The notes under the pieces: model-generated | Seen by the model: only the letters and a program-made list of their open reading frames with translations | What the model was told of the DNA's origin: nothing | The model's database searches: none | Part shown: positions 1 through 64,000 of the stretch, one piece after another | Layout: every line of letters starts with the position of its first letter | Numbering within the stretch: the first letter of the stretch is position 1 | Assembly (NCBI RefSeq): GCF_020037125.1 | Contig: NZ_JAIQDG010000002.1 | Span: forward strand, 372,001 to 436,000 | Origin: Myxococcus sp. RHSTA-1-4 | Lineage (GTDB): Bacteria; Myxococcota; Myxococcia; Myxococcales; Myxococcaceae | Reading direction: 5' to 3' | DNA length: 64,000 bases | Made by a program: the position numbers and the translations under genes

Positions 1-1
1 C

Positions 2-1468
2 GCCTTCGAGGCCGAGAAGAAGAAGTTCGAGGCCGACCCGCAGGGCTACCAGGCCCCGGACTGGATGAAGGCCATCAACGTGGCCACCGCCGCCGCGCAG
101 GGCCCGCAGGGCCTGGCCACGCTCGCCGCCTACTACGGGCCGGAGGAGGCCGCGAAGCTGGTGGAGTGGGGCGTGGAGAAGGGCGCCAAGGGCGCGGTGC
201 AGCTCGCCGAGTGGGCGGGGGTCTCCGCCGCCGAGGCCACCGGTGACGGCCTCAAGACGGCCGCCGGCATCGTCCGCCAGCTCGCCGACGTCATCCGCAA
301 CCCCAGCAAGTACGGTGACGCCGTCGCGAAGAAGGCCCTCGAGACGTACAACGCCGTCATCGAGAAGGGCGGCCAGCTCGCGGACGAGGCGAAGAAGGTC
401 CTCGCCGACGTCGTCGACAAGGCGAAGCAGGCCGGCCTCAAGGGGCTGGAGACGCTCAAGTGGATTGCCCAGAACCCCGGCCCCGCCGCGAAGCAGGCGC
501 TGGACGGCATCAAGAGCCTCATCGACTCCGGCGTGGACTTCGCCAAGGAGACCGGCAAGGAGCTCTTCAAGAAGGCCGTGTCCACGCTGAACGAGCTGCA
601 GGCCGGCTACGAGAAGCTCACCGGCGCGGCGAAGGAGAAGGCGAAGGAGCTCCTCGACAGCGCGAGGGCCGGGCTGTCCTCCGCCATCGACAGCGCGAAG
701 CGGGCCGGTGAGAAGGGGCTGGAGCTGCTGACGTGGGCCGCCAAGAATCCCGGCCAGGTCGCGGACCTGGCGAAGAAGGCCCTCACCGACATCCTCGCGC
801 AGGGCGGGGAGCTGGCGAAGAAGGCGTGGGACGGCATCCGCGGCCTGGGCGAACAGGGCAAGGCCATCGCCGAGAGCGTCATCAAGGGCCTGAAGGACGC
901 CGGTGCCAAGGGCGTGGAGACGCTGCGCTACATCGCGGAGAACCCGGGCGCCGCCGCGCGCGAGGTGCGCGAGTGGGTGGGCCAGACGCTGTCCGACCTC
1001 GCGCGCAAGACGGGCGACGCCGCGAAGGCCGCCGCCACCGCCATCAAGGACTTCGTCGACCGCCGCGCGGACTGGGCGAAGAAGTTCGCGGTGGACCTGC
1101 TCAAGGACGGCGTGGCGTCCTTCAAGGAAGTGGCCCAGGCGTGGAAGGACAACCTCACCGAGGGCGGCAAGGAGCTGCTCTCCGCGCTCAAGGACCTGGG
1201 GGACGCCGGCGTGGACGCGCTGAAGGACCTGGCCAGCTACGGCGGGCAGCTCGCGGGCGAGGCCGTCAGCCACCTCAACAACCTCGCGCAGCAGGGCATC
1301 AGCGCCGCGAAGAGCGCGCTGGAGGGACTGCAGGCGCTGGGCGGAGAGGTGGGCCGCATCGCCGGCAACGCGCTCGACGCCATCGCGGACACCGCCACGG
1401 ACATCGCCAGCGGCGAGGTCTCCGTCGGCGGCGTCACCATCGACTTCAACCCCTTCTACGACAAGTAG
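2..1468 (+). CDS. Ala/Lys-rich amphipathic helical repeat protein (5' end outside window)
   Basis: The reading frame is already open at base 2, so the start lies upstream; 488 residues are visible. The first ATG at base 65 is probably internal. The protein is almost wholly predicted helix, rich in Ala, Lys, Gly and Asp, with no Cys. A motif of the form GxKGhExL-x3-A-x-NPG recurs three times (near bases 430, 705 and 900), separated by amphipathic stretches resembling apolipoprotein or LEA-type helices. No catalytic motif or membrane segment is visible. It ends in a short Val/Gly-rich tail followed by FNPFYDK. I do not recognise the family. A structural, surface-coat or lipid-binding role would be a guess from composition only. 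Confidence 0.7.
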   Translation, partial: AFEAEKKKFEADPQGYQAPDWMKAINVATAAAQGPQGLATLAAYYGPEEAAKLVEWGVEKGAKGAVQLAEWAGVSAAEATGDGLKTAAGIVRQLADVIRNPSKYGDAVAKKALETYNAVIEKGGQLADEAKKVLADVVDKAKQAGLKGLETLKWIAQNPGPAAKQALDGIKSLIDSGVDFAKETGKELFKKAVSTLNELQAGYEKLTGAAKEKAKELLDSARAGLSSAIDSAKRAGEKGLELLTWAAKNPGQVADLAKKALTDILAQGGELAKKAWDGIRGLGEQGKAIAESVIKGLKDAGAKGVETLRYIAENPGAAAREVREWVGQTLSDLARKTGDAAKAAATAIKDFVDRRADWAKKFAVDLLKDGVASFKEVAQAWKDNLTEGGKELLSALKDLGDAGVDALKDLASYGGQLAGEAVSHLNNLAQQGISAAKSALEGLQALGGEVGRIAGNALDAIADTATDIASGEVSVGGVTIDFNPFYDK

Positions 1469-1581
1469 CGGTTGACGCGCGGGGGGCAGTCTTCCGGAAG
1501 CCTCGGCCCGTGAAGGCGCCCCTCACGCCGCGCACGAGTGATGGGTCCTGAATCCTCTTTCGCGGCAACTTCCCGCCCGAG

Positions 1582-1601
1582 CTTCAATCCTGAAGTAGAG
1601 T
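1582..1601 (+). promoter_or_regulatory. Inverted repeat CTTCA-N4-TGAAG with -10-like TAGAGT before the activator gene
   Basis: CTTCA (1582-1586) and TGAAG (1591-1595) form an inverted repeat with a 4-nt centre. It is followed directly by TAGAGT (1596-1601), a plausible -10. The ATG at 1611 is only 9 nt further on, so the transcript could be leaderless. The same repeat occurs twice near 5 kb, which suggests an autoregulatory operator. The -10 is weak and no -35 was found. Confidence 0.45.
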
Positions 1602-1610
1602 GCGTCACCC

Positions 1611-3398
1611 ATGACGCGGCCTGTGTCCGCCTACGCCCCTCGAAGCGAGCGCAAGCCGTTGTACGTGAAGGTGGTGACGCAGCCCGCGCTCCATGGGTGC
1701 TGGGCCGTCAACATCAGCGCGACGGGCATTGGCCTCATCGCCACGCCGCGCGGTGCCTCGGAGGGGCCTCGCGAGGGCGAGGAGGTGGAGCTGTCCTTCT
1801 CGCTGCCCGACTCCGGGGAGCACGTCCGTGTGCGTGGGGACGTGCGGTGGCGGCATGAGGCGTCCGGGGCGGTGACGGCGCTGGGGGTGAGCTTCCGCGC
1901 CTTCGAGGGCTCCGACGGGGTGAAGCTGGCGCGCTACCTGGCGGCCTCGCACACCCAGGTGGTGGTGGCGTTCGCCAGCGAGTGGGAGGCGCACGCGGTG
2001 CGCGCCGCGCTGGAAGGGCAGGCCACACCGCACTTCGCCTCCAGCCCCAACGAGGTCCACGCGCTGCTGGCGCGAGGCGACGCCGCGGCGCTGCTGGTGT
2101 GCGGCCAGGACGAGGAGGAGGCCCTGGCGCTGGTGGAGTCGCTGGCCCGGCGCCGCGCGGAGGTGGACCTGTCCGGCGCGGGGCCGCCGAGCGACCTGGC
2201 CTCGCGCATCATCTACTGCGCGCCCGCCGCCCCCGAGCGGCTGGTGGCGCTCTTCAACACGGGCCGCATCTTCCGCGCGCTCGGGCCCGCGCCCTCGCCG
2301 GAGGCGGTGAGGCAGGCCGTCCTGCAGGCCGGCCGCGAGCATGGCGTGCGCACCGAGCAGTGGCGCATGGCGCTGGAGCTGGAGCGCAACCTGCTGCGCG
2401 AGCGGGCGCTGTCCCAGGCGCTGCCGGCGGCCCCGGGCGTCCGTGGCGAGGACGAGGTGGGCTTTCGCAGCGCGGCCATGCAGCGGGTGATGGAGCTGGT
2501 GCGCCTGGTGGCGCCCCACCGGGTGGCGGTGCTGCTGCAAGGGGAGACGGGCACCGGCAAGGAGGTGCTGGCGCGCATCCTCCACCGGCTCAGCGGGCGC
2601 GGGGACGTGTCGCTGGTGGTGCAGGACTGCGGCGCCCTGTCGGAGACGCTGCTGGAGAGCGAGCTGTTCGGCCACGTGAAGGGCGCCTTCACCGGCGCGG
2701 TGGCGGACCACCCGGGCCTCTTCGTCCTCGCCAACGGCGGCACCATCTTCCTGGACGAAATCGAGAACACCACCCCCAACCTCCAGGCGAAGCTGCTGCG
2801 CGTGCTGGAGACGGGGGACGTGCGGCCGGTGGGCGGCACCCAGGTGCGCCACGTGGACGTGCGCGTGGTGGCCGCCAGCAACAAGGACCTGGGCGAGGAG
2901 GTGCGCGCCGGGCGCTTCCGCGCGGACCTCTTCTACCGGCTCAACAGCTTCACCATCGACATCCCGCCCCTTCGCGAGCGGCCCGAGGACGTGCCGGAGC
3001 TGGCGCGCTTCTTCCTGGACCTGTTCAACCGCTCCCTCAAGCGCTCCGCCAGCGGCATCGCCCCGGACACGGAGGACGCGCTGCGCGCCTATGCGTGGCC
3101 GGGCAACGTGCGCGAATTGCGCAACGTCATGGAGCGCGCCGTGCTCCTGTCCCGCCCCGGTGAGGTGGTGACGCGGCGGCTGTTGCCCCCGGTGCTGAGC
3201 GCCACCGTGCCGACGCGCAACGAGCTCGCCAGTGACGGCTCGCTGCGCGCGAGGCTGGAGCGCGTGGAGCGCGACCTCATCCGCGAGGCGCTGGAGCGCC
3301 ATGGCGGCGTGCTGCGGCGCGCGGCCGTGGCGCTGGGCATGGACCCGGTGACGCTGGGCCGCCGGGCCCGGCGCCACGGCCTGTGGAAGGCGGATTAG
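1611..3398 (+). CDS. PilZ-domain sigma-54-dependent transcriptional activator
   Basis: 595 residues. The N-terminus (about 10-115) has a PilZ-like layout, with RSERK at 11-15 and an N-x-S-x-x-G motif (NISATG, 34-39), which are the usual c-di-GMP-binding positions. A degenerate receiver-like segment follows (about 116-250). The AAA+ domain carries Walker A GETGTGKE (311-318), the sigma-54 contact loop GAFTGA (358-363), Walker B ending LDEIE (381-385) and a sensor region with R-fingers (FRADLFYRLN). A Fis-type helix-turn-helix ends the protein. It should open sigma-54 promoters in response to c-di-GMP or another N-terminal signal. No good Shine-Dalgarno precedes the ATG. The inverted repeat upstream suggests autoregulation. 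c-di-GMP binding itself is inferred. Confidence 0.88.
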   Translation: MTRPVSAYAPRSERKPLYVKVVTQPALHGCWAVNISATGIGLIATPRGASEGPREGEEVELSFSLPDSGEHVRVRGDVRWRHEASGAVTALGVSFRAFEGSDGVKLARYLAASHTQVVVAFASEWEAHAVRAALEGQATPHFASSPNEVHALLARGDAAALLVCGQDEEEALALVESLARRRAEVDLSGAGPPSDLASRIIYCAPAAPERLVALFNTGRIFRALGPAPSPEAVRQAVLQAGREHGVRTEQWRMALELERNLLRERALSQALPAAPGVRGEDEVGFRSAAMQRVMELVRLVAPHRVAVLLQGETGTGKEVLARILHRLSGRGDVSLVVQDCGALSETLLESELFGHVKGAFTGAVADHPGLFVLANGGTIFLDEIENTTPNLQAKLLRVLETGDVRPVGGTQVRHVDVRVVAASNKDLGEEVRAGRFRADLFYRLNSFTIDIPPLRERPEDVPELARFFLDLFNRSLKRSASGIAPDTEDALRAYAWPGNVRELRNVMERAVLLSRPGEVVTRRLLPPVLSATVPTRNELASDGSLRARLERVERDLIREALERHGGVLRRAAVALGMDPVTLGRRARRHGLWKAD

Positions 3399-3408
3399 TT
3401 CCGCGGAC

Positions 3409-4830
3409 TCAGTGGGCGCGCACCCACTGGAGCAGCGGCGTCCAGACGCGCTCCCTCGCGTCGTCCGCGAGGAACAGGTCCGCGTGGCCGTAGTCCAGCG
3501 CGCGGTACTCCTCCGGCAGCGTGCGGGCGGTGAGCACGGTGACGTCCTGGCTGCCCAGCAGTGACACGCTGTGCTCGCCGTAGCGGCCCATGCCGCCCGC
3601 GGCGCCCACGTACAGCACCGGCACCTTCACCTCGGAGAGGTGGTCGTCATAGGGGACTTCCAGGCCGCACAGCCACGCCTCCGTCTCCACCACCTCGTTG
3701 AGGCTCTGGTACGGCGCGCTGCGCTGCGCGTACTCGTACAGGTAGCCCTCGTGCGAGATGAAGGCCAGGCCTGCCGGCAGCCCCGTGGCGTCCAGCGTTC
3801 CGCCCATCAGGTGATAGCCCGGGGTGATGGCCTTGAGCGGCGCCAGCAGCGCGCCCGTGGCCGCGGCGGAGACGATGGCCACCCGCCGGTTGGTGGGCCG
3901 GCCGGTGCCGGGGCCGAACACGTCATCCGGCACGAGCTCGGACGGCGCGTCCGGCGCCAGCGTGGCAGCCTGGCCGATGGCCTGGAGCATGATTCCCGGA
4001 GCGGGCCCCAGCAGGCCTCCCTCCACGCGGCCCTCGGCCCTGTCCGCGTTCAGCACGGCGTGGCGCTCGCAGGCCTCGGCCCGCCGCTCCACCTCGTCCG
4101 GCGCGTACTGCACCACCATGTCCACGGGGATGAAGCCGTCCACCTGGCGCAGCCCGCGCGGCAGGCGCGTCTCCTGGTTCAGGTACGCGTAGCCAATCGC
4201 CGCGCCCCGGCTCCAGCCCAGCAGGTGCATGGAGCCGCGCGCGCTGCCCGTCATCGCGCGCACCACCCGCGCCAGCCGCAGGCCCGTGCCCACGTCCGCC
4301 GCGTGCGTGCCCAGCGTCCAGTCCTTCATGAACGAGAAGTCCTGCGTCCCCGCCGGCACGCCCACCCACCGCAGGTCGATGCCCCACACGTCCACGCCCT
4401 CCTGGGCCAGGAACACGCCCAGCGAGCGGTCCGCCGGCACATGCGCCGAGCCCACGCTGGAGAGGAAGGCCGCCTCGAAGCCCCAGCCGTCGCCGTGCAC
4501 CATGAACACCGCCCGGCTCGTGCGAGACGGCCGCCCCGGCGCGCGCTCACGCACCACGCGGTGGAGGGTGACGACGTCGTGCTCGCCCGCGCCCACCCGC
4601 ACCGGGATTCGATAGTGCGCCAGGTCACCCATGAGCGGCTCTCGCTCGGCGAAGCGCAGCGCGGCGCGGCCCGCGGTGTCGCCGCCACCCGTGTCGCCGC
4701 CCACCCACGTGACGCCGTTCAGCGTGGCCTCGGGCGAGACGGTCTGCCGCGGCTCCTCCACGGAGACCGCACCACCCTCGCAACCGAGCAGGCCGACCAG
4801 CGAGACGCACAGAATCAACCAGGAACGCAT
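3409..4830 (-). CDS. Alpha/beta-hydrolase lipoprotein
   Basis: 473 residues from an ATG at 4830, chosen because it gives a lipoprotein signal (MRSWLILCVSLVGLLGC) preceded by GAGGT; longer frames lack a signal. The nucleophile elbow GWSRG follows a strand (LLGWSRGAAIGY), with HGDGWGFEAAF as the likely oxyanion region and a late Asp/His pair (GHADLF near the C-terminus). The substrate is unknown; secreted esterases, lipases and acyltransferases share this fold. It converges on the sigma-54 activator, with 10 bp between the two stop codons. Its upstream region holds a candidate sigma-54 promoter and two copies of the repeat found before the activator gene, so it is the best candidate target of that activator. 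Confidence 0.78.
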   Translation of the reverse strand: MRSWLILCVSLVGLLGCEGGAVSVEEPRQTVSPEATLNGVTWVGGDTGGGDTAGRAALRFAEREPLMGDLAHYRIPVRVGAGEHDVVTLHRVVRERAPGRPSRTSRAVFMVHGDGWGFEAAFLSSVGSAHVPADRSLGVFLAQEGVDVWGIDLRWVGVPAGTQDFSFMKDWTLGTHAADVGTGLRLARVVRAMTGSARGSMHLLGWSRGAAIGYAYLNQETRLPRGLRQVDGFIPVDMVVQYAPDEVERRAEACERHAVLNADRAEGRVEGGLLGPAPGIMLQAIGQAATLAPDAPSELVPDDVFGPGTGRPTNRRVAIVSAAATGALLAPLKAITPGYHLMGGTLDATGLPAGLAFISHEGYLYEYAQRSAPYQSLNEVVETEAWLCGLEVPYDDHLSEVKVPVLYVGAAGGMGRYGEHSVSLLGSQDVTVLTARTLPEEYRALDYGHADLFLADDARERVWTPLLQWVRAH

Positions 4831-4913
4831 ACAGAGACCTCGAACCAGCGGAAGGGGTTGGGGGGAGCCGCGTACCGCCGGCCCAGGACTCCCCCTGCCG
4901 TGTCGCCCCTTGA

Positions 4914-4929
4914 GCAGAATCCAAGCCAC
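4914..4929 (-). promoter_or_regulatory. Candidate sigma-54 promoter for the hydrolase lipoprotein
   Basis: On the minus strand the sequence TGGCTTGGATTCTGCT has GG and GC separated by exactly 10 nt and matches the -24/-12 consensus (TGGCACG-N4-TTGCW) except at three positions. Transcription would start near 4902, leaving a leader of about 72 nt before the ATG at 4830. Confidence 0.5.
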
Positions 4930-4971
4930 CCCCCAAACGCTTGGATTCCCTGGAGTACCGCCCAGACAGGA

Positions 4972-4987
4972 GCTTCACGTGTGAAGC
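4972..4987. promoter_or_regulatory. Inverted repeat GCTTCA-N4-TGAAGC, copy 1 (putative activator site)
   Basis: Perfect 6-bp arms with centre CGTG. Its centre is about 77 bp upstream of the predicted sigma-54 start site, a usual enhancer distance. It matches the element before the PilZ activator gene at 1582. Confidence 0.5.
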
Positions 4988-5041
4988 GCACTGTGGATCG
5001 AACCTCTGACATGCCCTGCCAGGTGCGGGACTTCCGTGCCT

Positions 5042-5057
5042 GCTTCAGCACTGAAGC
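5042..5057. promoter_or_regulatory. Inverted repeat GCTTCA-N4-TGAAGC, copy 2 (putative activator site)
   Basis: Perfect 6-bp arms with centre GCAC, exactly 70 bp from copy 1 and about 147 bp from the predicted sigma-54 start site. The rest of the 490-bp gap (4831-5320) shows no coding sequence I can support, although the frame of the next gene stays open back to 5036. Confidence 0.5.
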
Positions 5058-5320
5058 GGGTACGTCACCGGTGCGGCATCTCCGCGCGTGGGCGGAGCGG
5101 CCAACAGGGCATGAGAGGTGGGGTCGACGGGCGTTATCCACTAAACACAGGAGGCAGGATCCAGCAAGAGCCGTTCAGTCCCGAAGGGCTGGATACCTGC
5201 CTGGGTCCTGACAGCACCGGGGAACGGGAAGGGGTGCTGAACACACGGGTCACCGCCGCCCTCGCCACGCTCGGGGGCGAGGGCGCACATGGAGACGCAC
5301 CCCTCTATCCGGGAGGCCCC

Positions 5321-6154
5321 ATGGTGGAACCACGCTTCCAGCGAAACCTCGGAGTCATCGGTCCCCAAACGATGGAGCGTCTGTCACGCACGCACGTGCT
5401 CGTCGCGGGCGTGGGCGGCGCGGGCGGCCAGTGCGCGGTGGATCTGGCGCGGCTGGGTTTCGGGTGCCTCACGCTGGCGGACTTCGACACGTACGAGCGG
5501 CACAACATGAACCGGCAGGCGGGCTGCTTCGAGAGCACGCTGGGTCAGCCGAAGGTGGAGGTGGTGGGGCGGATGTGCCTGGACATCCACCCGGACCTGC
5601 GGCTGCGGAAGGTGCCGGAGGGAATCACGGCCGCCAACGTGGGGGCGGTGCTCGCGGGCGGCGGGGGCCTGCCTCCGGTGGACTTCGTGGTGGAGGTCAT
5701 CGACATCGCGGGGGCGCGGGCCAAGCAGGCGCTCCACCGCGCGTGCCGCGAGCGCGGCGTGCCGGTGATGACGGGGCTGATGCTGGGCTTCGGCGCGGCG
5801 CTCCACGTCTTCCAGCCGGACGCGCCGCTGTACGAGCAGCTCTACATCCTTCCGGACGGCCGCATCGACCTGCCCGCCATCATCCCCCACCTGGGCAGCT
5901 ACATGCTCCAGGAGTACATGGACGCGTGCTACCAGGGCCTCGGGCACGCGCCCACCTGCGTCGTGGGCGCCACCACCGCGGCGGGGATGATGGTGAGCGA
6001 GCTGATGCGCGGGGTGATGCTCGGCCCCCGCGCCATGGTGTCCTGGCCGGAGTACCTCTACGTGGACCTCTTCGACCACCGCTACGTCCGGGCGTCGCTT
6101 CCACCCGCGCGTGCCCGGCTCACACCACGCCGCGTGAGCGCGCCTCCTGGATGA
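5321..6154 (+). CDS. ThiF/MoeB/HesA-family E1-like adenylyltransferase
   Basis: 277 residues from the ATG at 5321, preceded by GGGAGG; the frame is open upstream but the E1 fold begins here (RFQRNLGVIGPQTMERL). It has the glycine-rich nucleotide loop VAGVGGAGG, the acidic residue after strand 2 (LADFD), the arginine-finger motif HNMNRQ and the following GQPK lysine. These are the standard ATP-binding residues of enzymes that adenylate a C-terminal Gly or a small carboxylate. No CxxC zinc site and no obvious catalytic Cys on a crossover loop are visible, so it is closer to the TcdA/ThiF-like dehydratase branch or an orphan type. No ubiquitin-like partner is nearby. Its last 35 bp overlap the convergent gene at 6120. 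Confidence 0.75.
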   Translation: MVEPRFQRNLGVIGPQTMERLSRTHVLVAGVGGAGGQCAVDLARLGFGCLTLADFDTYERHNMNRQAGCFESTLGQPKVEVVGRMCLDIHPDLRLRKVPEGITAANVGAVLAGGGGLPPVDFVVEVIDIAGARAKQALHRACRERGVPVMTGLMLGFGAALHVFQPDAPLYEQLYILPDGRIDLPAIIPHLGSYMLQEYMDACYQGLGHAPTCVVGATTAAGMMVSELMRGVMLGPRAMVSWPEYLYVDLFDHRYVRASLPPARARLTPRRVSAPPG

Positions 6155-6566
6155 CCTTCACCCCGTCCACGCCCAGGCGCTTGCTGAGGTACGGCGCCAC
6201 CAGGTCCGCGTGCTTGTGCACGTGGTGGTAGGTCTCGTCATACGTGCGCGTCACCAGGTTGATGCCGGAGATGATGACGCGCTGGAGGTTGTACTGCAGG
6301 TCATTGCCCTCGACGATGGCGTGAATCTCCGAGAAGAGGGGCCGCGCGTCGGACTGGAGGTTGGACAGGTTGCGCCGCTGCTCCGTGTTGGGCACGGAGG
6401 ACCTGGGAGACAGGCTCGCCACCAGCACCATCGGAGGCTTGAGCTGCTCGTACGCGCCCTTCATCTGGCCGAGCACGGCCTGGGTCTCCTCCAGCGTGGG
6501 AGGCGCCTCCCAACGGAGGAAGAAGACCCTGTCGATGAGGGCTGTCTTGAAGACCGGAGTTGCCAT
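6120..6566 (-). CDS. Small conserved-looking protein of unknown function
   Basis: 148 residues from the ATG at 6566 (AAGGAG lies about 12 nt upstream). There is no signal peptide or membrane segment. An alternating pattern (TALIDRVFFLRWEAPPTLEET, then VLVASLSPRS and IHAIVEGN) suggests an alpha/beta fold of the SpoIIAA/STAS-like or DUF type found many times in myxobacterial genomes, but no diagnostic residue is present. A His-rich stretch (TYHHVHKHADLV) sits near the C-terminus. The 3' end overlaps the ThiF-like gene by 35 bp tail to tail. Function unknown. Confidence 0.6.
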   Translation of the reverse strand: MATPVFKTALIDRVFFLRWEAPPTLEETQAVLGQMKGAYEQLKPPMVLVASLSPRSSVPNTEQRRNLSNLQSDARPLFSEIHAIVEGNDLQYNLQRVIISGINLVTRTYDETYHHVHKHADLVAPYLSKRLGVDGVKVIQEARSRGVV

Positions 6567-6839
6567 GGTGTCGCACTGCTCCTTCGCTAGACCGGGAGTT
6601 CCCGGTACCCCTCTCGCCGGGGAACGGACGAAGGGCCCCCGGCGGTCTGGGCGCGAATCGTGCGCGCCATTCCAGTGAACGGAATCGGACCTGGAGGCCG
6701 GCATCTCCGGCAGGACACAGTACGCGTCCACTGGAGGACGGAGGGCCGCGAGCGCGAAGGGGCTCGAGCGGGCTCCGGTGCGGACCCCGGGTCCGAGGCG
6801 GGTGTGTGCCTCGGGCCCCGGGCCATTGCTTCAGGTGGA

Positions 6840-6865
6840 GGCCCCTCTCACGAAGGAGAGGGGCC
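6840..6865 (-). terminator. Hairpin terminator after the penicillin-acylase-like gene
   Basis: A perfect 10-bp stem (GGCCCCTCTC / GAGAGGGGCC) with a 6-nt loop, 11 bp beyond the stop codon at 6877 on the minus strand. It has no T-tract, as is common at very high GC. The remaining gap from 6567 to 6839 shows nothing I can support. Confidence 0.65.
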
Positions 6866-6876
6866 CCGGGGCGGCG

Positions 6877-9414
6877 TCAGTCGCCGGAGAGGGTCTGCTC
6901 CTCGGCGGGCGCGGCGGCGACCTCCGCCTCCGAGAAGAGGATGGGGCGCCACTGCTTCTGGGAGAACAGCCGCGTCTGGTCCGCGAAGTACGGGGAGGCC
7001 GGGTCGCTGGACTGGCTGTAGGTGAGCACCGCGCGGCCCTTCGGCCCGTTCTCGGTGAACTCCATGGCCATGATGAAGCTGCTGCCGTTGTTGATGACGT
7101 AGCCCTTGTCGGTCAGGCCCGTGCGGGTGTTGACGTACCGGCCCTGCGGGGCGGTGAAGTCGGCCACGGCGGTGGTGGACTTGAAGGTGCCGTAGCTGAC
7201 GACGTTCGCCGTGCCGTCCGTGAGCATGCCGCCGTGGATGGGAATCTTCTCGCCGGCGACGCGCGGGGTGTACTGCACGTCACCCAGCCGGCTGTTCACC
7301 GGGATGCCCGCCTCGTTCAGCAGGCCCGTGGCCATCGCGAGGCGCGTCAGCACCAGGTCGTCGCCGGAGGCCGGCGGCGGGGCCAGCGTGTTGGGCGTGG
7401 CAATGGGGTCGTTCGGGTCGAAGTGATTCGCGTAGAGCGTCCCACCGTTGGTGTGCGTGCCGGCCGGAGCGGTGCCGGCGAACTCACGCCACACCACGGC
7501 GCCCACGCTGTTGATGTCGTAGCGCTGGTCCCACCCTGCGAGCGCCTCACACGCCGGCTGGATGTTCACCGTGACAGTCTCGGGGACTCCGTTGACCGTC
7601 CGCTGGTAGCTCGCCGTCGTCTTGCCCTGGCAGCGCTGGACCACCGCCGTGTGCAGCAGCTCCGCCGTCATGCCGCGGTTGCTGAGGATGGCGTTCTCCA
7701 GCTCGGCCTGGGTGAACTTGCCGTCCGCGCCGGACGCGCCGTCCTCGCGGACCTCCATGAGCAGCGTCGCGTTCATGCGCGTGCGCGGGCTCTGCCCCGT
7801 CCTCTCGAAGCCGTGCATGGGCGAGAAGCCCGTCAGCGGCTGGAGGGGGTTGGCCAGCCAGTAGCTGTCGTTGGCGTTGAAGACGAAGTCGGTGCGGTCC
7901 AGCTGGGGCACCTTGCTGAACGGAACGATGCCCGGCCTGGGGGCGCCGGCCTCATCCTGCCACTCGTTCACCTTCTTGCTGCCGTCCAGCAGCACCACGC
8001 CCTGGGTATTCCAGAAGGCGGCGATCTGCGGGTCCGTCCCGGTGATGGCGTCGCGCCAGGCGGCGATGGCCTCGGGCAGCAGGTTGGGGGTGGGCGTGGC
8101 GTCCGTGTACCAGGTGTTGCCCTCCTTGTCGGCCGCCATGGTGTTCACCCAGGGGATGCCCTGGACGTTCGCGTAGACGTCCTTGAACTCCTTGAAGCTG
8201 CGCGACTTGTCCATGCCCACGAACTGGGCCACCAGCGCGGTGTTGTCGATGTTCGCGTCACGGAGGCTGTACGCGAACTGCGTGGTCCAGTCCGCGCTGC
8301 CCGGGATGGCGATGATGGGGCCGTAGTGGCTGGTGTACATCTTCCGGGTGACGTTGGTCACCGAGCCCTCGGGCAGCTTCACGAGGATGGTGATGTTGTG
8401 CTCCGTCATCTGTCGCTCCTGGTTCTCGTACCAGTACGACGTCGGCTTGCCGTCCACGAGCGGCAGCCGGTACAGCGTCATGCGCTGGCCGAAGGAGAAG
8501 GTGTGCGTCCACGCCACGTTCTCGTTGAAGCCGATGAGCACCGCGGGCACGCCCAGCAGGCCCACGCCGTACACGTTCAGCTCGCCCGGCACGGTGAGCT
8601 GGCTCTCCCAGAGCTTCAGCTCTCCCTCCCAGGGGAAGTGCGGGTTTGCCACCACCATGCCGCGGCCGCCGGCGGACTTGTCCTTGCCCAGGGCCCAGCC
8701 GTTGCTGCCCACCTGGTGCGCTTCGGGGCGCTCGAACTTGAAGCTGCCCGGCGCGGGGCGGCCCACGGTGCCGCCGCTCACCGTGGGCGGCTGGGCCGCG
8801 GCGATGGCCAGGATGAGCTGGTAGCTGCTGGCCGCCAGGCCCACGCTGATGTGGTACGCCAGCAGGTCCGTCTCGGTGATGGGCTTCACCCAGTCCGCGC
8901 CCTTGCACGGCTGGGGCAGGTTGGCCGCCGGCGTCTCCGACAGGTAGCGGTTGAAGCCCGCGACGTAGCCCTTGATCAGCGCCTGCACGTCCGCCGGCTG
9001 CTTGCCGAAGCTGGCCTGGGCGCGCCCGGGCAGGTCCAGCAGGCGGTACGCGAAGTCACTGGCCGCGATGAGGCTGCCGTTGCCCTGGCCCAGGTAGCGC
9101 GCGCGCTCGCCGCGCACCTTGAGGATCTGCTCCGACAGGATGCAGACGTGGTCCTGGGCGAAGGCATAACCCTGGCCGTACCCCAGGCTGCCCATGTCCT
9201 TGGCCTTGATGTGCGGAATGCCGTGCGCCGTGCGGCGGATGGTCGCCTCGTAGGTGGGCGTCGGGGTCGGCTGCGGCGGGGGCGGATCCTCATCGTCGCC
9301 ACACGCCGTGGCCACTGCCAGGCTGAGCCCGGCCATAAGGGAAAGTTGCCAACGGGTGCGCCGAGGGTCCGGGCGCACTCTCTGCGGAGAAGAAGCAGGG
9401 TGGGTCGAGTGCAT
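6877..9414 (-). CDS. Penicillin-acylase-family N-terminal nucleophile hydrolase, lipoprotein
   Basis: 845 residues from the ATG at 9414; a TTG at 9453 would add 13. A long n-region then a hydrophobic core ends in AVATAC-GDD, a lipobox-like site. The A-chain region (ATIRRTAHGIPHIKAKDMGSL) and the processing site GSNGWAL fit the family: self-cleavage would expose the Ser of SNGWALGKDKS as catalytic N-terminal nucleophile, with the later VANPHFPW and oxyanion Asn in the B-chain. Family members cleave amides such as beta-lactam side chains or acyl-homoserine lactones, and the substrate here cannot be read from sequence. It is transcribed alone, divergently from pssA, with a terminator hairpin downstream. 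Confidence 0.85.
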   Translation of the reverse strand: MHSTHPASSPQRVRPDPRRTRWQLSLMAGLSLAVATACGDDEDPPPPQPTPTPTYEATIRRTAHGIPHIKAKDMGSLGYGQGYAFAQDHVCILSEQILKVRGERARYLGQGNGSLIAASDFAYRLLDLPGRAQASFGKQPADVQALIKGYVAGFNRYLSETPAANLPQPCKGADWVKPITETDLLAYHISVGLAASSYQLILAIAAAQPPTVSGGTVGRPAPGSFKFERPEAHQVGSNGWALGKDKSAGGRGMVVANPHFPWEGELKLWESQLTVPGELNVYGVGLLGVPAVLIGFNENVAWTHTFSFGQRMTLYRLPLVDGKPTSYWYENQERQMTEHNITILVKLPEGSVTNVTRKMYTSHYGPIIAIPGSADWTTQFAYSLRDANIDNTALVAQFVGMDKSRSFKEFKDVYANVQGIPWVNTMAADKEGNTWYTDATPTPNLLPEAIAAWRDAITGTDPQIAAFWNTQGVVLLDGSKKVNEWQDEAGAPRPGIVPFSKVPQLDRTDFVFNANDSYWLANPLQPLTGFSPMHGFERTGQSPRTRMNATLLMEVREDGASGADGKFTQAELENAILSNRGMTAELLHTAVVQRCQGKTTASYQRTVNGVPETVTVNIQPACEALAGWDQRYDINSVGAVVWREFAGTAPAGTHTNGGTLYANHFDPNDPIATPNTLAPPPASGDDLVLTRLAMATGLLNEAGIPVNSRLGDVQYTPRVAGEKIPIHGGMLTDGTANVVSYGTFKSTTAVADFTAPQGRYVNTRTGLTDKGYVINNGSSFIMAMEFTENGPKGRAVLTYSQSSDPASPYFADQTRLFSQKQWRPILFSEAEVAAAPAEEQTLSGD

Positions 9415-9485
9415 AAGTTGGGCAGCGTACGGACGGGTTGATTCCAACGTCAAAAGTTTTCCGGGAATGAACTTTTTCCCACCCC

Positions 9486-9494
9486 AGCGTACCA
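9486..9494 (-). promoter_or_regulatory. Possible extended -10 for the acylase-like gene
   Basis: The minus strand reads TGGTACGCT, an extended -10 (TG-n-TACGCT), 72 bp upstream of the ATG at 9414. No convincing -35 is present. The short divergent gap must also hold the pssA promoter. Confidence 0.3.
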
Positions 9495-9557
9495 GACGTG
9501 ACTGACCGGAACGAGGCTACGGGCAGTGAAGACACGGTGTGCTAGGAGAGCGTGGAT

Positions 9558-10202
9558 ATGACGACCGAGCAGCCTCGTGCCCGCCGTCCGCGCCGCCACT
9601 TCTCGATGATTCGCACGTTCGTGCTCGCCGACTTCGTCACGCTCGGCAACGGCTTCGCGGGGGCGGGGGCCATCCTCTCCGCGATGCAGTACCTGGCCTC
9701 GGGGGAGCGGCAATGGCTGTGGGTGGCCTTCGGGCTGATGCCGCTGGCGCTGCTCCTGGACTTCATGGACGGGCGCATCGCCCGGTGGCGCTTCAAGAAG
9801 TCGCCCCTGGGGGCGGACCTGGACTCGCTGGCGGACGTCATCTCCTTCGGCATGGCGCCGGCGGCGCTGGCCTTCGCGGTGGGGATGCGGGGGGCGCTGG
9901 ACGTGGCGGTGCTCCTCTACTTCGTCGCGTGCGGCATCAGCCGGCTGGCGCGCTTCAACGTCACCTCCGCGGAGATGGCGGACGAGACGGGGAAGGTGAA
10001 GTACTTCGAGGGCACCCCCATTCCCACCAGCCTCGCGCTCGTCATGGTGCTGGCGGTGGCCACCTGGAATGATCGCATCGGCGAGAACCTGCTCGGCGGG
10101 GCGTGGGAATTGGGGCCGGTGACGCTGCATCCGCTCGTGCTGCTGTACGCCGCGAGCGGCAGCGCGATGATCAGCAAGACACTGCGCATCCCGAAAATCT
10201 GA
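9558..10202 (+). CDS. pssA: CDP-diacylglycerol-serine O-phosphatidyltransferase
   Basis: 214 residues from the ATG at 9558; AGGAG lies 9 nt upstream, while a GTG 6 nt earlier would be too close to it. The CDP-alcohol phosphotransferase signature DG-x2-AR-x8-G-x3-D-x3-D is complete (DGRIARWRFKKSPLGADLDSLAD). Hydrophobic segments before and after give about six to eight membrane helices. The length and N-terminus fit the Bacillus-type membrane PssA, which transfers phosphatidate from CDP-diacylglycerol to serine on the way to phosphatidylethanolamine. No psd gene is adjacent. The motif alone cannot separate it from close paralogues using other alcohols. Confidence 0.85.
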   Translation: MTTEQPRARRPRRHFSMIRTFVLADFVTLGNGFAGAGAILSAMQYLASGERQWLWVAFGLMPLALLLDFMDGRIARWRFKKSPLGADLDSLADVISFGMAPAALAFAVGMRGALDVAVLLYFVACGISRLARFNVTSAEMADETGKVKYFEGTPIPTSLALVMVLAVATWNDRIGENLLGGAWELGPVTLHPLVLLYAASGSAMISKTLRIPKI

Positions 10203-10252
10203 AAGCGGACAGGGCCCGCCCCCGGGTCCCCGGTTTTCCCATCCGTGGGTGG

Positions 10253-10281
10253 TTGCCCGCCCCGGAGTGGGTGCCTAGCTT
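10253..10281 (+). promoter_or_regulatory. Candidate vegetative promoter for the ASH/vWA lipoprotein gene
   Basis: TTGCCC (10253-10258) and TAGCTT (10276-10281) are separated by 17 bp. A start near 10288 would leave a leader of about 70 nt. Confidence 0.45.
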
Positions 10282-10360
10282 CGCCACCGAACCGTCCGGT
10301 CTCCTCCCCGTGGGGTGAGTGGCGGACACGGGCGATGGGTGTGGGGAAGGGGTGGGAGCC

Positions 10361-13327
10361 ATGACGGGGCGCTGGGGCTTGCTGGCCCTCGCGGTGGTGG
10401 GGCTGCTGGCCGGGTGTGCGGACCGGGAGCGTTCGGCGCTCGCGGACGGGCGGCTGACGGCCACTCCTGGCGGGGTGGACTTCCAGAAGGTCGCCATCTT
10501 CGACGCGCGCGAGGCGGAGGTGACGCTGCGCAACGTGGGCCGCGCGCGCATCAACGTGAATGAAGTGTGGGTGGAGGGGCCGGAGGGCGCCTACCTCGCG
10601 GACTTCACGCAGGCGGGGCCGCACGGCCTTGCGCCGGGGAACGCGTCCACGCTGCGCGTGCGCTTCGCTCCGCCCAAGCCGGGGGCGCTGCCCGCCATGC
10701 TGGTGGTGCGCTCGGACACGCGCCTCGAGCCCGTGCTGAAGATTCCGCTGAGCGGCACGGGCGTGGCGGCGTGGGCGGAGGTGTCGCCGCGGCGGCTGGA
10801 CTTCGGCCGCATCGAGGCGGAGTCCTCCAAGACGCTGTCGCTCACCCTGGAGAACACCTCGGAGATGCCGGTGGTGGTGACGCCGCGGTGGGTGGGCGCG
10901 GACCGTGACGAGTTCAGCGCGGAGCCGGTGACGCTGGCGGCGGGGGAGCGCAGGGACGTCTCCGTGACGTTCAGCCCGGTGCGCGTGGGCCGCAAGCAGG
11001 TGGCGCTGGCGGTGGCGCCCTGCCGCGGCTGCGCGGACGTGCCGGTGCTGGTGGCCGCCGAGGCATTGGACAGGGCGGTGGTGGCCGAGCCGGAGGTGGT
11101 GGACTTCGGCGCGGTGCCGGTGGACCGCGAGTCCTACCGCGAGTCGCGCATCCGCAACATCAGCACCGAGCCGGTGACGGTGACTCGGCTGACGCTGGAG
11201 GGCAAGGACGCGTCCTTCAGCCAGAACAACCCGGGCTTCCCGCTGGTGCTCCAGCCCGGCGAGGTGCGCGGCTTCCAGCTGCGCTACAGCCCGGACCACC
11301 AGGGCCCCGCGCGGGACACCGCGCTGTACCACGTGGAGAGCCGGCGCCACCCCACGCTGCCCGTGGGCCTGCGGGGCTACGGCGGCGCGGCGGAGCTGTG
11401 CGTGTCGCCGCTTTCATATGACTTCGGAAAGCAGCCGCTGGGCTCGAAGACGCGCGTCATCGTCAACGTGAAGAACTGCGGCTCGTCCAACGCGGGCGCG
11501 CTCACGCTCCAGACGCTGCAGTGGCAGCCGTCGCCCGGCGGCCCCTTGCAGTTCAACCACGCGCCGCTGGCCATGCCGCACGTGCTCCAGCCGGGGGCGG
11601 AGGTCAACATCGAGGTGTTCTACGAGCCCACGCGCGTGGGCCCGGCGTCGGGCTCGCTGGTGATGACCACCAACGCCTTCTCCGCGTCCTCGGTGCAGAT
11701 GGACTTCCTCGGCCAGGCCGAGCAGCACGCCCCGTGCAACCTCGTCGTCACGCCGCTGGCGCTGGACTTCGGCACGGTGCCGCCGGCGCAGGGCGCGGTG
11801 CTGGGCGTGAAGCTGGAGAACCGGGGCACGGACCTGTGCCCGGTGAAGAACATCCAGCTGCGTGACGACGGAGGCGGCGTGTTCGGCATGCCGGGTGGCG
11901 CGCTGTACGGCGGCATCATGTACCCGGGGGACTGGTTCAGCTTCCAGGTGTCCTTCATCGCGCCCCCGAGGGGCGGCAGCTTCACCGGCCTGCTGCAGGT
12001 GGAGCAGATGGAGCCGGCCAACCCGTTCATCCTGGTGCCGCTGCGGGCGAACTCGCAGGCGGCGTGCCTGGTGGCCTCGCGCCGCTACCTGGACTGGGGC
12101 GTGGCGCGCCGCGACTGCCCGCCCGAGCCGATGGAGGTGAACTTCCTCAACGCGTGCACCGCGCCGGTGACGGTGGACAACATCTGGATTGGCCCCGGCA
12201 CCACGGACTCCGAGTTCGCGCTCCAGAGCGTGCCGGCCCCCATTCCCTTCACCGTGCAGCCCAACCAGGGCTTCACGGTGGGCGTGGAGTACTTCGCGCA
12301 GGTCTACGGCATGAACCTGTCGCCGCTGTTCGTGGGCTCGAGCGACTTGCCGGCGCCGCTGCTGGTGCCGCTCATCGGCGAGTCCTCCAAGCGGGTGGAG
12401 AAGACGGACACCTTCGTCCAGCAGGACGTGAGCAAGGTGGACGTCCTCTTCGTGGTGGACAACACGGACTCCATGGCGGTGGAGCAGACGCGGCTGGTGG
12501 AGGCCGTCCCCACCTTCGTGGACACGGCGCTGGAGAAGAACGTCAACCTGCACGTGGCCGTCACCACCACCGGCATCCAGCCCGCGCCGCAGCCCAACCC
12601 GGCGGATGACTGTCCCGGCGGGGCGCTGGGCGGGGAGGCGGGCCGCTTCTTCCCGGCGGACAACACCTTCAACCGCATCCTGACCAGCGGCATGCCGGAC
12701 CTGGTGGCGCAGCTCCAGCGCAACGTGCAGGTGGGCAAGTGCGCGGAGGTGGAGGAGGGCTTCGAGGCCATGCGCCGCGCGCTGTCGCGGCCGCTGGTGA
12801 ACAACGCGGACGACGCGCGCACCCGCCTGCCGCGCGACGGCAACCTCGGCTTCCTGCGCGACGAGGCCGCGCTGGTGGTGCTCTTCGTGAGCGACGAGGA
12901 CGACCACTCGCCGGACGCGGTGGAGACGTACGTGCAGTGGGCCCAGCAGCTCAAGGGCGTCAACCAGCCGCAGCGCGCCACGTTCTACGCCATCGCTCCC
13001 CCGGAGGACGGCTGCGACACGGCGGGCGGCGCGGGCACGCGCTACGCGGAGGCCACGGCCCGCACCGGCGGCGAGGTGGTCAGCGTGTGCGCCCCGGACT
13101 ACCGGCCCCTGCTGCGCGCGGTGGCGGACAAGGCCTTCTCCGCGCAGACGCGCTTCCCGCTCAGCGAGCTGCCCGAGCCGGGCTCCCTCGTGGTGTCGGT
13201 GAATGGCGCTCCGGTGACGTCGGGCTGGAGCTACGACGGCCCGAGCAACAGCGTCGTCTTCTCCAACGTGCCGGGCCCGGGCTCGCGCATCTCCATCACC
13301 TACCGGCGCTCGTGCGCCGCGCTGTAG
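10361..13327 (+). CDS. Large lipoprotein with ASH/MSP-like beta-domain repeats and C-terminal vWA-like domain
   Basis: 988 residues from the ATG at 10361, chosen because GGGAG precedes it and it gives a lipobox (LLALAVVGLLAGC). At least five immunoglobulin-like units of the ASH/HYDIN/choice-of-anchor type follow: each has a strand ending LDFG or VDFG (RRLDFGRI, EVVDFGAV, SYDFGKQP, LALDFGTV, YLDWGVAR) then hxhxN pairs. From about residue 690 a vWA-like domain begins, with KVDVLFVVDNTDSMAVEQ giving D-x-T-x-S in a MIDAS-like arrangement, and VLFVSDEDDHS later. The last part (VSVNGAPVTSGWSYD) resembles a small beta domain. It is probably an outer-membrane or surface protein for adhesion or envelope assembly. 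The gene stands alone; partner unknown. Confidence 0.8.
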   Translation: MTGRWGLLALAVVGLLAGCADRERSALADGRLTATPGGVDFQKVAIFDAREAEVTLRNVGRARINVNEVWVEGPEGAYLADFTQAGPHGLAPGNASTLRVRFAPPKPGALPAMLVVRSDTRLEPVLKIPLSGTGVAAWAEVSPRRLDFGRIEAESSKTLSLTLENTSEMPVVVTPRWVGADRDEFSAEPVTLAAGERRDVSVTFSPVRVGRKQVALAVAPCRGCADVPVLVAAEALDRAVVAEPEVVDFGAVPVDRESYRESRIRNISTEPVTVTRLTLEGKDASFSQNNPGFPLVLQPGEVRGFQLRYSPDHQGPARDTALYHVESRRHPTLPVGLRGYGGAAELCVSPLSYDFGKQPLGSKTRVIVNVKNCGSSNAGALTLQTLQWQPSPGGPLQFNHAPLAMPHVLQPGAEVNIEVFYEPTRVGPASGSLVMTTNAFSASSVQMDFLGQAEQHAPCNLVVTPLALDFGTVPPAQGAVLGVKLENRGTDLCPVKNIQLRDDGGGVFGMPGGALYGGIMYPGDWFSFQVSFIAPPRGGSFTGLLQVEQMEPANPFILVPLRANSQAACLVASRRYLDWGVARRDCPPEPMEVNFLNACTAPVTVDNIWIGPGTTDSEFALQSVPAPIPFTVQPNQGFTVGVEYFAQVYGMNLSPLFVGSSDLPAPLLVPLIGESSKRVEKTDTFVQQDVSKVDVLFVVDNTDSMAVEQTRLVEAVPTFVDTALEKNVNLHVAVTTTGIQPAPQPNPADDCPGGALGGEAGRFFPADNTFNRILTSGMPDLVAQLQRNVQVGKCAEVEEGFEAMRRALSRPLVNNADDARTRLPRDGNLGFLRDEAALVVLFVSDEDDHSPDAVETYVQWAQQLKGVNQPQRATFYAIAPPEDGCDTAGGAGTRYAEATARTGGEVVSVCAPDYRPLLRAVADKAFSAQTRFPLSELPEPGSLVVSVNGAPVTSGWSYDGPSNSVVFSNVPGPGSRISITYRRSCAAL

Positions 13328-13506
13328 GGCGGGCGGACAGGCAGCGGGTGTGATCCAGCCGAAGGACCCGCCATCCGGCCCTCGACGTTCGTGTCAGCCC
13401 CCGGTGCTACAGGTCTGCACCTGGCTGTGCGAATGACCAGAAAGTTGGAGGGCACCTCGCGGTGTGTACCCTGAGGTCGTACCCGCTGCTGCCGAGGAGG
13501 CACCCG

Positions 13507-13848
13507 GTGATCTCCCGAGACCAGGATGGAACGATGACGACCGAGGCGCGGGCGCCGGTGCGCGCACCCGGGCTGCGTGTCATCCGGGGTGAGGGACAGC
13601 GGAAGCAGGAGCCGCTGGCTTCCCGGGATGCCGTGGCGCGTGTGCTGATGGAGGCGGGCGCGGACCTGCTGCTCCGCCGCATCAGTCCGGTGCGGGCGCG
13701 GGAAATCGAGCGCATGGTGGACCGGGTGCTGGACCTGTTCGACCGGGTGGACGCGGCGCCGGTGCTGATGCCGGTGCTGAAGCGGCACCTGGACGAGCTG
13801 GAGGCGCTGATGCGGGAAACCCGCGAGGTCCGGGCCGCCCGGCGGTAG
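13507..13848 (+). CDS. Small helical protein of unknown function
   Basis: 113 residues from a GTG at 13507, chosen because a near-perfect Shine-Dalgarno GAGGAGG ends 6 nt before it; an ATG at 13534 is the alternative. The N-terminal third is disordered (Arg/Pro/Glu-rich). The rest is predicted helix with hydrophobic heptads (AREIERMVDRVLDLFDRV, LKRHLDELEALMRET) and looks like a small coiled-coil or four-helix domain. There is no Cys, signal or membrane segment. It lies 135 bp before the first kinase gene, separated by that gene's own promoter. Function unknown. Confidence 0.6.
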   Translation: MISRDQDGTMTTEARAPVRAPGLRVIRGEGQRKQEPLASRDAVARVLMEAGADLLLRRISPVRAREIERMVDRVLDLFDRVDAAPVLMPVLKRHLDELEALMRETREVRAARR

Positions 13849-13882
13849 CCAGCGGGTCGGGCCGTCAGGGGCACCTGGACGT

Positions 13883-13911
13883 TTGACCCCCCTGGCGCGT
13901 GGGCTTACGCT
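13883..13911 (+). promoter_or_regulatory. Candidate promoter for the tandem kinase genes
   Basis: TTGACC (13883-13888), 17 bp, TACGCT (13906-13911). Transcription would begin near 13918, about 66 nt before the GTG start at 13984. Confidence 0.5.
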
Positions 13912-13983
13912 CGGGGCCTTCCCGCGCCCGGACCCTTGGGGCCACCCGTGGTGTGGCAGCCCAGGGGGAACGGTCAGGTCGCC

Positions 13984-16356
13984 GTGTCCATCGAAACCTA
14001 TGGCAGCTACCAGCTCCTGAAGCGTCTCGCCACGGGCGGGATGGCGCAGATCTATCTGGCGCGGCGCCAGGGGCCGGACGCGTCCGACGCGCTGCTGGTG
14101 GTCAAGCGCATCCTCCCGCACCTCACGGACAACGACGACTTCATCAAGATGTTCCTGGACGAGGCGCGCATCGCCGCCCGCCTCAACCACCCCAACGTGG
14201 TGCAGATCTTCGACCTGGGGGCGCAGGGCGACTCGTTCTTCATCGCCATGGAGTACATCCACGGCGAGGACCTGCGGAAGCTGTGGAAGGAGGCGGAGAC
14301 GCGGGGGCAGCCGGTGCCGGTGCCGCTGGTGTGCCGCATCCTCATCGAGACGTGCGCGGGCCTGGACTACGCGCACAAGCGGACGGACCCCGCCACGGGC
14401 CGGCCGCTGGGCATCGTCCACCGCGACGTGTCCCCGCAGAACATCCTGGTGACGTTCGAGGGCGGGGTGAAGGTGGTGGACTTCGGCATCGCCAAGGCGG
14501 CGGACCAGGCCACCGTCACCCGCTCCGGGGTGCTGAAGGGGAAGTACGCGTACATGTCCCCGGAGCAGGCGGCGGGGCAGCGCGTGGACTGCCGCGCGGA
14601 CATCTTCGCGCTGGGCGTGGTGCTGTACGAGCTGCTCACCGGCACGCGCCTGTTCAAGCGCGCCACCGACATGCAGACGCTGACCGCGGTGTCGGAGTGC
14701 CGCGTGGTGCCGCCGTCGCAACTGTCGGAGCGCGTGCCGCGGGACCTGGACGCCATCGTCCTCAAGGCGCTCGCGAAGGAGCCGGCGGAGCGCTACCAGG
14801 AGGCGGCGCAGCTCCAGCAGGCGCTGGAGGCGTGGCTGGCCGCGCACCGGCTGCCCGGTTCGTCCGCGCACCTGGCCGCGTACATGAGGGAGCTGTACGC
14901 GGAGCGGCTGGCGGCGGAGGCCCGCTCGGGTGAGGTGCAGGTGGAGGAGTCCGAGCCGTCGCCGCAGCCTCCGCGTCCCGAGGCACCCTCGCGCCGCACG
15001 GGCCTGCGGCCGGCGCTGCCCCGGACGCGGACGCCCCCCGCCCTCGTGGAGGAGACGGCCGCGCAGCGCCCGCGCGCCGCGTCGCGGCCGGCGCGCCTCG
15101 AGCCGGAGCCGGAGCCCGAGCGTCCGGCGCCGCGGTCGATGACGGGCACGCGGCGCGCGCTGGAGGCGCCGAACGAGCGTCCCTCCCGCCCCGGCCCCGG
15201 TGGGGTACCCGCGCCGCCCCCGGTGGACGAGGAGGAGGACGGGCCCACGATGGACATCCGCATCGACGCGCGGGGGACGCGGTCGGACGTGACGGCGCCG
15301 CCGGTGCCGGAGGCTCGCACCGTGCCCCGGGTCATGCCCCAGGCGGGACGGCCCGACGCGGTTCCTCCGCACGAGATGCAGGTCGAGGACGACGGACCCA
15401 CGCTGGCCATGCCGGAGGTGGTGCGGGCCGCGCGCGTGGTGGTGCCGGTGGCCCCGGAGAACGAGGCGGAGGAGGACGCGCCCACGCTGTCCCTGGCCCT
15501 GTCGCGCCCCGCGCGGCCCGCTCCGTCCGTGGTGCGCCCGGCGGCCGCGCCCGCAGCGGGGCTCCGGCGGTGGCACCTGGCCGCGGGGGGAGGGCTGCTG
15601 GTGGCCGTGGTGGTGGCCGCGCTGGTGTGGGCCTGGCCCGGGCCTCCGCCGGCCACGGTGCGGCTGGAGACGCTGCCTCCCGGGGCCACGGTGGTCTTCG
15701 AGGGCCAGCCGCTCATGGAGCGGACGCCGCTGGTCCTGCCTCCGATGGAGGCCGGCCGCTATTCCGTCGTGCTGAGCCGGGAGGGCTACGAGGAGCTGCG
15801 GACCACGGTGGAGGTTCCGGCCGCCGGCTCGGTGTCACCCGGGCTGCTGCGGCTGGTGCCGCTGGCCTCGAAGGGGGAGCCTCGCGTGGCGGTTTTTCCT
15901 CCGGAGGCGGCCGCTTCGGCCCGGGTGCGGCTCCGGGTGGAGACGGTGCCCGCGGAGGCCATCGTCTTCGTGAATGGCCAGCGGCAGGGCCCCGCGCCGG
16001 TGGAGGTGCGGGCGGTGGCGGGAACGGAGCTGGCGGTGCGCGCGGAGGCGGCGAAGCACCACCCGCTGGTTCGCGCGGTGAAGGTGGGGCAGGGCCCCAC
16101 GCAGGTGGAGCACCTGGAGCTGCAGCCGGAAACCCCGGCGGAGGGGCGCATGGGCCGCGTCCGCTTCGTGGTACAGCGCGGGGCGGAGGTGACGTGCGAC
16201 GGCCGGTGGCTGGGTGAGGCGCCCTTCGAGGCCGTGGAGCTCCGCGTGGGCACCCATGAGTGCAAGTTCTTCCAGCCCGACCTCAAGAAGACGCTCTCTC
16301 GGCGTATCGAGGTCAGTCCCGTCGACATCAACGTGGTGAGCGTGAAGTTCGACTAG
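13984..16356 (+). CDS. Membrane Ser/Thr protein kinase with periplasmic PEGA domains (kinase 1)
   Basis: 790 residues from a GTG at 13984, which puts the glycine loop at the usual distance; an in-frame TTG at 13936 is less likely. The Hanks-type kinase domain (about 8-275) has Lys41 in VVKR, HRD-V-SPQN (146-153) and DFG (166-168), with an activation segment ending MSPEQ. A Pro/Arg/Glu-rich linker with recurring acidic D/E-GPT patches follows to about 525. A single membrane helix (LLVAVVVAALVWAW, about 535-550) then leads to three PEGA-like beta repeats, the first starting ATVRLETLPPGATVVFEG. The layout puts the kinase in the cytoplasm and the PEGA tail outside. Kinase 2 begins 20 bp after its stop. 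Confidence 0.9.
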   Translation: MSIETYGSYQLLKRLATGGMAQIYLARRQGPDASDALLVVKRILPHLTDNDDFIKMFLDEARIAARLNHPNVVQIFDLGAQGDSFFIAMEYIHGEDLRKLWKEAETRGQPVPVPLVCRILIETCAGLDYAHKRTDPATGRPLGIVHRDVSPQNILVTFEGGVKVVDFGIAKAADQATVTRSGVLKGKYAYMSPEQAAGQRVDCRADIFALGVVLYELLTGTRLFKRATDMQTLTAVSECRVVPPSQLSERVPRDLDAIVLKALAKEPAERYQEAAQLQQALEAWLAAHRLPGSSAHLAAYMRELYAERLAAEARSGEVQVEESEPSPQPPRPEAPSRRTGLRPALPRTRTPPALVEETAAQRPRAASRPARLEPEPEPERPAPRSMTGTRRALEAPNERPSRPGPGGVPAPPPVDEEEDGPTMDIRIDARGTRSDVTAPPVPEARTVPRVMPQAGRPDAVPPHEMQVEDDGPTLAMPEVVRAARVVVPVAPENEAEEDAPTLSLALSRPARPAPSVVRPAAAPAAGLRRWHLAAGGGLLVAVVVAALVWAWPGPPPATVRLETLPPGATVVFEGQPLMERTPLVLPPMEAGRYSVVLSREGYEELRTTVEVPAAGSVSPGLLRLVPLASKGEPRVAVFPPEAAASARVRLRVETVPAEAIVFVNGQRQGPAPVEVRAVAGTELAVRAEAAKHHPLVRAVKVGQGPTQVEHLELQPETPAEGRMGRVRFVVQRGAEVTCDGRWLGEAPFEAVELRVGTHECKFFQPDLKKTLSRRIEVSPVDINVVSVKFD

Positions 16357-16376
16357 CGCTCGTCCTGGAACCTCTC

Positions 16377-18704
16377 GTGACTCTCGAAGCCGGAACCCAC
16401 ATCGGCAAGTACGTCGTCCGCCGCAAGCTCGCCGAGGGCGGGATGGCGGAGATCTACCTGTGCACGGCCCGCGGCCCGGAGGGCTTCGAGAAGGAGGTCG
16501 TCATCAAGCGGGTGCGCGCCTTCCTGGCGAGCGACCCGGAGTTCGTCGGGATGTTCATCGCCGAGGCGCGGCTGGCCTCGCGGCTGAACCACGCCAACGT
16601 GGTGCAGATCTTCGACTTCGACAAGCACGAGGACACGTACTACCTGGCCATGGAGTACGTGCGCGGCTGCTCGCTGTGGGAGCTGCGCAAGAAGTGCAAG
16701 GAGCTGATGGAGCCGGTGCCGCCGGTGCTGGTGGCGCACATCGGCGCGGAGGTGGCGCGGGGTCTGCACTACGCGCACCGGCTCAAGGTGAACGGGCAGC
16801 CGCTGGACCTGGTGCACCGGGACGTCACGCCGCACAACGTGCTGCTGTCCTTCGACGGGGCGGTGAAGCTGACGGACTTCGGCATCGCGAAGGCGGGCAA
16901 CAAGCTCACCCAGCCCGGCGTGCTGAAGGGGAAGTTCGCGTACATGTCCCCGGAGCAGGCCCGTGGCGAGGCCGTGGACGCGCGCACGGACATCTTCGCC
17001 CTGGGCGTGGTGCTGTGGGAGATGCTCACGGGCGGGCGGCTGTTCGACGGGGACTCGGAGGTGGCGGTGCTGCGCGCGGTGCAGCAGAGCGCCATTCCGC
17101 CCCCGGCCCGGCTCAACCCGGACGTGCCGGCGGACCTGGACGCCGCCGTGGTGCGGGCGCTGGACCGCGACCCGGGGGCCCGCTTCCAGACGGCGGGGGA
17201 GCTGGAGCGCGCCCTGGCCCAGTGCGTGCTGAAGCACGCCCGGTCGGTGGACGACACGGACCTGAGCGCCTTCATGCGGCGCCTGTTTCCCACCAGCCTC
17301 ACCCAGGCCCTGCCCACGGTGCAGGAGCGGACCCACGTCGAGCAGGTGCCGACGCCCCCGGGTGACGAGGCTCCTGTCCCGGCCCCGCGCGAGCCCACGG
17401 CGGTGATGCCGGGGGTCTCCAGCGGCCGAGGCATCGCGGTGGCGCCGTCGCCCGACGAGGACGTCAACGCGAGCACCTTCGTGCTGCCTCGCAGGGACGA
17501 GGAGCCCGTCGCCGCGCCCGTGCCGCTGCCGCCCATGGCCACGCCGATGATGCCGCTGCCGGCCGTGGCCTCGTCGCCGGTGCCGCGCCCCCTGCCACCC
17601 CTGGCCGCGCCCATTGCCGCGGTTCGGCCGAGCCGTCCGGAGGGCACCCCGGCGGTGCCCCCGCCCGAAGCAGGGGAGGGTGACGTCGCGGTGTCGTCCG
17701 GCACGGCTTCCGGAGCGAGGCTGCCGGGCCAGGGGGAGGGCGTGCCGTCGCCGGGGATGGGGGCCGCGACCGACGGAAAGCGACCGAGCCAGGGCGGGGG
17801 AGTTTCGTCCGTGTCGTCGGGGACGGCTTCCGGCACGAAGCGGCCGAGCGGGGCGAGAGACCTGCCGTCCGTGTCGTCGGGGACGGCTTCCGGCACGAAG
17901 CGGCCGAGCGGGGCGAAGGGGCTGCCCGCGGTGCCATCCTCCGGGACGGACTCCGGGAGGCGGCCGAGCCGTCCGGATGGGATGCAGGCCGTGGAGGAGG
18001 AGAGAACCGAGTCGTCGACCGAGCCCGCCGCCCTGGCTGATGCCGAGCTCCCCGAGAACGAGCTCCCCGGCGCGCGGGAGGAGGGCTCCGGAGGGGTGAG
18101 GCCCGTTTCGCGCCGCCGCCCGCTGGCGCTGGGGCTGAGCGCCGCGCTGGGCCTGGCCGTCGTCGGAGGCGGAGTGGCCCTGATGCGCTTCCGCGCCGAG
18201 CCCGCGCCGGCGACCGCACCCTCGGAGGCCGGAACGGCCGCGTCCGCCGGGATGCCGGCTACCACGGGCGGGCCGCCCGCCGTCTCCCCCCCGGCTTCCG
18301 CCGCTCCGGTGGACGCCGGGAGCGAAGCGGCGCTCGCCGTCGCTCCGCCCGCGAATGGTGGCGAGGACGCCGACTCCGAGGTGGACGGGCTGAAGCGGGA
18401 GGAAGCGCTCGCCGGCACCGAGCCCCGGCCCGCTTCGGGGGACTCGCGGCCCGAGGCCTCCGAGACACGGGAGGCCCGTCCGGCCGTGTCCACGGGCACA
18501 CTCCAGGTGCGCGCCGCGCCGTACGCCACCGTGTTCATCGACGGGAAGAAGATGGGTGAGGTCTCGGGGCGTGCCTCGTACCGGCTGCCCCCGGGCACCT
18601 ATAAGCTGGTCTTCCAGCACCCCACCGGCGACAAGCGCTTCGACGTCACCGTCACCGCCGGCGGCTCCGTGACTCGCGAGTTCCGGGCGCCCCGAGCCCG
18701 CTGA
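16377..18704 (+). CDS. Membrane Ser/Thr protein kinase with one PEGA domain (kinase 2)
   Basis: 775 residues from a GTG at 16377; the frame is open back into kinase 1 but the kinase fold starts here. The catalytic set is complete: Lys44 (VVIKR), HRD-V-TPHN (147-154), DFG (167-169) and MSPEQ. The linker (about 310-575) is low-complexity and contains an exact 20-residue duplication around 17807-17916. One membrane helix (about 578-600) is followed by an Ala/Pro-rich spacer and a single C-terminal PEGA domain (TLQVRAAPYATVFIDGKKMG). It is probably co-transcribed with kinase 1 (20 bp gap). The kinase domains are similar but clearly diverged, pointing to an old tandem duplication. Confidence 0.88.
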   Translation: MTLEAGTHIGKYVVRRKLAEGGMAEIYLCTARGPEGFEKEVVIKRVRAFLASDPEFVGMFIAEARLASRLNHANVVQIFDFDKHEDTYYLAMEYVRGCSLWELRKKCKELMEPVPPVLVAHIGAEVARGLHYAHRLKVNGQPLDLVHRDVTPHNVLLSFDGAVKLTDFGIAKAGNKLTQPGVLKGKFAYMSPEQARGEAVDARTDIFALGVVLWEMLTGGRLFDGDSEVAVLRAVQQSAIPPPARLNPDVPADLDAAVVRALDRDPGARFQTAGELERALAQCVLKHARSVDDTDLSAFMRRLFPTSLTQALPTVQERTHVEQVPTPPGDEAPVPAPREPTAVMPGVSSGRGIAVAPSPDEDVNASTFVLPRRDEEPVAAPVPLPPMATPMMPLPAVASSPVPRPLPPLAAPIAAVRPSRPEGTPAVPPPEAGEGDVAVSSGTASGARLPGQGEGVPSPGMGAATDGKRPSQGGGVSSVSSGTASGTKRPSGARDLPSVSSGTASGTKRPSGAKGLPAVPSSGTDSGRRPSRPDGMQAVEEERTESSTEPAALADAELPENELPGAREEGSGGVRPVSRRRPLALGLSAALGLAVVGGGVALMRFRAEPAPATAPSEAGTAASAGMPATTGGPPAVSPPASAAPVDAGSEAALAVAPPANGGEDADSEVDGLKREEALAGTEPRPASGDSRPEASETREARPAVSTGTLQVRAAPYATVFIDGKKMGEVSGRASYRLPPGTYKLVFQHPTGDKRFDVTVTAGGSVTREFRAPRAR
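17807..17916 (+). repeat. 60-bp in-frame tandem duplication inside kinase 2
   Basis: Bases 17807-17856 and 17867-17916 are identical over 50 bp with a 60-bp period, encoding the repeated SVSSGTASGTKRPSGA. It lies in the disordered linker, so copy number can probably vary without loss of function. Confidence 0.85.
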
Positions 18705-18776
18705 AGCGTCAACCAGTGAACGCCGCCGGGCGCCGGAAGGCCCCGGTGTCCAGGCTCCCTCCGCGCCGCGCTCATC

Positions 18777-18913
18777 GGCCGCTTCCGGCCACCTTCCGTC
18801 TCCACCCCCCGTGTGTCCTGAAGCCGCTTGCGGCCGGGTGAGGGGCCCCGAGTCATTTCCGCCCACCTCCCGCTTCAGCGCCCACCGCGCGGCCTGAAGC
18901 CGCTTCCGGCCTC
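18777..18913. repeat. Three copies of a short GCCGCTT(C/G)CGGCC element between genes
   Basis: The element occurs at about 18778-18790, 18823-18835 and 18898-18910; the last two share a preceding TGAA. Each is nearly self-complementary (GGCCG..CGGCC type) and could fold. It lies in the 332-bp gap after kinase 2, which otherwise shows nothing coding. Its role, possibly transcription termination, is unknown. Confidence 0.4.
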
Positions 18914-19001
18914 CTCACGCCGCTACGCCTCCGCGCGTCCTCTATCGGTCTCCGCCGAACAGGCCTGTAGCGGACTGCCTTGACTCCTGCGATCGGCTCT
19001 G

Positions 19002-19035
19002 GCACTCAGTGCAGCCCATTCAGTAGAATATATTC
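19002..19035 (+). promoter_or_regulatory. Promoter/operator of the MerR-like gene: -10 TAGAAT within a palindrome
   Basis: TAGAAT (19024-19029) is a strong -10 whose expected start point falls at or next to the ATG at 19037, implying a leaderless mRNA. It overlaps the perfect 10-bp palindrome GAATATATTC (19026-19035). A second inverted repeat, GCACT-C-AGTGC (19002-19012), sits near the -35 position. The AT-rich block stands out in this genome. Autorepression is the simplest reading. Confidence 0.5.
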
Positions 19036-19036
19036 A

Positions 19037-19561
19037 ATGGATTCGATGCACCTGCTGGCTCCCGACGAGATTGCTCGGATCGAGCGCGAGAACGCGGGAG
19101 GTCTGCCCGCGAGCGCCATCCTGGAGATCTTCCGGCCGCGGGGTGTGCGCCTGTCGGAAGCAACGTTCCGCAAGTACGTCCAGGCGGGGCTGCTACCGCG
19201 CAGCCGCCGCGTGGGGCGCAAGGGCAAGCACCAGGGAAGCCGGGGGCTCTATCCGGTGGAGGCGGTGCGTCGCATCAATGTCATCAAGAAGATGATGGCG
19301 GAGGGGCACACCCTGGAGGACATCAAGCGCTCCTACGTCTTCCACCGCAACCACATCGACCAGTTGGAGCGGGACCTGGCGGGTCTATTGGATGGGTTCC
19401 AGGAAGAGCTGGGGGATCGCGCCTTTGGGGGGGAGCACCGGCGTACGCTCGAGGCGGAGTTGGCAACATTGCGGCAAAGAGCGCAGGATCTGGTCCGGGA
19501 TGTGGCCCGGCTGGGCAGCGCCGTAACCGCACGCGCAGACGAAACCATCCGTTCGCAATAA
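19037..19561 (+). CDS. MerR-like helix-turn-helix regulator
   Basis: 174 residues from the ATG at 19037 (a second ATG is at 19046). No Shine-Dalgarno is visible, consistent with a leaderless transcript. Residues about 15-95 form a winged-helix region with MerR character: LSEATFRKYVQAGLLP, then a basic wing (RSRRVGRKGKHQGSRG) and LYPVEAVRRINVIKKMMAEGHTLEDIKRSY. The C-terminal half is coiled coil (HIDQLERDLAGLLDGF, RTLEAELATLRQRAQDLVRDVARL), presumably for dimerisation, without an effector domain or metal-binding Cys. The gene is 45 bp upstream of a sigma-region-4-like gene in the same direction, so they may act together. Confidence 0.75.
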   Translation: MDSMHLLAPDEIARIERENAGGLPASAILEIFRPRGVRLSEATFRKYVQAGLLPRSRRVGRKGKHQGSRGLYPVEAVRRINVIKKMMAEGHTLEDIKRSYVFHRNHIDQLERDLAGLLDGFQEELGDRAFGGEHRRTLEAELATLRQRAQDLVRDVARLGSAVTARADETIRSQ

Positions 19562-19606
19562 GATGCCGGCCCGGAAGCGGGTAGACTGGCTCCACGTGGA
19601 GGGGAC

Positions 19607-20098
<492 letters not shown>

Positions 20099-20144
20099 GG
20101 GGCGGGGCGGTTTTCGCCCGTCGACGGAGGGCCGACGTGATGCG

Positions 20145-20173
20145 TTGACACCCCAGGGGGTGGTTGCTAGGAC
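20145..20173 (+). promoter_or_regulatory. Candidate vegetative promoter for purH
   Basis: A perfect -35 TTGACA (20145-20150) and an extended -10 TGCTAGGAC (TAGGAC at 20168-20173) are 17 bp apart. A start near 20180 gives a leader of about 23 nt. Confidence 0.65.
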
Positions 20174-20202
20174 CGCCGCTCCCCGCACACCGAGGCGCAC
20201 AC

Positions 20203-21747
20203 GTGCTGGCTCTCCTCAGCGTTTCCGACAAGCGAGGCCTGGTTCCCTTCGCCCAGGGCCTCGTTCGACTGGGTTTCCGTCTGCTCTCCACGGGCGGCAC
20301 GCTGGAGGCGCTCAAGAGCGCCGGCGTCCCCGCCACCAAGGTCTCCGACCATACGCAGAGCCCCGAGATTCTCGGCGGACGCGTGAAGACGCTCCACCCC
20401 CGCATCCATGGCGGCATCCTCGGCCGCTTGGATTTGGAGGGGGACCGGGCGGAGATGAAGGCCCACGGCATCGAGCCCATCTCCCTGGTCGCGGTGAACC
20501 TGTACCCCTTCCGCCAGACGGTGGCGTCGGGCGCCGCGGAAGCGGACGTCATCGAGCAGATTGATATCGGCGGGCCGGCCATGGTGCGCGCGTCCGCGAA
20601 GAACTTCCGGCACGTGGCGGTGGTGGTGGACCCGGACGACTACACCGGGGTGCTCGCCGAGCTGGAGCAGCACAAGGCGGTGGGCGAGGAGACGCGGCGC
20701 CGGCTGATGCGCAAGGCCTTCGCCCACACGGCGGCCTACGACGCGTCCATCTCCGCGTGGCTGTCCGGTGGCGCCGGCGAGCCGTTCCCCGGCGAGCTGT
20801 CGCTGGCCTTCCAGAAGGTGCAGGACCTGCGCTACGGGGAGAACCCGCACCAGCGCGGCGCCTTCTACCGCGAGCACTCCGCGCCCGCGGAGCCCACGCT
20901 GGCCTTCTCCAAGGTGCTGCAGGGCAAGGAGCTGTCCTACAACAACATCCTGGACCTGGACGCGGCGCTCGGGCTGCTGCTGGAGTTCCCGGAGAAGCCC
21001 TGCGCGGTCATCATCAAGCACAACACCCCGTGCGGCGTGTCGGTGGATGACTCGCTGGTGAAGGCGTACCGCACGGCGCGCGCGGTGGACGAGGTGTCCG
21101 CCTTCGGCGGCATCGTCGCGCTCAACCGCGAGGTGGACGAGCCCACCGCCCAGGCCATGGCGGAGACGTTCCTGGAGGCGGTCATCGCGCCGTCCTACTC
21201 GCCCGCGGCGCTCCAGGTGCTGGCGGCGAAGAAGAACCTGCGGCTCCTGGAGGCGGGCGCGGCGCTGGCCTCGCCGAGCGCCCGGCCGAGGGCCCAGCTC
21301 GACGCCCGGAGCGTGTCCGGCGGACTGCTCCTGATGGACCGGGACGCGGTGGAGCCGGCGCTGAGCTGGAAGGTGGTCTCCAAGCGCGCCCCCACACCGG
21401 ACGAGGAGCGGGCCCTGCGCTTCGCCTGGAAGGTGTGCAAGCACGTGAAGAGCAACGCCATCGTGTTCTCCTCGGGAGACAGGCTGCTGGCGCAGGGCGG
21501 TGGCCAGACGAACCGGGTGGACTCGGTGCGCATCGCGATGCAGCGCGGCGGAGAGGCCCTCAAGGGGAGCGCCGTGGCCTCGGACGCCTTCTTCCCCTTC
21601 CGGGACGGCCTGGACGAGGCGGCCAGGGCCGGGGCGACCTGCGTCATCCACCCGGGCGGCTCCATCCGGGACGCGGAGGTCATCGCCGCGGCGGATGAAC
21701 ATGGAATGGCCATGGTACTGACGGGAGTGAGACACTTCCGTCACTGA
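20203..21747 (+). CDS. purH: Bifunctional AICAR formyltransferase / IMP cyclohydrolase
   Basis: 514 residues from a GTG at 20203, preceded by GAGG at 7 nt. The N-terminal cyclohydrolase domain begins [19 protein letters not shown], with the substrate-binding STGGT and [15 protein letters not shown]. The C-terminal transformylase domain has LRYGENPHQ, the KHNTPCG motif with catalytic Lys-His, and the end GVRHFRH. It catalyses the last two steps of IMP synthesis. The length (about 510-530 in other bacteria) is normal. The next gene starts 3 bp after the stop and purD follows, so the three probably form one operon behind the TTGACA promoter. Confidence 0.97.
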
Positions 21748-21750
21748 GTC

Positions 21751-24700
21751 ATGCGCATCGTCTGTCAGAAATGCGCGGCCGCCTATGCGATCGATGATCG
21801 ACTGATCACCGCCAAGGGCGTTCGCGCGCAGTGTCCCCGCTGCCGGCACCTGCAGTTGGTCCGGCGCGATCCCTCGGCCGCGCCCGCTGCTGGCGCGCCG
21901 GCTCCCTCGTCGCAGCCCGCGGCGCCCGCCACCCAGCCTCCGCAGCCGCAGGCCGCGCCCGCCGCTCCGGCGCTTCCGGCGGAGGGAGACCTCTTCGGCG
22001 ACTTCGGCTCGCCGCCTCCCACCGCGGCTCCGCCGGTCCCTCCACCCGCGGCGAACCGGCCTTCCCAGGGGGCCGCCCGGCCCGCGCAGGCCGCGGCTGC
22101 TCCGGCCTCGGACCTCTTCGGAGACTTCGGGGCCATGCCGTCTCCCGGTCCCGCTTCCGCGCCCCCGGTGGACCCGTTCGCGAGCCTGGATGCCCCTGCG
22201 CCGGCCGCTCCGGGCGCGGACCCGCTGCTCGACTTCCTGGGGCCGGCTCCCGCCGCGCCGCCCGCCCCGGTGGCCCGCGTCTCCTCGGGGCCCGGGGCTG
22301 CTCCCGTTCCGGTGACTCCGCCCACGGCGGCGTCCACGCCCCGCGCCGCGCCTCCGGCCACGGCGGCGACGGCCCCCTTGGCGTCGTCCAGGCCGGCCAC
22401 CTCCGGCTGCCGCTCCTGTGGCAAGCCGCTGACGGACTCCTTCGACCAGGCGCTCGGGATGTGCGACGACTGCCGGCAGCGGGAGCCCGCCCGGGCGCCG
22501 GCCGCTGCCGCCGCGTCGGCTCCGGTGGCCGCCGCCTCGGGAGGCGCGGACTTCCTTCCGCCGCTCACCTCGCTGGAGGAGGGGGCCTCGCCGTCTCTCT
22601 CGCCCGAGCCTCGCGGCGGCCCTCGAGCCTCCGCGGCCCCGGGCCTGGGCGCGGAGCCCCGGAGCAGCCCGCGCATTCCCATCAGCACCGACATCATCCC
22701 GGACATGGGGCCCGAGCCCCGCAGTGGCGCTCGCACCGCGCCGTCGCTGGGGGCCGAGCCCCGCAGCGGCTCCTCGCGCATCTCCGGCGTCCCCGGGCCG
22801 CGGACGGGCTCCGCGCAGATTCAGGCCGCGGGCCGCGCGTCCAGCGGGCGCGGGCGGGGGCTGCTCCTGGGGGGACTGGTGCTGCTGCTCATCGGCGGTG
22901 GCGCTGGCGGGTTCATCCTCTTCCAGCGGCATCAGGAGCAGGCGCGCCGGAATGCACAGCCTCCGGCCCCGCCCCCTGTCCCGGGAGAAATCCAGGCGGT
23001 GCTGTCGCGCTGGAAGCTGAAGTACCTGGAGCTCAGCGGCAGCAGCGCGGAGCGGCTCGCGGAGGGGCAGAAGCAGCTCGCCAGCGACGACCGCTTCGCC
23101 TACGCCGAGGCGGAGGAGTCCTTCCAGCAGGCGCTGCTGCTGGACCCCCGGAGCGACGCGGCCATCGCCGGCTATGTGCAGGCGCTGGCGCTGGGGCGTG
23201 GCGCCGGCCTGGATGACGCCACCTTCCAGGAGGCGCGCACGCTGATGGAGGCGGCGGAGGCCCGCTCGGGCCGCACCGCGCCGCTGCTGCTGGCGCACGC
23301 GAACCTGCTGCTGACGCGCTCCCGGCAGTCCGACCCGCTCGAGCAGGCGCGCAAGCTGGCCGAGGAGCTGCTGGGCCTCTCCGAGGTCCCCGACGTGCAG
23401 AAGGCCGAGGCGCACCTCATCCTGGGGCGCGCGTACCTGTCCACGTCCAGCGAGCTGGCGCGCAACCACTTCGACACCGCGCAGCAGCTCGCACCGGACC
23501 TCAAGCGCGTCCCGTACTACCGCGCGCTCGCGCACGAGTCGGCCGGCGAGTACTCGGCCGCGCTGGACACGCTGCGCAAGCGCCTGGCGGCGAATCCCCA
23601 GGACTGGGACAGCCTCGCGGCCACCTCCCGCATCTACCAGGAGGTGGGCGAGCCCTCCGAGGCGCGGCGGCTGTACGAGGCCCGGGTGAAGGCGGACGCC
23701 GGCGAGCTGCGCGCGCTGCTGCCGCTGGCCATGCTGCGCTACCAGACGGAGGGCAACGCCGCCGCCGCGGTGCGCGAGCTGCGCGCGCTGCTGAAGAACC
23801 GCTCCGAGTACGAGAACCCCGAGGTGGCCGAGGCGCTGGTGCACCTGGCGGCCGCGGAGCGCGCGGTGGGCAATGCGGACGCGGGGGCGAAGGCGGCCGA
23901 GGAGGCCCTGCGGCTCGTGAAGGGCCTGCCCGAGGCGCACCTCCAGGTCTTCCTGGTGGCGCTGGGCCGCCGCGACGCGACGAAGGCGCGGGAGCACTTC
24001 TCGGGCCTCCGGGGACGGCTGGAGGACGCGGCGCTGGAGAAGGTGCTCGAGGGCCGGCTGCTGCTGCTGGAGAAGAAGCCCGCGGAGGCGCTGGAGCGCT
24101 TCCAGGAGGCGGTGCGGCTGGACGGGCGGAGGCTGGACGCGCAGTTGCTGGCCGGCGTTGCCGCGGCGAGCGCGAAGCGGCGCGAAGATGCGTTCCGCGC
24201 GCTCAACCCGGCGCTCCAGTCGGACCCGCTGCGGCTGGAGCCCCGGCCGGCGGTGACGCGCTTCTGGCTGCGCCCGGCCGAGACGGTGGAGGGCATGGAG
24301 GGCATCATCCTCGCGCTGGCCGAGGGCCCCGAGGACCCGTCGCCCCTGCTGTACGAGGGCCTGCTGCGCTTCCACCAGGGAGCCCTGGACGCGGCGGAGC
24401 GCCACTTCCGCGACGTGCTGGAGGTGGACTCCAACAACGGCGCGGCGCAGGCGTACCGGTCGCTCATCGCGCTGAAGCGCGGCAACACCTCCGAGGCGAG
24501 GAGCCTGGGCCAGCAGGCGGTGGAGGGCGGGCGGCAGATGCCCGTGGCGCACCTGTCGCTGGGACTGGCCCTGGCGGAGGCCCGGCAGGTGGAGCCGGCC
24601 AAGCGCGCCCTTCGCGACGCGCTGACGCTGGCGCCCGGGCTGCTGTCGGCGCAGGTGCGGCTGGCGGAGCTGGAGCCGCCGCAGCGGCGCGCGGCGGCAC

Positions 24701-24780
24701 GAGACACCCTGGTGAAGGTGGTGGGGTTGGATCCGGCGTACCTCCCCGCCAAGCGGATGCTCTATCAGTTGGAACGGTGA
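21751..24780 (+). CDS. Zinc-ribbon (MJ0042-type) membrane protein with TPR repeats
   Basis: 1009 residues, starting 3 bp after purH. The N-terminus is an MJ0042-type zinc finger (CQKC ... CPRC, residues 5-33). A long Ala/Pro-rich linker contains a repeated LFGDFG motif and a second Cys set (CRSCGKPL ... CDDC, about 225-245). A single membrane helix (GLLLGGLVLLLIGGGAGGFILF, about 371-392) precedes about 600 residues of TPR-like helices. This zinc-ribbon/low-complexity/TM/TPR layout recurs in myxobacteria, mostly uncharacterised, and the TPR part would lie across the inner membrane as a protein-binding scaffold. Its place between purH and purD suggests co-expression, not a role in purine synthesis. 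Confidence 0.8.
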   Translation: MRIVCQKCAAAYAIDDRLITAKGVRAQCPRCRHLQLVRRDPSAAPAAGAPAPSSQPAAPATQPPQPQAAPAAPALPAEGDLFGDFGSPPPTAAPPVPPPAANRPSQGAARPAQAAAAPASDLFGDFGAMPSPGPASAPPVDPFASLDAPAPAAPGADPLLDFLGPAPAAPPAPVARVSSGPGAAPVPVTPPTAASTPRAAPPATAATAPLASSRPATSGCRSCGKPLTDSFDQALGMCDDCRQREPARAPAAAAASAPVAAASGGADFLPPLTSLEEGASPSLSPEPRGGPRASAAPGLGAEPRSSPRIPISTDIIPDMGPEPRSGARTAPSLGAEPRSGSSRISGVPGPRTGSAQIQAAGRASSGRGRGLLLGGLVLLLIGGGAGGFILFQRHQEQARRNAQPPAPPPVPGEIQAVLSRWKLKYLELSGSSAERLAEGQKQLASDDRFAYAEAEESFQQALLLDPRSDAAIAGYVQALALGRGAGLDDATFQEARTLMEAAEARSGRTAPLLLAHANLLLTRSRQSDPLEQARKLAEELLGLSEVPDVQKAEAHLILGRAYLSTSSELARNHFDTAQQLAPDLKRVPYYRALAHESAGEYSAALDTLRKRLAANPQDWDSLAATSRIYQEVGEPSEARRLYEARVKADAGELRALLPLAMLRYQTEGNAAAAVRELRALLKNRSEYENPEVAEALVHLAAAERAVGNADAGAKAAEEALRLVKGLPEAHLQVFLVALGRRDATKAREHFSGLRGRLEDAALEKVLEGRLLLLEKKPAEALERFQEAVRLDGRRLDAQLLAGVAAASAKRREDAFRALNPALQSDPLRLEPRPAVTRFWLRPAETVEGMEGIILALAEGPEDPSPLLYEGLLRFHQGALDAAERHFRDVLEVDSNNGAAQAYRSLIALKRGNTSEARSLGQQAVEGGRQMPVAHLSLGLALAEARQVEPAKRALRDALTLAPGLLSAQVRLAELEPPQRRAAARDTLVKVVGLDPAYLPAKRMLYQLER

Positions 24781-24787
24781 GGTGGAT

Positions 24788-26047
24788 GTGAAGGTCCTGC
24801 TGCTCGGTTCCGGAGGCCGTGAGCACGCGCTCGCGTGGAAGCTGTCCCAGAGCCCCCGGCTCACCCGGCTGCTGTGTGGCCCGGGCAACCCGGGCACCGC
24901 GAAGCTGGCCACCAATGTCCCCGTGCGGCCGGACGTGCCGGAGGAGGTGGTGGCGCTGGCGCGGCGCGAGGCCGTGGACCTGGTGGTGGTGGGGCCGGAG
25001 GCGCCCCTGGTGGCCGGCGTGGCGGACGCGCTGGCCGCGGCGGGCATCCCCTGCTTCGGCCCCGTCCGGGGCGCCGCCCTCATCGAGGGCTCCAAGGCCT
25101 TCGCCAAGGAAATCATGGCCGAGGCGGGCGTGCCCACCGCGGCCTTCCGCACCTTCACGGACGTGAATCAGGCGGAGGCCTACGCGGTGGAGCAGGGCCG
25201 CATCGTCGTGAAGGCGGACGGGCTGGCCGCGGGCAAGGGCGTCATCGTGGCGCATGACGTGGAGGCCGCGCGCGAGGCGGTGCGCGCGGTGGGCGCCATG
25301 GGCTCGGCGGGCCAGACGATGGTCCTGGAGGAGCTGCTGGAGGGCGAGGAGGTCTCCGCCATGGCCCTGTGTGACGGCGAGCGCTACGTGATGCTGCCGC
25401 TGTCCCAGGACCACAAGCGCGTGGGTGACGGGGACACGGGCCCCAACACCGGTGGCATGGGCGCGTACTGCCCGGCCCCGTTCCTGACGGAGGCGCAGCT
25501 CGCCGAGGTGGGGGAGCGCATCGTCGCGCCGACGCTGGCCGTGCTGCGCCGGCGCGGAATTCCGTTCCGGGGCGTGCTGTATGCGGGATTGATGCTCACG
25601 CGCACCGGGCCGAAGGTGCTGGAGTTCAACGCGCGCTTCGGCGACCCCGAGACGCAGGTGTTGATGATGCAGCTCGGCGAGGACCTGCTGCCGCTGGTGG
25701 ACGCGTGCGCGCGCGGGCGGCTGGAGCCCCGGACGCTGAAGACGCACCCGGGCGCGTCGGTGGGCGTGGTGATGGCGGCGCAGGGCTACCCGGACGCGCC
25801 TCGCAAGGGCCAGCCCATTGAAGGGCTGGACGCGGTGCCGGCGGACGCCACGGTGTTCCTGGCCGGTGTGGACGCGAAGGATGGCGCGCTGGTGACGAGC
25901 GGCGGCCGGGTGCTGACGGTGTGCGCGCGGGGCGAGGACCTGGCGCGGGCACGTGAGCGGGCCTACGCGGCGGCGGCGGCCGTGCGCTTCGAGGGCATGC
26001 ACTTCCGCCGGGACATCGGCGCGCGAGGGATGAAGGCGGCGCCGTGA
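24788..26047 (+). CDS. purD: Phosphoribosylamine-glycine ligase
   Basis: 419 residues from a GTG at 24788, preceded by GAGG that overlaps the previous stop; a GTG at 24782 would add two residues. The start VKVLLLGSGGREHALAWKL and the ATP-grasp core (KADGLAAGKGVIVA, ALCDGERYVMLPLSQDHKR, GDTGPNTGGMGAY, FNARFGDPETQ) are diagnostic. It forms glycinamide ribonucleotide in de novo purine synthesis. The length is normal. The last 4 bp (GTGA) overlap the start of lptF, so purine and LPS-transport genes are translationally linked here. Confidence 0.97.
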   Translation: MKVLLLGSGGREHALAWKLSQSPRLTRLLCGPGNPGTAKLATNVPVRPDVPEEVVALARREAVDLVVVGPEAPLVAGVADALAAAGIPCFGPVRGAALIEGSKAFAKEIMAEAGVPTAAFRTFTDVNQAEAYAVEQGRIVVKADGLAAGKGVIVAHDVEAAREAVRAVGAMGSAGQTMVLEELLEGEEVSAMALCDGERYVMLPLSQDHKRVGDGDTGPNTGGMGAYCPAPFLTEAQLAEVGERIVAPTLAVLRRRGIPFRGVLYAGLMLTRTGPKVLEFNARFGDPETQVLMMQLGEDLLPLVDACARGRLEPRTLKTHPGASVGVVMAAQGYPDAPRKGQPIEGLDAVPADATVFLAGVDAKDGALVTSGGRVLTVCARGEDLARARERAYAAAAAVRFEGMHFRRDIGARGMKAAP

Positions 26048-27153
26048 ACCGGATTTCCCGCTACCTGCTCAGGGAGCTGCTGGTGCCGCTCGGGGTGTGG
26101 GTGGCGTTCATGTTCCTGCTCCTGTTCGTGATGCAGTTCCTGCGGGGCACGGAGGTGCTGCTGGGCTCCTCGGTGACGCTGGTGGACCTGGGGCGGCTGA
26201 TTGCCTACCTGTCGCCGCACTTCCTGATGATGGCGCTGCCCATCGCCTTCCTGCTGGCCATCCTCCTGGGGCTGGGGCGGCTGGGCGAGGACCGGGAGCT
26301 CACCGCGCTGCAGGCGCTGGGCGTGGGGCCGATGCGCCTGCTGGCCGCGCCGCTCGGCGTGGCGGTGGCCATCAGCGCGCTGATGCTGCTGATTACCTCC
26401 ACCGCGCAGCCCTGGGGGCTCACCGGCGTGAAGGAGCTGGTGAGCGAGGTCATCCGGAAGAACGTGGTGGGCGACGTGAAGTCCGGCGTCTTCTACGAGG
26501 ACATCAGTGACTTGACGCTGTACGCGGAGCGGGTGTCCCCGGACGGGCGGTGGACGAACGTGCTGCTGCACGACGACCGGGAGGCGAGCGCGCCGCTGCT
26601 GGTGCTGGCGCACCGCGGGCAGGTGGGCGTCAGCGGGCGCGGAGAGGTGCTGCGCTTCGCCCTGGAGGACGGTGAGGTGCACCGCTCCGGGCGGGCGGAC
26701 GAGGACTACAGCGTCATCCACTTCGACAAGTCGGAGATCAGCGTGGGCGTGGGCGTGTCCGCGAGCAAGCGCAGCCGCTTCACCTCCGCGAAGGAGGAGC
26801 TGACGCCCGTGGAGCTGATGCAGGCGGCGAAGGAGGCGGAGGAGCGTGGAGGGGATCCGCGCTCGTTCCGCATGGCGCTGCACAGCCGGCTGGGCAACGC
26901 GCTGGCGCCCATCGCCTTCGCGCTGCTGGGCACGCCGCTGGCCATCGGCCGGCGCCAGTCGGGGCGGGCGTGGGGATACCTGCTGACGCTGGGTGGCTAC
27001 GTCCTCTACTACCTGCTGAGCCGCGCCTTCGAGCAGATGGGCCAGAAGGGGCGGCTGCCGGTGGAGCTGGCGGGACAGCTCGCCAACGTCATCTTCATGC
27101 TGGTGGGCGCGGTGGCGCTGTACCGCGTGAGCCGCTCGGGGACGGTCCGGTGA
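26044..27153 (+). CDS. lptF: LPS export ABC transporter permease LptF
   Basis: 369 residues from the GTG at 26044, which overlaps the purD stop. It begins ISRYLLRELLVPLGVWVAFMFLLLFVMQFL and has the LptF/LptG layout: three N-terminal helices, a periplasmic beta-jellyroll (about 130-270) and three C-terminal helices with the conserved LHSRLGNALAPIAFALLGTPLAI. With LptG and LptB it extracts LPS from the inner membrane. lptB is not in this window. The gene overlaps lptG by 4 bp. Which of the pair is F and which G rests on order and on this one resembling LptF at its N-terminus. Confidence 0.88.
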   Translation: MNRISRYLLRELLVPLGVWVAFMFLLLFVMQFLRGTEVLLGSSVTLVDLGRLIAYLSPHFLMMALPIAFLLAILLGLGRLGEDRELTALQALGVGPMRLLAAPLGVAVAISALMLLITSTAQPWGLTGVKELVSEVIRKNVVGDVKSGVFYEDISDLTLYAERVSPDGRWTNVLLHDDREASAPLLVLAHRGQVGVSGRGEVLRFALEDGEVHRSGRADEDYSVIHFDKSEISVGVGVSASKRSRFTSAKEELTPVELMQAAKEAEERGGDPRSFRMALHSRLGNALAPIAFALLGTPLAIGRRQSGRAWGYLLTLGGYVLYYLLSRAFEQMGQKGRLPVELAGQLANVIFMLVGAVALYRVSRSGTVR

Positions 27154-28265
27154 GGGGCACGCTCTTCGGCTATGTGCTGCGCACGTACCTGCGCTTCGCG
27201 CTCGGTATCCTCCTGGGGCTGGTGGTCATCTTCGTGGTGGTGGACTTCGTGGACCGCGCGAAGTCGTACACGGGGCCCGGCTGGGTGGAGGCCGCCGCGA
27301 AGCTGTACGGCTACAAGGCGCTGATGTCGGTGCAGCAGCTCGGGCCGGCGGCCCTGCTGCTGGCGGCGGGCACGGCGGTGTCCGCGCTGCGAAAGCAGGG
27401 CGAGGTGACGGCCATCCGGGCACTGACGTTCGGCCCGTCCGCGCTGTACGTGCCCATCCTCGTGTGCGCGCTGGCGGCGTGCGTGGGGCTGGTGGCCTTC
27501 GACGAGCTGGTGGCGACGCACGCCGGGCGCCGGGTGGATGAAATCACCACGCAGCGCTTCAACCGCGGAGGCGACTGGCGCATCTACTACACGCCCAAGC
27601 AGTGGTTCCGGCGGGGGGACCACATCTTCTTCCTCCGCTCGGGCAGCGCGCAGGACGGCTTCCGGGACGTGTCCATCTTCACGGTGTCGAAGCAGTTCGA
27701 GCTCTCGCGGCGCCTGGACGCGGCGGAGATGCACTCGGTGGAGGGCACGCGCTGGCGGCTGACGGGCGTGGTGGAGCGCGGCTTCTCCGGCGAGGGGCGC
27801 ACGTCGGTGCGGCAGATGGAGTCGGCCGAGTACGACCTGGGCGTGGCGGCCAACGTCTTCCGCATCCGGCCGGGACGGCCGGAGCAGCTGCGCGTGGAGG
27901 AGCTCCGGGAGCAGATTTCGGCGCGCAAGGAGGTGGGGCTCGCGACGCGCCAGTTCGAGCTCGCGCTGCACAACCGCTTCGCGTACCCCATGGCGGCGCT
28001 GCCCGCGGCGCTGCTGGGCGTGGGCCTGGCGCTGCGCTCGAACCGGCGGGGGCACCTCACCGCGGCCATCATCGAGGGGCTGCTCACGGCGGTGGCCATG
28101 TGGGGGTTGATGGTGGTGTGCCGCACGCTGGTGCTCACGGAGCGGCTGTCCCCGTTCATCGCCGCGTGGATGCCCACCTTCCTGCTGGTGCTGGTGGCGG
28201 GGGCGGTGTGGCTGAGGCGGGAGGGAATGTTGCCGTCGCCACGCCGTTGGCTGGCGGCGAGGTAG
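27150..28265 (+). CDS. lptG: LPS export ABC transporter permease LptG
   Basis: 371 residues from the GTG at 27150 in a GTGA overlap with lptF. The protein begins LFGYVLRTYLRFALGILLGLVVIFVVVDFVDR, the usual LptG start, then helices around GPAALLLAAGTAVSALRKQGEVTAIRALT, a periplasmic beta domain (about 130-260) and three C-terminal helices starting LHNRFAYPMAALPAALLGVGLAL. It partners LptF in the LptB2FG complex that drives LPS towards the outer membrane. The open frame extending upstream inside lptF is not coding. Confidence 0.88.
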   Translation: MRGTLFGYVLRTYLRFALGILLGLVVIFVVVDFVDRAKSYTGPGWVEAAAKLYGYKALMSVQQLGPAALLLAAGTAVSALRKQGEVTAIRALTFGPSALYVPILVCALAACVGLVAFDELVATHAGRRVDEITTQRFNRGGDWRIYYTPKQWFRRGDHIFFLRSGSAQDGFRDVSIFTVSKQFELSRRLDAAEMHSVEGTRWRLTGVVERGFSGEGRTSVRQMESAEYDLGVAANVFRIRPGRPEQLRVEELREQISARKEVGLATRQFELALHNRFAYPMAALPAALLGVGLALRSNRRGHLTAAIIEGLLTAVAMWGLMVVCRTLVLTERLSPFIAAWMPTFLLVLVAGAVWLRREGMLPSPRRWLAAR

Positions 28266-28276
28266 TGGGGTATAGG
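28247..28276 (+). promoter_or_regulatory. Possible internal promoter before the O-antigen ligase gene
   Basis: TTGGCT (28247-28252), 18 bp, TATAGG (28271-28276), lying across the lptG stop. The start site would fall at about the GTG at 28282, implying a leaderless mRNA. Confidence 0.35.
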
Positions 28277-28281
28277 CCACC

Positions 28282-29682
28282 GTGAGGATTCAAGGACGCA
28301 CAGGGCCGACGCACTCCACGGGTCCTCCCGTCAAGACCATGTCGACCTCTTCCTGGCGTGAGCCCCCTGGGGCCTCGGCGCCACCTGATTCCCTCCCGGC
28401 GGCCCCTGCCTCCGAGTCCAGCGCCACACCCCTGACGCACCCTGTGGGGCGGACCACCCGGTGGTCCTGGCCCCTGGCCGCGCTGGTGACGTGGGTGGTG
28501 GGGGTGCAGGTGTCGGAAGCCGTGGCCACGGTGGGGCTCGCTGGCTGCATGTTGTCGGCGCTATGGGCCGCCCGGCGGGCGGGCGGGCCGGCGCTCAAGG
28601 CCGGGCTGAGGAGCTGGTGGCCCCTGGGACTGCTGCTGGGCTGGGCGCTGCTGGCGCCGACGCTCGCGGGACGCCCGCCTTCCGGCAGCGGCGTGGCCCG
28701 GCTGGTGGACTGGGTGGCCATCCCCGCCGCGGTCTGGGCGCTGGGCTCGGTGGGCACGCGAGGGGCACGCGTGCTGCTGTGGGTCGCGGGTGGGGTGCTG
28801 CTGGTGTCGTCGGTGATTGCCGGCCTGCAGCACTTCGGCATCTGGCCGCAGCCGGAGGCGCTCACCGCGCTGATGCCCCTCAAGGTGTCCCTCCTGCGCG
28901 TCTACGAGCCCATCCCCGGCGCGGAGTCGCGCTTCATGGGCGGCGGGCTGCTCTTCCACCGGCTGAAGTTCGCCCACGTCAGCGCGCTGGTCATCCTGGT
29001 GCTGCTGGCCTTCGGGCTGCGCGCCCAGGGCCGGAACCGGGTGCTGGCGCTGGGTGCCGCGGCGGCCGGCCTGGGGGCCGTCATCGCGTTCCCGTATGCG
29101 CGCGCCGCGAGCGCCGCGCTCGTGGCCTCGTGTGTGGCCGTCCTCGTGCTGGGCTCGCCGCACCGGCGGCTGGCACTGCTGCTGGGAGGGCTGCTGGCGG
29201 TGGGGGCGTTGGGCGTCGTGTGGATGAAGCCCACGCTCCGCAACCGCTTCGCCTCCAGCCTCACGCACGAGGGTAGCGGGGACCGGATGATGCTGCTGAA
29301 GGCGGGCGTGGACGCCGTGAAGCTGTATCCGGTGGCGGGCACGGGGGCGGGGCGCTTCCGCGCGGGCGAGTGGGTGGATGCCTCCGCGCCCATTGCCGTG
29401 CGCGAGCAGCGAGGCAAGGCGCACAACCAGCTCCTGAGCGTCGCCGCGGAGCTGGGGCTTCCGGGGCTGGTGTTCTTCCTGGTGCTGCTGGTCTCCGTGG
29501 CCCGGCGCATGACGCTGGCGCACCCCGCGGGCGTCGCCGGGGTGGGGGCGCTGTGCTTCTTCCTCCTGCTGTCCGCGGTGCACGACCCGCTCTTCCAGGC
29601 GCCGTTCTCCATGGCGCTCGTGCTGGCATTCGCCGTGGGCGTGCGGGGCGGCCTCGACGCTTCGGCCTCCCGGAGCGCCTGA
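28282..29682 (+). CDS. waaL: O-antigen ligase family membrane protein
   Basis: 466 residues from the GTG at 28282; an ATG at 28339 is the alternative start, as the first 50 residues are disordered. About ten to twelve hydrophobic helices are visible. The large periplasmic loop near the middle contains EPIPGAESRFMGGGLLFHRLKFAHV and, later, AGTGAGRFRAGEW...AHNQLLSVAAELG, the Wzy_C-type pattern with the conserved H-N in the last third. Such enzymes join O-antigen to lipid A-core or polymerise glycans. The location directly after lptF-lptG and before glycosyltransferases favours ligase. The WaaL/Wzy distinction is not certain from sequence alone. Confidence 0.68.
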   Translation: MRIQGRTGPTHSTGPPVKTMSTSSWREPPGASAPPDSLPAAPASESSATPLTHPVGRTTRWSWPLAALVTWVVGVQVSEAVATVGLAGCMLSALWAARRAGGPALKAGLRSWWPLGLLLGWALLAPTLAGRPPSGSGVARLVDWVAIPAAVWALGSVGTRGARVLLWVAGGVLLVSSVIAGLQHFGIWPQPEALTALMPLKVSLLRVYEPIPGAESRFMGGGLLFHRLKFAHVSALVILVLLAFGLRAQGRNRVLALGAAAAGLGAVIAFPYARAASAALVASCVAVLVLGSPHRRLALLLGGLLAVGALGVVWMKPTLRNRFASSLTHEGSGDRMMLLKAGVDAVKLYPVAGTGAGRFRAGEWVDASAPIAVREQRGKAHNQLLSVAAELGLPGLVFFLVLLVSVARRMTLAHPAGVAGVGALCFFLLLSAVHDPLFQAPFSMALVLAFAVGVRGGLDASASRSA

Positions 29683-29683
29683 C

Positions 29684-31102
29684 ATGGACTCCGCGTGGCC
29701 GCGGAGGGGGCCCGTCGTCGCGGTGCTCGTGCTCGCGGCCTCGCTGGTAGCGGCGCCCTGGGCCGCGCACCTGGATGACGGGGATGCGAACCTCTACACG
29801 GTGGTGGCCCGCAACATGGTGGAGCAGGGGACGTGGCTGAACCCGAGCTACCTCCCCGACGTCTACCCCGAGTTCCGCGAGCACCTGCCCTTCGGCCTGT
29901 GGCCCCAGGTGGCGGCCATCCGCTGGGTGGGGGAGGGCGCGCTGGGGCCGCTGAACGCGTTATGGACGCTGGCCACCGTGGCGCTGGTGGGGTGGCTTGG
30001 AACGCGGCTGTGCGGCGCGCGGGCCGGGCTGCTGGCGATGCTGGTGCTGGCCACGTCGGAGACGTTCTTCGTCTACGGGGGGCGTCCGCGGTTGGACCCG
30101 CTCCTGGTGCTGCTGGGCACGCTGGCGGCGGCGCCGGTGCTGCTCGACGGGCGGAGCCTCCGGGCGTTGTTGCTGGCCTCGGTGGCGGGCTCGGCGGCGG
30201 CGCTCATCAAGGGGCCCTTCGGGCTGTTGCCCATCGTCGCAGCGGGCGCGGCGCGGGGGCTGGCGACGCGCTCGGTGCGGCCGTTCCTCGTGGGAGGCAC
30301 GGCGGCGGTGCTGGCGGCGCTGCCGGTGACGGGCTTCCTGGTGTGGGACCGCTTTGCGGGGGATGGCACCTGGTGGTCGGGGTATGCGGAGCGGCAGTTG
30401 CTCGCGTCGGCGATGGGTACGCGGACGGATGGGAAGCTCGTGTTCTGGTTCCCGTTCCGGAGCGTCGCCAGCCGCTTCTGGCCGGGCCTTCCGCTGGTGT
30501 TGCTGGGGGCGTGGACCGCGGTGCGGCAGCCTCGCGCCGGGCAGGAAGCGCGAGCCCAGGAGCAGGTGGGGCTTCGCATCCTCGCCCTGTTCAGCCTGTT
30601 CGTGTTGCTGGGGCTGTGCCTGCCGGCGCGCAAGCTGTGGAACCACACGCTGGTGGCCTACCCCGGGCTGGCCCTGCTGGCCGGAGCCGCCGCCGCGCCC
30701 TGGGTGGAGCGCCTGCTCCAGGCGCCGCGCCGGAAGCGGGTGGCGGCGAGGGCGCTGATGGGGCTGGCGCTCGTCGTCGCGGTGGCCTCCATGGCGGGGC
30801 TGGGCCGCTACCTGGCGCCACCTCCGTGCGTCGCCTCGCGCGAGTTCGCGGCGGAGTTCGACAGGCTCGCGCCCGGAACGCGCGTGCCCGTGGTGGCGGC
30901 GACGCCCGCGTGGATCCTCATCGCGGCCATCGCGGCGGAGCGGCGGCTCGCGCCACAGCCGGTGGACCAGCTCTCCGTGCTGGAGGGACACGAGGCACGG
31001 CTCGCGCTCGTGGAGGAACGCGTGCTCCAGACGTCCATGCCCGCGGGGTGGCACGAGGTCCGGCGGGCGCGCGACTGGGTCCTCCTGGTTCGAGACCGCT
31101 GA
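29684..31102 (+). CDS. ArnT/PMT-like family 39 membrane glycosyltransferase
   Basis: 472 residues, starting 1 bp after the ligase stop. It has about ten to eleven hydrophobic helices. The first periplasmic loop holds the acidic pair typical of the GT-C superfamily (HLDDGDANLYTVVARNMVEQG), followed by a conserved amphipathic segment (LPDVYPEFREHLPFGLWP). GT39/83 enzymes such as ArnT move sugars from undecaprenyl-phosphate donors onto lipid A or other envelope acceptors. The periplasmic C-terminal domain is short (LAPGTRVPVVAATPAWIL). It is probably co-transcribed with the ligase gene. Donor and acceptor are unknown. Confidence 0.75.
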   Translation: MDSAWPRRGPVVAVLVLAASLVAAPWAAHLDDGDANLYTVVARNMVEQGTWLNPSYLPDVYPEFREHLPFGLWPQVAAIRWVGEGALGPLNALWTLATVALVGWLGTRLCGARAGLLAMLVLATSETFFVYGGRPRLDPLLVLLGTLAAAPVLLDGRSLRALLLASVAGSAAALIKGPFGLLPIVAAGAARGLATRSVRPFLVGGTAAVLAALPVTGFLVWDRFAGDGTWWSGYAERQLLASAMGTRTDGKLVFWFPFRSVASRFWPGLPLVLLGAWTAVRQPRAGQEARAQEQVGLRILALFSLFVLLGLCLPARKLWNHTLVAYPGLALLAGAAAAPWVERLLQAPRRKRVAARALMGLALVVAVASMAGLGRYLAPPPCVASREFAAEFDRLAPGTRVPVVAATPAWILIAAIAAERRLAPQPVDQLSVLEGHEARLALVEERVLQTSMPAGWHEVRRARDWVLLVRDR

Positions 31103-31126
31103 GCGGCGCGAGCCCGGGCCGTGGCG

Positions 31127-32224
31127 TCAGCGGGAGCGCTCGGGGGGCGCTTCCAGCACCCTCCGGTACACCGCGAGCGTGCGCCGCGCGCAGTCGTCCC
31201 AGGTGAAGCGCGCGGCCCGCTCACGGCCCAATTCAATCAGCTCGCCGCGCAGCACCTCGTCGCGCAGCAGGCGCAGCGTGGTCTCCCGCCAGAGCGCCGC
31301 ATCGTCCGGAGGCAGCCGCAGCGCCGCGCCGCCCACCACCTCCGGCAGCGCCGTCGTGTCCGCCACAATCACGGGGCAGCCCGAGGCCATGGCCTCCAGC
31401 GCCGGCAGCCCGAAGCCCTCGTACTTCGACGGCAGCAGCAGCGCCGCCGCCGCTCCGTAGAACAGCGGCATCTCCGCCTCGGGCAGCTCCTCCAGGTCCA
31501 CCACGTTCTCATGGAGGCCCAACTCGTGCGCCACCGCGCCCCTGCCGGCGAGCAGCACGATGGGCACCGGCAGCTCCGCCGCGAAGTGCTTCAGCATCGC
31601 CAGGTTCTTGAACGGCTTCGCGTTGCCCACCGCCGCCACGTACCGCGCGGGCAGCCCGTGCCGCTCGCGGAACGCCTTCGCCTCGGCGGGCGTCGGCGGC
31701 TGGAAGCTCGCGTCCACCCCGTTGTGAATCACCTGCAGGCGGTACGGCGACAGCTTGAGGTACTTCGCCAGCTCCTCGCGCGAGAACTCCGACACCGTCA
31801 CCAGCGCCGCCGCCTGCCTCGCCCGGGGGCCCACCACCAGCCGGTAGTACAGCGCCTGCGCCGGCGTGTACTGCTCCGCCAGTGCCAGGTGGTTGGCGTC
31901 ATGCAGCGTGGCCACCAGCCGCCCGTCCCAGAACCGAGGCAGGGAGAATGACGTGGCGTGGAAGACGTCCGGCCTCACCCGGCTCAGGTCCGCCGGCAGG
32001 GTGGGTTGCTCCAACGGCGAGAGGAATCCCGCGAGCGCGCGGTGCTGGGGCATGGGCGGAGTGAGGTCGCCCAGCCCGGCCGGCAGCCCCTCGGGCGGCA
32101 CCAGGGCGGTGAAGCGCAGGTCGGGCGCGAGCGCCGGCATCCGCCGCGCCAGCTCCAGGGCGTACCGGGCAATCCCGTGCAGCCGGCCGCGCACCATGCG
32201 CAGGTCGAGGAGGACGTGAGCCAC
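31127..32224 (-). CDS. GT4-family glycosyltransferase
   Basis: 365 residues from a GTG at 32224 (VAHVLLDLRMVRGRLHGIARYALEL); a longer frame upstream runs into the divergent promoter and lacks support. The GT-B fold is indicated by the N-terminal G-I-A-R-Y loop, VTVSEFSREELAKYL, VGNAKPFKNL and the donor-site motif KYEGFGLPALEAMASGCPVIV, whose E-x7-E pair is characteristic of retaining GT4 enzymes (NDP-sugar donors). There is no membrane segment, so it should act on lipid-linked acceptors at the cytoplasmic face. It converges on the GT39 gene and diverges from the next glycosyltransferase. Confidence 0.85.
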   Translation of the reverse strand: MAHVLLDLRMVRGRLHGIARYALELARRMPALAPDLRFTALVPPEGLPAGLGDLTPPMPQHRALAGFLSPLEQPTLPADLSRVRPDVFHATSFSLPRFWDGRLVATLHDANHLALAEQYTPAQALYYRLVVGPRARQAAALVTVSEFSREELAKYLKLSPYRLQVIHNGVDASFQPPTPAEAKAFRERHGLPARYVAAVGNAKPFKNLAMLKHFAAELPVPIVLLAGRGAVAHELGLHENVVDLEELPEAEMPLFYGAAAALLLPSKYEGFGLPALEAMASGCPVIVADTTALPEVVGGAALRLPPDDAALWRETTLRLLRDEVLRGELIELGRERAARFTWDDCARRTLAVYRRVLEAPPERSR

Positions 32225-32326
32225 GGTCCACGGCCTACCACACGCGCGGCCCTCATGGGGGACAGGCAGGCGGGCGGGCCTTCTGACTTTCGGCACGGCC
32301 CGCTCCGGGTGCTAGAAGCCGCTTCC

Positions 32327-33469
32327 GTGAAGGTCGCCCTGGTCCACGATTGGCTCGTCACCCACCGCGGGGGGGAGCGTGTCCTCGACGCGCTCTGCGA
32401 GGTCCTCCCGGACGCGGACATCTACACGCTCGTCCACAAGCCCGGCAGCCAGTCCCCGGCCATCGAGTCCCGCCGCATCTTCACCTCCTTCCTCCAGCGC
32501 ATCCCCGGCATCCACTCGCGCTACCGGCACTTCCTGCCGCTGATGCCGCGCGCCATCGAGGCCCTGCGCCTCCAGGGCCACTACGACCTGGTCCTCTCCT
32601 CCAGCCACTGCGTCGCCAAGGGGCTGCGCGCCCCGCCGGGCACCCCGCACCTCAGCTACGTGCACGCGCCCATGCGGTACATGTGGGATTTGTTCGATGA
32701 CTACTTCGGCCCGGGCCGCGCGCACCTGCCCGTGCGCGCCGCCGCCCACGCCGTGCGGCCGTGGCTCCAGCGGTGGGACCGGGAGTCGGCCTCGCGCGTG
32801 GACCGCTTCGTCGCCAACAGCCACCACATCGCCGCGAAGATTGGCCGCTTCTGGGGCCGTGAGGCCTCCGTCGTCCACCCGCCCGTGGCCCTGGAGCGCT
32901 TCGCCAGCGTTCCGCTCGAGGGAGGAGGGCGGGGCGGCTACTTCCTGTGGCTCGGCGCCTTTGCCCCCTACAAGCGGCTGGACGTGGCGCTGGAGGCCTT
33001 CCGCGAGCTGGGCGCGCCGCTGTGGGTGGTGGGCACGGGCCAGGAGGCCTCGCGCCTCATGTCCGGTCCGGTGCCGCCCCACATCCGCTTCCTCGGCAAC
33101 GTCCCGGACGATGCGCTGCCGGGCCTCTACCGCGAGGCCCGCGCGCTCATCTTCACGCCCGAGGAGGACTTCGGCATCACCCCGCTGGAGGCCCAGGCCA
33201 CCGGCCGCCCCGTCATCGCCTACGGCAAGGGGGGCGCGCTGGAGACTGTCACCTCGCGCACCGGCCTCTTCTTCTCCGAGCAGACTCCCGCCGCGCTCGC
33301 CGCCGCCGTGCGCCAGTTCGAGGCCTGGGAGCCCGGCTTCCGCCCCGAGGACGCCCGCTCGCAGGCCGAGCGCTTCAGCCGCGCCGCCTTCCAGCGAGCC
33401 ATGCTGGCCGAGGTGGACGCCCTGCTTCGCGTGGGGAAACAATCCACACCCCGGACCGCGGGGGTGTGA
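32327..33469 (+). CDS. GT4-family glycosyltransferase (second)
   Basis: 380 residues from a GTG at 32327 (VKVALVHDWLVTHRGGERVLDAL), the standard start for this subgroup. Motifs: the GGER loop, YVHAPMRYMWDLFDDYFG, FVANSHHIAAKI, FLWLGAFAPYKRLDVALEAF and the donor motif PEEDFGITPLEAQATGRPVIAYGKGGALETV. Mannosyl- and galactosyltransferases of O-antigen and capsule loci share the EDFGI motif. It diverges from the previous glycosyltransferase over about 100 bp, which probably holds promoters for both. The Shine-Dalgarno is weak. Confidence 0.85.
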   Translation: MKVALVHDWLVTHRGGERVLDALCEVLPDADIYTLVHKPGSQSPAIESRRIFTSFLQRIPGIHSRYRHFLPLMPRAIEALRLQGHYDLVLSSSHCVAKGLRAPPGTPHLSYVHAPMRYMWDLFDDYFGPGRAHLPVRAAAHAVRPWLQRWDRESASRVDRFVANSHHIAAKIGRFWGREASVVHPPVALERFASVPLEGGGRGGYFLWLGAFAPYKRLDVALEAFRELGAPLWVVGTGQEASRLMSGPVPPHIRFLGNVPDDALPGLYREARALIFTPEEDFGITPLEAQATGRPVIAYGKGGALETVTSRTGLFFSEQTPAALAAAVRQFEAWEPGFRPEDARSQAERFSRAAFQRAMLAEVDALLRVGKQSTPRTAGV

Positions 33470-33553
33470 CTTCGCTGTCACTCCCCTCTCTGTCTTCCGT
33501 GGCCCACTTCTGTCCACATGAGGACGCTGTGGAGGAGGGGTCAAGGCAACCCG

Positions 33554-33583
33554 TTGGTTTCACAAGTTTTTCCGTGTTAGGAG
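33554..33583 (+). promoter_or_regulatory. Candidate promoter of the sugar-phosphate transferase gene
   Basis: TTGGTT (33554-33559), 18 bp, and an extended -10 TGTTAGGAG (TAGGAG at 33578-33583), in an AT-richer patch. It resembles the purH -10. The leader would be about 100 nt. Confidence 0.45.
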
Positions 33584-33687
33584 ACGCGGCCGTCACACGG
33601 TGTTGGGCAGGCCACGTGCCCGTCAGTATGGGGTGCGAGTCTTGCATGGGGGTGGCCGCCCGTTGACCAGGCTACAGGGGTGCCTCG

Positions 33688-35082
33688 GTGTTCAGTCGTC
33701 TCCAGCGTTTCTACACATCCATCAAGGTCGTCGCGGACATGGGGATGCTCACGGTGGCGTTCGCGCTCGCGTACGTCACGCGCTTCTCCGGAATCGTTCC
33801 CGTCACCGAGGGGATTCCTCCCTGGGAAGACACGCTGATTTCGCTGTTGATGGTGCTCGTCATCTTCCCGGTGACGTTCAAGCAGTCGCGCCTGTACGCC
33901 ACCAACCGCTCGCGCACGAACACGGGCGAGGTGTTCGAGGTCTTCAAGTCCACCATCACCGCCACGCTCATCCTCGTCGCGGCGACGTACTTCGCGCGTG
34001 AGCGCTACTCGCGCCTCACGCTGGTCATCTTCGTCGCCTACGCCTTCGTGCTGGTGACGTGCAGCCGGCTGGCGTTCCGCTACGTGCTGAGTGAGATCCG
34101 CCGTCGCGGCCACAACCTCAAGTCCATCCTCGTCATCGGCGCGGGGGAGCTGGGGCAGCGGGTCATCGAGACGGTGGAGGGCCACCGCGAGCTGGGCTTC
34201 CGGGTGACGGGCGTGCTCACGCTGCGGCCGGAGAAGGTGGGCCAGTACGTGGGCGGCGTGCGTGTCATCGGCCACGTGGACTCGGTGAACGAGGTTCTGG
34301 ATGCGCAGCCGGTGGACCAGGTCATCCTCGCGCTGCCCCTGGAGGACCAGGCGCACGTGAAGCGGCTGATGGAGCAGCTCGCGCTGCGCACGGTGGACGT
34401 GCGCGTCGTTCCGGACCTGTACCAGTACATCACCCTCTACGGCGGCCTGGAGGAGTTCGGCGGGTTGCCCATCATCCGCCTCCAGGGCGACCCCATGGAG
34501 GGCTGGAGCCGGGTGGCCAAGCGGGCCTTCGACATCCTCTTCTCGCTGCTGGCCATCCTCGTCACCTCGCCGCTGATGCTGGCCACCGCGCTGGCGGTGC
34601 GGCTCACCAGCCGCGGGCCCGTGCTCTACCGCCAGGAGCGCATGGGTATGGACGGGCGCACCTTCCCCATCCTCAAGTTCCGCACCATGCGCGTGGACGC
34701 GGAGCACTGCGGCGCGATGATGGCGTCCCCCGAGGACCCGCGCCGCACGCCCATCGGCACGTTCCTGCGCAAGTACTCGCTGGACGAGCTGCCGCAGTTC
34801 TTCAACGTGCTCCTGGGCGACATGAGCCTAGTGGGCCCGCGCCCCGAGCGCCCCGTCTTCATCGAGGAATTCAAGCGGCAGATTCCCCGCTACCACCTGC
34901 GCCACAAGGTGAAGGCGGGCATCACCGGCTGGGCGCAGATCAACGGCCTGCGCGGTCAGACGTCCATCCAGAAGCGCATCGAGTACGACCTGTACTACAT
35001 CGAGAACTGGTCGCTGCTGATGGACCTGAAGATTCTCGTGCGCACGGCGCTGGGCGGCTTCCTCTCGAAGAACGCGTACTGA
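33688..35082 (+). CDS. Undecaprenyl-phosphate sugar-1-phosphate transferase (WbaP/WcaJ/ExoE type)
   Basis: 464 residues from a GTG at 33688 with AGGGG upstream. Four N-terminal helices are followed by a Rossmann-like domain (SILVIGAGELGQRVIETVEGH, about 146-270), a fifth helix (AFDILFSLLAILVTSPLMLATALAVRL) and the catalytic bacterial sugar-transferase domain with QERMGMDGRTFPILKFRTM, the DELPQ pair and VGPRPERPVF. It transfers a hexose-1-phosphate to undecaprenyl phosphate, starting repeat-unit synthesis. Next to an O-antigen ligase and glycosyltransferases it is the likely first enzyme of the same O-antigen pathway. From memory, M. xanthus has WaaL and WbaP homologues close together in such a locus. 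The sugar cannot be assigned. Confidence 0.88.
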   Translation: MFSRLQRFYTSIKVVADMGMLTVAFALAYVTRFSGIVPVTEGIPPWEDTLISLLMVLVIFPVTFKQSRLYATNRSRTNTGEVFEVFKSTITATLILVAATYFARERYSRLTLVIFVAYAFVLVTCSRLAFRYVLSEIRRRGHNLKSILVIGAGELGQRVIETVEGHRELGFRVTGVLTLRPEKVGQYVGGVRVIGHVDSVNEVLDAQPVDQVILALPLEDQAHVKRLMEQLALRTVDVRVVPDLYQYITLYGGLEEFGGLPIIRLQGDPMEGWSRVAKRAFDILFSLLAILVTSPLMLATALAVRLTSRGPVLYRQERMGMDGRTFPILKFRTMRVDAEHCGAMMASPEDPRRTPIGTFLRKYSLDELPQFFNVLLGDMSLVGPRPERPVFIEEFKRQIPRYHLRHKVKAGITGWAQINGLRGQTSIQKRIEYDLYYIENWSLLMDLKILVRTALGGFLSKNAY

Positions 35083-35097
35083 AGGCGGAGGCGGGCG

Positions 35098-35556
35098 GTG
35101 GACTTTCACGAGTGGACGCGGGGCGACTTCATCATCAGCACGGACCGGGCCCGCGTGGACGTGGAGGTGGTGCACCGCTTCCTCCAGTCCTCGTACTGGG
35201 CGGCGGGCATTCCCCTGGAGCTGGTGCGCCGCGCGGTGGAGAACTCGCTGCCGTTCGGCCTCTACCGGCTCGGCACGGGGGAGCAGGTGGGCTTCGCCCG
35301 GGTGGTGACGGACTTCGCCACCTTCGCGTACCTGGCGGACGTGTTCATCGCGGAGGCGGTGCGCGGCCAGGGCCTGGGCAGGTGGCTGGTGGAGACGCTC
35401 GTCGGCCACCCGGAGCTGCAAGGGCTGCGGCGGTGGCTGCTCGCCACGCGTGACGCGCACTCGCTCTATGCCCAGCAGGGCTTCACGCCGCTGAAGGCGC
35501 CCGAGCGCTTCATGGAGAAGTGGGACCCGGAGGTCTACCGGCGCGGCTCGCGCTGA
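35098..35556 (+). CDS. GNAT-family N-acetyltransferase
   Basis: 152 residues from a GTG at 35098 with GGAGG 6 nt before it. The acetyl-CoA site is clear: VFIAEAVRGQGLGRWLVETLV contains the R-x-x-G-x-G/A motif, preceded by FARVVTDFATFAYLADV. The N-terminal WAAGIPLELVRRAVENSLPFGLY is typical of a common soluble subgroup. It follows the sugar-1-phosphate transferase by 15 bp and is probably co-transcribed. It might acetylate an amino-sugar precursor, although this subgroup is not known for that and the acceptor is open. Confidence 0.85.
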   Translation: MDFHEWTRGDFIISTDRARVDVEVVHRFLQSSYWAAGIPLELVRRAVENSLPFGLYRLGTGEQVGFARVVTDFATFAYLADVFIAEAVRGQGLGRWLVETLVGHPELQGLRRWLLATRDAHSLYAQQGFTPLKAPERFMEKWDPEVYRRGSR

Positions 35557-35583
35557 GGCGCGCGCGCTTCCGGTGCCGCGAGC

Positions 35584-35612
35584 CCGGGCCGCGGCGAGGT
35601 GCCACGGCCCGG
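35584..35612. terminator. Bidirectional hairpin terminator between convergent genes
   Basis: An 11-bp stem (CCGGGCCGCGG / CCACGGCCCGG, one mismatch) with a 7-nt loop lies between the GNAT stop (35556) and the protease stop (35640). Its 5' arm shares about 18 bases with the sequence after the GT39 stop near 31108. Confidence 0.6.
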
Positions 35613-35639
35613 ACCCGGCGGCTCACCGCTCCGGTGGGG

Positions 35640-37574
35640 CTACTGGATGCTCCACACCACGGTGCCGCTGCAAGAGTTGCTGCTGTAGCAGCCGGCGCGG
35701 ATCTGCAGCGTGCCGGTGGCCGTCGCCGTGTACGTCAGGCTGGAGCCCACGCCGCTGCACGCGTCGTCGTTGGCGGCCGCCTGCGTGGCGCCGTTGAAGA
35801 GGCGCAGGTACGTGTCACCGGTGAACGAGGCGCCCGTCAGGCCGCAGGTGGCCACGGTGATGCTCTGCCCCGCGGTGATGCTGACGTCCCGGTTGGTGGT
35901 GTTCTGCTGCGCGCTGTTGGTGTTGCTGGCGCTGAAGGTGAACGAGCCACCGGTGGGCGGCGGAGGCGGGGTGCCGTTGGTGATTTCCCACACCACGGTG
36001 CCGCCGCAGCTCCCGCTGGAGTAGCAGCCGGCGCGGACCTCGAAGTCGCCGCTGGTGGTGGCCGTGTAGGTGATGCTGGAGCCGCGGCCGCCGCAGGCGT
36101 CGTCGTTGGAGGCCACCTCGACGGCGGAGGGGCTGAACAGGCGCAGCCAGGTGTCACCGGTGAGGGTGGTGCCCGTCAGGCCGCAGGTGGCCACGGTGAG
36201 CTTCTGGCCGGCGGTGAGGGCAATCTTCTTGTTGGTGGTGTTCTGCTGCGCGCTGTTGGTGTTGCTGGCCGTGTAGGTGAAGGAGTTGGCCGGAGGCGGG
36301 GGCGGCGGCGGAGGCGGCTCGCCGGTGCCATTGGGGTTCGGGCAGCCGGCGGCGGGCAGGGCACACGTGGGCAGGCTGGTGCCCAGGTGGCTGATGACGG
36401 CCTGGATGGGCACGCCGCGGTTGGGGCAGTTGGCACAGTGGTGCAGCGCCACCACCAGGTTGTCGCCGTGGCCGATGACGGGCGAGCCCGACGAGCCGCC
36501 CTGCGTGTCCGCGAAGTAGCCCACGTCGTTGGGGCCACCCGTCTGGCAGGAGGCCTCCGTCAGGCTGTAGACCTCGGCGAAGCCGGACTGGTCCCGGCTG
36601 TCCGTGGACGTGACGGCGATCTTCTTGCCGTAGCCGGCCGGGTGCTGCGGGATGAAGATGCGCTCGTCCACCACGGCGCCGGTGGAGCGCAGCTGCAGGT
36701 AGCCGTAGGTGGCGGTCGGGTTCTGCGACAGCTGCACCAGCGCGTAGTCACGCGGGGCGTCCACCGCCACCAGCGTGCCGCCGGCGATGACGTTGCCCGG
36801 GCAGCCGAACCAGCTCGCGCAGCTCGTGGTGCAGGTCGCGCCCTCGGCCATGAACTCGAAGTTGGTGTTCGCCGCGTCGCTGGCGGTGCCGATGCAGTGC
36901 TGGTTCGTCATCAGGTGGCCCTGGCTGCCCACGAGCCAGCCGGTGCACGCGCCGGAGCCGTTGATGAGCAGGCGCGCCACCGGACGGGCGCGGCCGTAGA
37001 TGGCGGGGTCGCTGGAGGCGTAGCAGGGCGCCCAGCCGGAGTCGTCCGCGCCGCACAGGGCCTCGTTGAAGCTGGCGAAGCCCATCTCCTGGTTGGAGAA
37101 GCCGCGGGCGTACCGGTCGATGGAGTAGCCGTGCTTGTTGAGGATGCCGCGCCGGCCGGAGTTGTCCCGGCTGTGCAGCTCGATGATGGCCGTGTCGCCG
37201 GGGATGTGGATGGCCCAGAAGCCGTCGCGGGCGGCGGGGTGCGAGTTGTCGTAGCTCCACGAGCGCGAGCCGTCCGGCGAGCGCACCACGACGAAGTCTC
37301 CGTCCTCCAGGTCCAGCCGCTCGAAGTGCGGGGCGATGTAGGCAGCGCCGGGGTGGTTGATGACGTCGGAGTGCACGGGGCCGCTCTCCGAGCGCAGCTC
37401 CGTGGTGGCGTACGGGTGCGCCGTCTCGAAGCGCCGGAAGACGTCCTCGCCGACCTTGGTGGGCCCCTGCGAGGCGGCGGAGGGCTCCGCCTTGCATACG
37501 GGCGCCGAGGCCAGCGCGGCCGGCGCCGCCAGGGACAGCGCTGCGGCGAGACATGCGAGCTGGATGCGTTTCAT
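35640..37574 (-). CDS. Secreted trypsin-like serine protease with two C-terminal beta domains
   Basis: 644 residues from the ATG at 37574 (GGAG upstream). A Sec signal peptide (about 1-23, cleavage after ALAS-A) and a propeptide-like region (to about 195) precede the protease domain. The triad is visible: His226 in TNQHC, Asp276 in PRDYALV and Ser362 in GGSSGSP, with several disulphide-capable Cys. A poly-Pro linker leads to two domains of about 100 residues, each starting SFT(Y/F)xASNTNSAQQNTTN and containing ATCGLTG, NDDAC and RAGCYSS; these resemble PPC-type domains. The duplicated domains probably bind substrate or the cell surface. The gene diverges from the MshEN gene. Confidence 0.9.
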   Translation of the reverse strand: MKRIQLACLAAALSLAAPAALASAPVCKAEPSAASQGPTKVGEDVFRRFETAHPYATTELRSESGPVHSDVINHPGAAYIAPHFERLDLEDGDFVVVRSPDGSRSWSYDNSHPAARDGFWAIHIPGDTAIIELHSRDNSGRRGILNKHGYSIDRYARGFSNQEMGFASFNEALCGADDSGWAPCYASSDPAIYGRARPVARLLINGSGACTGWLVGSQGHLMTNQHCIGTASDAANTNFEFMAEGATCTTSCASWFGCPGNVIAGGTLVAVDAPRDYALVQLSQNPTATYGYLQLRSTGAVVDERIFIPQHPAGYGKKIAVTSTDSRDQSGFAEVYSLTEASCQTGGPNDVGYFADTQGGSSGSPVIGHGDNLVVALHHCANCPNRGVPIQAVISHLGTSLPTCALPAAGCPNPNGTGEPPPPPPPPPANSFTYTASNTNSAQQNTTNKKIALTAGQKLTVATCGLTGTTLTGDTWLRLFSPSAVEVASNDDACGGRGSSITYTATTSGDFEVRAGCYSSGSCGGTVVWEITNGTPPPPPTGGSFTFSASNTNSAQQNTTNRDVSITAGQSITVATCGLTGASFTGDTYLRLFNGATQAAANDDACSGVGSSLTYTATATGTLQIRAGCYSSNSCSGTVVWSIQ

Positions 37575-37664
37575 CGGGTCTCCTGCGGGATGAGGACTTC
37601 ACAGCCTTGGGCTGCACTCCCAGTTATACTTGGCATCCCCGACATCCCGTTATTGGTTTGTTGT

Positions 37665-37681
37665 TTATTGTGTTGCAATAA
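37665..37681. promoter_or_regulatory. AT-rich inverted repeat TTATTG-N5-CAATAA between divergent genes
   Basis: Perfect 6-bp arms in an AT-rich island (about 37620-37690) inside the 354-bp gap between the protease and the MshEN protein. A possible protease -10, TATAAC on the minus strand, overlaps 37624-37629. It could be an operator serving one or both genes. Nothing else is evident in the gap. Confidence 0.35.
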
Positions 37682-37928
37682 GTGCATGGCTCCGGTGGCT
37701 CTTTCGTCTCACTGCCCCCGGGGGCAGGTAGGTGGGGAGGCGGGGTTCGGGCCTGCGTGATGCGTCACGCGCGGTGCGGCAGGGCAGGCAGGCATGCACG
37801 CTGTTTCACGCGGAGCGGTTGTTTCCGCCGGGTGGGGGGCCGCCCAGGGTGCGGGCGTGCGGAAAGAAGCGCCGGGTGCGGGGCGACACGGGGTGCTCGG
37901 GCGCGAAGCCGTCTACAATCCGAGGGGC

Positions 37929-40900
37929 ATGGCCGAAAAGCTTGGAGCGATCCTGGTCCGCAAGGGCCTCATCACGCAGGCGCAGCTCGACGAGGCCCTC
38001 AAGGCCCAGCTCATCTACGGTGGGCGGTTGGGCACCAACCTCGTCGAACTGGACATCCTCGACATCGACACACTGGCCATGGTGCTGGGGGAGCAGTCTC
38101 GCTACCCGGTGGCCCAGGAAGCGGACTTCGAGGCGGTTCCGGATGCGACGCTGGCGTTGTTGCCGGCCGCGCTGGCGGAGAAGCACCTCGCCTTCCCGCT
38201 GGGGCAGGAGGGACGGCGGCTCAAGGTGGCGATGGTGAACCCGCAGGAGCTGCGGGACACGGATGCGCTCAGCTTCGCGACCGGGTTGCGCATCGTCCCG
38301 TATGTCGCGCCCGAGCTGCGCGTGTATCACTTCCTGGCGAAGCGCTACGACATCAAGCGGGAGGCGCGGTACATCCGGCTGGAGCCCGGAAGGCGTCCGG
38401 CTCCGGTCCAGGCCATGGCGGTTCCCGCGGGCGCCGCGCGAGCACCGGCGGCGGCGCCCGCCGTGCCTCCCGCGCCCGTGCGTCCCGCCCCGGACGCCGG
38501 GGGAATGTTCGGCGGGCTCGCGCCGGGCCAGTTCCTCAGTGACGATTCGGACGACGAAGGCACCGATACGGGCACGGCACCGCCCGCGAATGTGCTGCCT
38601 CCGCCCGCGCCGCCGCAGCTCGCCGCCATGGACGCGTCGCGAGGCGCGCAGGTGCCCGGGGCCACGAGGCCCGCGGCTCCACCCCGGCTCGCGCCCGCCG
38701 TGGCGGAGCCGCCCCGGCTTGCCCCTCCCGTCCAGGCGGAGGAAATCGACGTGCTGGAGGCGGACGTGCTGGAGGAGGTCCCGGTGGTCACGGGCGTCGG
38801 CTCCGAGCCTCCGGTGTTGGGGGCCGTCGGGGAGCGCGTGCCCGTGGGAGGGCGTCCCGGCTCACCGCCTCGCCTCACGCCGACGGAGATGCCGCGTGTG
38901 GCGGTGCCTCCGCAGCTGGCTTCCACCGAGGGGGCTCGGGCCATGCCGCCGCAGCTCGGGCAGGCGCAGGCCGCGCCGCCACGGCTGGCCGCTTCGGTTC
39001 CGGCGGAGGCGCCGGTGCCCACGGGCGGCGCGCAGCCGCCGGGCATGGTGGCGCGTCAGGCTGGAGGTCCGGGCGCGATGCCGCCGCAGCCTCCGGTGAT
39101 GAATCGGGCCCCGCAGGCTCCGGGCATGGCCACCGCGCCGACGCCGCCGCCCGTGATGGGGCAGTCCCGTCCCATGCCGCCGCAGGGTGGGCCCGCCGGG
39201 GCGGAAGGGCCGCAGGGACCTGCCGCGTCCATGCCGCCGGGGATGATGGCGAGACCTGCCCCGGCGCAGGCGATGGCGGGGGCCGCCGCGGTGCCGCCCG
39301 GAATGATGGGCGCCTCGGGGGCACGGCCTCCTTCGGCGACGGGAATCCCCACTGTGCCGGGGCCTCAGGGGGCTGTTCCGCCGGGCATGGCGCGTCCGCC
39401 GACGCCGCCGCCGGGTGCCGCGCAGCCGCAACCCATGCCGCCGCAGGGCGCTGCGCCGCGGCCTCCTGCTGGAGCGCCGCAGCCTCCGGCGATGGCGCGG
39501 CCCATGCCTCCGCAGGCAGCGGCGCCACAACCTCCCGGCATGGCTCCCAGGGGCATGTCGCCCACGATGGCGCAGGGTGGGGCGATGGCTGCTCACGCCG
39601 GGGGCGCGGTGCCTGCGCAGGCGCCCGCGAACGCGCCCATGGCGACTCCGTCCGGGGCAATGCCTGCTCATGCGGCCGGAGCTGTCTCCTCGCATGCGCC
39701 CGCGAACGCGCCCATGGCGACTCCGTCCGGGGCGATGCCTGCACATGCGGCTGGGGCTGTCCCGCCGCAGGCTCCCGCGCACCCGGCCACGCCCCCTCCG
39801 TCCGGAGGGATGCCTGCTCAGGCGTCCGGGCCTGTACCTCCGCAGCCATTGGCGAATCCGGCCGCGGTGTCGCCTCAGGGAGCGAGGCCCCCGCAGCAGC
39901 CGGGAGCGCCGTCGGGGCCCATGCCCGCGAACGCGCCCATGACGCCTCCGCCGGGAGCGATGTCTCAGGGGGCCCGTCCCCCCGCGATGCCGGGGGCTCC
40001 CATGCCTCCGGGCGCCGCGAGGCCGCAGATGCCGCCGGGACAGATGATGCCTGCGGGCGCGGGTGGTCCGCCCATGCCAGGCCAGGCGAGGCCCATGGCG
40101 CCGGGCATGATGCCGGGCGCTCCGGTGCCTCCGGGCGCCCCGATGGGCGCGCAGCCGGGAATGCCTCCCCGCCAGGGGCCGCCTCCGGGCGGGCCGATTC
40201 CCCCTGCCGGTGCTCGCGGGCCCGGCATGCCTCCGGGGATGCATGGCCCGGGAATGCCGCAGGGCGGTCCGCCCATGCCCGCGCGTCCGTCGCAGTCCGT
40301 TCCCGCGGTGGGCATGGCACCTGCCGCGCAGCCTCGGCCCGGAGAGGCCCCGCAGGCCCGTGTGTCCGGTCCTCCGATGGCGGCGCCTCCGGGGATGTCC
40401 CAGGTTCCGCCGGGGATGTCGCCCGCGGCTTTGAGGCCTCACGGCCATGCGCCGTCGACCCCGTCCCAGGCCGTTCCGGTTCCAGCGCAGCCACCTGCTC
40501 CCGCTTCGGAGGCGCAGGCACCGTCGTCCAGCGTGGACCTCGCCGCCCCCGTACTGTCCCTTGCGACCGGGGACGTGGCGGAGCCAACGCATGTCACGGG
40601 CGACCAGCGCCCGGGCCAGTCGCATCCCGCGGAGGCGGGTACTGCGCCGGTGCTCGAGGCCGGGAAGGACGCTGTCGTCGAGCAGGCAGCGCCCCACCGT
40701 GACGAGTCCAGCCCGGTTGCGGGGACTGCGCCGGTGCTCGAGGCCGGGAAGGACGCTGTCGTCGAGCAGGCAGAGCCCCACCGTGACGAGTCCAGCCCGG
40801 TTGGGAGTACTGCGCCGGTGCTCGAGGCCGGGAAGGACGCTGTCGTCGAGCAGGCAGAGCCCCACCGTGACGAGGCCAGCCCGGTTGGGCCGTCGGACGC

Positions 40901-42764
40901 CGGAACCCCCGGCACCGCGCGCACGGAACCGGAGGCAGCGGCTCCCACCGGCGAACAGCCGCACGCGTTGAACGCCGAGTCCGCCTCCGCGCCCCTCACA
41001 CCAGCGGTAGAGGTTCTCGAGGCCAGCGCCGAGCCCGTGATGACGAACCCGGCGGGGCAGGGGGCTGAATCCTCTGCCACCGAGACCGCGCCCGTCGCGA
41101 TGGACGCGGAATCGTCTGCCCGGACGGACTCGGGGGCCGACACCGATGCTGCCTCCGTGACGACTCGGATGGCAGTCCTCGACATAGCGGTCGAGCCCGC
41201 CAGCGTGACCGAGGATGCGGCGCCGGTGTTGCCGGATGCCATGAATCCAGCGGCCGTCACTCAGGGCGAGCCACGTGAAGAGCTCGCGACTGTCGACCTG
41301 TCCGCGGAGCCGAGCGAGCAACTCGACGTCGCCGCGGACAGCGAGCCACGGATGGAGACAGAGCGGACCACGGTCTACGGCTTCGCTCTGCCCGCGGATG
41401 AGCCTGGCGAGGACGACCCCAGTCTCTCCACGGAGTCGGGCACTTCGGTCGAGGCAGGTGCTCCAGCATCCGTGCTGGTTCTGGACGCGGAGGTTCTCGG
41501 CGAAGCGCAGGCCGAAGCCGCACCGTCGCTCCAGGCGGGGGCTGATGCGGACAGCTTGGCGTCCACCTCCGACGCAGGTACGCCGCCAGCCGATGCGCAG
41601 CCGGTGATGCAGCAGGGCGAAGGACTCTCGGACTCCCGTGCCACCGCGGAGGCCGAGCCCTCCTCTTCCGAGCACCCCGCTGCGACGGGTGCCGAGGGAG
41701 CGCCCCAGCCGGACACGACGCCCCCTCCATCGGTCGTTGCCGCCTCCGAGGACGCAGTCACGGCCCGCGCTGCCGCGGAGCCCGGGTCCACCTCCGAGAG
41801 CACCGCTCAGGACTCCGCGCCCGCCGCCACGCTCGGCGCGGACGCGGCGTCCGTGTCTGTCGCCGCGAGTCCCGTGCAGGCCTCGGCCCAGGAGTCCGAG
41901 CCCACCTCCGACACCGCCACTCCAGAGGCGCCGGAGCCGGAGCAGGCCGCTCCGCGAGCCCCCATCGAGCTCGACGACCTTCCCGCCTCCTCCGGCGACA
42001 CGATGGAGCTCGCGTCGACGTGGGAGTTCGTGGGCTGGCAGGGCCACGAGGGCAATGGGACCATCGGCCACACCGCGGAGACGACCTGGGCGGATCGGGC
42101 CGTGGACCTCGACGGGCCGGCCGTCGCCGCCGTGCCAGCGGAGCCTCCGGCGTCCGAGGTGCCACTGGCCTCGGCGTGGGACTTCATCCAGCAGCCCTGG
42201 CAGCCTCCGGCGGGGCCCTCCGAGCTCGTCACCTCGCTCCTGGCCGCGGCCAGCGCTTCCACGGAGACGCCGTCCGGCGGGCCGTCGGTGACGGCGGAGC
42301 AGGTGCTCTCGGCGCTGGACGCCGTGGGGACGCAGGGCACGCTCGGCAAGGTGCTGCTCGCGTACTGCGCGGGACGCTTCCGGCGCGCGTTCCTGCTCGG
42401 CGAGAGCCTCGGCCTCGCGCGGGTGGGGCACGCCTGGGGCCCGGGCAGTGACAGCCCGGCGGTGTCCGCGCTCAAGGTCGATCTCGAGGCCCCGTCGCTC
42501 CTCACCACGGCGATGGCGGGCACCGGCCCGAGCGTCTTCAACGCTCCGAGCTGCGCACAGGACGAGGCCATCTTCTCCGCGCTCGGCGAGACCTCCTCGC
42601 GGTTGCTGGTCGTCGCCCTCCGGAGCCGGGGCCGTCCCGTCGCCTTCGTCGTGGCGGACTCCGGCTCGGAGCCCGTCGACAGCGCGCTCCTCGAGGACCT
42701 CGCCCGCGTCGTCGACAAGGCGTCCGAAGCCTACGACCGCCTCCCCGCGTACCGGGGCGAATGA
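37929..42764 (+). CDS. Giant protein: N-terminal MshEN (GspE_N-like) domain, long Pro/Met/Ala linker, C-terminal GAF-like domain
   Basis: 1611 residues from the ATG at 37929 (GAGGGG just before). Residues 1-150 match the MshEN/GspE-N domain of type II secretion and type IV pilus ATPases: LGAILVRKGLITQAQLDEALKAQ, a second helical half, then LGQEGRRLKVAMVNPQEL, but no ATPase follows. Residues about 165-870 are low-complexity Pro/Met/Ala/Gly/Gln with 25-residue repeats. Residues about 903-987 are three 28-residue repeats. An acidic region runs to about 1400. The last 180 residues look globular (VLSALDAVGTQGTLGKVLLAYCAG, RLLVVALRSRGRPVAFVVAD) and resemble a GAF fold. MshEN domains can bind c-di-GMP. 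The role is unknown. Confidence 0.75.
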   Translation: MAEKLGAILVRKGLITQAQLDEALKAQLIYGGRLGTNLVELDILDIDTLAMVLGEQSRYPVAQEADFEAVPDATLALLPAALAEKHLAFPLGQEGRRLKVAMVNPQELRDTDALSFATGLRIVPYVAPELRVYHFLAKRYDIKREARYIRLEPGRRPAPVQAMAVPAGAARAPAAAPAVPPAPVRPAPDAGGMFGGLAPGQFLSDDSDDEGTDTGTAPPANVLPPPAPPQLAAMDASRGAQVPGATRPAAPPRLAPAVAEPPRLAPPVQAEEIDVLEADVLEEVPVVTGVGSEPPVLGAVGERVPVGGRPGSPPRLTPTEMPRVAVPPQLASTEGARAMPPQLGQAQAAPPRLAASVPAEAPVPTGGAQPPGMVARQAGGPGAMPPQPPVMNRAPQAPGMATAPTPPPVMGQSRPMPPQGGPAGAEGPQGPAASMPPGMMARPAPAQAMAGAAAVPPGMMGASGARPPSATGIPTVPGPQGAVPPGMARPPTPPPGAAQPQPMPPQGAAPRPPAGAPQPPAMARPMPPQAAAPQPPGMAPRGMSPTMAQGGAMAAHAGGAVPAQAPANAPMATPSGAMPAHAAGAVSSHAPANAPMATPSGAMPAHAAGAVPPQAPAHPATPPPSGGMPAQASGPVPPQPLANPAAVSPQGARPPQQPGAPSGPMPANAPMTPPPGAMSQGARPPAMPGAPMPPGAARPQMPPGQMMPAGAGGPPMPGQARPMAPGMMPGAPVPPGAPMGAQPGMPPRQGPPPGGPIPPAGARGPGMPPGMHGPGMPQGGPPMPARPSQSVPAVGMAPAAQPRPGEAPQARVSGPPMAAPPGMSQVPPGMSPAALRPHGHAPSTPSQAVPVPAQPPAPASEAQAPSSSVDLAAPVLSLATGDVAEPTHVTGDQRPGQSHPAEAGTAPVLEAGKDAVVEQAAPHRDESSPVAGTAPVLEAGKDAVVEQAEPHRDESSPVGSTAPVLEAGKDAVVEQAEPHRDEASPVGPSDAGTPGTARTEPEAAAPTGEQPHALNAESASAPLTPAVEVLEASAEPVMTNPAGQGAESSATETAPVAMDAESSARTDSGADTDAASVTTRMAVLDIAVEPASVTEDAAPVLPDAMNPAAVTQGEPREELATVDLSAEPSEQLDVAADSEPRMETERTTVYGFALPADEPGEDDPSLSTESGTSVEAGAPASVLVLDAEVLGEAQAEAAPSLQAGADADSLASTSDAGTPPADAQPVMQQGEGLSDSRATAEAEPSSSEHPAATGAEGAPQPDTTPPPSVVAASEDAVTARAAAEPGSTSESTAQDSAPAATLGADAASVSVAASPVQASAQESEPTSDTATPEAPEPEQAAPRAPIELDDLPASSGDTMELASTWEFVGWQGHEGNGTIGHTAETTWADRAVDLDGPAVAAVPAEPPASEVPLASAWDFIQQPWQPPAGPSELVTSLLAAASASTETPSGGPSVTAEQVLSALDAVGTQGTLGKVLLAYCAGRFRRAFLLGESLGLARVGHAWGPGSDSPAVSALKVDLEAPSLLTTAMAGTGPSVFNAPSCAQDEAIFSALGETSSRLLVVALRSRGRPVAFVVADSGSEPVDSALLEDLARVVDKASEAYDRLPAYRGE
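39621..39770 (+). repeat. 75-bp coding repeats in the proline-rich linker
   Basis: Two units with a 75-bp period (starting 39621 and 39696) encode APANAPMATPSGAMPAHAAG and are nearly identical over about 60 bp. More diverged units follow on the 3' side. Confidence 0.75.
40638..40889 (+). repeat. Three 84-bp tandem coding repeats
   Basis: Three consecutive 84-bp units encode TAPVLEAGKDAVVEQA then (A/E)PHRDE(S/A)SPV. They differ at only a few bases, so the array expanded recently and is a candidate for copy-number variation between strains. Confidence 0.9.
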
Positions 42765-42820
42765 CCCGGACCTCTCCTCGCCAGCGAACCCGCGACTCGA
42801 GGGGAGGGCAGAAACGCGGA

Positions 42821-42851
42821 AGGGCCCCGGAGCCAGTCTCTCCGGAGCCCT
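42821..42851. terminator. Hairpin terminator between the MshEN gene and nrdJ
   Basis: A 12-bp stem (AGGGCCCCGGAG / CTCCGGAGCCCT, one mismatch) with a 7-nt loop in the 114-bp gap between two convergent genes. It can serve both strands. Confidence 0.65.
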
Positions 42852-42878
42852 CCTCACTTCACGCGCGTCGCGCGAGGC

Positions 42879-45671
42879 TCAGCTGCAGCCGCTGGTGGCG
42901 CCGCAGTTGCCGCACTTGTAGCAGGCCCCGCTGCGCACCATGATCGCGCCGCAGGTGTGGCACGGCGGGGCGTCCGCCTGGTTGAGCCACGTGCTGCGCA
43001 GCCCCGAGACGGGGAGGGCGGGCGCCACCACCTCGGCGGGCAGGGCCTGCGGGGTGGGCGCCGCCTCCACCGGAGACGCCAGCACCGCGTCCTCGCTCTC
43101 GTCCTGCTTCGGCAGGAACTTCAGCTCCAGCCACCGGAAGATGTAGTCGGTGATGGACTTGGCGATGGGGATGGCCGGGTTGCCCGTGAAGCCGCTGGGC
43201 TCGAAGCGGGTGTGGCTGAGCTTGTCGACCAGCACCTTCAGCGGCACGCCGTACTGGAGCGCCAGGGACACGCTGGTGGCGAAGCTGTCCATCAGCCCGC
43301 TCACCACCGAGCCCTCCTTCGCCATGACGACGAACAGCTCGCCCGGCGTCCCGTCCTCGTACATGCCCACCGTCAGGTAGCCCTCGTGGCCCCCGATGGA
43401 GAACTTGTGGGTGATGGACCGGCGCTCGTCCGGCAACCGGCGGCGCACCGCGCGCGGCTCGGGCTTCACCGCCGGCTGCACCTCCGGCGCGGGCGCCCTG
43501 GCCTGCGGGGTGTCCTTCACCGCGTCCTTGGACGTGTTGAGCGGCTGCGTCCGCTTGCAGCCGTCGCGGTACACGGCAATGGCCTTCAGGCCGCGCTTCC
43601 ACGCCTCCAGGTACGCCTTCTCGATGTCCTCCACCGTCGCGTCGGACGGCATGTTCACCGTCTTGGAGATGGCGCCGGAGAGGAACGGCTGGCAGGCCTC
43701 CATCATCTGGATGTGGCCCATCCACCCGATGCTGCGCTGGCCGCGCGCCGGCTTGAAGGCGCAGTCGAACACCGGCAGGTGCTCGGGCTTCAGGTGCGGG
43801 GCGCCTTCAATCGTCTCCTGCTTGTCCAGGTAGCTGATGATGTCCTGCGCCTGGGTCTGCGGGTAGCCCAGCTTCTCCAGCGCCAGCGGCACCGTCTGGT
43901 TGACGATCTTCAGCATGCCGCCGCCCACCAGCTTCTTGTACTTGATGAGCGCGATGTCCGGCTCGATGCCGGTGGTGTCGCAGTCCATCATGAAGCCGAT
44001 GGTCCCCGTGGGGGCCAGCACCGTCACCTGGCTGTTGCGGTAGCCGTGCGCCTCGCCGAGCGCCAGCGCCTCGTCCCAGGCCGCCTTCTGCGCCGCGTAC
44101 AGGTCCTCGCCCACGCCCTCCGGAGCGATGTGGTACGCCGCCTTGCGGTGCTTGCGGATGACGCCCAGCATGGGCTCCGCGTTCTTCGCGTAGCCGGCGA
44201 ACGCGCCCATCTTCTCCGCCAGCCGCGCGCTCATCGCGTACGCCTCGCCGCACATCAGCGACGTAATCGCCCCCGCGTAGTTGCGGCCGGCGGGCGAGTC
44301 ATACGGCAGGCCCGTGGCCATCAGCAGCGCGCCCAGGTTGGCGTACCCCAGGCCCAGCGGCCGGTAGTCGTGGCTGTTCTTCTCGATGCGCTCGGTGGGG
44401 TAGCGCGAGGAGCCGACGATGATTTCCTGCGCCGTCAGCATGATGTCGACGGCGTGCTTGAAGGCCGTGACGTCGAAGCCGCCGTCGATGGTGCGGAAGT
44501 GCATCAGGTTCAGGGACGCCAGGTTGCAGGCCGAGTCGTCCAGGAACATGTACTCCGAGCACGGGTTGGACGCGTTGATGCGCGCCGTGCCCGAGCACGT
44601 GTGCCAGTTGTTCACCGTGGTGTCGAACTGGAGTCCCGGGTCGCCGCACAGGTGCGCCGCCTCGGCGATCTCCCGGAACAGCTCCCGGGCCCGGTACGTG
44701 CCCATGGGCCGGCCGTCGCGCACGGCCTTCGTCGTCCACGTGCCGTCGCTCACCACCGCCTTCATGAACTCGTCGGTGGCGCGCACCGAGTTGTTCGAGT
44801 TCTGGAAGAACACCGACGAGTACGCCTCGCCGTTGAAGGACGGGTCATACCCGGCCTCGATGAGCGCCCAGGCCTTCTTCTCCTCGGCGGACTTGCAGCG
44901 GATGAACTCGAGGACGTCCGGGTGGTCCGCGTTGAGGATGACCATCTTCGCCGCGCGGCGCGTCTTGCCGCCGCTCTTGATGACGCCGGCGAAGGCGTCG
45001 AAGCCCTTCATGAAGGACACCGGGCCGGACGCGGTGCCGCCGCCCGCCAGGAGCTCCTTGCTGCCGCGGATGGAGGACAGGTTGCTGCCCGTGCCGCTGC
45101 CGTACTTGAAGAGCATGCCCTCCGTGCGCGCCAGCGACAGGATGGAGTCCATGTTGTCCTCCACGCTGTTGATGAAGCACGCGGAGCACTGCGGCTGCGA
45201 CTCCACGCCCACGTTGAACCAGACGGGCGAGTTGAACGACGCCTTCTGCCGCAGCAGCAGGTGCGTCAGCTCCGCGTGGAAGGTCTCCCGGTCCGTCTCC
45301 GTCGCGAAGTAGCCGCCCTTCATTCCCCAGTCGGTGAGCGTGTCCACCACCCGGGCCACGAGCTTGCGGACGCTCGACTCGCGCTCCGGCGTGCCGGGCG
45401 TGCCGCGGAAGTACTTCGACGCCACGACGTTCGTCGCCAGCATCGACCAGGACTTCGGCACCTCGATGTTCTTCTGCTCGAAGACGGCCTTGCCGTCCTC
45501 TCCGGTGATGCTGGCGCTGCGGTATTCCCACGCCAGCTCATCCGCGGGGTCCACTCCCGGCGTCGTGAAGAAGCGCTCCACGGACAATCCCGTGGCCGCT
45601 GCCCGCCCCTTTCGCCCGTTGCGTCGCTCCTTCCCGTTCACCGACGGTTTCGAGCTCAGCTCCTTGTCCAT
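42879..45671 (-). CDS. nrdJ: Adenosylcobalamin-dependent (class II) ribonucleoside-diphosphate reductase
   Basis: 930 residues from the ATG at 45671 (AGGTGAC directly upstream, GGAGG further away); an in-frame ATG at 45722 is less likely. Class II features: SFNSPVWFNVGV, the dithiol region ESQPQCSACF, the catalytic NPCSE in the radical-site loop, the ACNLASLNL segment, and a C-terminal tail with CHTCG and CYKCGNCG Cys pairs that re-reduce the active site. There is no N-terminal ATP-cone of obvious form. It supplies deoxyribonucleotides with or without oxygen but needs coenzyme B12. Two NrdR boxes and a promoter lie upstream. No nrdR gene is in this window. Confidence 0.95.
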   Translation of the reverse strand: MDKELSSKPSVNGKERRNGRKGRAAATGLSVERFFTTPGVDPADELAWEYRSASITGEDGKAVFEQKNIEVPKSWSMLATNVVASKYFRGTPGTPERESSVRKLVARVVDTLTDWGMKGGYFATETDRETFHAELTHLLLRQKASFNSPVWFNVGVESQPQCSACFINSVEDNMDSILSLARTEGMLFKYGSGTGSNLSSIRGSKELLAGGGTASGPVSFMKGFDAFAGVIKSGGKTRRAAKMVILNADHPDVLEFIRCKSAEEKKAWALIEAGYDPSFNGEAYSSVFFQNSNNSVRATDEFMKAVVSDGTWTTKAVRDGRPMGTYRARELFREIAEAAHLCGDPGLQFDTTVNNWHTCSGTARINASNPCSEYMFLDDSACNLASLNLMHFRTIDGGFDVTAFKHAVDIMLTAQEIIVGSSRYPTERIEKNSHDYRPLGLGYANLGALLMATGLPYDSPAGRNYAGAITSLMCGEAYAMSARLAEKMGAFAGYAKNAEPMLGVIRKHRKAAYHIAPEGVGEDLYAAQKAAWDEALALGEAHGYRNSQVTVLAPTGTIGFMMDCDTTGIEPDIALIKYKKLVGGGMLKIVNQTVPLALEKLGYPQTQAQDIISYLDKQETIEGAPHLKPEHLPVFDCAFKPARGQRSIGWMGHIQMMEACQPFLSGAISKTVNMPSDATVEDIEKAYLEAWKRGLKAIAVYRDGCKRTQPLNTSKDAVKDTPQARAPAPEVQPAVKPEPRAVRRRLPDERRSITHKFSIGGHEGYLTVGMYEDGTPGELFVVMAKEGSVVSGLMDSFATSVSLALQYGVPLKVLVDKLSHTRFEPSGFTGNPAIPIAKSITDYIFRWLELKFLPKQDESEDAVLASPVEAAPTPQALPAEVVAPALPVSGLRSTWLNQADAPPCHTCGAIMVRSGACYKCGNCGATSGCS

Positions 45672-45707
45672 GTCACCTGCCTCCGCGGGGTTCACTGAGA
45701 GTCCTGA

Positions 45708-45724
45708 TGCAAAACTTTGCAAAA
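45708..45724 (-). repeat. Two TTTTGCA direct repeats in the nrdJ leader
   Basis: TTTTGCA occurs at 45708-45714 and 45718-45724 on the minus strand, 10 bp apart, about 40-55 nt before the start codon. It is AT-rich against the local background. Its role is unknown. Confidence 0.3.
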
Positions 45725-45873
45725 CGCCAAAGCCGCGAGATCGCTCAAGATCCGGGAGGCGGGTCGCGAGCAGTCGCGAGGGGCCTCCGAGCGGGCTCGG
45801 GAAGCGGTTCGAGGGGCGCGGCGCGCCGGAATCTGTCCTGGGAAGGTGCCCGCCTGCCCGGCGGGCGAGGCGA

Positions 45874-45903
45874 TCAATACGACGCTCGTGGCAACCCCGT
45901 CAA
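45874..45903 (-). promoter_or_regulatory. Candidate nrdJ promoter
   Basis: The minus strand has TTGACG (45903-45898), 18 bp, TATTGA (45879-45874). The start site would be near 45867, giving a leader of about 195 nt that includes a 7-bp hairpin (GCCCGCC / GGCGGGC) close to its 5' end. Confidence 0.5.
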
Positions 45904-45914
45904 AGAATCGGCCC

Positions 45915-45930
45915 ATACAATGAATAGTGC
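45915..45930 (-). promoter_or_regulatory. NrdR box, proximal copy
   Basis: On the minus strand the 16-mer GCACTATTCATTGTAT matches the NrdR consensus ACACWATATWTWGTGT in both half-site cores (ACTAT and ATTGT). It ends 12 bp upstream of the predicted -35 of nrdJ. Confidence 0.65.
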
Positions 45931-45945
45931 TGGGCATCATCACAC

Positions 45946-45961
45946 CCACCATGAATTGTGG
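45946..45961 (-). promoter_or_regulatory. NrdR box, distal copy
   Basis: The minus-strand 16-mer CCACAATTCATGGTGG has the ACAAT and GTG half-sites and the same TTCAT centre as the proximal box. It starts exactly 31 bp from it, the three-helical-turn spacing known for NrdR box pairs. The rest of the gap up to 46277 shows no supported feature. Confidence 0.6.
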
Positions 45962-46277
45962 CTCACGCACGAAGAGGGCGGGTTGCTACGGCTGGCTGCC
46001 TGCCTGTAGCGACGGCGGGCGGGGACGGCCGATCTAAAGCCATGCGCGCGCGCTAGCAAGAGGTGCTTTGCAATGGCAGAGGCCATATGGCGAGCCATGT
46101 AGCGTCACTCCTTCGCAAGCGAGCGTGATCACTGGGAGACGTTTGCTGGAAGTGTGTGCACGGATCTTTCCCCCGCCTAGTGGCCTGGCCAGAAAGCGGT
46201 GCCCGGGGCCGGTGGCGGGCGGTCCGGTGGTGAACGAGGGCGTCGATTTCACGCCTCTGTCGCGTTAGGAGGCGGAC

Positions 46278-46619
46278 ATGCCTCCTCCGTTCAAGCGCCA
46301 CGTCTTCGTCTGCACCAACCGCCGCCCGGAAGGGAACCCCAAGGGGTGTTGCGCCAGCAAGGGCGCGGAGGAGGTGCGCGCCGCCTTCAAGGAGGAGCTC
46401 GACAAGCGCGGGCTCAAGGGCGGCATGCGCGCCAACGCGGCGGGGTGCCTGGACACGTGCGCCTTCGGCGTCTCCGTCGTCGTCTACCCCGAGGGTACCT
46501 GGTACGGCGGCGTGAAGGTGGAGGACGTGCCGGAAATCGTGGACCAGCACCTGGTCAACGGCCGCCCCGTGGAGCGGCTGATGATGCCGTTCTCCCGCAA
46601 GGAGAAGGCGGGCGGCTGA
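46278..46619 (+). CDS. Thioredoxin-like [2Fe-2S] ferredoxin
   Basis: 113 residues from the ATG at 46278 with TAGGAGG 6-7 nt upstream. It has the compact thioredoxin-like ferredoxin layout: RHVFVCTNRRPEGNPKGCC, then RANAAGCLDTCAFGVSVVVYPEGTWYGGV. The four cluster ligands would be the Cys of VCTN, one of the CC pair, and the two of GCLDTC. Similar proteins (Shethna protein I / Aquifex type) are small dimeric electron carriers whose partners are mostly unknown. The gene stands alone between nrdJ (divergent) and bioY (convergent). The upstream 600-bp gap is long enough for its own regulation. Confidence 0.9.
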   Translation: MPPPFKRHVFVCTNRRPEGNPKGCCASKGAEEVRAAFKEELDKRGLKGGMRANAAGCLDTCAFGVSVVVYPEGTWYGGVKVEDVPEIVDQHLVNGRPVERLMMPFSRKEKAGG

Positions 46620-46663
46620 CGCCCGTTACGTTCGCTCGCCCCGATTCAGCTGACCGGGTGGCG

Positions 46664-47260
46664 TCAGGCCTCGCGGGGGCGCCCGAGCCGCCAGCAGAGC
46701 GGCATCAACGCGGCGGCGATGGCGGCCTTGAGCAGCGCGCCCGGGACGAAGGGCAGGAAGCCCTTCGCCAGGGCCGTGTCGACATCGAGCCGGGCTACGA
46801 CGGCAAGCCAGGGCACGCCGACGGCGAAGATCACCAACTGGCCGGCGACGAAGAGGGGCAGGGCCTTCCACGGAGACCGGTCCAGACCGCGCTGCGCGGC
46901 CAGCCCCACCAGGAAGGCCGCCGGGATGAAGCCCACCAGGAAGCCGCCGGTCGCCCCGAGGACGGTTTCGATGCCACTGGCGGCGCGTGAGTAGAACGGC
47001 AGTCCCACCGCTCCCATCACGACATAGGCCAGCTGCCCCAGCATGCCGCGCAGCGGCCCGAGCGCCGCGGCGGTGAGCATGACCGCGAGCGTCTGGCCCG
47101 TGATGGGCACCGGGGAGCCAGGCACCGGAACAGCGAGCTGCGAGAGGCCCGCGGTGAACAGGGCCGCGCCGAGCACGAGCATCACGTCATGCGCCCGGGT
47201 GTGAGCGACCCGGTCGGCCAGGACCACGGGCTGGGGTTGGGCGATGGGGGCAGCGGGCAA
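46664..47260 (-). CDS. bioY: BioY-family biotin transporter substrate-binding subunit
   Basis: 198 residues from a TTG at 47260, chosen because GGAGG lies 6 nt upstream; a GTG at 47320 would fall inside the terminator hairpin of the neighbouring gene. About six hydrophobic helices are visible. Signature parts of BioY/S-components are present: VPVPGSPVPITGQTLAVMLTAAALGPLRGMLGQLAYVVMGAVGLPFYS and GATGGFLVGFIPAAFLVG. BioY binds biotin in the membrane and works alone or with a shared energy-coupling-factor module. No ecfA/ecfT gene is adjacent. No biotin operator was recognised upstream. Confidence 0.9.
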   Translation of the reverse strand: MPAAPIAQPQPVVLADRVAHTRAHDVMLVLGAALFTAGLSQLAVPVPGSPVPITGQTLAVMLTAAALGPLRGMLGQLAYVVMGAVGLPFYSRAASGIETVLGATGGFLVGFIPAAFLVGLAAQRGLDRSPWKALPLFVAGQLVIFAVGVPWLAVVARLDVDTALAKGFLPFVPGALLKAAIAAALMPLCWRLGRPREA

Positions 47261-47286
47261 GAGGGACCTCCGGAGCCGGTCATACA

Positions 47287-47329
47287 GAAGCGGCGGCGCG
47301 GCCTCGGGAGAGGTCCACACCGCCGCTTC
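47287..47329 (-). terminator. Inverted repeat acting as terminator after the BI-1 family gene
   Basis: A perfect 10-bp stem (GAAGCGGCGG / CCGCCGCTTC) with a 23-nt loop begins 27 bp beyond the stop codon at 47357 on the minus strand. It also overlaps the leader of bioY. Confidence 0.5.
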
Positions 47330-47356
47330 GGGAAACGGCTTCGCTGTTCGCGGTGA

Positions 47357-48067
47357 CTACCGGCGGCGGCCGAGCAGCCGCAGGATGGCGAGGAACAGGT
47401 TGATGAAGTCCAGGTAGAGCGTCAGCGCGCCGACGATGCTCACCGTCGCGGCGCTGCTGTAGCCCGTGCTGGCGTGCATCTGTCGCAGCTTCTGGGTGTC
47501 GTACGCCGTCAGGCCCGCGAAGACGATGACGGACGCGCACGCGACGACGAAGGACACGGCGTCACTGCGCATGAACATGTTGACCAGGCTGGCCAGCACC
47601 ACGCCGATGAGGCCCATGAAGAGGAAGGTGCCCCAGGCGCTCAGGTTCTTCTTGGTGACGGTGCCGTAGATGGCCATGGCGCCGTAGACGCCCGCCGTCA
47701 GGAAGAACGCCTGCGCGATGCTGCCCGCCGTGTAGACGAGGAAGAGGATGGACAGCGTCATCCCCGTGAGCGCCGAGTAGCCGAGGAACATCGCCGCGGC
47801 CACCGCGCCCGACAGGCGGGGCGCGAGGAACGACAGCGCGAACACCACGCCGAGCTGCACGAGCAGCAGGGGCATGCTCCAGTTCATCACCGTCCGCAGC
47901 AGCGCATCATTGCTGACCGTCACCAGCGCCGTCACGCCGGTGAGCATCAGCCCGGCGAACATCCAACCGTGGACGCGCGTCATGAACGCGCGCTGCGACT
48001 CCTGCACGAGGACGGAGTCCACCGAGGCGCTCTCGGCCGCCTGCCATCCCGAAGTTTCCCAGGCCAT
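47357..48067 (-). CDS. Bax inhibitor-1 (BI-1/YccA/YbhL) family membrane protein
   Basis: 236 residues from the ATG at 48067 (AAGG close upstream); an in-frame ATG at 48085 is possible. A hydrophilic N-terminus precedes seven hydrophobic helices. Family motifs are present: FMTRVHGWMFAGLMLTGVTALV in helix 1, the GMTLSILFLVYTAGSIAQAFFLTAG segment, and the C-terminal AYDTQKLRQMH with the Asp of the pH-sensing pair, then LYLDFINLFLAILRLLG. Bacterial members are pH-dependent calcium leak channels or modulate FtsH proteolysis; the physiological role here is unknown. Confidence 0.92.
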   Translation of the reverse strand: MAWETSGWQAAESASVDSVLVQESQRAFMTRVHGWMFAGLMLTGVTALVTVSNDALLRTVMNWSMPLLLVQLGVVFALSFLAPRLSGAVAAAMFLGYSALTGMTLSILFLVYTAGSIAQAFFLTAGVYGAMAIYGTVTKKNLSAWGTFLFMGLIGVVLASLVNMFMRSDAVSFVVACASVIVFAGLTAYDTQKLRQMHASTGYSSAATVSIVGALTLYLDFINLFLAILRLLGRRR

Positions 48068-48112
48068 GAACCTTGGTCCTTTCATGCCGGGGAAGGGCCC
48101 CGGCGACGCGCC

Positions 48113-48118
48113 CTTATA
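48113..48118 (-). promoter_or_regulatory. Possible -10 (TATAAG) of the BI-1 family gene
   Basis: TATAAG on the minus strand, 45 bp before the ATG at 48067, between the gene and the preceding terminator. No -35 was recognised. Confidence 0.3.
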
Positions 48119-48125
48119 ACGCGTC

Positions 48126-48153
48126 CGGCCGGGGCGTGCGCACGCCCCGGCCG
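48126..48153 (-). terminator. Strong hairpin terminator after the ATP-grasp-like gene
   Basis: A perfect 12-bp stem (CGGCCGGGGCGT / ACGCCCCGGCCG) with a 4-nt loop, 13 bp past the stop codon at 48167 on the minus strand. No T-tract is present. Confidence 0.75.
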
Positions 48154-48166
48154 TCTGTAGCTCCGC

Positions 48167-49639
48167 TTAAATGGCCTTCCACGCCATCAAAAGCTTGGAG
48201 GCCACTTCCGTGGTGATGAGCGGCAGCACGCCACCGCCGCCGACGATGTTGACGATCTCCGACATGGAGCCCCGGCAGACACCTCCCCAGGCGGGCTGGC
48301 GGGCGAGCCCCACCGAGGCGTACGCGGAGTAGTCCACGAAGAAGGACGCGGGAAGCACGGTGCCGTTGGGCTCGCAGAGCAGGTGGTCCTCCGGAGGGCT
48401 GTCCACCACCTCCTGCACCACGAAGCCACCGCCCTTCGGGTCCGCGGCGGCGCGGGCGCACAGCTCCGGCCATCCGAGGGGCTCGCCGTAGGCGGCCTTC
48501 ACCCGCTCCGTGTAGGGCACCGTGCCCGTCGAGCGGCCCAGGAACACGGCCTTGCCGCCGTAGTCCCACGAGCGCTTGAGGACGAAGCGCGCCGGCTCCG
48601 CGGCCACCAGGGCCACCAGGTCCTCCACGCGCCCGCCGTCCGGACCGATGGCGGGGCCAGGACGGAACACTCGCGTCCACGGCACCGAGGCGCGCACCGC
48701 CTCCAGCTCGTCGGCGGTGAGGCCCGCGGCCTCGGCGAGCCGGGGCTCGGACAGGGCCTGCGACAGGCGGGCGAACGTCGACTTCACCTCCATCTGCGAG
48801 GCGGGCGGGTTGAGGAACACCGCCTTCTTTCCCGGCACCACGCCCAGGAAGTCCTCCACCCACGGCGAGGGCGTCTCCTCCAGCCGCCGCACGAAGAGGT
48901 GCCGGTACACCAGGTCGTACTTCTTGCCATTCACGACGAAGGCGTCGTCACCGGAGACCTCGTCCGGGTGCACCACGTCCGCGTCCGCGCCGAACTCGCG
49001 GAAGCGCTCGCACAGCCAGCGCAGCTCCGAAATCTGCGCGTCATTGCGCCGGCACAGCAGGGCCACCGTGTCCGGCAGCTTCCCGTCGCGCTCGGCCGCG
49101 TACCCGTCCAGCAGCGCCCGGTACAGCGCCAGCGTGTTGCTGCCATTGAGGGCGAGCAGCGCGTGCAGCGCCTTCTCCGGGTAGCGGAAGTAGCGGCCCA
49201 CCACCTCGATGAAGGTGCGCGCGGCGATGTCGCTGTAGCCCTGCATCGCGGGGATGGTGGCGTTGACCTCCAGCGCCCAGGGCTTGCCGCCGGCGACGAA
49301 GTAGTCCACGCGGGTGGTGGCCAGCCGGGAGGACTGGCGCCAGGTGCGCTCCGCGAGCGAGCGCTCGAGCGGGGAGAGGGCGCCCAGCAGGTCCTCCGCG
49401 TCGGGGCCGCCGAGGATGGCCCGCGACAGCTTCGCCGTGGCGGACGCGAGGTGCGCGGACAGCTCCGCGCGGCGGCGGATTTCCGCGGCGTCCAGCACCA
49501 CGGGGGTGGCGGTGATGGGGATGGGCCGGGTGGTGCCGTCCTTCTGCGTCACCGCCAGGCCCCGCTTGTACGCGAGTTGGGCCAGCTCGGGCGCGATGTG
49601 GCGCGCCTGGCTCCGCAGCACGTCGATGAACTCTTGCAC
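48167..49639 (-). CDS. Protein resembling ATP-grasp ligases, unknown substrate
   Basis: 490 residues from a GTG at 49639 (AGGA about 6 nt upstream). The frame stays open far beyond, but that part lies antisense to the next gene and is not real. Features suggestive of an ATP-grasp enzyme: WALEVNATIPAMQGYSDIAARTFIEVV in the first half (E-x-N type metal ligands), a nucleotide-loop-like RFVLKRSWDYGGKAVFLGRSTG, and GGFVVQEVVDSPPEDH with the hinge VQE. The order could mean a circularly permuted fold. The end is Gly/Val-rich (SEIVNIVGGGGVLPLITTE). The substrate is not deducible; peptide-like or glutathionyl ligases would fit. It diverges from the thiamine-diphosphate enzyme. Confidence 0.6.
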   Translation of the reverse strand: MQEFIDVLRSQARHIAPELAQLAYKRGLAVTQKDGTTRPIPITATPVVLDAAEIRRRAELSAHLASATAKLSRAILGGPDAEDLLGALSPLERSLAERTWRQSSRLATTRVDYFVAGGKPWALEVNATIPAMQGYSDIAARTFIEVVGRYFRYPEKALHALLALNGSNTLALYRALLDGYAAERDGKLPDTVALLCRRNDAQISELRWLCERFREFGADADVVHPDEVSGDDAFVVNGKKYDLVYRHLFVRRLEETPSPWVEDFLGVVPGKKAVFLNPPASQMEVKSTFARLSQALSEPRLAEAAGLTADELEAVRASVPWTRVFRPGPAIGPDGGRVEDLVALVAAEPARFVLKRSWDYGGKAVFLGRSTGTVPYTERVKAAYGEPLGWPELCARAAADPKGGGFVVQEVVDSPPEDHLLCEPNGTVLPASFFVDYSAYASVGLARQPAWGGVCRGSMSEIVNIVGGGGVLPLITTEVASKLLMAWKAI

Positions 49640-49660
49640 TGAAGTCCTGACCTCGAAGAA

Positions 49661-49681
49661 GCGCCCGGTCCGCCCGGGCGC
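49661..49681. other. Inverted repeat upstream of the ATP-grasp-like gene
   Basis: GCGCCCGG (49661-49668) and CCGGGCGC (49674-49681) around a 5-nt loop, 22 bp before the GTG at 49639. It could be an operator or a leader hairpin. A minus-strand TAGGTT lies just upstream (near 49688-49693) and may be the -10. Confidence 0.35.
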
Positions 49682-49864
49682 GAGCAACCTACGCCCGGAG
49701 GGGTTCTCGGGTCCACGGTGTGATGTGGCTCCGCCCCTCCTGCAAGCCTGTTCCCGGTAGTCAGCGGAGACCCGGACACGCCACGATTGCTCCCTCGCCC
49801 GGAGGGCGGGCGCCAGCGGGTGGCTCCCGGTCCTTCGTTTGTTTCCCGCACAGGAGGCTCGGTC

Positions 49865-51520
49865 ATGAGCAGCATGGTCAGCGGTGGGCAGCTCGTCGCG
49901 CGGATGCTGAAGAAGGAAGGCGTGCGGCACATCTTCACGCTCTCCGGGCTGCACGTGGCCCCCATCTACGCCGCATGCGTGGAGGAGGGCATCGCCATCA
50001 TCGACACCCGGCACGAGCAGGCCGCCGCGCATGCCGCGGACGCCTATGCGCGGCTGACACGCGGCGTGGGCGTGGCGGTGGTGACGGCGGGCCCCGGCGT
50101 GACGGACGCGCTCACCGGCGTGGCCAACGCGTACGCGGCCAGCTCGCCCATGCTGCTGCTGGGCGGCGCGGCGCCGACGTTCAACCAGGGGCGCGGCGCG
50201 CTGCAGGAGATGGAGCAGGTGGACCTGTTCCACCGCATCTCCAAGTGGTCGGACCGCGTGCCCACGCCGGAGGCGGTGCCGCACTTCCTGGCGAAGGCCT
50301 TCCGCGTGGCGCTCTCCGGCCGCCCCGGGCCGGTGTTCCTGGAGCTGGCGTGGGACGTGCTCTGCAACGGCGTGGAGGAGGAGTCGCTGCGCATGCCGGA
50401 GCGCTACCGCACGGACGCGCGCGTGGCACCGGACCCGCGCAAGGTGGACGAGGCCCTGGCGCTGCTGCGCGCCGCCGAGCGTCCGGCCCTGCTCGCGGGC
50501 TCCTCCGTGTACTGGGATGGCGCCTGGGACGCGCTGCGCGCCTTCGCGGAGCGGGCCCAGGTGCCCGTGTTCCTCAACGGCGCGGGCCGTGGCTGCCTGC
50601 CGGCGGGGCACCCGCTCTTCTTCCAGCACTCGCGCAAGGAGGCGCTGAGCGGCGCGGACGTGGTGTTCGTCATCGGCACGCCCTTCGACTTCCGCCTCAA
50701 CTACGGCGCGGAGCCCACCTTCAGCGCCGAGACGAAAATCGTGCAGGTGGACATCGACCCGACGGAGCTGGGCCGCAACCGCCCCGTGGAGGTCGGCCTC
50801 GTGGCGGACAGCTTCAGCGCGCTCACCGCGCTGGAGGCGGGCGCCGACCGGGCGCGGCGCGACACGCTGCTCGCCACGCTGCGCGAAGGAGAAGCGCGCC
50901 GCCAGGCCGCCATCGACGAGTGGGCGCGCAGCGACAGCACGCCCATCCACCACTACCGGCTGGCGAGGGAGCTGTCCGACGTGGCCAATGCCGCGGGACA
51001 GGACCCGGTGTTCATCGCGGACGGAGGAAACTGGGTTGCAATGGCGGCCAAGGTACTGGAGCTGAAGCGGCCGGGACGGTGGTTGGATCCGGGCCCGCTG
51101 GGCTGCCTGGGTGTCGGGGCTCCGTTCGCGCTCGCGGCCAAGGTGCTGCACCCCGAGCGCACGTGCTGGGTGGTGCAGGGCGACGGCTCGTTCGGCCTCA
51201 ACGGCTTCGACTTCGAGACGGCGGTGCGCTTCAAGCTGCCCATGGTGTGCGTGGTGGGGAACGACGCGGCGTGGGGGCAGATCCGCCTGCCGCAGGTGCA
51301 GATGTTCGGCGAGGACAAGTCGCCCGCCACGCTCCTGTCGCCCACCCGCTACGACAAGGTGGTGGAGGCGTTCGGCGGCCATGGTGAGTACGTCACGGAG
51401 CCGAAGCAGATCCGCCCCGCGCTGGAGCGGGCACTGGCCAGCGGCACGGTGGCGTGTGTCAACGTGCTGCTGGACCCGGACGGCCCCGTGAAGGCGGGTG
51501 CGATGGGGTACGCCGTGTGA
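49865..51520 (+). CDS. Thiamine-diphosphate-dependent enzyme (oxalyl-CoA decarboxylase / 2-hydroxyacyl-CoA lyase / acetolactate-synthase-like)
   Basis: 551 residues from the ATG at 49865, with CAGGAGG upstream. The Pyr domain contains the activating Glu51 (DTRHEQAAAHAADAYARL) and GPGVTDALTGVANAY. A central domain follows (VDEALALLRAAERPALLAGS). The PP domain has GPLGCLGVGAPFALAAK and the ThDP motif GDGSFGLNGFDFETAVRFKLPMVCVVGNDAAWG (about 439 on). The FNQGRGALQEMEQVDLF segment resembles 2-hydroxyacyl-CoA lyases and oxalyl-CoA decarboxylases more than acetolactate synthase. No small ilvH-type subunit is adjacent. It may cleave 2-hydroxyacyl-CoA in lipid degradation. Confidence 0.85.
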   Translation: MSSMVSGGQLVARMLKKEGVRHIFTLSGLHVAPIYAACVEEGIAIIDTRHEQAAAHAADAYARLTRGVGVAVVTAGPGVTDALTGVANAYAASSPMLLLGGAAPTFNQGRGALQEMEQVDLFHRISKWSDRVPTPEAVPHFLAKAFRVALSGRPGPVFLELAWDVLCNGVEEESLRMPERYRTDARVAPDPRKVDEALALLRAAERPALLAGSSVYWDGAWDALRAFAERAQVPVFLNGAGRGCLPAGHPLFFQHSRKEALSGADVVFVIGTPFDFRLNYGAEPTFSAETKIVQVDIDPTELGRNRPVEVGLVADSFSALTALEAGADRARRDTLLATLREGEARRQAAIDEWARSDSTPIHHYRLARELSDVANAAGQDPVFIADGGNWVAMAAKVLELKRPGRWLDPGPLGCLGVGAPFALAAKVLHPERTCWVVQGDGSFGLNGFDFETAVRFKLPMVCVVGNDAAWGQIRLPQVQMFGEDKSPATLLSPTRYDKVVEAFGGHGEYVTEPKQIRPALERALASGTVACVNVLLDPDGPVKAGAMGYAV

Positions 51521-51539
51521 GGGGTTGAAACAGTCCGGC

Positions 51540-51567
51540 TTGCAGCCGCGGTCTGTCTGGCTTAAAA
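51540..51567 (+). promoter_or_regulatory. Weak candidate promoter for the small envelope protein gene
   Basis: TTGCAG (51540-51545), 16 bp, TTAAAA (51562-51567), in an AT-richer patch about 35 bp before the GTG at 51601. No Zur-like palindrome was recognised here. Confidence 0.3.
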
Positions 51568-51600
51568 CCGCAACCGGATATCACCTGGGAACCCGTTGAC

Positions 51601-52035
51601 GTGAGCCGCTCCACCCGCCGCCTGCCCGTGAGTCTCGTCCGGTCGCGCCTCCTGGCGCTGCCGCTCGTGCTCGTGTGTGCGCTGGCGTACGGGAGCAGCG
51701 TCCTCCACCACGCCCTGGTCCAGCACACCACGTGTCTGGAGCACGGCGAGGTGGTCCACGTCGACACCTCCGGTGAGCACGCGGTGGCGCAGGTCGAGGA
51801 CTCCTTCGACGACGCCCGCGTCGCCTCCCGGAGCGAGGCCGCCGAGTCGCACGGCGCCGAAGCCCACTGTGTCCATGCCTTCAACCGCCGGGAGACACCT
51901 CCTCCGGCGGAGGGCACCACCCTCCTGGCGGTGATGCCCACCCGCTCCGCGCCGGCGCTGGCCGTGTTCCGCTTCCATTCGGAACCCGTCGCCCGGCTGC
52001 ACCTCGCGCCCAAGGCCTCTCCGCCTCGCGCCTGA
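51601..52035 (+). CDS. Small envelope protein with HxxCxxH motif (metal-region paralogue A)
   Basis: 144 residues from a GTG at 51601. A basic N-terminus and one hydrophobic segment (RLLALPLVLVCALAYGSSVL, about 16-35) form a signal peptide or anchor. Directly after it comes HHALVQHTTCLEHGEVVH, with the motif HxxCxxH. A second Cys/His patch (AEAHCVHAF) lies near residue 88, and the C-terminus is LHLAPKASPPRA. The protein encoded at 63561-63986 has the same plan, including HxxCxxH and APKASPP. Both sit at the edges of a gene group with metal-uptake genes, so periplasmic metal binding is a reasonable inference. The biochemical role is unknown. Confidence 0.6.
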   Translation: MSRSTRRLPVSLVRSRLLALPLVLVCALAYGSSVLHHALVQHTTCLEHGEVVHVDTSGEHAVAQVEDSFDDARVASRSEAAESHGAEAHCVHAFNRRETPPPAEGTTLLAVMPTRSAPALAVFRFHSEPVARLHLAPKASPPRA

Positions 52036-52059
52036 GGCCCGGGGAGTGCGTTTCTCCGT

Positions 52060-52077
52060 GAGGCATTGTCATGCCTC
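52060..52077 (+). terminator. Short hairpin after the HxxCxxH gene
   Basis: A perfect 7-bp stem (GAGGCAT / ATGCCTC) with loop TGTC, 24 bp beyond the stop at 52035. It may be a terminator or an operator for the next gene. The rest of the 283-bp gap shows nothing definite. Confidence 0.4.
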
Positions 52078-52318
52078 GTGGAGTGTGTCGCTCACGGACG
52101 TCCCATGCCCGTCGCCCGCCTCGTGCGGGTCGCGTAGGCACGGGCTCCCTGGCGCCGCCGCGCTCTGAAGCCATCTCCCGAGCCTCCTGGCCACGCCGCC
52201 GGCCTCACCCAAGCATTCCAGGTTCGCCGCGTCCGCGCTGGCGCCGCCCTCACCGGCGGTGTCCGGAACGGCGTGTCGGGCCTGGCCCACCCGCAGTCCA
52301 TCCACGTGGAGTAACACC

Positions 52319-52807
52319 ATGAACAAGAAGCTCCTTGCTGCCCTCCTGATGTCCACCGCGCTGCTCGCCGCCGCCTGCGGCGATGACGAGGAAGAGGGGG
52401 AGAACGTCGACGTCGAGGGGTGCGAGCACCTCCAGGAGGGGCCGGCCACCGCCGTCACCGCCACCCTCACCGGCACGCCCCCGGCGGTGAGCAATGACCA
52501 CCGCCGCTACGACATCACCCTGGTGGACGGCACCGGCGGCAAGACGGGCTCCGTGTCCTTCGCCGCGGCCGAGGCCACCGACTACATCATCTTCACCAGC
52601 GCGGACGTGGCCCTCACCGTCACCAACTCCAGCGGCGCGGCGGTGGAGATCGAGGAGAGCACGAAGAGCTCCTCCCAGTGCACGGACATCAAGGGCCGCC
52701 ACGTGGTGCCCATGACGGTGGGCACGCACACCCTGGCCTTCGGTCCCACCACCGCGTCGTCCGTCTCCATCGTCATCGAGGAGGCGGCGCACGAGGACCA
52801 CGAGTAG
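52319..52807 (+). CDS. Small lipoprotein of unknown function, possible metal-region member
   Basis: 162 residues from the ATG at 52319 with GGAG 8 nt upstream. The lipobox is clear (LLMSTALLAAAC-GDDEEEG). The mature part has two Cys (VEGCEHLQEG and SSQCTDIKG) that could pair, an all-beta pattern (VTATLTGTPPAV, YDITLVDGTGGKTGSVSF, ALTVTNSSGAAVEIEE) and an acidic/His tail (AAHEDHE). The fold may be immunoglobulin-like. It follows the HxxCxxH gene. The acidic patches and His tail would allow metal binding, but this is only suggestive. Confidence 0.65.
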   Translation: MNKKLLAALLMSTALLAAACGDDEEEGENVDVEGCEHLQEGPATAVTATLTGTPPAVSNDHRRYDITLVDGTGGKTGSVSFAAAEATDYIIFTSADVALTVTNSSGAAVEIEESTKSSSQCTDIKGRHVVPMTVGTHTLAFGPTTASSVSIVIEEAAHEDHE

Positions 52808-52890
52808 GCCGGGCTTCAACGCCTCGGGTCTCGTACCCCCAACACCCGGGGCCGGCGGATGCGCCGGCCCCCTTTCCAGGAGAGACGACG

Positions 52891-53274
52891 ATGGGTGCCT
52901 TCCAGCAGTTCCTGACCGAGAAGCAGATTTCCCAAGACACGCTGCTGCGCCTGTCCCGGCAGCTCGAGGCCCATGGCGACGCGGACCGCGTCCTCGTCCG
53001 CAAGCGGGCCGGCAAGCGCCGCGACAAGGAGACGCAGGGCAAGAGCTACCAGGAGCTGGAGCTCGGCAAGCCGAAGAGCGGCCGTGGCGTGAGCTCGCAG
53101 CAGCTCCAGGCCGCGCTGGGTGACCAGCCGCTGCCGCCCCGCGTGCGCGGCAAGCTGGTGCGCGCCGTCAACGCCGTGCTGACGAAGAACGGCGGCGGCG
53201 CGGTGGATGCCGTCGCGCTGTTCGGCGCGGTGCCGGTGCGCCGCGGCGGCACGGCGAAGAAGGCCGCGAGCTGA
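52891..53274 (+). CDS. Small basic protein of unknown function
   Basis: 127 residues from the ATG at 52891 with AGGAGA upstream. It is helical and Lys/Arg-rich, without signal peptide, Cys or membrane segment: FQQFLTEKQISQDTLLRLSRQLEAHGDADRVLVRKRAGKRRDKETQGK, then a Pro-Arg stretch and a C-terminal helix (LVRAVNAVLTKNGG). The sequence suggests a cytoplasmic, possibly nucleic-acid-binding protein, but no known domain is recognisable. The next gene starts 14 bp after its stop, so it is probably the first of a five-gene transcript reaching 57036. Confidence 0.6.
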   Translation: MGAFQQFLTEKQISQDTLLRLSRQLEAHGDADRVLVRKRAGKRRDKETQGKSYQELELGKPKSGRGVSSQQLQAALGDQPLPPRVRGKLVRAVNAVLTKNGGGAVDAVALFGAVPVRRGGTAKKAAS

Positions 53275-53288
53275 GCGTGAGGCGCCCC

Positions 53289-53891
53289 ATGCCCGGCCAG
53301 GACGCTTCCACCGTGTTGCCCTGCGAGCTCCTCCGCGACGGAGAGCGTCTGTTCGACGCCTCCATGTGGTGCCTCGGCAGGGATGTGCTGTGTCCCGAGG
53401 GGAACCTCCTCGCGCGGCGGGGACTCGTCCGCCACGCGCGTCCCGAAGGCGTGGAGGGGCAGAGCGCGTACACGGTGGACCTGCCGGGCGGTGGGCGCCT
53501 CGTGCTGTGGGGCTTCGGCGTGCTGTGTGAGTGCGGAGAGGCCGTCTTCGTTCCGAGGGACGGCTTCTCTCCGCGCATCCTGGAGGCGGCGCCCGCGCGG
53601 CCTCCCTTCCGTGCCTGCGACCTGGGCCCGTGGCGAGAGCCCGCCACGGCGGAGGAGCGGCGCTCGGCGCGCGCGGGATTGGTGTCACTGGCCGGGTGGC
53701 TCGCCGGCCATGAGGAGTGGGTGGCGCGGGAGCTGGGGCCGGACTGGAGGCGCACGTGCCTGGCGGCGCGTCGCAAGGCTGCTCCGGTCGCGGCGGAGGC
53801 GCTGGCGACCGCCTGGCGGCGGCTCGGCTCGCGCATCCGCTCTCTGGATTCTGGATTCAACGCCTGTAACGCCCCGGTCTCCGGGGCCTGA
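53289..53891 (+). CDS. Protein of unknown function
   Basis: 200 residues from the ATG at 53289 (TGAGG 6 nt before; a GTG at 53277 is the alternative). It starts with a beta-rich half (VLPCELLRDGERLFDASMWCLGRDVLCPEGNLLARRG, YTVDLPGGGRLVLWGFGVLCECGEAVFV) containing five Cys, some paired as CEC, then a helical half (TAEERRSARAGLVSLAGWLAGHEEWVARELG). There is no signal peptide. A metal or Fe-S site is possible in the Cys-rich half. It lies between the small basic protein and the TPR protein in an apparent operon. Confidence 0.6.
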   Translation: MPGQDASTVLPCELLRDGERLFDASMWCLGRDVLCPEGNLLARRGLVRHARPEGVEGQSAYTVDLPGGGRLVLWGFGVLCECGEAVFVPRDGFSPRILEAAPARPPFRACDLGPWREPATAEERRSARAGLVSLAGWLAGHEEWVARELGPDWRRTCLAARRKAAPVAAEALATAWRRLGSRIRSLDSGFNACNAPVSGA

Positions 53892-53901
53892 GGAGGACAC
53901 C

Positions 53902-56001
53902 ATGCTGGCGCGACTGCTCCGAGCCGACGAACCGTCCATCTACGTCCATGTCCCCTGGGAGGACGTCGCGGACGAGGCGCTGCCGCCTCCGCCCCTGCGC
54001 GAGGGCCTGGGCACCGCGCACCTGGAGGTGAGCACCCGCGAGCCGCTGGCGCAGGCGTACTTCGACCAGGGCCTGCGGCTGCTGCACCTGGGCTGGGGCG
54101 AGGAGGCCCGCCGCGCCTTCGCCGAGGCGGCGCGCAGGGACTCCGGACTGGCCATGGCGTGGTGGGGGCTCGCCCTGGCGCGTGGCGCGGGTGCCCGGTT
54201 CGCCGGCGCGCGCGCGGAGGCCACCCGCCGCGCGCTGGCCTTGAGCGAGGGCGCCACGGACGTGGAGCAGCGCTACGTCGTCGCCGCCAGCCTGCTGGCG
54301 GACAAGGGGCCCGCCAACGGCCGCCATGCCTTCGTGCGGGACATGGAGTGCCTCATCGACCGCTACCCCGAGGACGCCGAGGCGCGGCTGCTGCTGGCCG
54401 GCTTCCTCCTCGACGGCTACGAGCCGGACGGCCGCCCCGGGCAGGGACAGCCCTACGCGCAGGCCCTGCTACGTGAGCTGCTGCGCACGCACCCGGACCA
54501 CGCGGGTGTGCACTGCGCGTGGGTGCACGCCATGCTGCACAGCGCCCGGCCCGAGGCCGCGCTGGAGAGCGCGAGGAAGCTGGTGCGGCTCGCGCCCGCG
54601 GCCAGTCCGGCGCTGCTCGCCGCCGGCCGGCTCCTGCATCGGGTGGGGAAGGTGGACGAGGCGCGCCGCGCGCTGGAGGCCGCGGTGGCGGCGGACGACG
54701 CGTGGCTCGCGGGGGAGCACCTGCCGCACACGGCGGCTCCGAGCGCCGAGACCGCCATGCGGCTGCTCAGCCAGGGCTGCGCGGAAGCGGGGCAGTACAC
54801 CGAGGCCCAGGCGTGGGCCCGCCGCCTGCGGCACCGTGTGGAGGAAGCGGGGCGCGAATCCCAGGCGCTGCTCGTCCACCGCCGCGCCGAGGCGGTCCGG
54901 GACACCGAGGCCCTGTCCGGATTCCTCCCTCAGCACCGCGTGGATGGCGCGGGGAGCGAGCCCCAGGCCCTGCTCGGTCAGGGCCGCGCAGAGCCGGGCC
55001 AGCACACGGACATCCCATCCTCGGCTCACCGCTCACGTGACCTCGTGGAGGGCGCTGGGAACCAGTCCCAGGTGCTGCTCGGCCAGCACGCCGGCCTCCG
55101 TCCGCCGCACCGCGTGGATGGCGCGGGGAGCGAGCCCCAGGCCCTGCTCGGTCAGGGCCGCGCAGAGCCGGGCCAGCACACCGACCTTCGTCCGTCGCAC
55201 CGCGGGGAGAGCGCGGGGAGCGAGCCCCAGGCGCTGCTCTTCGCGGCCATCACCATGGTGTCCACGCACCTGCGCTTCGGCTTCTGGCGCGCGGCGGCGG
55301 ACGTGCCCATGGAGCTGCCGGAGTCCGCCCCGCTGGCCGTCCGGGCGCTGCGCGACGGAGTCCGCCTGTACACGCGCGGGGTGAGCGCGCTCGAGGCGGG
55401 GAAGCTGATGGAGGTGGAGCGCGCGTGTGACGCGCTCGATGCGCTGCACCCGCCGCTGTCGGAGGAGCGCCGCTCGGAGGGACGCCTGCTGTGCCCCCGT
55501 GATGTGGCGCGGGTGGTGGAGGTGGCCGCACAGGAGCTGCGCGGCTCGCTGGAGGCCCGCCGGGGCGACGCCGGCCGTGCCGAGGCCACGCTGACGCGGG
55601 CCGTGCGCCTGGAGCGCCGTCTGCGCGCCGCCGGCCCCGCGCCCTTCTCCCGCTCGCCGCGCGAGGCGCTGGCCCGCCTGCGGCTGCGCTCGGAGCGCGA
55701 GGACCGGGCGCTGTCCCTGGCCCGGACGCTGGTGTCGGAGCGGCCCGGCTGCGGCCACTTCCGGCTGCTCGCCGCCGAGGCCCAGGTGGCCCTGGGCGCC
55801 TGGGACGACGCGGTGGCGGACTTCACCGCCTTCCTCGACTGCTGGCGTGACGCGGACCCGCACCTGCCGGAGCTGCGTCGCGCACGGACCTTCATCGCCG
55901 GCCGGGGCCGCGTCCTGCGTCTCGTCCACTCCTCCGACGTCCCGACGCCCCTGGAGGCGGGGGCCCCGGCCTTCCGGGTCCTGGAGACGGTGTCTTGCTG
56001 A
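53902..56001 (+). CDS. TPR-repeat protein carrying an expanded internal repeat
   Basis: 699 residues from the ATG at 53902 with AGGAGG 5 nt upstream. Residues about 45-330 hold TPR-type helices (AQAYFDQGLRLLHLGWGEEARRAFAEAARRDSGLAMAWWGLALARGAG, a form common in Sel1/TPR proteins found near copper and zinc genes). Residues about 310-450 are an insertion of repeated units HR(V/G)xxAGSEPQALLGQGRAEPGQHTD, with two DNA copies 100% identical over 75 bp. Beyond it the helical pattern resumes (FAAITMVSTHLRFGFWRAAADVPMEL). No signal peptide is seen. The MerC-like gene overlaps its end by 7 bp, so the two are co-translated. Confidence 0.75.
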   Translation: MLARLLRADEPSIYVHVPWEDVADEALPPPPLREGLGTAHLEVSTREPLAQAYFDQGLRLLHLGWGEEARRAFAEAARRDSGLAMAWWGLALARGAGARFAGARAEATRRALALSEGATDVEQRYVVAASLLADKGPANGRHAFVRDMECLIDRYPEDAEARLLLAGFLLDGYEPDGRPGQGQPYAQALLRELLRTHPDHAGVHCAWVHAMLHSARPEAALESARKLVRLAPAASPALLAAGRLLHRVGKVDEARRALEAAVAADDAWLAGEHLPHTAAPSAETAMRLLSQGCAEAGQYTEAQAWARRLRHRVEEAGRESQALLVHRRAEAVRDTEALSGFLPQHRVDGAGSEPQALLGQGRAEPGQHTDIPSSAHRSRDLVEGAGNQSQVLLGQHAGLRPPHRVDGAGSEPQALLGQGRAEPGQHTDLRPSHRGESAGSEPQALLFAAITMVSTHLRFGFWRAAADVPMELPESAPLAVRALRDGVRLYTRGVSALEAGKLMEVERACDALDALHPPLSEERRSEGRLLCPRDVARVVEVAAQELRGSLEARRGDAGRAEATLTRAVRLERRLRAAGPAPFSRSPREALARLRLRSEREDRALSLARTLVSERPGCGHFRLLAAEAQVALGAWDDAVADFTAFLDCWRDADPHLPELRRARTFIAGRGRVLRLVHSSDVPTPLEAGAPAFRVLETVSC
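54933..55181 (+). repeat. 75-bp exact direct repeat with 174-bp period inside the TPR gene
   Basis: Bases 54933-55007 are identical to 55107-55181. The 174-bp period is 58 codons, so the frame is kept. A third, partial and diverged copy lies near 55198-55239 and an ancestral-looking unit before 54900. Exact identity indicates a recent duplication or gene conversion. Confidence 0.9.
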
Positions 56002-56411
56002 CCGCCGCTTCGAACACGACGGAGACCTCCCGCTGGGACGGCGTGGGACAGCTCGTCTCCGCGCTGTGCATCGCCCACTGCGTGCTGCTGCCCGTGGTGC
56101 TGGCCCTCCTGCCGGTGGCCCTCGCGGAGGTGCTGGAAGCCGAGGCCGTCCACCACGGCCTCCTGGCACTGGTGGCGGTGAGTGCGCTCGCCGCCTTCGT
56201 CCCGGGTTGGCGCCTCCACCGCCGGGCGTCCGCGCCACTGCTCGCAGTGCTCGGCATGGCGCTGCTTGCGGGCGGGGCCTTCGGCGTGCCGGAGGATGCC
56301 GCCGGGCCCTGGGAGACGGTCCTCACATTCGCTGGCGGCCTGGTGATGGCGCTGGCCCATGGCCGCAACCGGACGCTGTGCCGCGACTGTTGCCCTCCCG
56401 AACCGGCGTGA
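55995..56411 (+). CDS. MerC-domain inner-membrane protein
   Basis: 138 residues from a TTG at 55995 that overlaps the TPR gene stop; GGAG lies 9 nt upstream. Four hydrophobic helices are visible, the first containing the MerC Cys-His signature SALCIAHCVLLPVVLALLP. The C-terminal tail NRTLCRDCCPPEPA adds a Cys cluster. MerC was described as a mercury transporter, but many genomic copies lie in zinc-regulated groups. Here it sits within 3 kb of a ZnuABC-like operon. Zinc or another soft metal is therefore a better guess than mercury; no merA or merR-type resistance gene is present. Confidence 0.8.
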   Translation: MLTAASNTTETSRWDGVGQLVSALCIAHCVLLPVVLALLPVALAEVLEAEAVHHGLLALVAVSALAAFVPGWRLHRRASAPLLAVLGMALLAGGAFGVPEDAAGPWETVLTFAGGLVMALAHGRNRTLCRDCCPPEPA

Positions 56412-56487
56412 GCGGGAGCGTCGTCCCCGAGTGGTGCCGTACGCCCGCCGCTTGACGGACCGGAGCCGTTCGCGCGAGGAGGAGGGC

Positions 56488-57036
56488 ATGCCCACCTTCC
56501 GCCTCAAGTTGGACGAGACCGCGCTGCTCATCGTGGACATCCAGGAGCGGCTGACCGCCGCCATGGACCGTGATGCGCTGGACCGGATGCTCATGCGCAC
56601 CAACGCCGCCATCGAGGGGGCGCGGGCGCTCGGCGTCCCCATCATCCTCACGGAGCAGTACCCCAAGGGCCTGGGCCCCACGCACTCGCTGGTGCGCATG
56701 CGCCTGGGCGACGTGAAGCCCCTGGAGAAGCTGGAGTTCAGCGCGGCCGTGCCGGAGGTGCTGGCCGCGCTCGGCTCGCGGCGGCAGGTGCTGGTGGCCG
56801 GCATGGAGACGCACATCTGCGTCTTCCAGACGGTGCGCGACCTGGCCGAGCGCGGGCTGTCCCCCTTCCTGCTGGCGGACGCGGTGCTGTCGCGCTCGGC
56901 GGAGGACCGGCGGGTGGGGCTCGACTTGTGCCGCGACGCGGGCGCCCACGTCGTCACCGTGGAGGCCGCGCTGTTCGACCTGCTCGGGCGCGCCGGCACG
57001 CCCGAGTTCAAGAAGGTCTCCGCCGCGGTCCGCTGA
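56488..57036 (+). CDS. Isochorismatase-family cysteine hydrolase
   Basis: 182 residues from the ATG at 56488 with GAGGAGGAGG upstream. The family triad is visible: Asp in TALLIVDIQERL, Lys in EQYPKGLG region, and the nucleophilic Cys in LVAGMETHICVFQTVRDL, preceded by the usual cis-peptide GME-T. Length and sequence resemble the YcaC/hydrolase subgroup rather than true isochorismatase. The substrate is unknown; nicotinamide-like amides or other small amides would fit. It is the last gene of the plus-strand arm and converges on the Tiki-like lipoprotein gene, with 11 bp between the stops. Confidence 0.85.
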   Translation: MPTFRLKLDETALLIVDIQERLTAAMDRDALDRMLMRTNAAIEGARALGVPIILTEQYPKGLGPTHSLVRMRLGDVKPLEKLEFSAAVPEVLAALGSRRQVLVAGMETHICVFQTVRDLAERGLSPFLLADAVLSRSAEDRRVGLDLCRDAGAHVVTVEAALFDLLGRAGTPEFKKVSAAVR

Positions 57037-57047
57037 TTGACCGCCGC

Positions 57048-58526
57048 CTAGAAAATGGGCGGATGCTCGACCATTGGCGGGGCCGGGCGGATGCCCGACG
57101 GCGGAGGCGGCGTCAGGTCCTTGGACACGGCGGGCAGCGACGGCGTCAGCGCGCCCACATAGAGCAGGCCATGGTAGCCCTCGGGCGTGGGCGTCTCGAA
57201 GGGCCGGACGAACGGCGTCTGTCCGGCCTCGGCTGCTACCCGTTCGGAGGGCGAGGCGCCGATGTAGCCGCACTGGAGCTTCCCGGCCCGGTTCAAGTCA
57301 CAACCCCAGCGCGTGCCCTGGGCGTAGCTCATCTCCAGCACCACGAGCCGCCCCTGGTTCAGGTGGGACGCCATGGGCTTGAAGTTCTGGTCCCACGGCG
57401 TGCCGGCGACGGTTCGCGTGTGTGTGTTGCCCGCCAGCACGACGTGGACCTCGTCGGGATGGGCCGCGCGGCGGTCGGCCCACACCTTCGCCAGCGCGGC
57501 GTCGCGCTCGCTGCCGCTCGCCACGTCCGTGTCATAGGCCACCAGCGTCACGCGCAGGCCCGCGGCGCGCATGGCGCGCACCCGGTCGATGAGGTCGAAG
57601 ATGGCGCGGCTGCTGCGGCCATCCTGATAGGGCCGCTGCCAGAAGCGGCCTTCCAGCAGCGCGTCCTGGTCCACCGGGGCGCCGGGGCTGGCCAGGTAGC
57701 GCTCCAACCGCTCCTGCTCGGTGCGCGGAATGGACAGGCCGAGCACCACGGCGTGTCCCGCCTCGGCCGTCTGGCACACCACGTTGCCCACCACCGCGGG
57801 CGCCTCGCGCGAGCCGAGCTGCTCGCCGATGAGCAGCGTCAGGCCCGGGTGGAACAGCTCCGACAAGCCCCGCACCGTGTCCCCGCAGCGGTGCGTCTTC
57901 GGGTCCACGTCCTTCCACCGCGCCAGGTAGAACGCCTCGTCCCGCACGGGCGTGGGCAGCGGGTCCTGCTGGATGTTGCCGCTCACCACCTCGATGGACG
58001 GGTTCGACTCCAGGCGCAGCGTCAGGGCCTTCTCCAGCTCCAGGTCGCGTTGGCCCTTCGTCGCCATGCGCATCTCCGGCAGGTCCGCGCCCCCCCTGGC
58101 GAGCTGGGTCCGTCTGAAGCGCGGGTCGGCCGTCATGTAGTTGATCTCCTTGACCATCCTCCACCAGGGGGAGCTTCCGTTCTCGGCGACGTTGTCCACC
58201 GCGTGGAAGGACATGCGGAAGATGCGGACCACGGACTGTCTCGGCCCCACGGCGATGCCCGTCACCAGGTAGCGCGAGTACGCATCCGTGCCGGTGCTTG
58301 GGCGGTCCGGCACCTCCCACGTGGTGAGGAGCTGGTTCGGGTCCTGGGTCTCCTCGAAGGTGTACCCCTTCGAGGCCAGCAGCTCGCGCGCGGTGTCCAT
58401 CGCCTCGGACAGCGGCTTCTGGAAGACGTGTTCGTACTTCGGCGTCTGGGACTGTGCGGTACGCGGTGCGTGCGCACAGCCGACTCCCACCACCACGAGC
58501 AACAGCGTCAGCCAACGGACGTTCAT
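57048..58526 (-). CDS. Lipoprotein with BamC-like N-terminus and ChaN/Tiki/EreA-like domain
   Basis: 492 residues from the ATG at 58526 (GGGGGAA upstream). The lipobox is LLLVVVGVGC. Residues about 30-190 (YEHVFQKPLSEAMDTARELLASKGYTFEE, then TTWEVPDR) resemble the alpha/beta domains of NlpB/BamC-like lipoproteins. From about 225 a second domain has LFHPGLTLLIGEQLGSREAPAVVGNVV (G-E pair), GHAVVLGLSIPRTEQERLERYL and VHVVLAGNTHTR, the G-E ... H signature of the ChaN/Tiki/EreA superfamily, some of which bind haem or metals or cleave peptides. The tail is Pro-rich. It is encoded between the isochorismatase gene and the zinc-uptake operon. Confidence 0.65.
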   Translation of the reverse strand: MNVRWLTLLLVVVGVGCAHAPRTAQSQTPKYEHVFQKPLSEAMDTARELLASKGYTFEETQDPNQLLTTWEVPDRPSTGTDAYSRYLVTGIAVGPRQSVVRIFRMSFHAVDNVAENGSSPWWRMVKEINYMTADPRFRRTQLARGGADLPEMRMATKGQRDLELEKALTLRLESNPSIEVVSGNIQQDPLPTPVRDEAFYLARWKDVDPKTHRCGDTVRGLSELFHPGLTLLIGEQLGSREAPAVVGNVVCQTAEAGHAVVLGLSIPRTEQERLERYLASPGAPVDQDALLEGRFWQRPYQDGRSSRAIFDLIDRVRAMRAAGLRVTLVAYDTDVASGSERDAALAKVWADRRAAHPDEVHVVLAGNTHTRTVAGTPWDQNFKPMASHLNQGRLVVLEMSYAQGTRWGCDLNRAGKLQCGYIGASPSERVAAEAGQTPFVRPFETPTPEGYHGLLYVGALTPSLPAVSKDLTPPPPSGIRPAPPMVEHPPIF

Positions 58527-58595
58527 CGAAGTTCCCCCGGCAGCACCGGAAAACGAAGTCTTCCGAAGGAACGCTACGACGGGCGTCGTATATCG

Positions 58596-58626
58596 CGGGC
58601 GGGCGCCGAGTCCTGGCGCCCGCCCG
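58596..58626 (-). terminator. Strong hairpin terminator of the zinc-uptake operon
   Basis: A perfect 12-bp stem (CGGGCGGGCGCC / GGCGCCCGCCCG) with a 7-nt loop, 10 bp past the stop at 58637 on the minus strand. No T-tract is present. Confidence 0.75.
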
Positions 58627-58636
58627 TGCCGCGGGC

Positions 58637-59500
58637 TCAGCGTGCCCGCTGGAACAGGCCCATGAGGGAGCGCAGGCCCATGGCCACGGCGACCAGGACG
58701 CCGGCGAGCACCGTCTGCGAGCCGCCCACGGGGAAGTCGAAGAAGTAGGCGAAGAGGTAGCCGCCCACGCCGGAGATGGCGCCCGCGAGGGTGGCGACGA
58801 AGAAGGTCCAGGGCAGCCGCAGCTCCAGCATCAGCGCGGCGATGGCGGACAGTGTCGAGAAGGCGAACACCGGCAGCGCGCCCAGGGCGCGGGCACACAC
58901 GCCCACCATGACGCCGATGGACACCATCAGCGCACCGTCCAGCAGGCGCACCGGCAGGCCCTGCACCAGCGCGCCAATCCGGTCGAAGCTGGCGAAGGTG
59001 ATGCCCCGGTACCACCACAGGTGCAGGACCATCACCACCGCGCCGGCGATGGCCACGGTGTGGAGCTGCTCGGGCGTCACCAGCACCGCGGTGCCGAAGA
59101 GGATGCCCTGGATGTCATGGGCCTCCTGGGCGATGCGGTCGCCCACCAGCACCGCCGCGCCTCCCGCCAGCGCATATGCGAGGCCGAGCAGGCTCTCGCG
59201 CGTCAGCCGCAGCTTCGTGGGCTCCGTCATGAGGAGCAGGGTGGCCGCCAGCGCCATCAGGGTGGCGCCGACGACGGGCTCCACGTGCATGCCCAGGTGG
59301 ATGCTCGCGTAGAAGGCCAGGGCCACGCCAAGGCCCGCGGACTGGGCCACGGCGGCGCTGACGAACACCATGCGCCGCAGCACGACGTAGACGCTCAGGA
59401 AGCCCAGCACGCCCCCGGCGATGAGGGCGCACAGCAAGGGGTCCCTGAACAGCTCGAAGCCGGCCAGGAACTCGTCCCACTTCGAGGGTTCAGCGAGCAT
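58637..59500 (-). CDS. znuB: Metal ABC transporter permease (ZnuB-like)
   Basis: 287 residues from the ATG at 59500, overlapping the end of the ATPase gene by 11 bp; a GTG 6 nt earlier is possible. The family start is clear (FELFRDPLLCALIAGGVLGFLSVYVVLRRMVFVSAAVAQSAGLGVALAF), with the conserved block SLLGLAYALAGGAAVLVGDRI and LPVFAFSTLSAIAALML. About eight membrane helices are visible. With the ATPase and binding protein it should import Zn(II), or less likely Mn(II)/Fe(II), across the inner membrane. It is the last gene of the operon, just before the terminator hairpin. Confidence 0.9.
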   Translation of the reverse strand: MLAEPSKWDEFLAGFELFRDPLLCALIAGGVLGFLSVYVVLRRMVFVSAAVAQSAGLGVALAFYASIHLGMHVEPVVGATLMALAATLLLMTEPTKLRLTRESLLGLAYALAGGAAVLVGDRIAQEAHDIQGILFGTAVLVTPEQLHTVAIAGAVVMVLHLWWYRGITFASFDRIGALVQGLPVRLLDGALMVSIGVMVGVCARALGALPVFAFSTLSAIAALMLELRLPWTFFVATLAGAISGVGGYLFAYFFDFPVGGSQTVLAGVLVAVAMGLRSLMGLFQRAR

Positions 59501-60311
59501 CGGGTCCACGGTGGGGTCCCTCGGGTGCCTTGTGGCAGTACTCGTCGCCGTACTGGCGGCGGAAGGCGGGGTGGCAGAATACTGTCTTCGCGTCGCCCAC
59601 CACGAAGGCGGACGTCTCGCGGTCCACGAAGAACAGGATGTCGGCGTGCTCGGCGGCCACCTCCAGGTCGTGGACCACCACCACCACGCCCAGGCCCCGC
59701 TTGCGCGCCAGCGCGCACAGCCGCTGCATCGTCTCGCGCTCGGCGACGGCGTCCATGGCGGCGGTGGGCTCGTCCAGCAGCACCAGGTCCGCCTCCGTGG
59801 CGATGAGCCTCGCCAGCAGCGTGCGCTGCTTCTGGCCCTCCGACAGCTCGCGGTACGGCCGCGGGGCAATGGCCCTGGCCCCCGAGGTCTCCAGCGCCTT
59901 CTCCACCGCGTCGCGGTCCACCTTCCGGGAGAACGGCCACAGGAAGCTCCACCCGCGCAGCCGGCCCCAGGACGCCAGCTCCCGCGCCCGGATGGGCAGC
60001 AGCGAGTCGATGGCCGACGTCTGCGGCACGTACGCGCTGCGCATGTCCGGCGAGGCGCGGGTGATGCTGCCGGACACGGGCTGGATCATCCCCAGCAGCG
60101 TCTTGAACCACGTGCTCTTGCCGGAGCCGTTGCGGCCCACCACCGCCACGAACTGGCCGCGCCGGATGACCATGTCGATGGGCGGCAGCATGGGCTTGTC
60201 GTTGTAGCCGATGACCAGCTTCTCGCAGGTGAGCAGCGGCTCGCCCGGCGTGAAGGTGGGCGGCACCTCGTGCTCGAAGGCCTGCGGCTCCTGTACGTCA
60301 CCGGTCTTCAC
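59490..60311 (-). CDS. znuC: Metal ABC transporter ATP-binding protein (ZnuC-like)
   Basis: 273 residues from a GTG at 60311 with GGAGG 6-7 nt upstream; it overlaps the preceding lipoprotein gene by 14 bp. Walker A GRNGSGKST, Q-loop in VPQTSAID, signature LSEGQKQR, Walker B LVLLDEPTAAMD and the switch His in VVVHDLE are all intact. The C-terminus carries an extra FCHPAFRRQYGDEYCHKAPEGPH tail with Cys and His residues, a feature of metal-importer ATPases that may sense or bind zinc. It drives the permease at 58637. Confidence 0.92.
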   Translation of the reverse strand: MKTGDVQEPQAFEHEVPPTFTPGEPLLTCEKLVIGYNDKPMLPPIDMVIRRGQFVAVVGRNGSGKSTWFKTLLGMIQPVSGSITRASPDMRSAYVPQTSAIDSLLPIRARELASWGRLRGWSFLWPFSRKVDRDAVEKALETSGARAIAPRPYRELSEGQKQRTLLARLIATEADLVLLDEPTAAMDAVAERETMQRLCALARKRGLGVVVVVHDLEVAAEHADILFFVDRETSAFVVGDAKTVFCHPAFRRQYGDEYCHKAPEGPHRGPDAR

Positions 60312-61176
60312 GCTGTACCTCCGCTTCGGGCTCCAGCGCCGCCAGGGCCTCCAGCACCTCGCGCCGGAGGGCCTCGTTCTCCGGCGCGCCCAGGTCCACC
60401 ACGCCGTCGTCGCCGGGCTTGGCGGCGGCCCAGTCCAGCCCGTCGAAGAGGGTGGGGGTCATCACCAGCGCCAGCGCCAGCTTCACGCGCGGCTCGTTCT
60501 CGCGGTCCGAGGGGACGTCCAGCACCCCGTTCAGCGTCACCAGGGGCTCGGCCTCCTCCTCGCCTTCGCCTCCCTCCACCGCGAGGTCCAGGCGGAAGGG
60601 GCGCTCACCCTGGAAGCGAGGGGTGGCGCGGTTGTCGCGCACGACGCCCTGGAGCCGCAGCGCCGTCACGTCCCACCGGGCGCGAGTCACGGTGGTGCGC
60701 GGCAGCTCGCAGTCCGGCTCGCACTCCGGCTCGCGCATCTCGGACGCCAGCAGGTCCAGCTCGTCGTCCACGTGCAGCGCGGCCACCGTGGTGGGCGCGG
60801 TGGCGCCCCCGCCGTTCATCTCCGCCTGGATGTCCTCGTAGTCCACCAGCGCGCCGTCGTCGCGGTGGCAGTGCCCGCCGTGACACAGGCTGTAGCCGGG
60901 CGGAGGGTTGGCCGGGTCGAACGTGCCGCCGGTGCCACCGCCACCGCCGCCACTGCTGCCGGAGGTGAGCAGCGCGACGTGGTCCACGCCCAGGGCCGCG
61001 GCGTCCAGGCGCACCTGGAAGTCGGAGGCGAGCTGCTGGAAGCCGTTGCCCGCGTCACGCGAGGGCAGGGGCGTGTACCCGGCGCTCACGGTGGGCTCCA
61101 GCACGGCGAAGCCCTCGCCCGCGTCCAGCGCGCAGCCGGACAGCACCAACAGGGGAAGAAGCAGTCGTGCCTTCAT
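60298..61176 (-). CDS. His/Cys-containing lipoprotein inside the zinc-uptake operon
   Basis: 292 residues from the ATG at 61176, 3 bp after the znuA-like gene. The lipobox is LLPLLVLSGC. The mature protein has a Gly-rich loop (GSSGGGGGGTGG), then YSLCHGGHCHRDDGALVDYEDIQ, a dense CHxxHCHxDD metal-ligand cluster, and later EPECEPDCELP. The rest is a beta-type domain (TVTRARWDVTALRLQG, LVTLNGVLDVPSD) with an acidic linker (EGGEGEEEAEP). It is not part of the standard ZnuABC set. An outer-membrane or inner-membrane zinc chaperone or sensor is the most likely role, but this is inference from residues and position. Confidence 0.7.
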   Translation of the reverse strand: MKARLLLPLLVLSGCALDAGEGFAVLEPTVSAGYTPLPSRDAGNGFQQLASDFQVRLDAAALGVDHVALLTSGSSGGGGGGTGGTFDPANPPPGYSLCHGGHCHRDDGALVDYEDIQAEMNGGGATAPTTVAALHVDDELDLLASEMREPECEPDCELPRTTVTRARWDVTALRLQGVVRDNRATPRFQGERPFRLDLAVEGGEGEEEAEPLVTLNGVLDVPSDRENEPRVKLALALVMTPTLFDGLDWAAAKPGDDGVVDLGAPENEALRREVLEALAALEPEAEVQREDR

Positions 61177-61179
61177 GGC

Positions 61180-62103
61180 TCAGCTCCCCTTTCCGGCGAG
61201 CGCCTTCTCCAGGCGCTCCACCAGCTCGTTGACGTGCTGGATGTACGTCTCGCCCGCGCGGAAGTCCGTGCCACCGTGGACGGTGACGAGCGGGGCGGGA
61301 ATCTTGGAGGCCACCAGCTTCGCGGTGGTGTCCGGGTAGTAGCTCTCGATGAGCACCAGGCGCGCCTTGCGCTGCCGGCCCTGGGCGAGCACGCCCGCCA
61401 CGTGGGACGGGTTGGGGGGAATGCCCGGCTTGGGCTCCAGGAAGGCGATGGGTTCGAAGCCCAGCCAGTCCGCCAGGTACGCCGTCGTCCGGTGGTAGGC
61501 GATGACGGGCGCGCCCTTCAGCCCGGCCAGCCGCTTCTCCCAGCCCGCGCGCGCCTGCTCCAGCTCGGCGGTGAACTTCGCCAGGTTGGCGCGGTAGGCC
61601 GCCGCGTTCTTCGGGTCGAGCTGCACGAGGCGGTCGGTGATGCCGATGGCCACCGCCAGCGCCTGCCGCGGGTCATAGAGGTAGTGGGGGTTGCCGCCCG
61701 GGTGCACGTCACCCTGGCTGCGGTCCACCTTGCCCGGAGGAATCTCCAGGATGCGGGGGAACTGCGAGGCGTTGAGGAAGCCGGAGCCGCCCACCTGGAT
61801 GCGCGGGTTGCGCGCGCCAATCTGCAGCGTGGGCAGCCAGCCAATCTCCAGGTCCAGGCCGATGGAGATGAGCAGGTCCGCGCGGTTGAGGGCCAGCGCG
61901 AGGTTGGGCTTGGCGTCCACGAAGTGCGGGTCCTGGCTGGACAGCGCCAGCGACTGCACCTGGACGTGCTCTCCACCCACTGCCTTGGTGAGCGCGGCCA
62001 GGTCCGGCACGGTGGTGACGACGTTGAGGGCCGCGCGGGCGGGCGCGGCGGCGAGGAACGAGATGGCGGCGCACAGGGCCGCGAGGAGACGGAAGTGTCG
62101 CAT
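61180..62103 (-). CDS. znuA: Metal ABC transporter solute-binding protein (ZnuA/A-1 family)
   Basis: 307 residues from the ATG at 62103 with AGGAG 8 nt upstream. A Sec signal peptide (RHFRLLAALCAAISFLAAAPARA-A) precedes the A-1 fold: LNVVTTVPDLAALTKAVGGEHVQV, SSQDPHFVDAKPNLALALNRADLLISIGLDLE. Metal ligands are in DPHFVD (His), GGNPHYLYDP (His), and the C-terminal pair VIAYHRTTAYLADW (His) and VLIESYYPDTTAKLV (Glu/Asp). The long His-rich loop of classic ZnuA is absent, so Zn or Mn cannot be separated by sequence alone; the MerC and HxxCxxH neighbours favour zinc. Confidence 0.88.
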   Translation of the reverse strand: MRHFRLLAALCAAISFLAAAPARAALNVVTTVPDLAALTKAVGGEHVQVQSLALSSQDPHFVDAKPNLALALNRADLLISIGLDLEIGWLPTLQIGARNPRIQVGGSGFLNASQFPRILEIPPGKVDRSQGDVHPGGNPHYLYDPRQALAVAIGITDRLVQLDPKNAAAYRANLAKFTAELEQARAGWEKRLAGLKGAPVIAYHRTTAYLADWLGFEPIAFLEPKPGIPPNPSHVAGVLAQGRQRKARLVLIESYYPDTTAKLVASKIPAPLVTVHGGTDFRAGETYIQHVNELVERLEKALAGKGS

Positions 62104-62127
62104 GGGGCAGAGCTCCTGTGAGGCGGG

Positions 62128-63483
<1,356 letters not shown>

Positions 63484-63560
63484 CTGGGATGCTCCTCATA
63501 CGGACGCCCGCGTGACGCGGACGTCCACCAAGACCTGAAACAGACCCGACGGGACGCGAC

Positions 63561-63986
63561 TCAGCCGCGCGCGGGAGGAGAGGCCTTGGGCGCCGTGGCG
63601 AGGACGGAGAGGGGAGGGGCGACGCTTGGCGGCGCGGTGGCCGGAGCGCTCACCGCGAGGTGCGCCAGGACGGGCAGCTCCGCGCGCGAGGCGGGTGCCT
63701 CGTCGCGCGAGCCGGAGTTGAGCAGCGGGCAGGTCTCGTGCGTGAGGCCCGCCGCGTCCGCCCCCGCCGCCGGCAACGCCGTCAGCAGGGGACTGCGCGC
63801 GGACGCGAGCCGTGCCACCGCCTGGCCCTTGCCGCCGGCCGACTCCTCGAAGGCCTGATGCTGCGGGCAGTAGCGGTGCGCGTGCGCGTCCCTCACGTGC
63901 AGCAGCGTGCCCATCGGCTGGAACGCCCACAGCGCGACCAGCAGCGTCGCGGCGAGTCGGGCGAAGGTGTGGGCGTGCTGGAGCAT
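63561..63986 (-). CDS. Small envelope protein with HxxCxxH motif (metal-region paralogue B)
   Basis: 141 residues from the ATG at 63986, 14 bp from the window edge, so the promoter lies outside; no Shine-Dalgarno is visible. A signal anchor (ARLAATLLVALWAFQPMGTLL) is followed by HVRDAHAHRYCPQHQAFEES with the HxxCxxH motif, a second Cys (LTHETCPLLNSGSRDE) and the C-terminus ATAPKASPPARG. It parallels the gene at 51601. It begins the apparent zinc-uptake operon read on the minus strand towards 58637, with 77 bp to the outer-membrane gene. The periplasmic His/Cys cluster suggests metal binding or sensing; function unknown. Confidence 0.6.
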   Translation of the reverse strand: MLQHAHTFARLAATLLVALWAFQPMGTLLHVRDAHAHRYCPQHQAFEESAGGKGQAVARLASARSPLLTALPAAGADAAGLTHETCPLLNSGSRDEAPASRAELPVLAHLAVSAPATAPPSVAPPLSVLATAPKASPPARG

Positions 63987-64000
63987 CGGAGGAGGACTGA

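Follow-up and report, generated by a model that had tools for sequence, protein, structure and literature searches.

A long-linker branch of a phylum-wide MshEN-linker-GAF protein family carries a conserved tandem tryptophan motif

MshEN receptors and the predicted c-di-GMP site

In myxobacteria, c-di-GMP controls motility and development, and most myxobacterial MshEN proteins have no assigned role. In Vibrio cholerae MshE and other MshEN receptors, two motifs of 24 residues each, five residues apart, precede a C-terminal subdomain, and a relaxed form of the motif has also been described (PMC5013675). An extended consensus allows R, K or L at position 1 of motif I, and a lysine at this position goes with higher affinity in the GSPII-B domain of Thermus thermophilus PilF and in related domains (PMC11731258). 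PilF carries three GSPII domains on its extension ATPase (PMC11731258), but fusions of MshEN to REC, HD-GYP, CheA and kinases have been published as well (PMC5013675). Up to 22 MshEN domains (Wang et al. 2016, PMC5013675) and 17 MshEN proteins (PMC8844925) have been counted in Myxococcus xanthus; for one of them, MXAN_7500, neither binding nor importance is known (PMC8844925). The M. xanthus orthologue of the protein described here (L082) is presumably one member of this set, and we found no functional study of it. The main texts of the papers searched describe neither this protein nor an MshEN-GAF family.

The gene lies in the window, i.e. the whole 64,000-nucleotide stretch of DNA analysed, which belongs to an 11.24 Mb genome of the Myxococcaceae whose nearest named relatives are Pyxidicoccus and Myxococcus. 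It encodes a protein with the domain order MshEN, linker, tandem Trp motif and GAF. The ORF and the parts of its N-terminal domain are as follows:

37929..42764, + strand: whole ORF, 1611 residues plus stop codon; start set by conservation
37938..38009, + strand: c-di-GMP motif I, residues 4-27, KLGAILVRKGLITQAQLDEALKAQ; fits the extended consensus, which allows R/K/L at position 1
38025..38096, + strand: c-di-GMP motif II, residues 33-56, RLGTNLVELDILDIDTLAMVLGEQ; sole departure D for G at position 10
38097..38363, + strand: MshEN C-terminal subdomain, residues 57-145 (PF05157, residues 59-144; Pfam)

The MAEKLG-type start is common to 39/39 orthologous rows of the alignment, with conservation beginning exactly at 37929, so we consider this start correct despite an alternative in-frame ATG upstream at 37794. 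The codon-position pattern against the orthologues exhibits a third-position excess in the N-terminal, motif and GAF parts, which identifies the ORF as a selected coding gene. A chance high-GC ORF is ruled out by this excess and by the conservation of the ends and the motif, and the antisense ORFs that overlap the gene are composition artefacts.

Residues 4-145 form an MshEN domain according to profile searches in Pfam (PF05157, 7e-15, 55.2 bits, cut-off 23.1) and NCBIfam (NF053729, 'cyclic di-GMP-binding domain, MshE-related', residues 4-56, 3e-13, 49.2 bits, cut-off 38), and its closest sequence matches in the PDB are PilF, PilB and MshE. As originally predicted, no ATPase is attached: no ATPase profile of Pfam or NCBIfam is matched over the 1611 residues, MshEN being the only Pfam match, which rules out a missed ATPase domain. 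The T2SSE ATPase domain is absent after MshEN, and the NCBIfam type_IV_pilB match covers residues 4-145 only. The two motifs and the spacer are present, and the key Leu, Gly and Gln contacts are kept in the orthologues, with the exception of D42. Over the 39 rows, motif I is almost invariant, whereas motif II keeps R33, L34, G35, L49 (or V), L53 and mostly Q56, has D or E in place of the position-10 G in 34 rows, and has its last Gln replaced by M or L in nine. As both motifs are essentially intact, the domain is predicted to bind c-di-GMP through them. Compared with V. cholerae MshE, this protein lacks the ATPase, exhibits D for G at motif II position 10 and opens motif I with a lysine, which it shares, in place of arginine, with the GSPII-B domain of PilF, where this residue is linked to very high affinity (PMC11731258). 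AlphaFold2 models of the domain from eight sequences exhibit a four-helix part at residues 1-56 (block means 54-91), with low confidence beyond.

The MshEN domain of this protein had been described as an orphan, which was too strong. Its own genome encodes 16 MshEN domains, at least nine of them in proteins without an ATPase match (this protein, L002, L005, L006, L007, which is the gene of L101, L010, L011, L012, and L014, an HD-domain protein). Given these proteins and the published non-ATPase fusions (PMC5013675), an MshEN domain without ATPase is not unusual here.

Linker, tandem tryptophan motif and GAF fold

The remainder of the protein comprises a long linker, a short conserved block and a globular C-terminal domain:

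38382..41957, + strand: Pro/Ala/Gly-rich linker without Trp, residues 152-1343 (composition, alignment)
39579..39845, + strand: 25-residue tandem repeat, 75 bp x 3.6 copies (tandem-repeat analysis)
40635..40887, + strand: 28-residue tandem repeat, 84 bp x 3.0 copies, 96% matches (tandem-repeat analysis)
41958..42218, + strand: conserved, apparently unfolded block, residues 1344-1430 (PIELDDL...WADRAVDLDG...WQP; conservation, pLDDT below 50)
42003..42041, + strand: Trp motif copy 1, residues 1359-1371, MELASTWEFVGWQ (conservation, Trp positions)
42159..42203, + strand: Trp motif copy 2, residues 1411-1425, VPLASAWDFIQQPWQ (conservation, Trp positions)
42282..42749, + strand: GAF-fold domain, residues 1452-1607 (AlphaFold2, Foldseek, profile comparison)

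The composition of the linker (21% A, 20% P and 10% G, counted over residues 151-1341) and both repeats agree with the disordered-type linker with 25- and 28-residue repeats that had been described. Its sequence is 60-61% identical to that of the nearest relatives and 35-43% identical to that of more distant species. Linker length differs widely between and within genera, with whole frames of 613-2594 codons, and is roughly 250 residues or more in all long-clade members read.

The linker drifts, whereas the tandem Trp motif that follows it is conserved to the same degree as the folded domains. This motif is a new element, which the original prediction had overlooked. The block at residues 1344-1430 is strongly conserved in ten Myxococcus and Pyxidicoccus sequences and carries five of the six Trp residues of the protein, in two motif copies of the pattern LAxxW[ED]F..WQ, reading LAS(T/A)W(E/D)F(V/I)..WQ, and at one position between them. 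Its predicted confidence (AlphaFold2) is below 50, consistent with disorder. The motif is near-invariant inside the genus and kept across eight genera; the pair is retained in g8 and g9, which have no GAF, g2 has an expanded set of three or more copies of the motif (LAEPWEMAQWQP, VAAAWEFIQWQQP, LAQPWEYAGWQAP), and g3 and g7 carry a degenerate form. In the same genome, a DNA pattern scan recovered this locus and one match of uncertain frame, and a protein search returned no other Trp-motif protein above noise. These features suggest that the pair could be a linear docking motif for a putative partner.

The C-terminal domain is predicted to adopt a GAF fold, in line with the GAF-like tail proposed earlier. 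The AlphaFold2 model of this region is a GAF fold with pLDDT block means of about 71-90 at residues ~1454-1603. Foldseek with this model returned 107 PDB matches at E<=0.001 (E 1.9e-5), and the best structural match is to 3oov_A (Z 16.2, rmsd 2.9 over 149 residues). The fold became visible only through the structural model: the Pfam GAF profile does not match the C-terminus at E<=1, a PDB sequence profile search with the alignment of the compact GAF domains described below returned nothing at E<=10, and a compact homologue matches GAF_2 at 0.0017, under the curated cut-off.

Relatives in the Myxococcota

The N- and C-terminal domains are conserved together. A comparison of frame listings places them in one open frame of 613-2594 codons in 49 genomes from five genera of the Myxococcaceae (25 in g1, 12 in g6, six in g3, four in g7 and two in g5), a count that includes G060, whose MshEN domain is split by a frameshift. 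In g2, g8 and g9, the N-terminal domain is kept (58-71% identical in the loci read) in a gene without GAF.

A compact family exhibits the identical order of N-terminal domain, linker and GAF in about 365-600 codons across the Myxococcota. It comprises a paralogue in the same genome (L101, a 472-codon frame), frames of mostly 390-800 codons in related genera, and relatives of 365-522 codons outside the Myxococcaceae (L132-L135), where long-type or intermediate forms are also found (L130, 1805-codon frame; L131, 577). The compact GAF tail is present in 164 of the 195 Myxococcota genomes searched, and the GAF groups of the long and compact forms align with an hhalign probability of 96.8 (E 3e-10, 152 columns). 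The MshEN domains of the compact proteins (L101, L097, L099, L100, L102, and the more distant L132-L136) are about 38-47% identical to that of our protein. The two forms differ in that the compact proteins have mostly a short linker, no tandem Trp motif and other gene neighbours. In the N-domain tree, the compact and long forms separate with 100/100 support on either side. We conclude that this protein represents the long-linker branch of a phylum-wide MshEN-linker-GAF family. The statement that no described example is known was thus too strong, as non-ATPase MshEN fusions are published and the compact family has the same domain order.

Since the compact sister group has GAF, one or two losses best explain its absence from g8/g9, which form one clade in the same tree (support 91/92), and from g2. 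The GAF-less orthologues of g8 and g9 (L086, L087, L089, L090) exhibit disordered-looking C-terminal tails with repeated KYG-containing peptides, e.g. TTTAKYGT and STGKYGI.

Gene neighbourhood and possible function

The gene follows a surface-glycan cluster (window 26044-35082) comprising LptF, LptG, a Wzy_C/O-antigen ligase, glycosyltransferases and a WcaJ-type transferase. The features closest to it are:

31958..33469, + strand: family 4 glycosyltransferase of the synteny block, with an uncertain start codon
33688..35082, + strand: WcaJ-type undecaprenyl-phosphate glucose phosphotransferase (WcaJ_sugtrans, 517 bits, cut-off 410.75)
35640..37574, - strand: trypsin-like protease carrying two PPC domains; separates the WcaJ-type gene from the MshEN gene

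The identity of the transferase as EpsZ was rejected (178.8 bits, cut-off 800), so the cluster differs from the EPS locus described in PMC7484181. Seven of the eight genera examined (g1, g3, g5, g6, g7, g8 and g9) have a WcaJ-type gene upstream in the same orientation; none was found in g2, nor beside L088, L130 and L131. The gap to the MshEN gene, read from the coordinates, is often about 60-200 bp. Several Myxococcus species carry the protease gene in between, whereas Pyxidicoccus caerfyrddinensis (L077) and the other genera examined do not. As this gene is on the opposite strand, the WcaJ-type and MshEN genes are not co-transcribed in Myxococcus. In g7, where no nrdJ (ribonucleotide reductase) gene was found downstream, the WcaJ-type gene is retained. 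No such neighbour was found in g2 or, outside the Myxococcaceae, beside L130 and L131; the association may therefore reflect inherited synteny, and the neighbourhood is possibly a lineage-limited pointer to surface glycans. The compact paralogue adjoins a HAMP-HisKA-REC hybrid histidine kinase and a PEGA Ser/Thr kinase, which is consistent with a signalling family.

Based on these observations, we tentatively favour, with a probability of about 0.45, a cytoplasmic c-di-GMP effector or adaptor that recruits a partner through its tandem Trp motif, possibly for surface-polysaccharide production. The MshEN domain, predicted from its sequence to bind c-di-GMP, would change the surface with which it docks on a target upon binding. 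The long disordered linker would allow the two ends to reach separate places, the tandem motif near the C-terminus may dock the partner, and the GAF domain may dimerise or bind a second ligand. The pathway acted on could be surface-polysaccharide production, a step less certain than the others, which is proposed because most genera have a WcaJ-type priming transferase encoded ahead of the gene in the same orientation. Taken alone, this glycan target is weaker than the effector/adaptor reading as a whole. A narrower version, in which MshEN sensor, disordered chain and tandem Trp motif, with or without GAF, form a c-di-GMP-gated flexible tether that gathers or controls the enzyme starting a surface polysaccharide, appears unlikely. 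The original prediction of a tether between a sensor and another machine is plausible with regard to the partner, but the tethered end is not necessarily GAF, as the strongest conservation among candidate docking sites is that of the Trp motif, and this motif is retained in the genera that lost GAF.

The protein could also share the function of its compact paralogue, as a small c-di-GMP adaptor of a kinase pathway, with the linker a neutral spacer grown by slippage. The kinases beside the paralogue point in this direction, and so do the very variable frame lengths, the recent DNA repeats and a compact-clade member (L104:5259-7673) whose linker has been expanded by repeats in parallel to the long clade, to an 805-codon frame. 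However, the conserved Trp block was not seen in compact sequences and is thus specific to the long clade, whose linker never falls below roughly 250 residues in the members read. We therefore regard this explanation as possible but doubtful.

Two further explanations concern the MshEN domain itself. The substitutions at motif II position 10 and at the last Gln would fit a domain that has lost ligand binding, leaving a c-di-GMP-independent scaffold or polarity factor, and such a loss is known from XpsE/GspE (PMC5013675). Nevertheless, XpsE changed eight key residues (PMC5013675), whereas the other Leu, Gly and Gln contacts are kept here, which makes such a loss rather improbable. A regulatory accessory role in type IV pili or type II secretion, in which the domain would imitate that of PilB/GspE or compete with it, would suit its nearest PDB matches and the control of type IV pili by c-di-GMP in M. 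xanthus (PMC8316039). Against this, no pil or gsp gene is found among the identified neighbours and MshEN occurs with many unrelated domains (PMC5013675), so we consider this role decidedly improbable.

With regard to the favoured effector/adaptor reading, the analysis defines a phylum-wide MshEN-GAF family and, within it, a long-tether branch with a conserved candidate linear docking motif. Together with the nearby glycan-priming enzyme, this points to concrete targets: one domain, one motif and one gene. If a tether does control a polysaccharide-starting enzyme, c-di-GMP would act on glycan synthesis in a novel way.

Two assemblies deserve comment. In G060 (G060:C1:5116851-5117299), the MshEN domain is spread over two frames (181 and 2594 codons), owing to a frameshift or a sequencing error. 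An entry titled 'Comamonas sp. KCTC 72670' (L085, BNCN01000003.1) carries a whole Myxococcus-type locus and groups beside M. xanthus in the N-domain tree; this assembly is probably mislabelled or contaminated.

Follow-up and report, generated by a model that had tools for sequence, protein, structure and literature searches.

The gene for a tetratricopeptide repeat (TPR) protein at positions 53902..56001 (+ strand) of the window, the whole 64,000-nucleotide stretch of DNA from a Pyxidicoccus/Myxococcus-type bacterium that was analysed, encodes 699 residues plus a stop codon and contains a 366-bp in-frame insertion (54868..55233, +). The inserted 122 residues (323–444) account for the difference between 699 and 577 residues and comprise four extra copies of a hairpin unit that the gene already possesses. 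In our best reading, to which we assign a probability of about 0.85, the insertion arose by internal tandem expansion, the copies drifted under relaxed selection, one of them was shortened by a slippage deletion, and 75 bp were then recopied in a recent conversion-like event.

The gene was delimited by its translation, Pfam matches, and orthologues. The product as a whole is a TPR protein, with matches above the cut-off to the models TPR_16 (6e-09, 36.6 bits, cut-off 32.7) and TPR_19 (8.5e-07, 29.7 bits, cut-off 25). None of the best Pfam stretches spans the insert. Two NCBIfam models matched the protein, both under the cut-off, and the search of PDB sequences gave six weak matches, the best with an E-value of 0.045. 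The 50 matches listed from the PDB fold search include TPR and other helical-solenoid proteins with TM-scores by query length of 0.16–0.26, and these values are so low that no function was inferred for the protein. Judged by their titles, the papers listed in literature searches do not deal with this gene, and none paired Pyxidicoccus with tetratricopeptide. The gene is located directly upstream of a MerC-domain gene (55995–56411, Pfam 5e-23) and an isochorismatase-domain gene. A metal ABC transporter permease and ATPase are encoded nearby (58637–60311, −); their best models, each below its cut-off, are AztA for the ATPase and TIGR03770 and AztB for the permease.

Orthologues are present in all 27 genomes of the genus, including the source genome of the window (G000). 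The protein has a length of 574–577 residues in 25 of the genomes, 650 in genome G012, and 699 in G000. G000 and G012 are sisters with a support of 0.995 in a protein tree of 27 sequences calculated from 574 core columns. In a second collection, covering Myxococcus, Pyxidicoccus, Corallococcus, Hyalangium, and others, 18 of 19 loci lack an insert at this site; the 19 loci were found with an alignment query, and a single-protein query found none. The sole insert-bearing locus in that collection belongs to Pyxidicoccus fallax DSM 14698 and is very probably that of G012, judging from the match coordinates, which are 167–2116 in both, and from the letters of the insert. One orthologue (L059, 4001–5731) comes from a record titled Comamonas sp. 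KCTC 72670, a name that looks wrong, since the sequence aligns to Myxococcus-type orthologues at 76%.

A sequence-only reading of the window had described a recent duplication event within a TPR gene and expected the ancestral gene to lack it. The 25 of 27 genus genomes without the insertion bear this out, and an equal repeat number in distant species, which that reading had named as an argument against itself, was not seen in the genomes compared. The other objection that it raised was an assembly artefact. The draft state of the genome, with 134 contigs, speaks in favour of it, but the units are separated by many substitutions, the exact 75-bp repeat is shorter than common sequencing reads, and the separately assembled sister genome has an insertion at the same place. 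An artefact is highly improbable.

The insert is preceded by U0 (54763..54867, +), a native hairpin unit of 35 residues, which we infer to be the natural source of the repeats because its counterpart exists in the orthologues. The extra units are U1 (54868..54969, +, 34 residues), U2 (54970..55074, +, 35 residues), U3 (55075..55143, +, 23 residues), and U4 (55144..55233, +, 30 residues). The length of U0, U1, and U2, 34–35 residues, is approximately that of one TPR. U1 shares 74 of 101 aligned bases with U0 (z 12.6), U2 70 of 103 (z 13.3), U3 37 of 48 (z 6.8), and U4 68 of 90 (z 11.4), and none of 500 codon shuffles reached the score of any of these pairs. All ten pairs among U0–U4 outscore each of 500 codon-shuffled controls at the DNA level, with z between 6.8 and 19.2. 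U4 is followed by the native LLFAA segment. In the alignment, a conserved segment borders the insert on each side. Judged by the sequences compared, the insert is an internal tandem duplication: its units share homology with the native unit beside them, and the orthologues are without them. Compared to U4, U3 lacks 21 nt; the gap is bordered by two short direct repeats, GGTCAG and GGCCAG, and is such as a replication slippage deletion would leave.

Two further suggestions of the sequence-only reading concern the nature of the units. It had regarded HR-AGSEPQALL units as an insertion that breaks the TPR pattern; however, the motif is not foreign, as orthologue L003 natively has one, HRVEGAGSEPQAVL. 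It had also considered a selfish coding minisatellite. In-frame repeated units of unusual composition speak for this, as they would for a mobile element inserted into the gene. Neither reading holds against the identity of the unit, which is the gene's own neighbouring hairpin, or against the distribution of its copies. Copies at other loci, by which a mobile or selfish element would be recognised, were found neither in the source genome nor in 96 genomes of the family. A 77-base query recovered this locus three times from the source genome, the next match being 32 bases at 84% (E 0.009), and the genome contains no further copy above 36.5 bits. A 126-residue insert query, with up to 45 candidates scored per genome, matched 11 of the 96 family genomes, all from the same genus. 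All 12 matches listed are in this TPR gene; they cover its native unit, or its insert in the case of G000 and G012. The region 54800–55300 has no match in a plasmid collection. A selfish or mobile origin is extremely improbable.

The exact repeat is formed by a 75-bp patch at the end of U1 and the start of U2 (54933..55007, +), and a second copy at the end of U3 and the start of U4 (55107..55181, +). The two copies are offset by 174 bp, or 58 codons, and are in frame. Comparison of the letters confirmed to the base the claim of identity over 75 bp at this spacing. The bases flanking the copies differ on both sides. From base composition, with a match probability of 0.299, approximately 10^-31.6 pairs of this kind would be expected in the 64-kb window at distances of up to 1 kb. 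The older, diverged copies that had been noticed on either side are real; they belong to family D1 and match its reference copy at 69% and 63%. The range of 54933–55181 given at that time is correct for the repeat, but misses the full extent of the insertion, 54868–55233, and the source unit at 54763–54867.

At an offset of 174, identity is nearly full only from about 54930 to about 55005; elsewhere it is mostly 2–9 of 15, with the exception of a lone 15-nt bin at 55200 (13 of 15). A recent tandem duplication of 174 bp would leave about 174 bp of identity, and therefore a local patch, copied by gene conversion or a template switch, fits better. Whole-unit alignments differ by 11–32% (U1–U3 and U2–U4 include halves of the patch), and the 75-bp copies are identical. 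Had both copies already been present when the lineage split from G012, the synonymous rate applied to all 75 sites would predict 15.9 differences between them, with a probability of identity P(0) of about 1.2e-7. The expectation is 7.1 differences at the mean rate of the core (P(0) 8.6e-4) and 4.45 if synonymous sites alone were free to change (P(0) 0.012). These low probabilities indicate that the recopying is probably later than the split from G012. The pooled pS of U0 against U1–U4 is 0.374, higher than the 0.212 between the cores of the two sisters, which suggests that the expansion itself began before the split.

The recent recopying, the apparent slippage deletion in U3, and the difference in insert length between the sisters (+73 versus +122 residues) could also be signs of an array that is unstable now, with a unit number that differs among strains and perhaps tunes the length of the protein. 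However, there is a single exact pair of such length, and differences of 11–32% between whole units should slow recombination. Furthermore, none of 26 intragenic arrays of Legionella was reported to have changed in three months of passage (PMC2639597). Active copy-number variation is rather unlikely.

Exact direct repeats of at least 30 bp within 1 kb form five clusters in the window. Per 400 kb, there are six such clusters in the source genome (sampled), three in G002, and 14 in G021. All spacings are multiples of three in 27 of 28 clusters, a count that refers to distances and not to individual reading frames. None of the 11 clusters from G000 has a repeat longer than the 75-bp one, but two of those from G021 do. 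These counts make the 75-bp repeat a strong example of a common class. Other repeats in the window include three tandem 84-bp units with 96% matches (40635–40887), which are in frame within a Pro/Ala-rich open frame of 1656 residues (37794–42764). In a DNA search of the 27 genomes of the genus, this array was matched in G000 alone; two other genomes gave matches of 33 bases. The same open frame contains 3.6 copies of a 75-bp period with 80% matches (39579–39845). A 60-bp period at 17778–17916 (2.3 copies, 88% matches) includes an exact 51-bp repeat, and a 339-bp period at 35652–36285 has 1.9 copies with 79% matches.

The core and the units of the TPR protein differ in the distribution of substitutions. 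In the 577 codons of the core, G000 and G012 differ at 33, 24, and 106 sites of codon positions 1, 2, and 3, respectively, and the excess at position 3 is the mark of purifying selection. In the codon alignment of the units, which was made by hand, the differences are much closer to even: 9/9/12 for U0–U1, 4/4/4 for U1–U3, and 7/6/6 for U2–U4, the most uneven pairs being U0–U2 (10/9/15) and U0–U4 (10/5/10). The Nei-Gojobori dN/dS of the core is 0.20 against G012 and 0.26–0.39 against five other genomes, and U0 compared with its counterpart in 26 orthologues gives 0.27. The pooled value for U0 against U1–U4 is 0.64, and single pairs range from 0.37 (U0–U2) to 1.43. These estimates are derived from pairs that are not independent, with a unit pS of 0.14–0.51 resting on few synonymous sites, 17.5–27.4 per pair. 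Eight of the ten unit pairs have a dN/dS below 1, and together with the value of 0.37 for U0–U2 this indicates that some constraint on the units may remain.

The GC3 of the insert is 0.852, lower than the 0.926–0.967 of sampled 122-codon core windows; U0 has 0.886 over 35 codons. The insert of G012 has a GC3 of 0.932, and therefore low GC3 is not common to both inserts. Proline and glycine together constitute 22.1% of the insert and 23.3% of that of G012, compared to 13.9% of 27 native units; no 122-residue window of the core exceeds 16.4%. These values are in line with a loss of helix.

The structure predicted by AlphaFold2 from an alignment of 20 rows has a mean pLDDT of 67.3 and a pTM of 0.47. 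U0 (residues 288–322) is predicted to be helical, and its second helix extends with declining confidence over the first 17 residues of U1, up to residue 339. Residues 340–439 have no predicted structure, with block pLDDT values of 26–34, and are flanked by confident helices, the next of which is formed by residues 440–458. The low pLDDT of this segment is partly expected because 18 of the 20 alignment rows are gaps there, leaving a depth of two sequences. Most probably, the extra residues constitute a flexible loop that is tolerated between solenoid helices. Alternatively, the extra units may have been selected as an additional binding surface, in agreement with the open frame in both species and the predominance of unit dN/dS values below 1. 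Such a functional new domain is very unlikely, as the three codon positions have nearly equal shares of the differences, residues 340–439 are without confident structure, the inserts are little conserved between the sisters, and the insert is covered by none of the best Pfam stretches.

The insert of G012 has 73 residues, differs from that of G000, and is located at the same position. The sequences agree with an origin of both inserts from the same native unit, and allow either one shared expansion with much turnover or two separate expansions. A shared origin is unproven because the similarity between the inserts and the profile similarity are weak. In their best local stretch the two inserts share 82 of 118 bases (z 3.7), a score reached by two of 500 shuffles, despite a core pS of just 0.212. 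U0 of G000 matches the G012 insert more clearly (58 of 87 bases, z 5.2, 0 of 500 shuffles) than the G000 insert does, and the native unit of G012 together with its insert contains no strong internal repeats (best 23 of 30, ungapped). These comparisons argue for separate insertion events in the two species, at a hot spot common to both. In contrast, the inserts occur only in sister taxa and at the same position, and share the short motifs GLRP and GxGRAE, identified by eye, that are absent from native units. The G012 insert is also scored slightly better by the profile of the insert units (3.4 bits) than by that of the native units (−0.5 bits). Independent origin is a tentative possibility, on balance somewhat unlikely. 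It is doubtful whether the site represents a recombination hot spot specific to the lineage, where a folded TPR hairpin has been repeatedly duplicated and remodelled into a disordered segment with fast turnover. If true, this would mean that a repeat protein has been caught early in the conversion of an ordered unit to a novel domain that is disordered.

In the expansion, drift, and recopying that we favour, the 105-bp U0 would first have been duplicated in frame several times. The duplication is strongly supported, and its placement on the branch common to both sisters is likely but unproven. The extra copies, under much weaker constraint, would then have drifted to a sequence richer in proline and glycine and probably disordered, as supported by the codon and composition data, and U3 would have lost 21 nt between short direct repeats. 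Finally, the 75-bp patch across a unit boundary appears to have been recopied two units away after the sisters split. The recency of this last step is supported; its mechanism could have been non-allelic gene conversion, template switching, or duplication.

The case looks like ordinary repeat-protein evolution with recent recopying, rather than a selfish element. It provides a clean example of unit gain in bacterial repeat proteins, with a known ancestral state, an insert-bearing sister, and a named source unit, and also shows the relaxed drift of copies and one recopying datable to the time after a species split. Its value is that of an illustration, and existing knowledge stays unchanged. 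As in the account of protein domain repeats by Bjorklund et al. 2006 (PMC1553488), the duplication is internal and tandem, lies beside its origin in the middle of the protein, and generates lineage-specific differences in length. That account describes duplication of several domains as commoner than that of single ones, whereas the period here is a single unit, and, unlike the repeats treated there, the present copies are degenerate and mostly predicted to be disordered. Relaxed selection on new repeat copies has been reported across life, including bacteria, by Persi, Wolf and Koonin 2016 (PMC5120217). Unlike their work, ours concerns one case only, in which the sites are too few for a dN/dS test of much strength; however, copies within the protein likewise diverge faster than orthologues, with occasional recent recopying. 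The intragenic tandem repeats reported from Legionella pneumophila include repeats of 102–108 bp in TPR genes (PMC2639597). Copy-number variation was measured there among strains, in 7 of 26 arrays, whereas the present comparison is between species. The Legionella arrays and the one described here are alike in their occurrence in TPR genes, in a unit length of about one TPR, and in lengths divisible by three.
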